A stretch of DNA of 64,000 nucleotides from Struthio camelus (Eukaryota > Chordata > Aves > Struthioniformes > Struthionidae): contig NC_090954.1 of assembly GCF_040807025.1 (NCBI RefSeq), positions 13,223,501 through 13,287,500 of the forward strand. The letters are read 5' to 3'. Below are positions 1 through 64,000 of this stretch, one piece after another. A program made the translations under genes and the position numbers. Each line of letters begins with the position of its first letter. Position 1 is the stretch's first letter. The notes beneath the pieces are model-generated. The model had not been told where the DNA came from and ran no database searches. It saw only the letters and a program-made list of their open reading frames with translations.

Positions 1-35
1 CGGAGCAGAGGAGTTCCAACTGGGCCCGCATACAG
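1..35 (+). CDS. FAT2: FAT2 exon, partial (3' end only)
   Basis: The window opens inside an exon that reads [11 protein letters not shown] and ends ACAG before GTGAGA. One base of a glycine codon is left over and is completed by the next exon (G plus GG), giving the usual cadherin wording [13 protein letters not shown]. This joining in phase 1 supports both borders. The exon encodes the middle of a cadherin repeat. Confidence 0.85.
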
Positions 36-3000
36 GTGAGATCTGGCCCTGCCCCACGGCAGTATAAGGGAAACTGGATGCTTTTATCCTCTTGCTCACC
101 CAGCCGGAGAGCTATCAGCTCCCAGCCACAGCTCAACACTCGACTCCTTTTGAACAAACAAAAAAGACTATTAATTCTAACTCTCCCAGGCTAGCAGGTG
201 ATGACAAACAGCAGTTTTATTGCAATATGGTATAGAGGAGCACTTGCCCTGTATCTTCCTGCTAGCTTTCTTTACAAATGTTTGGCGCTAACATTGTGAA
301 AATGAAGGGCAGACACTATTGCTAACAGTTAGCCCTCAAGGAGGAGAGGTAGGCAAAGTATTAAAGCACTGATTTGAGCTAGAGACATAAGTTCTGGTCT
401 AAACTCTAGAAAAGTTTTACTGATATTTGCTGGTCTTGGTTTCCTCCTTTCCAAATAGATATACTCATGCTTCTAGAGATCACTTGGGATTCATTACATT
501 GCAGGAAGCTTAATTCAGCAGGGTTTACAAAGGTGTTTAGAAGTACAACTGATTTATGAGCACCCATATCCCATGATGACATCCCTCTCATAAAGTTCAG
601 CCTAACTTATAAGACTCCTTGTGCCAAGTCCCGACAGGGCAAAGACTGGCAACGATCCGAGAATAGCTCTGAGCAATGTGGCGTGGACACATCACCCTTA
701 ATAACTGGATTAGAACTGGTGTTCAAACCTAGTCAGCTGTCTCCCACGGTTCATTCAGGAAGATAGCATGCCTGAACCTCTCTAAGCTCTCCTAGACTGC
801 AGCTGCAGTTGCAGAAGACAAGACCATCTCCTGTTATTTCCAATAGGGGAGCTGACCACTTCTGCACCTCTTGACCGGGAACAGAAACCTATGTACCATC
901 TTGTCGCCAAGGCGACAGATGGCGGAGGCCGTTCCTGCCAGGCAGATATTACACTTATCATAGAGGACACAAACGACAACGCACCGAGGTTCTTCCCCAG
1001 TCACTGCACTGTGGCTGTTTTTGACAACACCACGACAAAGACACCCATCGCTGTGGTTGCTGCCAGGGACCTTGATGAAGGTGAGTCAGAATGGGATGAA
1101 GGGTTTTTTTTGTTTTTTTTTTTTTTTTTAAACTAGACTTCATCTTTCATCCTGAATGGAAAACTTTAAAAGCTAGGGAGGGGTTGCAGCAACGGGCACA
1201 GATGACTGAATGCTGGCAAAAATGAGTGCCTGGATCTCATCACCGACACATTTCTGACTAGTGGGCTGGCATCACCATTCTGGTGACCCTGTAGGAAGTG
1301 CAATGTCGGTAGAAACACGCATAGAGAGACATTGAGAACAAGTCCAGAAATTGCACTGTGACACAGCTGACTGTAAAACAAATTTTGTCTTAGGTCCAAG
1401 CTGGACAGAAATCATCTTAAAGATGGAGACTGAGAACCAGCATAATTATGAAGAAAGGAGACTCTGCATCTGCAGGGGATAGACAACACAAACAAAGTGG
1501 TCCTTCTGAAGATGCAGAGATTTTTCCTGTGTTTTCAGCTTCTCAGAAAAAATAGCTAAGGCTCCTAAGAAGGGAGTTTTCATTAAATCTCCAAAGCAGA
1601 GATTGAATTTACTGTGATAGAGAAGCAAGATAATATTTATCTGCTTTTGGATGGGAAATGAAGTTTACAAACAAAGGAATTAAAAATGAGATGCACCTGT
1701 GCACACAGACAGGTGATGCAGATAGGTGATAGTGAGGGTGGCTAGATAACTAAATCTGCAGGTGGACAGGAGCATACTTGAAGGAGAGGTTCGTACAGCC
1801 TCCGTTTCCCCTGGGAATTTAAGTTCACATAGCTACATGTAGTCCTAGTGGGTTTAAAAAAAAAAAAAAAAAAACCCACACAGAGCAGCATTCCTACCCA
1901 TGGATTAATGCAGTCTGTCATGGTATCCTTCCAGGTCTCAATGCTGAGGTGGTCTATTCTCTCTCTGATTCTGCCAATGGACACTTTTCAATTGAGGAAA
2001 CAACAGGGGTGATTCGTCTGGAAAAGCCTCTAAAGGATACTCAGCACTCGGCATTTGAGCTGACAGTCTGTGCTACAGACCGGGGCACCCCGGAGCCCCT
2101 CTCTGCTCTTGGCACTGTCACTGTCTCTGTGGTGGATCTAAATGAATATCTACCTGTTTTCCTGGCTCCTGAATACATGGCCATGGTAAAAGAAGATGTA
2201 GCCGTGGGTACGGAGGTTCTCAACTTGTCAGCATTGACAAGGGACAACGCAGAAAACACAGAGATCAAGTATGAAATTGTGAATGGCAACGACCATGGGA
2301 AATTTCAACTCAACTCAAACACGGGTAAGAAGGTCTTGCGCCCAGACAGGTCCACGCTGACCCAACATCAACAGCTGTCCTTGTCTGCTCCTTCTCTTGT
2401 TCTCCATTTGGCTTGCGCTTCTGCTCTTTTCTCCTCTGATTTTAGCCGTTTTAAAGTATTGCACTTGCTCTTCTCCTGCCTTTGCTCTTTGATCCTAACT
2501 CATGTGTGTAATTCTCAGACTACCTTCATCTTTTCTTCCCCCTATTTTCTCCTTATCTTTCTCTGAAGGTCTTTCCTGTCCTCTTCCATTCCCATCCTTC
2601 TCTCTCCCTGTCTCCTCAGATCTTTCTTCTTTCCCCTCCTATCTTCCCAGCCTTTAACACCTCTCCTTATTCTTTTGCTAAAGGGTGTCCACGCACACGA
2701 GAGAGGCCTGGGGAAGAAAGAGAATGTCAGAACACTTTATTTTAAAAAAAATAACTTCCCCGACATTCCCAATTAGTCTATCACGGCCACAAATCTTTTT
2801 TGCCCCTCTACTGAGTACAGCATGGGGGATAGGGAATACAGTCTTCTCTAATACCCTAAATTTTACCAGTCAAGTCACTTACGGCCTGATTCAAATCTTA
2901 CTGAAATCAACAGAAAGATTCCTGTTATACCTCTGGGTACATTATCAATGGCCTTCAACCCTTGGCTGTAACATCCTGATCCAAGGTGCCTTCTTCAGCT

Positions 3001-6000
3001 TCTCTCTCCGCAAAGGCTCTTGCTAATTTTTCCACATCGACCTTTTCCCTACTACATACCTCTTAAAAGGCAATGAGCAGGGGGGTTTTGCCTTCACTTT
3101 ACTTTTGTGTTTGTGTTGCTTTCACTTCAAGTCTTCTGTCGCTGTTCCTCTCTCATTTTCTGAGATAAACAGCCTCCTCCTTTCTTCTGTGCTGCATCCC
3201 AAGCTTCACTTCCAAATCGTGCAATCTTTCTACACACCTTTTTCTCGTACACAACTCTGCACCTACATCTCACACCTTGTCATCCTGTCTATGACACAGT
3301 TCAGTGACGCTCTACTACCATCTTCGTCATGATTTTCAATAGCACTGTTGGAGTCTCATCCTATTTTGTCTCAGATCAAGATTCCTGAAAACATTTCAGA
3401 TAATGAGGTTGTTTTACCTCTTCAAACACTTGACAGCAGAATGAGGCGGGTTACGGCAGAATCAGTTTGCTTATAGTTTTTTTAAGGCGATGTCAGGATT
3501 TTCAGTACCCTGACTTAACGAGATAATGTCAAAGCTAGGTCAGCTGCACGTTATTCTGTGATCATCAGCTGGCAGTTTGGCAATTACCTCAATAGATCTG
3601 CAGTATTCCATGAAGCTTTACATTATCCATTCAGAGTCTCTTCTGCCCTTTTCTATCCATCTGCCAATGCAGGTGCCTTATACATAAATGGAAGCTTGGA
3701 TTTCGAAGCCAGTCATGAGTATTATCTATCCATTGAGGGCACGAGGAAGGGCTCAGCTTCTCTGAGTGATGTCACCATGGTGGTGATCAATATCACTGAC
3801 ATCAATGACCACGCACCAGAGTTCATCCAAGACCCGTACTTTGCTGATATCCGGGAGGATGCTGCAGTTGGAGAAATCATCCTTACGGTAGGATAAAGAA
3901 CCAGGCCAGCTGTCTTTTTCTCTTCTCTTGTGTTATTCATTATTAACTTTGCCTTTACATGGAGATACTCAATATAGCCATTCAATGAAAAGGGGGTCCC
4001 CATCTTCAATAGCACACACTGGGATCAACACAGCCAGCAGGTTTGTGACGTTCAGCACTTAAGAACCAGGCGTTACTTAAAAGAGGATGATTGCCAGCAT
4101 TCATGGTAGCCCACAGACACGGAGGGTACTTAGCCTTAGAAGATAACCTTTAAGTGAAAGCTTAAGATACCTAAGAGAAACACAGGGAATAGGGATCTCC
4201 CCAAAGAGATAAAATGCCTGCAGAAGGCCCAAAGCGTATGAGGCCTGGGGAAGGCAGAAGGGGTTCCCTGGGTGGAACAGCAGAGTCCAAGGTATTCCAG
4301 TGAGATGTCCCCTGCCAAGCCTGGATTACCATCACAGAGCTGGTGAAGCCAGGAAAACAGTGAGCAGAAAACCAGTGTTGTAGTTTTTCAGAGTTTTCTC
4401 TTGGAAAAACTAATGAATGAAACATGTAAATTGCCTTCCTCCCTCCTCCTCTTCTGAAGCAAGCTCAGTCCAATACACTTAAATGACAAGGAGGTCCTGC
4501 CCCTGTCCCTCCTTGGCGAGGCCATCTTGGACCAGGAAGTGTAGGCTTTTTTTTTTTCCTCCTAACAGGTGTCAGCTGATGACTTGGACGGAGCAATGAA
4601 CAATCAGATCACATATTCAATTGTGGGAGGGAACCCATTGGGACACTTTGCCATTCAACCGAAGAATGGGAAAATCAGCATTGCCAAGCATCTGGACAGG
4701 GAGGAGGTGAGTTCAAGATAACAGAAACAGGAGAGTTAGAAAAGATGAGGTGCAAAAGACTAAGGGAGCACATTACACTCAGCTGCCTCCTGTCTTTCAA
4801 ATGATCTAATGCTTATACTGTAAGCAGAAGGCAAATCTTTCACTCATTTATTTTCTAGACCAACAGATATTACTGTAGGAAGGCTGGACTTCAGTGGTGA
4901 CAGCGTTGGGCTGTTGTCTACTCTGCCAGTGCTCTAAGACGGCTGGATGTGAGCCAGCCCCAAACTGGAAGCCAGCAGGGTTGGTTTCTGCTTCTACGAA
5001 TCAGAGTATTATAGAAAATAGTTATGGAGAGGAGCATGAAAGGTCATCTGGACCATCCCTTATTCATAAAGCAGAAGCAACTCTATCTAAACTACTCTTG
5101 ACAGATATTTGCCCGGCTTGCTCTCATCCATCTTTGACAAGTTGTTTCCCTTCTCTGCAACTACTGTGAAGCTGATTTTCTTTAGCAAAGTGCTTTGAGA
5201 TTTGTACATGGGGGATTCTAGCTGAGGGACAAAGCTATTTTTATGACATCATGCAAGGCCTCAAACATTTTAACAAATTGCAACAGGGTGATAAACATCC
5301 ATATAAGAAAAAAAGCATTCCTTCACTTCTCCGAGTGACCATGCTCTATAAATCCTCCAGATCCCCAGCTATTCCCTGACCGTTCGAGCTACAGACAATG
5401 GCCACCCTGCTCAGTTTAGTGACGTCGCTGTGTACGTCCAAGTGTCTGATGTCAATGACAACCCTCCTCGGTTCTTCCAGCTCAACTACAGCGTGGTGGT
5501 GCAGGTAAGCCAGGAGGGGGGTTGTTCTCTGAGTCATCTCTGGGTACCAAGGTACCCAAGCATGAGCTGCTGCTGAGGCAGAGGGGTGAGTTAGTGACGA
5601 AGCATGCTGTTGCTTATGCTCATTGCCACAAAGAGCTGGCAGGATGCACTGGGGTAGATATTCTCCCAACAGATGCCATTTTCTCCTACCAACAGCTTTA
5701 GGCACCTTCTGTCCTTTCAGTACAGAGCCTGCAGAGCTCTCTTCATACTTTTCAAGCCTGATCTGCAGCCTTTACTTCCCTTGCATTTGTCTGTCTACAC
5801 CATGAAATAAAAAGTGGACCCAAGCACATGGTCAAGCACCACCATCACTGATGGACATAGTCCAGCAAGCCTGTAGCTTGGACTCAAAGCACCCACATGT
5901 ACTCAGAAAGAGACAAGCTCAGAACGTGCTTTCATCTCCCCTTGTACTTACACGGCTCTAAGGGGAATCCAGAGCAGCTCCTCAGCTATCTACACTAATC

Positions 6001-9000
6001 CAGGTGACTCTACCATACATTTAATGCTATGTAAGGCAGAGCGTCACCATCGCGTTACTGCCAGCGATGGCAAGAGTCCCAATGTGCACATATTAGAGAG
6101 AAAGAGAGAGAAAGATGGGGTGTGGGATTTGTCTTGCTGTTCCTGATCCAGCAGTCTTAGGAGCAGTGCAGGTTCCCAGGCCTTTTCTCTTTGCTTTCCT
6201 TTCTCCACTATTATCCTTCCCTATTTCAGGAGAATGCCCGAGTGGGTACAAGCATCCTGGAGCTGATTATGAGCGACAGAGACTCCCCAGAAAACGGACC
6301 GCCGTACTCATTCCAGATCACTCAGGGCAATGATGGGAAGGCCTTTGATGTCACCCAAAATGGTCTGCTGGTGACATCATCCGTCCTGAACAGAAAAATG
6401 AAAGAACAGTACCTATTACAAGTCCAGGTATAGCCTGCATTACTCCCCTGGCATACGAATTCACCCAGCCAAGTTTAGTAATAACAAAATGAGATTAGAA
6501 CAGCACAGCTGAATAGGGACTCCACTGGCTTTGGAGAAATTCAGTCTGGGCACAAATTCTGCAGCCTTGGAACCAGATACAGAGCTCATCTCTCCAAACG
6601 GTTTCCAGCTTCCTGTGGACAAACTAACCTCTACATTGATAAAAATCAGATAATATGGTCAGGAGAAGTGCTCTGTCACCAATTTTCTTAGATAAACACT
6701 TTTCTCAGCATAATTCTAGCAACTTCCAGTTTAAAGGGAGACCTGGATCTGTTCCTGAAACTTTCTCCAAGCATCCTTAGGAAGGATTTTAGCTCTTCTT
6801 CAAAAAAGATTTGCATTGGTACAGGATAAGTTAAATAATTTTCACTATTATCAGTAAGGCTATCCCATTACAAACAACAGGATAATAACATGTAAAGTAC
6901 ATACATCTCCAGTAATACTAGTCATTCTAAAAGCTGGGTACTGTTGTTATTATAAACCTCAGTCACTAAATGCGTAAGATTAAGGATAAACTTCTCCTAT
7001 GACCTGATTATTCAAGTTTTTCTATTTTGAGGTTCCTTGACTCCTGCTAGGCAGCCATTGTCAGAGATAGGCTATGGGCTTAAACGGACCAGGAGAGCAA
7101 ACGCATTGATAAGTGCAACTGCTTAATATCTTTGCACACTAAGTTACATATGGAGCCCCAAAGATTGACAGCATCCCTAAAGACTATTAATTCTCAGGAA
7201 TCAGAACTGCCCAGTTGTGTCTCAGCTGCTGATGAGCGCATATGGAAATGAGTATGAGCCTTCTGTTAACAGAAGGTCTCAATCAGTTTCCGTGCTGGAA
7301 GGCGTTCTGCCAGAGCAGCCTGCCATTTCCCTGGAGCCAGCCTTGTAAAGCTATCTCCAGGCAGAGATCCAATATGGCTACCAATTTTTCCCAGTAAGCA
7401 CCCTTTCTTCTACACTCCCAAACCACTGCTTGACAGTTTCCACCCATTGCTACTTGCGAGGCGCTCTCCTCTGTAAAACCTTCTCAGCCTGTCGGGTCAA
7501 GTGAGGTGACAGTAAATCACTACACAGCTATAACAGATCCTTTCGTTTTCCTTGACAGGTCTCTGACAGCGGTGTCCCTCCCCTGTCATCATCTGCATTT
7601 ATAAACATCCAAGTGACAGAGCAGAGCCAGTATGCCCCTTCAGCCCTTCCCCTGGAGATATTCATCACTACCAACGAGAAAGCCTTCCGAGGCGGCGTTC
7701 TGGGCAAGATCCATGCCACAGACAGAGATCCCCATGACACGCTGGTGTATACTTTGGTGGCTGAAGTGCCCCGGCAGGGGCTCTTCTCCGTTGGAGCTGC
7801 AGATGGAAAGATCATTGCTGGGGACAAGCTTCCCCATGGCCACTATCTTCTGAACGTGACCGTCAGCGATGGTACATTCACAGCCACCACCAGTGTCAAC
7901 ATCCATGTGTGGTGCTTCACGCAGGAGGCCCTTGACAAGGCTGTAGTGCTACATTTCCGCCACCTCTCTCCTGAGGAATTTGTGGGGGACCATTGGCGCA
8001 ACCTGCAAAGGTTTCTGGGAAACATCCTTGTCACTCGGCGTCAAAATATCCACATGGCCAGCTTGCAGCCTGCAGCTACCTCTGATGGAGTGGACCTGCT
8101 CTTGGCTGTTGGAGAGCCTCACGGGTCATTGTATGAACCCCGGGTTCTTGCAAATAAGATCACTGTGTCTGCTGGAGAGATGGACCAGCTCGTTGGGCTC
8201 CAAATAAAGAAGGCAATTCACGTGCCATGTCATGGGTCAGGTTGCGCCCACCGTGTCTGCAAGGAAACCATTCAGCTGGACCCAGGCATGATGTCTACTT
8301 ACAGCACTGCCCGACTCAGTGTCCTCACTCCACGGCACAGCTTGGAGCAAATCTGTTCTTGCAACGGTGAGCAATCCTTCTTGTCAGTGTCCCATGCTAG
8401 AAACCTGAAGCTGTTCCATAGAACATTGTGTTTCCCTTCATACAATTGTAAAGCACCAGGACTTTCCATGGAGTTAGGTTGTCCCAACGACTAACCATTC
8501 TGGCAGCGCTTTCAAGGCCTAGTCTAGACTCTTAGAGCTTTAAAATTTCTCTTAGTCATTTTTTAAAAGAATCTTCTGTAGCATATTATTAATAGCAGCA
8601 TTTATCTCATTGAGAAAAGTGACTCACACTTAGCAGGTAATGAAACTGAGCTCAGTGGTCAGAATTTCATTCTTTGAGCTGCTATGTTGGTCCTAGACTC
8701 AGTAAAGCAGAGACTAGCTGAAAAATTCCAGAAAAGATAAAGAATACATATTTGTTTTCATATCTAGAGTACTTCAAGAAATGAGACGAGGGAGCAGGGA
8801 TGGAGGTTAGCTTTACTTGGGCAGGAATGCTAGGGGGATAGTGCAGGCTAAGAAAAAGCCACGTTAAGGATGAGAAAGATCAAAGGTATAGCAGACCATG
8901 CTCAGGGAACCTTGGAGGAGCTACGGAACAGACAGCAGAGCTGCTATTGCAGGATTGCCTTGCAGTTCAGTACATAGAAGAAATGCTGGGAGCACGAAAC

Positions 9001-12000
9001 GGGTAGCAGTGGGACTTGCAGTGTAGCTGTAAATAGGCTTGTTGTGGACAGGTCAGTTATGACCTATTCCTGCTCAATTATGGTGTTATGCTGGGAAAAA
9101 AGGCAAGGCTGGATACCGTCTATGGTCTCCTAAAGTGTGACAAAGATGAGACCTTTCACTCATTCTAATTCCAGGAACGGCTGTGAGGTTTGGAGGCCAC
9201 AGCTACATTTGGTACCGCCACTCACAGATCGGGTCCTGGCACATGCACTTCCGCCTGAAAACCCACCAGCTGCATGCTGTTATATTCTACGCTAATGGAA
9301 CTGACCACGTCACTTTGGAGGTACATTTTGCAACACCTGAGGATTTATTTCTGTTTTAATAAACCACTTAACTGCTTTAGAGAGGGAATCACAGGAAGGA
9401 AATGCAATAATACATATCTTTAGTAACTCAGCTTCCTAAAATGCATGACTTGGGAAAACCAAGTGAGAGCTGAGCACAGTTTGGCAATTACTGCAACCAC
9501 ATCTAGTAAACAGTTTTTACATCTGTGAGTGTGTGTGCTGCTCTCTCGCGTGAAGTCAGCATGCACCTATATTATAGATCTACATCTTTCTTTCTCCTTA
9601 GAGTTTGTTTCTTCATCCTTCTGTTAAATTCTTCCTTCTGAGAGGTATGATATATCTGACAGATTTTTTCCCAGACTAGTCTGCTTCCACTGTAGCAAAG
9701 GGCAAACTTCACCCAACCTTTATGAGTGGAGTCAGATTCACACTGAACACGCAAACCATTTGCAAGGCCACATTATGGTTCGATCCACTGGCAAGATAAG
9801 GAGATTTTTAAGTTCTAAAGGGAAGAGAGCTGTAGGTTTGATAGCAGCAGCAGAGAAAATCCTGAGCTATCAGAATATAAAGTCCCCATATAGTCCCAAA
9901 CTGGTCAATAAGTAACCCCATACCACGGGGGGCAGATTCACAGCAGTGACTCAACATAGTTCCATAGGAATTGCATCCCGAGACAGATATGCTCCAAAGT
10001 ACACAGGCCCACGAAAAGGACAACTGATCAGGAGTTTCAAGATGTAATGTTTCCTACTGACCCCACCTACCCATCAATGAATTGTTCAGCGATACCTAAA
10101 AGTTGTGTTTATCTACCAAGGGACATGCAAATCAAAAATCTCAAAGTTCTGTTTCTTCCAGTATTCTCAGTGGCTGAAATATCTAACATCCCCAGGTTTC
10201 CCACTGGGGGTGGCCACCCACCATTGTGGACAGCCAGCTCAGAGGAGGTAGCTAGCAGAGCTGGAGAGTCTGGGTACGAGGGTGCAGAGATGGGGACAGC
10301 ACAGACAAGCTCTGAGGGCAGAATGATAACCACTAACCTTTACCTGCACCAGAGCACATGCCAGTCAGACCATGCATCTAATCACACAGATTTCAGCAGT
10401 TTAAAGACCCTTTATAGTAAAGGACAGAAGGGACAAAACATGATTCTTAAATGCTACTATTCAATGTCCACTTTTCACGTACCATACAAGCAACTGTAAC
10501 AAGTCAGGAGCATGGATGCAAGATGCCAGATCAAATCTGCAGACCAGTTAGGTTATATTTCCTTCAGGTGATTTCACTATTTAGGACAACTGTAGAGCCA
10601 GGAACATTTCAGGCTGATTTTTCCTTCACGCACCAAATCTACCCAGCATTCAAAAATGTGTCTCCCTCTTCCACTTTGGCAACAGAAAGGAAGCAAAACA
10701 TGATTAAAGAAGTTTTTTTGGTATATTCCTTATTAATTAAAATCAGCCTAATTGGAGATCAAGACTTTAGGACATAACAGCTTACAGAATTTTTTCCCTG
10801 AGCCTAATCACGTTGTAATCTACACAGTGAAAATCTACCTTCAGGTGCTCATGCTATCCCCAAATTCCCTTGTCCTTTCACACGGTTTCACAATGCCATC
10901 CTTAGACCCACACAGAGAGGAAGCTGTGCAGCGACCAAGGTGCAGAGAACTGCCCAAAATACATATTGCATGCTCCTGCTGCTGCAGCCATCACTTACCA
11001 AAAAAAAAAAAAAAAAAAAAAAAGGAAAAATAGCATCCATCTATGCCATGAGTCACTTGGCACAGGCAAGGGCTGGGATGGAGTCTCTTTTGCAAGAGTA
11101 TGAAACACTTAGCTGCCCTATTTGCAGCCTTTCACACAGCATCGTCCACAGTCTAGGCCTTTCCACCTCTCACATGAGTTACAACAAATACCATCAACAA
11201 ATTGCTGCCATGCAGTACGTATCTCTCACTTTATCATGAAGGACAACAGACTCTGCAATATACTGGCACATGGACTGGCTGTTTCTCCAAATCACCAAGT
11301 AGTTCAGCAGAAGCAGTCCAGCACTCAGGATGATGCTTAGAAAGGGTGAGAGGGCAGAATGCTCCAGCTATCCAGTCCTAACACACAAGGTCTAGAGAGA
11401 AAAGACTCAATAGTAATCGGTTTCAGTGTGCCCATCTACTGTACCCTGACCTCTCTACAGACTTTTTCAGTGGGAAGTGTTCATAGAGTCTCCACTGTAA
11501 AGTTGCCTATGAGTCATTTCTTTAGTGACCCACTTTATGAACAGCATCTCAGGAATCAAACCTTTTCGAGGCCACCTAGCCCAATAAATTCAGGGAGCCT
11601 CAAAGACTTTAAGCGTTGTGGACTGCAGAGCTCTAGGTATAAGCCAAAGCTTTAAAAGACTCGTATCTAGAAGGCAATGGTTTATAATTTTGGTGAAGAG
11701 GATGAGCTTTCCCCAGAGCACACATATCATTGCTCTTCCAATTGCTAAGCTCTCCTGACATTCAGAAATAGCACTCTGCAGCAAGAACATGCAAAACTAG
11801 GCAAGCGGGGAAAGACTTGGCAATCTGTCAGTTCTTGCTTCAGGGAGCTGAGTTCTCAGCTGTCTCCCAGCCTGAGAAATTGATAAACCCAATCTACAGA
11901 TCCATCTTCAATGAAATCAAGTTCCTCTGGATTAAAAAAAAAAAAAAAAAACCACTCTGTGGTGTACTTGCCAGCTGTGCAAAGGCATTTATACACGCAT

Positions 12001-15000
12001 TGCTCTGAAGCTCTTCCAGAACACATGCCAGCTGTATCTAGCTCTTCCGAAACTGGCTTCCTTTTGTTATTCTTTCAGTGGTTGCTCCCTCCTCCCACTG
12101 GGCTTTATCTGTACTGAGGTCTTCTCTTAGAGTGAATTGTTGTCTTGGTCTGCTTTTGGCCCATCCAGAGCAGCCCCGCCATACCAGATGTAGGTTCTTC
12201 TAGAGTTCAGTGTAGCCCATAACCTTTCGTCCTCCTCTAGCCTCTTCCAGGCATCATCACACCTCATTGTCTCTGACATCCCCTACAGAGGTCTCTTTTG
12301 CCTGGGATAAATTACTTAATGTCACATAGCAACAGGTTTCCATGAATGTTTTGTTCCCTCTTTCCTCCTTCTCCACAGTCTCCTTGTTTCTATGAAAGAC
12401 AGATATTTTATTAACAAAGCACTGGAGAGAAAAGGTGCAGGAGAGATTTGCCTCTAAATTCACCCTGAAACAGCACAGATAACCTTTTCTTTCTCATTCC
12501 TCCACTTGAGTTTTAAAGAGGAGTCTTGGGTCACAGACAGGAATTTCTAACTGCCCAGTACACTGCAAAAGACATTGGTGTGGTTAGTTTTTAGAAGCTC
12601 AGTAACTTAGATTGTCTCCTGCCCATCCTCTGGTGGTGGGGAGTGAGGATTGGATTGCAGTATCTATTAACAGCTTTGGCCCAGGTTTCCAGCATGTTGA
12701 TTGGGAGCTGGCTACAACAGTAATTCCCTTCTCTGCCTCCCATCTCCTTGTCTCCTCCAAAGAAAGGCTGCCAGGTGCTCCTTCTCAACAAAGTCCTTTC
12801 AGCACTCCTCACTCATGCCAAAGGGGGAGCTGCTCCAGCACAGGCAGCTTCCCCACCAGTGATGAAACAGTGAGACTAGTGTAAAGGCCATGGTGCCTAG
12901 AACAAGAGTCCGTTTGTGCCTAGTCAGCTATGGATAGCCTGAATACCAAGGCTCTGATTAGAAGCAGGAAGGGGGGAGAAGGGGCAACAGCTGCAGAAGT
13001 ACAATCACGTAGTTCTACACCCTGGTATGTGGAAAGATGAGCTTCCCTTGCCACATGCTGGTCACCAATTGCAGGAAAGGGGCATGGGGTGAAGATGTAT
13101 CAGTGAGACAAAGGCATTTTGCAAAATAAAGGAGGTTGCATACATTCAAACAGGCTTCAATGGGCCAGTGCAGCGCTTAACAAGGGTGAAAGGGGCTGGA
13201 TTTGCCTAGCTCATAGTTCTTGGGGTCTAAAAATCATGATTCGTCTTGAGTCATAATGCTTAGGCAGGGAAAAGAGGAATAAACAGCAAGAGACGTGTTG
13301 AGAACTTCCATGCACAACAGCTACCTGCATCGCTGTTTACTGTGACCTCTGGGATGTGTTTTGCAGATAGTTAACGGAGTGCCTCATCTTGGGTACAGCT
13401 GTCGGGGTAACTACACTGGGAACCTCTCTTCCTCGCGTTTTGTGAGCGATGGTGACTGGCACTCAGTTTTCCTGGAGATGAAGAATGCGTCTGCCCGCCT
13501 GCTCATTGACGGCCTGGGAAACACCTCTCTCCAGCTTCCAGGGACTTGCAGCATCTTTCAGGGCAGACGAGATCTGCTTTTTGGGGGCCTCCGACAGCCA
13601 CTCCAATCCCAGAGAGTGGCACGGGGGTTCAGAGGCTGCCTGGACGTGGTTGCAATCAATGGCAGAGAAGTGGTTCTCCTGCCCGGCAAAGGGCAATCAA
13701 AGGAAGTCACGGAGGAGATGGGAATAAAGCAGTGTTGCTCCCCTGCTGGTGCCTGCAGCAGCAATCCATGCCTCAACAATGGGATGTGCGCCGAAACTCA
13801 TGGAAGTGGTAAGTAATTATCCCGCACAGAGCGATATGAAAGCAAGAAGCAATGAGGGGAGAGAAAGAGACAACCTGTTCATCCATCCCTATGGAAGGGG
13901 CTATGCCATAGGAGAATCTGAGGTATCCCATCCCAAGGGACCTCAAGTGATAGCTGACTCAGTGCAGTAGCAGCTGGGTGTACGAGATCATCGTCCTGGC
14001 TCCCTTTGGCAGACCATGGCCCGGATGGCAAAAGGGTGTTTCTAAGGAGTGTGCATGACCTAGGAGAGCACAGCTTTGCCAAAAATTCAAATTCAAATGG
14101 AAATTCCACCCACCCCTCTGCATCCTCTTTCCTTAAGGAGCCGTTAGCAAAGTTGGAATCGGGCAAGATCAGATCACGGAGCAAGGGTATCTGGGCAGAA
14201 ACAAGCCAAGATCTTAGTCTCTTCCCACTGCAGTCAGCGACTCCCCACGGCTATGAAGGGACATGGGAAAACTGTAAGCTCAGATCCAAGAGTCCCAGGT
14301 TAACGCATGACCTGAATGCCCAGCTGAAGTTTGGCACTCACCACCAGGTTCTGCCCCTAGACAGTCTGTACCACTGCCCATCCCTCTGCAGAGGGTCCCT
14401 CCCCTGCAAGCCCAGGTCAGGGCTAGCCTGCAGTTGCTTGGAGAGGGGGAACCACTCACAGCAGCATCTGCCCTATGTCCACGTCCTAGCTTCAAGCACT
14501 GCAAGGTCACACACCATAACAGCTCATGAGCCAGAAAAGGCCTGCGCTTTGGCCCTTCCACCCTCCCTTTCTTGGGGCAGCGGGTACTCTGGAGGCTGCT
14601 GTGCAGGGCAGAAACTCCTTTTGCGGCTATATGCTCCTTGTGGCCAGCTGCCAAGGCCCACATCCTGCCCAGAGAGCGCATGAGGACCAGAGGAAGGAAG
14701 ACACTGCCCCCTGCCCTGCCTGCAGCTTCTGGGAACAAGATTCCCAGCATCGTCAACTCAGTAGCTGCCTTGTTCAGGTGAACTTGTTTGACAGACGATG
14801 TGTCTATATTGAACAGTTAACCTGGCTGGCGCTTACATCTCAGCTTTATCCTTGAGACCCTATGCACAGAAACCCCCCCCCCAACCCTGTCTGGGTTGGA
14901 AGGTGTTCTAAGCCCAAGAGGCAAGGACACATTTTAGCTCTAAGCCAAGGCATCACCTGCTTGCTTTTCAGAGAGGATACAAGGAGAGAAATCACTTCCT

Positions 15001-18000
15001 CACTAGTAATCATCCAGTGCCCTTCCCACAGGTTCTTTCCAAGGTGAACAACTTCCCCTGCAAATGGCCCAACTGTCTAGAAAAGAGCCTGTGGGACATG
15101 CTGTGGGACAGGGCCCCAGGCAGAAACAGGCAGCACAGTATGGCTGGGAAGGGGTTGCTGGAAGGATGTTTTGTTTGTGAGGTTATCCTGGGTGTTTGTC
15201 AACCTTGAGCAATGTGGGCTCAGTCCTGAAGGCTATGGGCATGCAAAGCTCCACCCAGGGATCTTAGGCACAGAATTACATGCACAGGAAAAGACACATC
15301 TGTGCAAGTGGGCTCAGGTGGGCCACATGAGAATGCATCTGCACAGAAAGGGTCAAAGCCAGACCAGCCATCACATCAACTGGAGCGCTCAGGACTACAG
15401 ACACAAACACATATGAGCACCCACATCCAAGAACGTGTGTTTGTGCACATGCAGCCCTATAGGCCATGTGCGGCACCTGTTGCACAAGTGTCAGCACGTC
15501 CTTGTTGTACAACCACTAACACACATGTGGAAACAGGTCTGCATTTGTTCGTACTGTGCTCTAAAATAGGGATGTTTAGTTTGTGGATGAGCAGCAAAGA
15601 CTTCTAGCATGCTGCAAAGCGGAAGTACTGCACTTCCTGCACAGCACCACTGGACGAGTGACTAAAAAGAGCTCAGCGGAGCCAGGAACTTTCCCATGCT
15701 TAGGGCTACACTAAACAGCAGCCAAAAATCAAACAGGAGCAGCCCCTCTGAATCCCTGGGTGTGCTGGGTTTCTCTTTGGCTGCAACTAGACACCTTCTG
15801 TAGGCAAGAGAAGCCAGACGTGTTGAGACAGGAGCTTCATACCACAAGAACTTGCAGGACCAAAGACTACAGAGAACAATAAGTTACATGGGATCACATT
15901 TAGCAGAGTCAGAAACTCTGCAATCTGTCAGCTAGGCTCCTCCGCCTTTAAGCCGAATTTGTACCCCAGGTTCTTTGTGCAATACGGTTGTACCCAGATT
16001 ATATCTCTGGCAGGAAAGGGTCTGTGTCAGGAGATGACAGGCTTCACTTGTTTCCTAAACAATAGATCTGAAGTGCCATTTGAATGCCCTCAAATAGCCA
16101 ACTAGCCTGTAGCAGCAGCTCCAGGTCCTTTCCAGCCTTCTGCAGACATCCCGGATGTTCAAAAGAACCTCCAACAGCACTAAGTACCAACAGCACAGCT
16201 GGATTGAGCCCTAAGTGCTATCTCAGTAGGTGCTATCAATGCTAGGTACTGCTCCTTGCTATTCTTGCTAGTTCTTCTGTGCACTCAGACACAGATATGA
16301 TGTCCTTATGGCTCTCTCTCACCCTTTCCAGGTTATACCTGTATCTGCCCAGGGCTATTTTCTGGTGAGCATTGTGAGCTCGGGGACAGTCCCTGTGACT
16401 CCAAGCCCTGTCTGCACGGTGGAACCTGCACCCTCTCCTCTTCAGGCTACTCCTGCCACTGCCCTGACTGGTACCTGGGTGAAAGGTAAGGTCCAGGAAG
16501 GTTTCTGGCCAGGTGATCTTCCATGGCAGGCTAAAAATACGCCCTCTGCCAACAGAGCACATCTTGCATGTGGTCAGTGTCTCATGGAGGTGGCAAACAA
16601 ACCAGGACTGCATGTTTTTGGAGCCCACCTAGTCCAGACACTCCAGGTTTAATCACAAGTTGCACGCACCATGGGAATTGCAGCAGGGAGATGTTAAAAG
16701 GCAGAGTGAGGCAGCGAAAGGCTTAATTAGTTCTGTTATCATATGATCATTGTCCCTTCTGTGCCCATGGTTATCTGAGCAGGAGAAAAAAGATCCCCCA
16801 TCCTCACAGAAACTTTGAATGCTTGCCAGGAGGATGCCTCATCCTGCACGCCTGGAGAATTGGGGCTATGCAGCAAGGCGCAGGGGGAAAGACTGTCAAA
16901 AACAGTCATGAGCTGCCCCCTCACTCAGTAGCTGGGACACCCACCAACAGGGACTATTTCTGCCAGAGATCAGATCTGTGAGACTCGTTCTCGGGGAATT
17001 TCTGTTGCGAGTCAGAGGCAAGATTAATGCAAGTTCAAAGACTAGCCTCAGGAGAGTGTGCTACCCTGTAAAGCAGGTACAGGATGATATTCCCCCTCCC
17101 CTATCAGATGTTCTACTGAGCTCTGTTATCACTAATATTGGAGCATTTGGCTTTAACCCTGAAGCCTATGGTTAACATTACTTTGGAGTTTTCACCATCA
17201 GTGTTATAACTCAGATGTATTTCCCATACGTGAAATATCAGCGTGTGTTTGCCAGGTCCAGAAACTGATCTAATTCTCATGTGTTACCTGCTGTAGCCTA
17301 TGTACCCCCACCAAACTTCTTGCTCCTGCCTCTAGCCCATCACAACAAGCGATACCCAGCATAGACTGAAATCGAAACACGTCCAATTCATCCTTCTGTC
17401 ATAGTCATCTGGCCAGGATGAAAACTGGTACTTTGGATCAATACGAAGGCAGAAACTACTAATACAATTCTTGGAATAAAAGCATATAGCTGAGCATTAG
17501 GTGGCAGTGTAATATCTGAAATCACCAGTCCTCCAGCATGAGCGTGAGCCTGTGGGTACTTGCTGCACACATAAGCTCACACATCCTCAAGAAAAAGCAA
17601 GCACTGGCTAAAAAATAAAAGGAGCCAAACCTCACAGCTGCCATTTGTGCAGGTATTAAGAAAATAAAAAAGGAAGGAAAAATAACAATGTATTTTATAT
17701 CATAGCATAAGGGAGGTCCTCTGCACTATTGGGGAGCAATAGAGGGGAACATTTTGATTATTTGGGGTGGAGCAGAAGGGAGAATCAGAAATTCAGTCTC
17801 GGTTCTGCAGATGCTCTATAAAATGCCAAAGAGCCTCCTACAATGAGTGTTCCTCCTCACCACTTTTAGGAGTTTGCACATATCTCAGGGCTAGGCTAGA
17901 TGTTCCCTGCTGTGCCCTGCAGACGTCTGTAGATCATCTTGAGACTCTGCAGAGGCTGAAGTACGTGTGAAACAGCATAAGAGGTTAACAGTTCCCAGAG

Positions 18001-20675
18001 TGATCCTGGGCTCCCTTATTTAACAGGACGGGAGCACCTCTCTATGCAGTGTTTGCCCTAGAAAAGGCAAGACGTGCAGCATGGCCATCCTGGGGAAAGT
18101 GGCACAGCACACAGCCAAATCCAGCCCACTTCCTATCCTGAATAGCCGCATCGACAAATACATCCTCCTCACTTCACACTCACACGAGCCATCTCCTGCT
18201 CCCTGTCCCTCCACAGCTAAGCCTGGGTGAGGGCAACCATGGCCCAAAAGATGACCTCAAGGGACATTTTCCTGCAACTTCCAGAAATAGTTCAAACATT
18301 GTTTGCATGTAACATTTTTTGACATGAACTGTATGCAGACACAGTCTGTTGGACTACCATACAAGACAAAACCTGAGAAGAGACATAACTATGACAATGA
18401 CAGAGAAGGTCCAAATATTTGTTTCTAAGGCCAAGCAGTCCCTGAATTTCATTTGTTGGACAAGATTGAAAAATGGGACTATCCCGTAAAATGCGATCCC
18501 CTTCTGAAGAAGCAACATTTTAAACTAGAGGATCATGGTCCTCTGCCAGGAAGCCAGGTAGCATGGAGCCTAGCAGGAACGGAAGGAGCACAGGCCAGGA
18601 CTGAGCATCCCTGGCCAGGTGTAAATCAGAGCCCTGAATAGGATCATGTGGGTTTTGCACCCTGCTCAGCTAGGCAGAACCTCCTTCCCCTGTTCCCAGG
18701 CTGACAATGATTGTCTCCTTGCTGGTCTCCCCCCATAGGTGTGAGAAGCTAGCCGAGGAGTGCCAAGACAACCCATGCCGAAATGCAGGGCGCTGCGTGA
18801 GTGCCCAGGGCTCTGTCCATTGCATCTGTCCAGCGGATTACCAGGGGGACTACTGTACACAGCCCATCATCACCCCCGCCATTGTGCCTACACAGTGGGC
18901 TGTCAGCCCAGAGGAGATCGCGGAGGGTGTGGCCGGTGTGTTGGGGGTGGTCATCCTTGCTGTGGCTTTTGTATTCATCCGCAAGCGCTACTGCCAGCGG
19001 GCCAAGGCGCACAAGCCTGTGGCCCGGGAGGACCCAGACCTACTCTCCAAGAGCGAGTTCTCCAAGAGCGTGGGTGTGGGCACCCAGGCTGTTCCACCCA
19101 TTGAGCTCAACATCCTCAGTGACACAGCACACAACGATCTGGACCGGGCCTCGCCAGAGCAATGCAAACGCACCAGCACTCCCGAGTTTGTCACCTTCAA
19201 CTCAGCCAATGCCCCAAAGCACCGGGGCACCATCGTGTGCAGCGTGGCACCCAACTTGCCCCCTGCTGCTCCCCCCTCCAACTCCGACAACGAGTCCTTC
19301 ATCAAGTGCACCTGGGCCAGGGAGGAGATGGGTTCGTAGCCACATCTTTTTCTTGTGCTTACAGGTTCCCTTTCCCCCCTGAAGTGGATCTAGAGTTTAC
19401 AAACGTAAGAGACCAACAGCATAGGTTAAAGCCAAGTGAAACATGGACAAACGCTGCCCAAGGCCTGCTAGGGTCCCTTTGTTAGCTCTTCCCTCCCTGC
19501 TCACCAGTACATCCCAATTTTGACCCTTAACTGGCTCACTCCCCTACACAATCTATAGGGGAAAGAGAAAACCACTAATGCACAGCCTGCATTCCCGCAC
19601 AGCCAGGGGCAAAATACCCTGTAAAAGATAATAGTGGAGCTAAGGAGAAGAAATTGAGATCCTAGAAGCTAGTGTGATTTTTAGAGGACACATTTGCATC
19701 AAATACCCATACTCAGGGTTGGTTCCTCTCTCCCCATCCAAGAGCTCGCTGGAAGCTCAGCAGCAAAGACAGCGATTAGAAGAGAGTTCAGAAGGGGAGA
19801 GACCCAGTGGATCACCTGCTCTGCCCCCATAGCTTCATCATCCAGGCTTTTACATATTGCCTGCCATAGGAGGAGTGCCATAGGCAGGAGTGCTACCATT
19901 CCTAGACTTGCACAGGCCAGAGCAGGGCCACATCCCCTCATTTTCCAAAGCAGCAGAGATCAGCACCTGCAAGAGCCAATGCTCCCCTCATCCTCCCCTT
20001 TCCCCACCCCTCCTCTCTTCCCTTCCTACCACGTGTTCTGCAAGGTCAGACTCATATGGAGGGAATGAGAGGGAGGACAAGAGAGGGAAAAATGACAGTT
20101 TGGAGCAGGAACAGCTGTTAATGTGACTCTGTTTTATTCCAGTCTACCCAGCAGAAACAACCTATTGGCCACCCCGGTACCTGTCATCAGACGTCCAGGA
20201 ATATTCCCACTATGAAATCATTCAAGGCCCCCCCACGTCCTCCTCCCACCCTCCTCTCCCCCCACTGCCCCCTCCACCAGCGGACACGGAACCGGTCGCT
20301 CTTTATGGGGGCTTTCCCTTCCCGCTGGACCAGAGCAATAAGCGGGCCCCCATCCCACCCCGCTATAGCAACCAGAACTTGGAGGACTTCTTGCCGCTTG
20401 GCCCTGTGGATGTCGGAGCCTCTCAGTGCCAGAATGAATACACTGCCATCAGCTACTACCCAGCCCAGCTGGTGCAGGGCGAAGGTGTCCCTTACCAACC
20501 TGACCCGGGGTACAAGCGGGTGAGCATGCGCCTGAGTGTGGCCCAGCCCTCCTACGCAGATTGCGAGGTGGGCCACCCGCCCAGCATTCGAGCTCAGCCG
20601 TTCCCACCCCCCAACTACGAGGGCTCCGATATGGTGGAGAGTGACTATGGGAGCTGCGAGGAGGTGATGTTTTAA
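1..20675 (+). CDS. FAT2: FAT2, protocadherin Fat 2, C-terminal third (13 coding exons; 5' part outside the window)
   Basis: Spliced coding segments are 1-35, 847-1080, 1935-2324, 3673-3887, 4569-4706, 5361-5504, 6230-6427, 7559-8366, 9175-9320, 13367-13808, 16332-16485, 18739-19331 and 20143-20675. They join in one frame with GT/AG borders and give about 1,342 residues ending in a TAA. Domain order is: five and a part cadherin repeats plus a degenerate juxta-LamG repeat, laminin G, three EGF-like modules, one transmembrane helix, and a ~340-residue cytoplasmic tail with proline-rich stretches. This is the architecture of the Fat1/2/3 family (Fat-like adhesion receptors; cell-cell adhesion, front-rear polarity and collective migration). 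The assignment to FAT2 rests on the convergent SLC36A1 neighbour, which is the known FAT2 linkage in human. Full-length family members are about 4,300-4,600 residues, so two thirds lie to the left. FAT1 or FAT3 are the alternatives and are less likely given the synteny. Confidence 0.93.
847..1080 (+). CDS. FAT2: FAT2 exon: end of one cadherin repeat, start of the next
   Basis: The acceptor is TTTCCAATAG and the donor is AAG before GTGAGT; both ends are in phase 1. It encodes LDREQ, then the calcium-binding linker DTNDNAPRF, which closes one cadherin repeat, and then the first strands of the next repeat up to ARDLDEG. The XDXNDNXP motif is complete here, so this inter-repeat joint should bind calcium normally. 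Confidence 0.92.
1104..1129. repeat. T-rich run in FAT2 intron
   Basis: This is a nearly pure T tract of 26 bases with one G interruption, about 25 bases after an exon. A matching A tract lies at 1856-1874 in the same intron. The two could pair in the transcript, but each is simple sequence. Confidence 0.8.
1856..1874. repeat. A run in FAT2 intron
   Basis: This is a 19-base A tract 60 bases before the next FAT2 acceptor. No retroposon-like body or target-site duplication is recognisable beside it. Confidence 0.8.
1935..2324 (+). CDS. FAT2: FAT2 exon: cadherin repeat with degenerate linker, start of next repeat
   Basis: The acceptor is ATCCTTCCAG and the donor is ACGG before GTAAGA, phase 1 at both ends. 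The exon completes a cadherin repeat ([17 protein letters not shown]) and closes it with DLNEYLPVF where the family motif is DXNDNXP. The second and third positions of the NDN triplet are replaced. The following repeat begins [18 protein letters not shown]. The altered linker suggests weaker calcium binding at this joint, which is an inference. Confidence 0.92.
3673..3887 (+). CDS. FAT2: FAT2 exon: cadherin repeat, linker DINDHAPEF
   Basis: The acceptor AATGCAG is followed by GT, which completes glycine from the previous exon ([16 protein letters not shown]). The exon ends ACG before GTAGGA in phase 0. It contains the cadherin linker DINDHAPEF and the opening [11 protein letters not shown] of the next repeat, which carries the conserved glutamate of the calcium site. 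Confidence 0.9.
4569..4706 (+). CDS. FAT2: FAT2 exon: middle of a cadherin repeat
   Basis: The acceptor is CCTAACAG and the donor is GAGGAG before GTGAGT; 138 bases, phase 0 at both ends. It encodes the repeat core with the DXD-like calcium residues ([17 protein letters not shown]) and the LDREE motif, so the domain continues directly into the next exon. Confidence 0.92.
4995..5165 (-). mobile_element. Ancient CR1 LINE 3' fragment, reverse orientation
   Basis: The stretch resembles the reverse complement of old amniote CR1 3' ends. It has an AATCAGAGTATTATAGAA-like start, then AAAGGTCATCTGGACCATCCC and CTTGACAGATATTTGCCC. It is heavily diverged and lies inside a FAT2 intron. Recognition is by remembered consensus phrases only. 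Confidence 0.55.
5361..5504 (+). CDS. FAT2: FAT2 exon: end of cadherin repeat with canonical [10 protein letters not shown]
   Basis: The acceptor is AAATCCTCCAG and the donor is GTGCAG before GTAAGC; 144 bases, phase 0. It holds the second half of a cadherin repeat ([11 protein letters not shown]) and a fully canonical calcium linker, [10 protein letters not shown], then the first strand of the next repeat (NYSVVVQ). Confidence 0.93.
6230..6427 (+). CDS. FAT2: FAT2 exon: penultimate cadherin repeat, first half
   Basis: The acceptor is CCCTATTTCAG and the donor is GTCCAG before GTATAG; 198 bases, phase 0. It starts [12 protein letters not shown], the conserved second strand of a cadherin repeat, continues with the SDRDSPENG calcium loop and ends YLLQVQ. 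It joins in frame to [11 protein letters not shown] of the next exon. Confidence 0.92.
7559..8366 (+). CDS. FAT2: FAT2 large exon: last degenerate cadherin repeat and region before laminin G
   Basis: The acceptor is CCTTGACAG and the donor is AACG before GTGAGC; 808 bases, phase 0 to 1. It completes the penultimate repeat and enters a final cadherin-like fold ([26 protein letters not shown]). The joint between them reads [10 protein letters not shown] and lacks the DXNDNXP calcium motif. About 170 further residues before laminin G include a cysteine-containing segment ([16 protein letters not shown]) and end EQICSCN. This matches the juxta-LamG region of Fat-like proteins. Confidence 0.93.
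9175..9320 (+). CDS. FAT2: FAT2 exon: start of laminin G domain
   Basis: The acceptor is CTAATTCCAG; GA completes glycine. It encodes [15 protein letters not shown] and a typical LamG jelly-roll strand pattern ([21 protein letters not shown]), ending TTGGAG before GTACAT in phase 0. The NGT sequence is a potential N-glycosylation site. Confidence 0.92.
9321..13366 (+). other. FAT2: FAT2 intron, 4.0 kb
   Basis: This intron interrupts the laminin G domain. It contains A runs at 11000-11023 (24 A) and 11934-11951 (18 A). Open frames here are short and show no recognisable protein. No RNA gene or repeat family was identified. Confidence 0.75.
11000..11023. repeat. A24 mononucleotide run
   Basis: This is an uninterrupted run of 24 A in the large FAT2 intron, the longest homopolymer noticed in the window. 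It is followed by GGAAAAA. No retroposed gene body precedes it. Confidence 0.85.
13367..13808 (+). CDS. FAT2: FAT2 exon: rest of laminin G and start of first EGF module
   Basis: The acceptor is GTGTTTTGCAG and the donor is AGTG before GTAAGT, phase 0 to 1. It carries the LamG signatures [18 protein letters not shown] and [13 protein letters not shown]. Then comes a cysteine-rich linker and the first half of an EGF module ([12 protein letters not shown]). The 4.0-kb intron before it is the largest FAT2 intron in the window. Confidence 0.94.
13809..16331 (+). other. FAT2: FAT2 intron, 2.5 kb
   Basis: This intron splits the first EGF module. A 225-codon open frame (14006-14683) falls here but matches no family I know, has no splice context, and lies in a moderately GC-rich stretch. 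I see no other feature. Confidence 0.7.
16332..16485 (+). CDS. FAT2: FAT2 exon: EGF module 1 end and EGF module 2
   Basis: The acceptor is ACCCTTTCCAG and the donor is GAAAG before GTAAGG; 154 bases, phase 1 to 2. It finishes the first EGF module ([14 protein letters not shown]) and encodes almost all of the second ([15 protein letters not shown], then [14 protein letters not shown]). The six-cysteine spacing is intact in both. Confidence 0.93.
16486..18738 (+). other. FAT2: FAT2 intron, 2.3 kb
   Basis: This intron lies between the second and third EGF modules. Nothing recognisable was found in it. Confidence 0.7.
18739..19331 (+). CDS. FAT2: FAT2 exon: EGF module 3, transmembrane helix, proximal cytoplasmic tail
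   Basis: The acceptor is CCCCCCATAG; its first base completes arginine. It encodes a third EGF module ([13 protein letters not shown] to DYQGDYC), a spacer, a hydrophobic helix ([18 protein letters not shown]) with a basic stop-transfer RKRYCQR, and the first ~130 tail residues. The tail contains FVTFNS at 19187-19204, which fits the WAVE-interacting receptor sequence. The donor is G before GTTCGT, a weak match to consensus but the only one that keeps the frame to the last exon. Reading on into the intron meets TAG at 19337-19339. Confidence 0.9.
20143..20675 (+). CDS. FAT2: FAT2 last coding exon: distal cytoplasmic tail
   Basis: The acceptor is TTTTATTCCAG; TC completes valine and the exon runs 176 codons to TAA. 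It holds a proline-rich block ([10 protein letters not shown], near 20250-20280), which could bind SH3 or EVH1 domains, the Fat-family tail motif NQNLEDFLP, several tyrosines, and the C terminus CEEVMF. The last three residues V-M-F fit a class II PDZ ligand pattern, which is an inference. Confidence 0.93.
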
Positions 20676-21775
20676 CAGCGACTTGTTCTCTAGGTGAGAA
20701 GGGAAGTGCATCTCCACACAGAACATTGCGCAGGGGGCTAGCACGTGCTGCTGAGGGGAGGCTCGCCTCCTGGCTTACAGCATCTCCCCCCCGCACAGTT
20801 GGGTTGTAATTTGGCCTGGATCTTTGCCCCCCACTGCCCTCCGTGGCGTTCCTGCTGCTAACGGAGGGCAAACGCTCCGGCCACTGCCAGAACATGGAGA
20901 ACACACCTCGGATGCCAATGACTAACATGTCTTCCTTGCCAAGGGGACTTTCTCTGACGCTGAGCGGGACCTGAACGTACTGCCTCCTCTCACAGCGGAA
21001 CCATCCACCTTGGCTGTCAGGAGGAGGAGGAGGAGAGCAAACATTGCAGGCCTGGCAGTAGCTGTGACAGAGAAGGCACAAACAAACCAGCACTGCACAG
21101 ACTGGGAGTCCCCAGGCTGAGATAGCAGGGGCTTCCCCATCTCCAGCTCTGGCACTGAGGGCTTGCGTTAGGCTAATGATCTGCCCAACGGAACAGTTCA
21201 TTTGATGCAAACCCTCTTCCACGTTTGCTCCCCTTGAACCTAAGGCAAGGGAGAGAGAAGACAGAAGTGCAGCTGGCCCCATCAGCATGTCTCTCACTCG
21301 GCCAAAAGAAGCCCAAGGAAAAAAAGAAAAGGCCATTTCTACAGAGAAACCGAGCAACAAACCCTGAGGCCAAGGCACAGAGACATCACGTGGCTCTCCA
21401 CGGCTCTCTTGGTCCCAAGCTGAATGCCACTGGTCCATGGCCCTGCCACCTGCCCAGGGCTCCCTGGGACACCAAGGCATGGCCAGACTGTGCCAAAAGG
21501 ACTGCTGATCCAGCCACAGGTTACATGCAACAAACCACAGGCACACAAACGCAAACCCTGGGCACTGGTGCGCGTGGTAGAGCGAGGGCCAGCAGCACGC
21601 GGCACCGCCTCCGTGAGGCACGGCGGCAAGGCTAACGAACGTGGGGTTTGCCCGTTTTCCTTGTGCTTGGGAACACGTTGTTTCTTTGTGAGAGATTTTC
21701 TTTTTGGTTGGTTGCTTGATTTTTTTTGTTGGTTGATTTTTGGAAAATAATAAAGAGTTTGTTTTTTTTATTATT
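20676..21775 (+). other. FAT2: FAT2 3' untranslated region
   Basis: About 1.1 kb runs from the stop codon to just past an AATAAA. The end is inferred from that signal and the T/GT-rich stretch immediately after it. A 490-codon open frame on the opposite strand crosses this stretch but looks like chance (see rejected items). Confidence 0.65.
21749..21754 (+). terminator. FAT2: FAT2 polyadenylation signal AATAAA
   Basis: A canonical AATAAA lies about 1.07 kb after the FAT2 stop. It is preceded by T-rich sequence and followed by GTTTG and a T run, the usual layout of a cleavage site. Confidence 0.7.
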
Positions 21776-22139
21776 ATTATTTTACTTGATAGCTCTGGGA
21801 TTCCCTTGTAAACAGCACTCCGCTGCCTAGCTCCAGCTAAGGAGAGGCAAAGGAATAACGTTTCATTTTGGACGTCAGCATCCTGCACCCCAGCGTTTCG
21901 AGGCCTCCAGAGAAGTACCATGAGCTCAACTCGTCTCTGAAGAGCCCGTGAGGGCCGTGGAGAGGGCAGGCTGGCCGCAGCCTGCCCTCACGGGGACGGG
22001 CACGAGCCGCCGGTGCCGCAAGCTAGGGAGCGCCGGCCTTTTGCTGAAGGGACCCAAATCCACCCCTGCCGGGATTCACATTCCCATCCCCAGCCCAAAA
22101 CACCTGAGAGAAACAGGGCCTCATCTCATTTCTGAAAGG

Positions 22140-22700
22140 AAAGCCGCAGCCCTTGAGGAGACAACCGTCGCCCACCTACCTCGCCCGTCACGAAGCCACA
22201 CGCTGCCGCGGGGGCAGGCCGGGGTTTCGCGTGGGCACCGCCTGGCCCGCACCCCCTGCCTGCGGCTTGGCCGCGGCCTGGGCAGGGGCCAGGACCACCC
22301 GAGCACGTCGGAGGCGTCCCCGGGGCGCCCACCCGGCCCCCGGGGTGCTCTGCAGGCCGCGTGGGCCCCTGCCCCGCCGCAGGACCCACCTGGCTGCCGC
22401 CGGCCCTCCGAAGCGGTGCGTTTCCACGGCTCTCCGTGCCGGGGCTGCGCCAGGCCTCCGCCTGCGGCACGCCGGAATATTTTAACAAAGCCCCCCCCAG
22501 CTCGCTGCCTCCCCACGCCGCCACCTCTCCAAGGGATCACCGCCGACTGGCCAACAGGCTCTAGCCATCTCCGAATTTATGCAGCGACAGCCGATGACAT
22601 CACTAAAGCGCAACTATGCTCTGAGCGTCAGTGATGTCATTAGCTATAGTCACAGAGACAGCAGAGGGTGGACACGGGGCGGGAGCAGCCTCCAAAGTCT
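22140..22700. promoter_or_regulatory. Orphan CpG island downstream of FAT2
   Basis: CpG dinucleotides are dense from about 22140 to 22480, in GC-rich sequence that contrasts with the flanks. The island begins about 0.4 kb past the FAT2 polyadenylation signal and 2.4 kb before the melatonin receptor relic, which has the same orientation. No exon or transmembrane-coding frame could be read in it. It may be the relic's old promoter, a promoter of an unannotated transcript, or a 3' CpG island of FAT2; the sequence does not decide. Confidence 0.6.
22594..22640. promoter_or_regulatory. Inverted pair of CRE-like sites with perfect 11-bp arms
   Basis: ATGACATCACT at 22594-22604 and AGTGATGTCAT at 22630-22640 are exact reverse complements separated by 25 bases. 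Each arm contains TGACATCA, one base from the CREB/ATF site TGACGTCA. The pair sits at the downstream edge of the CpG island. It could be a duplex transcription factor site or a hairpin. Confidence 0.5.
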
Positions 22701-25106
22701 GACTAACCTCAGCCCCGAGGGCCCCACAAGTCAGAGCCTCGTGACAGCCACAAGGCCTCATCGCAGCGGCAGCTGGCTCGTGGGAAGGGCCGACCACAGC
22801 CTCGAAACACGTTCCCCCCCCCCCCCCATCACAGTGGGACCCAGCCGCAGGGTCCGGCAGCCTCACACCACCAAGGGCGGCCTTCCGGGCCGGCCCCATG
22901 TAGAGGAACGCTGCTGGGAAGTGCCCTGGGGGGACGGGGCTTCCTCTGGGCAGGAAGGAGGCGGCAGGTGAGCCCTAAGGGCTGCCAAATCTGTGGGGTG
23001 GGCTTGGAGGGATGGGTTGTCCCTCCTCCTCCTCGGAGGGAGATGCAGTCTGAAGCACAGCAGCAGCTGCTGGCCCTGCATGGCTTCTGGGCCAGGTGCA
23101 GTGGTCCCGGCCCGGCATGGAGGGGAGCGTGGTGTGGGGGAACCACTCGGCTGGCTGGTAACCCCTGGGAGGGTATCGGAGCTTGGGGGAGAGGAGAAAG
23201 GGTTAAGCAGGCACAGAGTAACGCCTGCCTTAGCTTTCCCCACTCTGCATCTCCTACTAGGCAGTGTTGGTGTTCCCAGGACTCAACTTCTTCCCTCAAG
23301 TTTTCCCAAGCAAGGATTGCCAATCCGTCCTGCAAGGACCAAATCTGTCCTGCAGTCCCTTTATTCACGAGAGGACAAGCCAGCACTGCTGAGCAGCTGT
23401 GGCATGTCAGATTCAGTTGTCTTGCAGCCCTAATCCAGAGATGGCAAATCCTGGCTCCTCTTTACATGCCTTTGACAAGTTCCTTATACCTGTCTTCTTC
23501 TGCCTCTCATCTCTTCTGTGTACTTTTAACAGAGACACTATTACATGCTCTGCATGCATTCACAGTCCTGTCACTAACGGCACTGAGCGCTCGAGTCATG
23601 CCAAGTACTCCCAGTTATTATACAAGCTGTGAAATTTTGTTGTGCCGCACATGGTGGCAGGTAGAAACTTTGGTCATCCTTTGACTTCTGGCCTTTCAGT
23701 GAAAGCAATGCCATCCACGCCAGAGAGACTGGTTCGATGACTTTTGTTTCAGTGGTGTAAAGTTTGCAAAACCTTGAGTCTCTGTTAAAGGCACTTGTAA
23801 TGCTGGCTGGACCAGCATCACAGTTTGGTCTGCATCGATTCCACTGCTAAACAGACCAGAGACACAGGAGCTTTGCTGCTGTGCCCATCCGCACACAAGC
23901 TGCTAGTGAACTCTTACATCTGCAGATCCTCATTTACAAAACCATCACAGCGTACCATGCTGCAAGGAGGACTGCAGATAGCTCCAAATAACCCTCATTT
24001 TTATCCTGCTGCAATTAGCCGAAGCAAGCGAGAAAACCAGTAGAAGAAACTGCTGGTGGAAGAACAAAGCCCATTAGCAGTGGAATCAGCTGGGATGCAT
24101 CTCCAACCGGCAAACTCGAGTGCGTTCCACAACTCAAGCCAAACCCCTGTATCTCCCTGCTCTGCTCCCACACAGAGAGGGCTCAAACCCACCTCCTTGT
24201 TACAGTGACCTGCTGCTCCATACCTTAGTGCCGCCTGCTTATGCAAACCCTTGACTTCAAACCAAGTTGGTATCATCTGCTTTGGGCATCAGCTGCCACC
24301 CAGAGCAGCACTGTGCTGCCATATCTGCAAGGAAAACAGAGGTTTAACTCCCTTTCCTCTCAAGTTTCCTTTTGCAAATTTAGAGTCTGAACAAGGCTTG
24401 TGGGGAGGGGAGAAAAAGTTCCTCATCCTGGGAATTTAATGTACTGTAAGTTTCTCCATAAGAAAAAATAAATCCTTGCCAGCTCTCAGGGAACATCCTT
24501 CCTGCAGGACAGGAAACAGATTTGTGTATTTATTATTTTCTGCCCATGCCACATTGCTCTACCAGCAATTCAAACACCGCTCTCCTCCGAAATGCTTATT
24601 CCCAGAAAGGGTGCTTTGGTATTAGTCTTTATTTTGATCTGGATTTCTCCAAAAAACAACTGAAAAAAATCCTTCCTTCCCTGAGAAATACAGCCCTCTG
24701 TCATACCAGGCCATTATCAGCGCACACGTTTTGCAAAGTGGATCATACCAAGTTGCACAACCTTCAGGGCCAGGCACTTTCTGACCAGCTTCCAGCTACA
24801 TCAAGGTCACAGGGAATTCACCCACTCCTAGTCTACACCGCAGTGATGAACCGGGCAGGGGTGTGAAGACATGATGGTGGCAGGCATATCTGAGTGAAAA
24901 CACAAGGAAGCCTTCCCATCACTACAGCCAGGGATAATTTAGAAGCCTCCTGCTTCCCTCCCCAAAGCCGTCCCAGCAATGCTTGCAGAAGTGCCTGTAT
25001 GCAGACATCACTGAAGTAGCTCTGTTTAGCCAGAGACAACATGATTCCAGGGTGGGCTGTTGCAATACAAGTACTAGTTTTAACTTCCCTTTCTCTTCCC
25101 CTACAG

Positions 25107-25900
25107 GCAATGCCTTTGTGGTAAGCTTAGCCATTGCAGACTTGCTTGTGGCTTTCTACCCTTACCCACTGGTCCTGATGAATTTTTTTCACATGATGGT
25201 TGGGTAACGGGCTACATCCACTGCCAGATCAATGGCTTTCTGATGGGTATGAGCACCACTGGGTCAGTCTTCAACATCACTGGCATTGCTATCAGCCACT
25301 ACTGCTACATCTGCCACAGCCTGATATGACAAGCTTTTTTCAAGCATCAACATCCTGTACTACACGGGACTGGTCTGGGCACTCACTTTGCTGGCCATTG
25401 TGTCAAACAACTTTGTGGAGTCCCCGCAATACGATCCCTGGGTGTATTCCTGCACTTTTTCCCAGTCTGTCAGTGCCCTGTATATCACCATTTTGGTGAT
25501 GGTCCACTTCTTACCCATCACTATTGTCAGCTACTGCTACCTGAATATCTGAGTGCTTGTTATCCAGGTACAGCAGAGAGCGAAGCCAGACATTTGCCCC
25601 CAAATGAAGCCCCATCAAAATCTTCACCCCATCAGTATCAGAAACTTCTTGACCACGTTCATGGTCTTTGTGCTCTTTGCCATGCGTTGGGCACCATCAA
25701 ACTTCATTGGCTTTGTGGTAACAATGAAGCCTACCTCGAATTCCTCCATCCCAGAATGGGTCTTCACCTCCAGCTATTTCATTGCATATTTTAACAGCTG
25801 TCTGAATGCGGTGATTTATAGGGCCATGAACCAGAACTTCAGGAAAGAGCACAAGAGAATCATACTGGCTGTATTCCAGCTGGCAAACAGGACTGACTGA
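25107..25900 (+). pseudogene. Melatonin receptor pseudogene, exon 2 relic (FAT2-linked MTNR1 ohnolog)
   Basis: A splice acceptor (TTCCCCTACAG, ending 25106) leads into NAFVVSLAIADLLVAFYPYP, the hallmark start of exon 2 in melatonin receptors (TM2). The TM3 region (CQINGFLMG, FNITGIAI, CYICHSL), YDP/YSCTF of loop 2, TM6 ([16 protein letters not shown]) and TM7 ([24 protein letters not shown]) follow in order. The gene is broken. Two extra bases (or one missing) near 25193 shift the frame and bring on TAA. Two bases are missing from the codon at 25324. TGA at 25550-25552 replaces a conserved TM5 tryptophan. The G-protein-coupling NRY is SHY. The tail ends soon after helix 8, at TGA 25898-25900. 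Exon 1 was not found. A 7TM receptor of the Gi-coupled melatonin family is certain. The subtype (not obviously 1A, 1B or 1C; perhaps MTNR1D/Mel1d) is inferred from linkage. Confidence 0.9.
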
Positions 25901-28900
25901 AACTGAACCCAGGGGACCGAGTCTAGAGGGAAAGAAAACTAGATCTAACTGCACACAGAAAGATAGACCAATCCTTTACCTCCCTTTTAAGTGATGTACA
26001 GAGTGCAGTTAGAGCTAAAGGAGCTAATGATGCATCTCTGTCATAACGTGGTCTACACCAGGAATGCTTAGGTCCCTCCACACTTCATAGCGCTTAATTG
26101 GAAAAGGGCACTGGAAACAGGGCAGAATAAACAATCTATGGAAGGTACCACTTTAGCAAATCACCTAGATCCTTCAGGACTTTTTCCCCCATGTTAATTT
26201 CTCTGTTATTCATCAAGTCTGCAAGCAGAACTTAAGAGCATGTGTGGACGCTCAGTCAAGAGCATAAGACCCCCACATATTTTACACTAAGTTATTTCTT
26301 TTGAACATAGGCACAGCTATTGTCTCACTACTGGGCAGGTTTCTGATTCCTGAAATCAAGTTGCACACGTGAATACCAATGTCCATCCACGTGAGGATTG
26401 CCCTGGAGAGTAACGAGCGTGAACAGGAGAGTATAAGGAGGCAACTCCAGAGCAGCATCGTGATTATCACTTCTGCATCCCGTCATGGCAGAGGTCAGCC
26501 AATCTACCCAGCACATCGGATCCAGGAGCTCTTAGAAAAGCCTACAGTGGATGACACGAATCACAGCTGCTCTGCTTCTTCCTGGTGTCTTGAGTTGGGC
26601 TTTCCTTACTTGTAACGCACTTTAAAAAAAATCTCTGACCATATGAGTTTCTTCTGGCGTTTCTGGGAATAAACTCTCATTGACTATAAGATTACTGGCA
26701 AATAAAACTAAACCAATGTGCCAAAGGAATTCAGCAGTGGGCTGAGAGGAGGGAAAGGATTTTCTTCAAGAAGTAATGTGCCTTTGAAAGTCTCATCAAG
26801 AGAGACTCCCAGAGATGAATTCATAAGAGTCTCATGGTTACCCGGAACCATAGATGATACGCATGTTTCTCCTTCTTTCAAGTCATGCTTGAACCTCTGT
26901 GGACGTCAAGTTCACTCGAGTAACTGACACTGAAGTAACCTCACAGGACATTAGGAGACTTAGACACACCTGATAGGAAGCCACCAGGAGCAGAGCAAAT
27001 TCAAAGTTGAGAAGGAATATACAGTCTTAACAAGCCTTTATAAACCCCACACGCATGATAGAAATTATATTTGGTACAAGTTGAAGCTCAGAGGAGACTA
27101 GACCTGGCAAACCTTGGGTGAGGCATTAAGACTAATTACTCCTGAAGAGATCACGGAACGGCCCTGCTCCCTGCTTTAACCTCACCTCTGCCAATACTTT
27201 GGAAAGAAGAAAAAGTCCAAGTCCCACACAGACCCCTGGTTACATGGTGATAAGGCATTGGTATTGACACAACAGACCCCTGGACAATGGAGGAGGGATG
27301 AGTGGAACATGCTGGCTCTTTCCTCCTGATAACAGAGGGCTGCCCAGCAATAGAAACTTGTTTTCTTATATATGCAACAACTGCATGAGATAAATATGTC
27401 AGGCTGTTCTCCCTCTTAGCACACATATGCTTTGGACTGTTTATTCCCACCTCCCTCTGTCTCTGGCCACCTAAGTCATATTTGTGCCTGCATCCGGGCC
27501 ACAAAGGAAGGCAAGTTTTAAATAACCTTTTGCATGTACTTTGTGATCAGGAATCACAAGTGAGCCTAAGTGACAACTGGCCTTCAAATACATCCAAGTG
27601 TTGTTTTGGAAAAGGTGCTTTCTAATAGTGGATTCTGCTATTCTTTCTCCTGCAGCAGAGTGTGATCACAAGGGAAAAGGAGGTTGTAAGGCATCTTGAC
27701 CCCTGGGACAACCTGCCCCAGCATGACATGAGGCCTCACGCTCAGCTGGTGGCAGCACCTAGCAAGGGTGAGACATCTCTTCCACAGTCCTCTGAGAAAC
27801 GTGCAGAACAGATCATCTTCTTACCTATTCCTTGCCACATTTTGGCCAGAAACATATGCATTTTGCTTGAACAAGAGCCATGGCTCAAATGGCAACACGG
27901 AAATCCTAGTATAAGACCCAGTTATCCAATAGCCCTATGGGATGCCAGTATACCACACCACAGTGAGGGCTGGTACATATAGACACAAATATGGACACAC
28001 AGGATGGACTGATATTTGTATCATACTGCTGTTGAAAGAAAATACTGGAAATACAAGTGGGAACGCTTCAGAGCACTCACACAGGCTAGGAGAGGAAATC
28101 ATGCAATTTCCTGCCCATAGTGAGATCAGATCATCATCTGGGAACCTTGGATCACTGGCTGAGTGCAGTAGATGGGTGCACACCACCTACTTTATTTCAA
28201 ATTTCCCGGATCTCCTTCTGGCCAAAGGAGAAGATACGTTCCCTTCCTGGGGGCAGTCAAGCCCCTACAGCCAACAGGGTGGGACAACCTTCTTTGTAAA
28301 TTCAAGCAGCCCCATTTTACCTCTTCCTCATTCATTGTATCAAAAGAGCAAAGTGGTAATGAACGACATGTGAATCTCCTCTTCGTTCCTTCTCCCCAGA
28401 CACAAATAAAGTAACAATTTCATGAAATGTTTTCATTTCATTTTTGTCACAGCAGCACTAGGAACGTGCCAGGGTTGTGCCTGGGAGGTTCAGAAGGACC
28501 CTTCCAAGCCTCCAGCTCCCCGACACATGGTAACACTCCTGGGAACCAGCAAAGGGACATCTCCAAGTCTTAAATACCCATTACACCCATACAGCCCACC
28601 TGTACCCAACTACATCCATATTACACGTGCCACCAACACTCACACCCAAAAACACTCTCCCAGCACTGACTGACCCAAACCTCAACATTTCGGCTGCAAC
28701 TTGATTGCTGAACACATTGGCGCTGAACTCAGGGATGATATGCAATAAAGGACAAAACCACAGGGAGGTGTGAGATGCCCATGTAGGATTAGCCAAGCGT
28801 TTTCCCCTCAAACAGTTGCGCTATGGACATTGTGCTCCTTCACCCCCTGCAGCCTTTTCTGATTAAAAATCTGCATCACATACATCGCTCCTGCCTGTCT

Positions 28901-31730
28901 CCCCATACTATCTTTTCCCAGCCCAATGCATTATAAAACCACATCTGAGAACAGTAGAAATGTTTCATGTTGATAACTACTCCATTTGCCTGATGCAAAG
29001 ACATTGAGCGCTCAGCTAGGAATTATCACCTCTTGGCTAGGACACAACTCTCAGACACCATGGAAATCATTGTATCTTCCATTTACTACTGTCAAAACCT
29101 CAAAAACATCTTACCTGTGCTAAAAATAAGCCCACCCTCAACTTCATGGGCCTTCAGTGGTTGGTGTGACTATTTAAAGAAACAGAGGGGGACTGGGATA
29201 CTAAGAACAGCTTTTTTTGTTGTTGTTCTGAGAGTTGCTTTCAGGCTGAAGGATGCCAAAACATTTTACAGAGCACAGAGATAGCTCTGTCTGCTGGGAA
29301 ACACAGCCACCCCTGGGCAAGGACAGCACGAGGGGAGGGGGAGCCCTGCAGGCAGTGACACCATGCAGAGCCCAAACTAGCCAGTGAGAGCCAGACAGCA
29401 GCTTGGGTACATACACATCCTTAATGGCACAGATAAACTCTTTTACTAAAACAGAACGGCAGCTTTGAAGTGACCCAAACTGTCTGAAAAGTGCCAACCG
29501 GAAAGGGCAAAGCAGGCTGACCCGGGGACTGCCCTCACGTCACTGTCTGGTCAGCATCTCTCCTCAACGAGGGCCCCTTTCACCAGGGCCTTCCCTGCTC
29601 TAGCCAAGTGGGAGCAAAGCCATCACCATTACAGCTACCCAGCAAACAGCCCTCAGGCTCATCTGGAAAATTTGGTAGGGACACTCAGCTCAGTTGACCA
29701 GCAGCCATGAGAAAATTGCTACAAACATCCCCTCCTAGGGCCAAAATCAGAGAAGGGGAATTGCATCTGGGACACGCAGGGACCATCTCACTGGACGGCC
29801 CTACTGGTGGCCTCAGCCAAGACAGGAACTGGAACCAGAACGGTCAGCACCTCAGCTGCCTGGCCAAGGCATTAACACAAGGTTTGCAAGGCAATGCACC
29901 ATCTTTCTTTAATAGCCAGCTCTGTTTATCAGAAATCACTCCCTGCCTGGATTAGGGCAGATATTTTAGCTGCTTAATTTTAACTCTTAAATCCCTCTCA
30001 ACCTCTTCCTCCTAGAAGGGCACAATCCCATGATGTTACCTTGTGAGCAGCATTTTTACCTTCAGGTATCTCTAGGATGTTTGGAGAAACCGAGGGGAGA
30101 TCCCAGGGGAAGGGGGATAACAAAAAGAGCTTTTCTTATTCAAGAGTTGCTTTCAGGCTGGAGAAGGTTGGACTAAAGACCTCCCAAGGCACCTTCCAGC
30201 CTAAGTTACCCTACAACCCCAAAGCACTTTACAAATATTACTCAGCAACAGGTCCAGAAATGCAGACACTTCTGGGCAGGGCATGAACAGTGCAGGAAAA
30301 CACATTGAAGCATCGCACAACACAAAACTCTAAGCCCCCGACCAAACTGCACAACATTCATCCTGTCACAGCACTCTGGGCTGCAAACCCCCCAGGCGGC
30401 GAGGGGCTTGCCCCACTCCCAAAAGGCCCCAGGGATGCCACAACATCCTCAGCGCATTCCTACCTGCCTGGCTCGAGGGACACTCAGCATGTAGAGGTAC
30501 TGAGAAGAGAAAGGCTCACTGCCCTCCATCCTGCTCAAACCACCTCCCAGCCACAGAATGAGCACCACTTGGCATGATCAGACCTCCTCTCTGGCCCAGC
30601 AACCCCGTTACCCCACCACAGCTGGGGCTAATCCCAAATTGAAGCAGGGTGGGGGCACTTTGCTCAGAGCAGCCAGCCCTCAGGGCCACCTTTGGCACCT
30701 GCTAACAGACAGCCTGGCTTTCCTCGTGCTGCCAAGCCGGGCCGGTGGTCAACTTGTGAGCTCTGTGACTACCTGTGTTTATTTTTAACAAATAGAAACT
30801 GGGTTTATTAAAGCTGAAATTCTAAAAGCAGCCAGGAGCAAGCTTAACCCCTTGTGCACAGTGGTTTACATGGAGACAGGGCACTCACAACGCAGAGGGA
30901 AGGAGTCCCTGGTGGCTGTCCAGTCCCCATCTCCTGCCCAGTTTCTGCCTTAGCTCTCCAGCATTTTCAGCAGTCATCCCTGTGCCAAGCCACCTGGCCA
31001 GGGTCTCATCAAACTGGGGGTGCAGAGCAGAGGAGAGGAGAGCACCTCCGTGCCCACCTCCTGCCTCCTTGATAAGTTACTCATGGGAACAGGCAGCCTC
31101 AGCAAAGGTATTTCACAGCTGCTCTGTGAAATTAGCCCTTTAGTATTCAAGCCACAAAAGCCCAGAGCTGCTATGTTCTCCAAAGGTCATTTGCAGGTTT
31201 TCAAACCAGCAGCCCTGTTGTCGGTGTGCTGGCCCCCCAGGAGCCCCATACAGGGAGAGAGGGTGCTCAGGGAATGCTGTCATGCATGGCAGTGCAAACC
31301 CGCTTCCCTTCTCTGTGCCCTGAAGGGTGCTGGAGCCCCACTCCCCACCTCAGCACCGTGACTTCATTTGCAGGAGAAGCAATAGCTGTTTAAAATACCC
31401 AAAGGAAAGGTGTTTAAAAACTGCTGAAACACCCATTGAGAGGTCAACACTGTTGTTTAAGGCTGCTCCTCAGCACCCTTCTCTTCTGCCCTAATCAGGG
31501 CTCCTGGCTGCAGCTGCAGTAATTCACTGCAGTCAGAAATACCCCCACAATAACCATGAGTTGCCTGTACTCAGTTGGCTGCTCCTCATGCCCTGGGGTT
31601 AAGGTGGTCTTAGATCCCCCTCTGGAAACCCCATCAGTTTTTGTACTTTAGGGGGACTTCTCCACTTGGGATCCACATCTTTAAGAGTTAACTTTTTTAG
31701 CATTAATTTCCCACATGGCCCTGATAAAGT
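25901..31730. other. Intergenic region between receptor relic and CR1 LINE
   Basis: No coding segment, RNA gene or intact repeat is recognised in 5.8 kb. Open frames are all short and lack family motifs. A stretch near 30145-30235 resembles a decayed CR1 3' end (GGTTGGACTAAAGACCTC, then CCTTCCAGCC). A related 18-base phrase (GAGTTGCTTTCAGGCTG) recurs at about 29232 and 30144. Confidence 0.6.
30145..30235 (+). mobile_element. Possible decayed CR1 3' end
   Basis: GAAGGTTGGACTAAAGACC, then CACCTTCCAGCCTAAGTTAC, parallels the CR1 closing phrase (GGTTGGACTAGATGACC, then CCCTTCCAACC). It lacks a clear terminal microsatellite. Short and diverged. Confidence 0.4.
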
Positions 31731-32787
31731 GAGGTGGCTTGAGAACTGGCTGGATGGCAGAGCTCCGAGGGTTGTGGTCAGTGGCAAAGAGTCTAGTTGG
31801 AGGGCTGTAGCTGGGGGTGTCCCCTGAGGTCAGTGCTGGGTCCAGTCTTGTTTAACTTATTCATCAATGACCTGGAGGAAGGGATAGAGCGCACCCTCAG
31901 CAAGTTTGCTGATGATCCAAAACTGGGGGGAGAGGCTGACACACCAGAAGGCTGTGCTGCCATTCAGAGGGACCTGCACAGGCTGGAGAGCTGGGCGGAG
32001 AGGAACCTCCTGAAGTTCCACAAAGGCAAGTCCAGGGTCCTGCACCTGGGGAGGAATAACCCCACGCACCAGTACAGATTGGGGGTTGACCTGCTGGAAA
32101 GCAGCTCTCCAGAGAAGGACCTGCGAGTCCTGGTGGACAACCAGTTAAGCAGGAGCCAGCAGTGTGCCCCTGTGGCCAAGAAGGCCAAGGGTACCCTGGG
32201 GTGCATTAGGCAGAGTGTTGCCAGCAGGTCGAGGGAGGTGATCCTGCCCCTCTACTCAGCCCTGCTGAGGCCTCCCCTGGAGTACTGTGTCCAGTTCTGG
32301 GCTCCCCAGGACAAGAGAGACAAGGCACTAGTGGAGAGAGTCCAGCGGAGGGCTACAAAGATGATGAGGGGACTGGAGCATCTCTCCTAGGAAGAAAGGC
32401 TGCGAGAGCTGGGCCTGTTTAGCCTGGAGAAGAGAAGACTGAGAGGCGATCTCATCAACGTGTACAAGTATCTGAAGGGAGAGGGTCGAGAAGATGAGGC
32501 CAGCCTCTTCTCCGTGGTGCCCAGCGACAGGACAAGAGGCAACGGGCACAAACTGAACCACAGGCAGTTCCATCTGAACCTGAGGAAAAACTTCTTCACT
32601 GTGAGGGTGACTGAGCACTGGCACAGGTTGCCCAGAGAGGTGGTGGAGTCTCCTTCGCTGGAGATATTCAAAACCCCTCTGGACGCAATCCTGGGAAATA
32701 TGCTCTAGAGGACCCTACTTGAGGAAGGAGGTTGGACTAGATGATCTCCAGAGGTCCCTTCCAACCTAAACCATTCTGTGATTCTGT
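31731..32787 (+). mobile_element. CR1 LINE, 5'-truncated, relatively young
   Basis: About 1.06 kb encodes the C-terminal part of the CR1 reverse transcriptase: [18 protein letters not shown], the catalytic FADD box, and [17 protein letters not shown]. The frame then continues through [14 protein letters not shown] to a natural end at TAG 32706-32708. One in-frame TAG (32388-32390) replaces the tyrosine of the usual SYEER stretch; otherwise the frame is open across more than 900 bases. The element ends CCATTCTGTGATTCTGT, the expected CR1 tail repeat. CR1 is the main LINE of birds, crocodilians and turtles and moves by target-primed reverse transcription. 5' truncation is normal for the family. 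Confidence 0.95.
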
Positions 32788-35700
32788 AAAGACACACTGC
32801 AAGAGCATGAATTATTCAGTGCCATGGGAACAATCCCAGCTACAGCGATGCTGGCACAGCTCCCAGACATCCTATCGGAGCATGGGCTAGATCTCACCTC
32901 CTTTGATCCATTGGGTGCATCTGCAGCAACTATGTAGCCACCACATTGCAACCATATGCACATGCCACACGGAGAGAGGCTTCCCAGATCCCTTGCACCG
33001 TCCCAAAAGCCCCGTCCCGGCCACATGCCACGGCAGAGACAAAACCCAAGCCCGCTCTCCCAGGCTGTGAGCTCATAAAGGTAATCATGCAGTCATCGCT
33101 CTGACCACAACCTACTTGCACAAACCTGTTCAAAAACTTTTAAGAGCAGCAAGGCTGAAGCACTTTTATTTTGAAACCCTCAGTGGAAAGCGTCTCAACC
33201 TGGCACAGGGGTGGGAAAAGCGCAGGGAGCTCCCTTGTGCAGGGGCCAGCCGTGCAGACAGTCTGGTTTCATTCAAGACTCATTTTCTGTCCCTCTGCTA
33301 AAGACATGCCAATAAAGCATGCACTGTCCAGGTGTCCGTGGGAGCCAAAGAGCTTGGAGGCTGGTGAAACTCCCACATGTTCAGAGAATCTGCACAAAGG
33401 ACTGAGGGCTCAACACTCCTCCAGTACGTTATACTTTTCTGTGAAGGAGAGGGTGGTTTTACACATGCCACTTGTAACAGAACCTCCCACCTCACATCGC
33501 AGAGCGTTTTCACATAAAAAATAGATATTATTTATTAATTGAAGATATACGAATCAGGTACAGCACCAGAGACGGGTTCTTCCACTGGGCAGCTACACAT
33601 GCTGTACCCTGACAATATCCATAGGCACAAGACATGTACATTAATCATTTCTATATCTACACAATTTCCTTGGTTAGAGCGCAGCCAACAACACACAAGT
33701 GCAAGTTTTTCCATTCACCCAGTCCCGCATCAGGCCCTTGCAGCTCAGTCCCAGAGCTCCTCAGTCCCACCAAGGCTGCTAGCCCCCATTTCCAAGCACT
33801 CCCTACTCATCACTTCTTCCCTTCAGCATGATAAATTGAAGTACCTCACAAACCATTTAATGCTCCTGTGATATTCCACAGCCTCCGCAGAAGCGAGGTC
33901 TTTGCTGGCGCTTGCACAGTAAGTCGGGACGCTACGTATCCAGCCAGGAATCCTGAAAACGAAGCAGTGCAGCTCCCAGCGTTCAGCATGTGCCACCCAG
34001 TAAATGCAAGTGATTTAGTGTGCTCCCTCCAGCACTGGCTTAAGCCAATCCTTTCACCAAAGCAATAAATTCCCAGGCTGACAGCTTGGGCAGCACGTGC
34101 ATGTGGAAGGACAGTGGGGGACAGGTCACCAGTGCATCAAGGAGCCTTAGAGCAGGTACCCATCATCACAGCCAGTTTTCCGCTATGAACCATTGAGCCT
34201 AGGAGGTCTCTGAGGCTCTAACGCAAAGTCATTCTGGAGTGCAAATCTGTATCTCACCTCATCGGCCGCACCATGAAGCAACTGAGCCAGGCTCTGACAC
34301 CTGGCCAGGAACAGGCAAAGCCTCCCAGAGACAATGTGCAGAGATGGTCTTAATATTGCACTTGTTTGGGACGTAGTGTGTGCTAGAGCTCCCTCCTAGC
34401 CCTCTGCCTGGCCTTGCCTGCTGCAAGACCCAGGTCCTTGCTGTCATCCCCCAAGGTGACCCGCCACATTGAGGATTTGTCTTAGAGGTTCCCTGTCACT
34501 GTGACCCAGCAACACGGGAGCGGGCTGAAATCTTCACCAGAATAGATTTAGAGGAAACAGGATGAGCTTTGTGGCTACAGGAGCCCCGAGAGAATAGGAA
34601 GCAGGTGAAGGACCATAAACAAAACAAAAATAAAACGAAAAAAAGCTTTTGGAGCAGCTGAGCTACCTACCCAGATGACTGCTGACAAAGCCTGCAGAAG
34701 TCAGCAGCCCCACAGACTCGCACAGCAGCAGCTGGCTGAAGCCAGAGTGAGCAAATGGGAAGCAGGTCTCAGGCAGCAGGGCAAGTCACTGAGTTATCAC
34801 CTGGTGAGGAGATGAGCTGCAGGGGATGCTTCTCTTGGCCACAGCTCATCCTTAGCATCCATCCCCTCCTGAAGCCAAAATATTTTTGCACTGCTAGGAA
34901 AAAAACATCCTACGGAGAATGCATTTGCTCTCATCTGCCTGTCGCAAAAAACTCCAGCAGAAGGGTAAAGGAGAACAGAAATACAGGAACTGTGCTCAGA
35001 GCAAGGGTGCCCAGGGAGCCCCTGAAGGATAGCAGGGGCAGCATTTGACACCAGCAGCAGCCCAGTCCCCAGCATGGGGATTTTTGTGCAAGAAATTGAA
35101 GTAAATAAGTTGCAGGGAACTGCTGTGTTCAGAACTGGCCAGGACTAGCTAAGACAGCAGTGACTCCACGTCACTGGATGCTGGTGCACGAAGTCCAGCA
35201 GTTTGCAGGGCGCTGAGTAATCTCTCTCCCTAACTACAGCGGCTTTGCTTGTCTATGCCTTTGGCCTCCTCTTCCCCAAAGAGGAAAGCAGCAGCCTAGT
35301 GGGGCCACAGCACTGGCTCAGCCCTCAGGAAGGGCCTGCCCCTCTGCAACACACAGCAGTGACAATGCGAGAAGCAAGAGGGGCAACAAGAGACGTGCCA
35401 AAAGAGAGCTGCCTCCTAACAGGAGACATGAAGCTGCATCAGAGGTAGAGGGTGTTTTCAGGAAGTGAGCAGGACCAGGAGGAGGGGGAAGGACCTGGTC
35501 TCCTTTTCATGATTTAGTATTCGGCAATGAGACTGCAAGTACAGCCAGAGAGGTGCTAGGCTAGCTCAGGGACTGTAAACAAGGCGTATTTCCATGCAGA
35601 GGCCTAGCACAGCAGTGACCTCCTGGGAACACCACTGTCCCACACAGCAGAGCACAACGGCACAGAGAGGGCTCCTAGCTGAAGATAACCAACTCGCTCG

Positions 35701-36709
35701 CTGTTTCAGAGTCCCATGCCCGGTTTGGTCCCTCCGAGTCGTGCAAACGCTTCAGGAAAAACATTCATCAGATACATGATCTAGAGGGGAGAGAAGTCAC
35801 TACTAAAGCTGTGGGCCAGGGTTTAGCAAGCCGTGCTGCTCAGTCTCAGAGCTGCCATGCCCAGCCCTAAGGCTCCGGCAGTCTGCCCTGCATTATGGCT
35901 TGCACAATGCTAGAGACAGCCGGAAGCAGAGGTGCAACACTCCCGGCACTGAGGCTGACAAGTGCCCAAAGGCACGGAGCTGCCAAATGCAATGCCCATG
36001 TCCTGGGATCTCCAGTTGCAGGAGAGCTAGGGGTGCCTCTCGCATCCAGGAGACATGGGACCCACACCCACCCAGGGGTGACCTGCTCTCCTTGTCCCCA
36101 GGACACTCCACACCTCAGGCACTGCTCTCCCTGCCCACAGGGGCAGAGGGAGGAGGCAACTCCATGCTCTCCAACCTGAGCTGAAGTTTCTCTGTTGCCA
36201 TCAAATAAAGTGCTGATGTAGGAGGAAAGAAAAAAAAATGGCACAGAGAAAAGCAGTCCTTGTTCCCTACCTCTGCTGAAAGAAAGTGGGGAATATGGGA
36301 AGGTTGGAACTAAAAAAAAATAAAAGTAAAATCTAGATTTCCTGGATTCCTCACCCCTCAAAGTGACTCTGTTTACATGGGTGCCAAGGGGGCCTGTTTT
36401 GCTATCTCCCCTGCCAGAAAAGTCCCTGAGGAAGGCAATACCCCAGCCACAGGCCAGACTTCACCTCCCCTGGCTCTAGAAACCAGCATGGAGACCCTGC
36501 TGCCACTCGAGATGGGTGGCAGTGATGGGTGGGGAGTGTGAGAGGCTTATCCTCTCGTCACCAGCTCAGCCTCATTCACATAGGCCAAAATAACCACATT
36601 TTACAAGGAGAGAGAGGAGAACGTCCCTAGGAAAGCAGCAATGCCCAGCCCCAGCGTGCTACCAGGCTCCAGCACAGCTTTCAGAGAGGTGCATGGGGCA
36701 GGAGGGCCA
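32788..36709. other. Region downstream of SLC36A1 stop, including possible 3' UTR
   Basis: No coding exon or RNA gene is recognised. Part of it, from 36709 down to about 33500, may be SLC36A1 3' untranslated sequence, because the first good antisense AATAAA after the stop lies at 33531-33536. Nothing else stands out. Confidence 0.45.
33531..33536 (-). terminator. SLC36A1: Candidate polyadenylation signal for SLC36A1
   Basis: TTTATT on the + strand is AATAAA on the - strand, about 3.2 kb past the SLC36A1 stop, with T/GT-rich sequence just beyond it on that strand. A second TTTATT lies near 33166. A long 3' UTR is plausible for this gene but is not proved by sequence alone. Confidence 0.35.
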
Positions 36710-60084
<23,375 letters not shown>

Positions 60085-60089
60085 GGTAC

Positions 60090-61000
60090 CTGGGGAGGGA
60101 GCTGCATCAGGGCTGACAGTGACGCCTAGCTCTGTGCCACCCAGCTCAGCCTCCTTGGGAGCAGCCATCCCTCAGGAGAGCCCAGCTCACACTGCCGGAG
60201 CAAGCTCTCCTTGAGGGCTTTTATACAGCATGCATTCCCTGCCCGCCCAAGCAATCACAGAGCAAGCATCTCCTGAGGTCAAAGGCTCACGGCACATTCC
60301 CTCTGGCTCTTCCCACAGGCTCGTGACCCCATTTCTGGTGCACCCACATGGGACAGGCTTGGAAACCAGCAGGAACAGCCACCTAGGCACGACCTACCTG
60401 CCCACTTTGACCAGGCAACGGAGGCATGCACCCCACCTGGCAGCACGGGTTGCTGAAGGCAGTGGGCAGGAACGGGACCGTGCCTCAGCAGGTCCCCTAC
60501 CCCACACTCCAAACTGGGGCTGCCAAGAGGATGGCCATGAAAGAGAAGCCGCTTTGAACCGCCACAGAGACTTTGCCAGGGCAGAGAAAGTTTCCTAACT
60601 TTTTTTAAATTAGACAGAACAAAAGTTTTTGATGCCCGTGGGCTGGAGCATATAGTCCATGTGCTGACAAGAAGCCACCAAAGGATGTAGAGACACGGAA
60701 GTGCCCAGGGGCCTCTGGGGCTCAAGCAATCCAGTGCTCTTATTCCAGAGCCATGCCCAGAGTAATCCTACAAACCAGGAGCACCAATGTGAGCATCCAC
60801 GAAAGACAAAAGTCTCCTGCCTCTTGGCTTAGGCTAAAAAGCAGTCAGCTGTTTTAATGCCCAGATTAACCCCGAGGAGTTCCCACTGCTTTTGCACAGC
60901 CTGCCGGCTCCCACTATGCACACGCCCCTCCCAAAGAAAGCATTTGCTTCATCTTAAAACAGCACATCAGCAAAGCAGGCAAACGGAAGGGTGGCTGGGG
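60090..61000. other. Upstream flank or 5' intron of SLC36A1
   Basis: If the AG at 60091-60090 is an acceptor, this stretch is the intron between a non-coding first exon and coding exon 1. No exon could be placed. Nothing else is recognised. Confidence 0.4.
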
Positions 61001-63700
61001 AAAAACTAAAGGGAGAGAACAGGGTTTGGAGTGCCGAGTCACGCTGTCAAAGGAGCCGGTGGCCGTGCTGACGCGGACATCACGGCAGCTTTGCTGCCAG
61101 GCGAGAGCCCCTCGCAGCCCCGCAGACGGTACCAGCCTCAGATCTGCTCCCCCGTTTGCGCAGGCACCCGCAAGGAAGCAGTTTAGTTACTAATTAATCA
61201 TTCTGGGTTTTACTACCCCTTTGAGAGCCTGACCGCTCCACCCCCACCAGCAGCATCAACCCCCGGGAAGCGCTGGCTCCTCCTGCGATGCTCAGCAAAC
61301 GCCGGGCTGCCAGCGAGCAGCGCCAAAGGCAAGGGGCAAAATAAGGAAGGAGCAACTGCCCGAAAGGGAGAAGGGGAGGACGAAGGTTGCAGACACAAAA
61401 GCAAACTGAAGATCTGGAAACTTGACCTCACCTCCCAGCCCTGCCCTAGGCGCTGCCGGTGACTCAAAGGCTCGTCCTAAATCCCCAGCCCACGGACGTT
61501 ACGCATCGGGCGCAGCAGACGGGCAGGACAGCAGGGAGGGGATGCGCCGGGCAGAGCGGAGATCCAGGCGCCGAGGAAGCGCCCACGGACACGCAAGTCT
61601 CTCCCAGCGTCCCCTGGCTACGCGCCTGGAAAGTCCCAGTTTCTTTCCCCGCGCTCTGCCGGACGACTGCAGCCCAGCCGCCCTGCCACGGGTGCCTGCC
61701 CGGCCGTGCCGACCCCTTCGCGTCCCCGCACCGAGACAGCCGGCAAGCGTGCCACGCACGTCGGGACAAGCGGCGGACGCGCCACAGCTCTCTGGCCAGG
61801 CTTCGGACGGCACTTCAGGGAGAGCGCGGGCGAGAGTCGCGTGCAGCCTTCGCCACGTCCTCTCGGCACGGAGAGCTAGCAGAAAACTGTTCTAGTCAAA
61901 AAGCAGAAGTATCAACCATCGCTTTAGCTCGCTAAAGTCCTGGCTGCCCCCCACCCCCAAAGCCACAACTCGCAGCCGCGTCCGGCACGGCAAAGCTCAC
62001 CAGGGGCCTCCTGGTGCCTCCGGCCCGGCTCCCGCCAGCGCTGCGGCGGCGAGGGCGCGCGCTGCCTCCCTGCCCCGGCGAGCTCAGCCCCGCTGCGCCT
62101 GCTCCAGACTTCCCTCGTGACCTTCCTCCTTCCCTCGGCCGCAGGAGGTGTCCCTGGGCGCCCACCGCCGGCTCGCTGCCCCAGCTTCAAAGGGACGCGC
62201 CAAGAGGAAGGCGTCGGGAACCAGGGGGACCGGAGAGACCAGGAGACGCAGCTAACGAGCAGCATCTGCTGGCTGCCCCGGGCAGGGACAACCCTCCGCC
62301 AAAGAGCCTTGGGACTTGGCACCTGCCTCCAGGCTCCTCTGGGATGTCACCACGCAGGCTGCCACCTCCCTGGCCCCCGCCCCATCTTTTCCTTCCCCCA
62401 CCGCTGCCGACGGAGACCTGGCCCCCGGCCAGGCAGCAGCGAGGGCAGCGAAACGCCGCTACCGCCACGGGGCTCATTTCCTGCCAGGCAGCTCCGCGCT
62501 CCCCGCCAGTCACGCCAGCGCTGGTGCAACGCGCAGCCGACAGGACGCGGGGGCAGCAACCCCGAGAGGGACCGGCGCTAGCCGCCGCGGAGCCGCAGCC
62601 CTCTGGGCCGGCTCGTCCGTCCGCCCCCAGCACCCTCCTTGCCTCGGATCCAACCCCTGCTTGAGCAGCAGCTTCCCAGACCGGTCCGACGACGACGGCC
62701 GTGCACCCAACACCACACTGATTTATCTCAGAGCAACGGGAGTCTACATCTGCCCGACTCCAAACAGCGGCAACGGCGTGGCCCTGCCCAGGGGGACCTG
62801 CACGTTTGCTAGCGTGGGGTAAGTTCGGTGCAGGGCCCTCCTGACCTGCTCCGTGCCCCAGCCCTGGCCACCCGCAGGCAGAGCGGGACCCGCTCCTCCC
62901 ACACCACCGCTCCGACAACCCGGACGCTACATGCAACGAAGCAAATAGCCGCAGCAGTTGCCCAGGTCCAGCCTGGCTACCAGAGCTAAGCGGGGAGCAA
63001 CAGAGTTTGCTCAGTCCAGACCTGACGCCTGCTCCAGATGCCGGCCAGCCAGGAAGCCGTGCTGCTCCGCAGCGGTTAGAAACGGGCCGTAGCAACACCC
63101 AGCAATGCCGCTTTATTTCCTGCGGCAACGGCTAACCCCCGAAGGAGAAAGCCAGACAGGGATTGCGCTACGCAGCAACAGCCGACGGAGAGGCAGCGAG
63201 CGGGACGGGCGGCCAGCAGGGATGCTCGAGCGCATGTCAGCACGTGACTCACTCCAGCATAACCTGGGGGCTCGCAGCCTGGCCGCGCGGTCACGCTCTG
63301 AACCAGCTCGGCTGCGCTCGAGGAGATCCAGCCACGCAGGGACCTGGAAGAGCCACGGCTTTAGTTTACACAAGGCGGCTTCAGAAGCTATTCACCACGA
63401 GCGACGGGCTGGGCCAGCCGGCGGACGGGGCGGCACCCGGAGGCCTCGCAGGCACCAAGCGCTAGCAGCAGGCAGGCACACAGGAAGGGTTTTTGAGGTG
63501 ACAATTTGGGGCAGACTTGGAGACCCCCTACCCAAATAACTTCACCTAATCCCTCTGGGGCAGGGAGAGGCTTCTCCCAGGGCAAGCTGAGCAGGTCAGG
63601 CGTCGCGCCCGGCTGCAGCCCAGCCACCGAGACAGGGTCGCGCCGGCGCTACGGGCAGGGCTCGCCCTGCCCCTCCCCGCTTGTCTTCCCAAAAAATCTT
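61000..63700. promoter_or_regulatory. SLC36A1: Large CpG island, probable SLC36A1 promoter region
   Basis: GC content and CpG density rise sharply from about 61040 and are highest from 61450 to 63000. The island lies 1-3.6 kb upstream of the first SLC36A1 coding exon, where a non-coding first exon is expected. Long open frames on both strands here are by-products of the GC-rich sequence. The transcription start cannot be placed from sequence. Confidence 0.7.
63241..63251. promoter_or_regulatory. Overlapping E-box and AP-1 site
   Basis: CACGTGACTCA combines an E-box (CACGTG; TCACGTG on the other strand, the core bound by MITF/TFE factors) with an AP-1 site (TGACTCA), sharing TGA. It lies in the CpG island upstream of a lysosomal transporter gene. 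Confidence 0.4.
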
Positions 63701-64000
63701 CCCTCCATCACACAGCATGCAGCCATATTCACATAAGCCACTGATTCCTTCCAGGGCAGAATAATTTAAGTGCTCCTTTTGCCAGGAAATTGGCAGCGCC
63801 TCTCTCATTAATAATAAAACCAGCCATCAGCCCAGGGAACAGAGCAACTCAAAGCGCTCTGACAGCAAGTGATTGCACAGTGGCAGCTGTACCACCTCCT
63901 CCCCGCTCGACCCACGGTGGGGCTGGACACTCGGCATGTTATTTGAAGTACTCGACAGCAATATTCTCTAGATAAAACACAATGCCGTTACATCAGTCTG
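63701..64000. other. Right edge, AT-richer flank
   Basis: The CpG density falls and no feature is recognised up to the window end. Confidence 0.5.

Follow-up and report, generated by a model that had tools for sequence, protein, structure and literature searches.

A melatonin receptor relic lies between FAT2 and SLC36A1 in the ostrich (Struthio camelus). It is very probably what remains, at the ancestral FAT2-SLC36A1 site, of the fourth melatonin receptor gene of vertebrates, MTNR1D (Mel1d), now a unitary pseudogene. Within the window (the whole stretch of 64,000 nucleotides analysed, on contig C13) the gene order is FAT2 (+), receptor relic (+) and SLC36A1 (-). The original prediction had claimed just this arrangement with a receptor exon 2 in the middle, and it is borne out by searches of the same genome, by Pfam and by matches to receptor chains. 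The whole window is free of N letters, and no RNA families were found within it at gathering scores. The neighbouring genes are represented by the following features:

7556..8368, + strand, cadherin-region exon of FAT2, which lies upstream of the relic (matches itself at 100% in a search of the same genome)
18674..19339, + strand, FAT2 frame with an EGF domain (PF00008, E=2.6e-7) and a likely membrane span, the span read from the sequence
20127..20675, + strand, last FAT2 open frame, cytoplasmic tail with the end ...CEEVMF, assigned by position and reading
36770..36973, - strand, SLC36A1 exon, end of the Aa_trans (PF01490) domain (Pfam)
50502..50669, - strand, SLC36A1 exon, middle of the Aa_trans (PF01490) domain (Pfam)

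The Cadherin match in the first of these exons (26.4 bits) falls under the Pfam cut-off of 28.8, and no Pfam family was matched by the last FAT2 frame. A search of the same genome with the 271 amino acids encoded at 7556-8368 recovers paralogues of 46% (C4) and 41% (C1) identity and a weak fourth match of 23%, also on C4. Two short tandem repeat arrays are present between 18 and 40 kb, both in FAT2 territory and not relevant to the relic.

Judged by its sequence, the relic is a member of the vertebrate melatonin receptor family (MTNR), with a match far beyond chance. Its read-through translation hits human MT1 (chain 7vgy) with E=2.3e-98, and eight melatonin receptor chains (MT1, MT2 and GPR50, the last at 1.5e-63) outrank the best other receptor (9e-17). 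The exon and its damage are as follows:

25107..25900, + strand, exon 2 of the putative MTNR1D pseudogene, starting after the AG at 25105-25106, with its stop at 25898-25900
25193..25197, + strand, frameshift 1 (+2), five bases against one codon in relatives
25324..25324, + strand, frameshift 2 (-2), one base against one codon in relatives
25550..25552, + strand, nonsense codon TGA, W in all five intact receptors compared
25610..25639, + strand, imperfect 13-base direct repeat with 17-base spacing, perhaps a local duplication, at the site of six additional in-frame residues in the third intracellular loop

The lesions thus total one nonsense codon and two frameshifts, and two motifs are altered as well, NRY having become SHY and the C of CWAP/CWGP having become R. 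The exon opens at a phase-1 intron after ...KLRNA/G, a boundary identical in the bird 1A, 1B and 1C genes, so the relic is not a processed copy. In the same genome exon 2 is intact in all three other subtypes. When the genome was searched with a cut-off of E=1e-8, the relic itself gave two rows, and the other matches were 1A, 1B, 1C and a single distant receptor (26%). The exon is accordingly disabled, neither a processed nor a duplicate copy, and has no intact counterpart elsewhere in the genome.

The surroundings of the paralogues point to the origin of the relic. Intact MTNR1A exons adjoin FAT1 on C4, in the order FAT1 (-), MTNR1A (-), while C1 carries, in this sequence, FAT3 (-), MTNR1B (-) and SLC36A4 (+), the names FAT1, FAT3 and SLC36A4 being given by linkage and published maps, not by trees. 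MTNR1C is located on C11, a contig with no FAT match. The relic has neighbours equivalent to those of MTNR1B on both sides and to those of MTNR1A on the FAT side. Both linkages, which exist on the human map, had been cited when the relic was first noticed, and both hold in this genome. Together with the subtype residues described below, they support the proposal that the relic is the FAT2-side copy, MTNR1D/Mel1d, at its ancestral site. Its position, in tandem with FAT2 and with SLC36A1 alongside, is the one published for MTNR1D (PMC6602942, PMC6778780). MTNR1D would once have been a working melatonin-sensing G-protein-coupled receptor, which then presumably fell out of use and decayed where it stood.

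In a tree that included neither Mel1d from other animals nor human GPR50, the relic and 1A are split from 1B and 1C with SH-aLRT 92.5 and UFBoot 93, and bird and human 1A are split from the relic with modest values (SH-aLRT 80.1, UFBoot 75). The AU test rejects a relic inside 1B (p <0.001), leaves values of 0.05-0.07 for the 1B and 1C stems and gives p=0.18 for a relic inside 1A. The best tree puts the relic next to MTNR1A, outside bird and human 1A. A scan of the contig collection with bird 1A yielded 15 pattern matches and no relatives. The closest paralogue is MTNR1A (63.5% identity), which, like the AU value for the inside-1A placement, would suit a late duplicate of bird MTNR1A that landed beside FAT2 and then decayed. 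Such an origin is nevertheless highly improbable. The relic keeps only 6 of 20 residues specific to 1A (1 of 14 for 1B and 4 of 40 for 1C, one X position being excluded from each), against 110 of the 140 sites invariant in the five intact receptors, a count that may be slightly low because human MT2 was taken from chain 7vh0, which carries engineered substitutions (W and L at two sites, F and C in the other receptors). The difference between 1A-specific and invariant sites is marked (Fisher p=3e-5), these two site classes not being equally free to vary. In simulations of copies of bird 1A that are neutral at once, a late duplicate reaches at most 63.5% identity with at most one stop with a probability of at most 0.048 over six K values, falling to at most 0.0034 when at most two frameshifts are added (indel ratio 0.04). 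It would further take a coincidence for a late duplicate to arrive at just the place published for MTNR1D (PMC6602942). The residues and the simulation hence make the relic unlike a late copy of bird 1A, 1B or 1C, the alternative raised along with the original prediction, the AU test alone allowing the inside-1A placement.

One further residue recalls Mel1d. The relic has threonine at the position that corresponds to V291 of human MT2 (a numbering confirmed with 7vh0), the five intact sequences having V or I, and threonine at this site is found in several Mel1d and described as specific to Mel1d (Denker 2019, PMC6778780). The frame of the relic stops about 29 residues short of the bird paralogues, and Mel1d was noted as shorter in the same study, which also describes a conserved cysteine and a phosphorylation site in the Mel1d tail (PMC6778780). 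By our own mapping of positions in this poorly aligning tail, no cysteine occurs in the last 11 residues of the relic and the phosphorylation site is not visible, A standing where human MT1 has S; these absences may represent decay.

No receptor exon 1 (TM1) was found near the relic by genome search, by tblastn over the window, by trimmed queries or by HMMs. Human MT1 exon 1, searched against the whole genome at E up to 1, recovers the three living bird exons 1 (1A 67, 1B 57 and 1C 47 bits) and nothing on C13. The tblastn search over the window returned no exon 1, two over-long, low-complexity queries (the third less so) giving chance matches. Trimmed queries run over 20600-25110 reached at best 15.8 bits, inside the range of 20 shuffles (15.0-21.6); the true exons score 70-79 bits in the controls, in which each query was matched to its own exon. 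Protein and DNA HMMs for exon 1, with controls built from the same exons, found nothing either. Such an absence is expected of a decayed gene. At the expected site of receptor exon 1 and promoter lies instead:

21301..23100, no strand assigned, orphan CpG island

The island is one of two clusters (9 and 23 of 630) of 1-kb windows with CpG o/e >0.6 and GC >0.55. Its CpG o/e reaches 0.80, and the three living paralogues have values of 0.80-0.97 in the 1 kb around exon 1. The putative promoter CpG island seems to have outlived the receptor gene. The undamaged splice acceptor of the relic (CTACAG) and the height of the CpG ratio would also be in line with an exon still in use, for instance one joined by splicing to a non-coding or truncated RNA that starts in the surviving island. 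With no exon 1 found this is unlikely, and the destruction of the NRY and CWAP motifs makes receptor function very unlikely.

The damage to the MTNR1D relic corresponds to about 0.05-0.12 neutral substitutions per site, which a kiwi-like rate converts to some 60-150 million years. This age depends on the rate and the indel ratio that were assumed, and the figure for kiwi (8e-10 per year, PMC9550048) is a genome-wide average and not a neutral one. The lesion-based K is 0.03-0.06, the excess at codon position 2 is about 0.10, and at codon position 1 the excess varies from pair to pair (about 0.01-0.13). Damage of this extent suggests that MTNR1D probably died within the bird line and not before the bird-crocodile split, a conclusion held with moderate confidence under the assumed rates. 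Faster rates such as those of flycatcher (2.3e-9) or Galliformes (3.6e-9, PMC8157837) would make the death younger, and the ostrich has the slowest neutral rate among 48 birds (PMC7601716). Maugars 2020, by contrast, suggests one loss in the archosaur ancestor, on which reading the relic would be about 245 million years old. Such a single death accords with the finding of pseudogenes close to Fat2 in one crocodile and a few birds (PMC7541902). At 8e-10 per site and year, first-order estimates for that age predict about 5 stops and 5-9 frameshifts, against the 1 and 2 observed, and the joint probability of the observed lesions is 0.006 to 0.0002. Identity to 1A would also be only about half if living Mel1d is, as assumed, about 77% identical to 1A. 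However, simulation yields fewer stops at high K than the first-order numbers (4.3-4.9 against 6.5 at K=0.25; 3.5-4.1 at K=0.2, which leaves an archosaur-age stop term alone of about 0.1), so that those numbers overstate the evidence against an old loss. If the rate is set to 6e-10 per site and year with the low indel ratio, the joint probability becomes 0.034, and a slow enough clock would therefore allow an archosaur-age death, to which we assign a small but real chance. Tentative, and in our view less likely than not, is the fuller scenario in which MTNR1D worked in early birds, birds and crocodiles lost it late and independently, and the putative promoter CpG island is still open here and may drive a non-coding transcript without exon 1.

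The general story, comprising a fourth receptor at FAT2-SLC36A1, its loss in birds and bird pseudogenes, is already published. Sakai 2019 showed that gar, softshell turtle and anole have MTNR1D (MTNR1a-like) flanked by fat2 and slc36a1, and reported no such receptor in chicken (PMC6602942); the interval for which comparison with other vertebrates had been proposed thus holds a receptor in these animals, with identical neighbours, the gene being present there and broken here. Denker 2019 described the FAT2-Mel1d tandem and the Mel1d regions of reptiles, frogs and fishes, and concluded, on the strength of protein searches and of the locus in chicken, that birds had lost the gene (PMC6778780). 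FAT2 linkage, the threonine at the V291 site and a short tail are common to that Mel1d and the ostrich relic, while the portion of Denker 2019 drawn on here mentions no bird relic. Closest are the Mtnr1d pseudogenes of Maugars 2020, which lie close to Fat2 in Crocodylus porosus and in a few birds, of which the hoatzin is named; gene family, place and state are all the same (PMC7541902). The main text of that paper does not contain the words emu, ostrich or kiwi, and the light damage of the present relic points to a later loss than in the archosaur ancestor. With the ostrich locus, the fourth melatonin receptor gains a further relic in a good state of preservation, and the locus makes all four ohnologous loci visible in one bird genome. 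Beyond what is published, it offers the orphan CpG island at the place of the lost exon 1 and promoter, and the light damage, which favours death in the bird line and argues against a loss common to birds and crocodiles. If this is true, mammals, birds, crocodilians and caecilians (the last two according to PMC7541902) would have lost MTNR1D separately, and it could then be asked which change in clock, sleep or pigment control accompanied each loss. A comparable case is STK33 of neognath birds (Lautwein 2015, PMC4509753), likewise a bird-line unitary pseudogene at a conserved place, although it concerns a different gene, and one that is alive in palaeognaths.

On contig C13 of this genome (1.45 Gb, 262 contigs) a single receptor exon, a broken melatonin-receptor exon 2 (the relic), lies between FAT2 and SLC36A1, and the order and orientation put forward in the original prediction, FAT2 (+), receptor exon 2 (+), SLC36A1 (-), are borne out by the following features, given in window coordinates.

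20675, + strand: end of the last open frame of FAT2, upstream of the relic
21301-23100, unstranded: CpG cluster 1 (9 one-kb windows), between FAT2 and the relic, with no recognisable receptor exon
25107-25900, + strand: receptor exon (relic)
25193-25197, + strand: frameshift, 5 bases where the bird paralogues have one codon
25324, + strand: frameshift, a single base where the bird paralogues have a codon
25550-25552, + strand: nonsense TGA, tryptophan in the bird paralogues
36770-36973, - strand: SLC36A1 exon nearest the relic (Aa_trans)
60701-63900, unstranded: CpG cluster 2 (23 one-kb windows), close to the presumed SLC36A1 5' end

The query for the relic was its read-through translation, with X placed at the breaks. 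In the PDB its top match was a melatonin receptor chain (7vgy, E=2.3e-98), and eight chains (MT1, MT2 and GPR50) came ahead of the best other receptor (9e-17). The search of its own genome, at E up to 1e-8, gave six matches: the relic (two rows, the second partial), intact receptors on contigs C4, C1 and C11, and a distant receptor on C24. The exon 2 frames of the three intact bird receptors are open over 289 residues, and their exon 1 lies on the same strand 38-64 kb upstream. Besides the stop and the two frameshifts, the relic carries an in-frame insertion that adds six residues where an imperfect 13-base repeat (spacing 17 bases) lies, and two single-residue gaps in the alignment, while the motif NRY has become SHY and the C of CWAP/CWGP an R. 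It differs at 30 of the 140 sites that are invariant in five intact receptors (three bird, two human); in leave-one-out controls (142-161 sites) the intact receptors differ at 2, 3, 4, 11 and 21 sites and the relic at 30-36. The AG of the splice acceptor (25105-25106) is unbroken and its phase matches that of the paralogues, which rules out a processed copy as the origin of the relic.

Exon 1 of the relic was not detectable, either with human exon 1 against the whole genome or with tblastn and HMMs in the window. A scan of 630 one-kb windows (CpG observed/expected > 0.6, GC > 0.55) yielded two clusters of qualifying windows. In each of the three living paralogues exon 1 sits within a CpG island (observed/expected 0.80-0.97), so that the relic promoter would be expected at the 21301-23100 cluster, which is likely the surviving promoter island of the dead receptor. 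The cluster at 60701-63900 is probably the SLC36A1 promoter.

Between the relic and SLC36A1 there is also a reverse transcriptase remnant (31797-32390, +; RVT_1 27.4 bits, slightly below the Pfam cut-off of 29.6), which we take to be probably a CR1-type LINE of birds. It perhaps extends to 32708; the frame 32391-32708 gave no Pfam match. An open frame at 45472-45927 (+), whose end (29 residues, not shown) resembles on reading the reverse transcriptase tail at 32 kb, is likely a second LINE fragment. Elsewhere, contigs C40 (70.4 Mb) and C41 (89.9 Mb) have receptor matches in common at a near-constant offset of ~19.5 Mb (five pairs among the matches listed). This is the pattern that a W and a Z sharing a large pseudoautosomal region would give, and it suggests a ratite-like palaeognath.

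The surroundings of the relic recur in the same genome. The FAT query matched C13 (self), C4 at 52.37 Mb (-) and C1 at 213.37 Mb (-), with a further weak match on C4 at 17.8 Mb, and the receptor matches span 52.25-52.31 Mb (-) of C4 and 213.14-213.18 Mb (-) of C1. Among 16 Aa_trans matches altogether, C1 carries exons at 212.92 and 213.00 Mb (+), and those in the window are on the minus strand. FAT, receptor and an oppositely oriented SLC36 transporter are thus present together twice, and FAT with a receptor a third time; the linkages of the human map, FAT3-MTNR1B-SLC36A4 and FAT1-MTNR1A, have their counterparts on C1 and C4, respectively, the names FAT1, FAT3 and SLC36A4 being assigned from linkage and published maps rather than from trees. 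The chicken table in Sakai 2019 (PMC6602942) places mtnr1d on chromosome 13, 1b on chromosome 1, and 1a and 1c on chromosome 4.

As to subtype, a tree was built from six sequences over 258 columns; the best one, under Q.plant+G4, separates the relic and 1A from 1B and 1C (SH-aLRT 92.5, UFBoot 93) and bird and human 1A from the relic (SH-aLRT 80.1, UFBoot 75), the relic branch being long (0.58). Of eight placements compared by the AU test (JTT+G4), the relic fits best on the stem of 1A; positions inside 1B are rejected (p < 0.001) and those inside 1A are not (0.18), whereas the centre and the 1B and 1C stems come close to the limit (0.05-0.07). Subtype-particular residues are more informative: the relic retains 6 of 20 for 1A, 1 of 14 for 1B and 4 of 40 for 1C (one X position per class excluded). 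At the 39 sites where bird and human 1A differ, it agrees with bird at 13, with human at 7 and with neither at 19, and it has one bird-derived and one human-derived 1A state. At the site of MT2 V291 it has a threonine, which is absent from the five intact sequences and which Denker 2019 (PMC6778780) reports for several Mel1d and only for Mel1d. Given this threonine, the subtype residues and the position, MTNR1D is much the best reading of the relic.

The bird-crocodile ancestor lived about 245 million years ago, and a loss of MTNR1D in it would require K, the neutral substitutions per site since loss, near 0.2 at the kiwi rate given below. One stop and two frameshifts give best estimates for K of 0.06, 0.041 and 0.031 (upper 95% limits 0.156, 0.105 and 0.08) under assumed indel/substitution ratios of 0.04, 0.08 and 0.12, respectively. 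The excess of changes in the relic over paralogue pairs is ~0.10 at codon position 2 (0.19-0.21 vs 0.09-0.11) and uneven at position 1 (0.25-0.35 vs 0.22-0.24); a drop in identity from an assumed 77% to 63.5% is likewise compatible with K near 0.1, by arithmetic on simulation. For kiwi, PMC9550048 reports a genome-wide average of 8e-10 per site and year, at which K of 0.05-0.12 corresponds to 60-150 million years. Against a loss of archosaur age stands the first-order joint probability of the lesions seen, 0.006 to 0.0002 at this rate and 0.034 to 0.003 at a slower 6e-10; however, simulation at K=0.2 yields fewer stops (3.5-4.1) than the first-order figure of 5.1, and the old loss is therefore graded as disfavoured rather than excluded.

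Published work already describes where MTNR1D lies and which subtype it is, that birds have lost it, and that a few birds and a crocodile carry relics close to Fat2. No paper with 'melatonin receptor' was among the matches listed for emu/palaeognath pseudogene combinations in one literature collection; as this single collection without supplements was covered, the same species may already appear in the tables of Maugars 2020 (PMC7541902). That study suggests a loss of MTNR1D before birds, with which the dating of the relic presented here disagrees.
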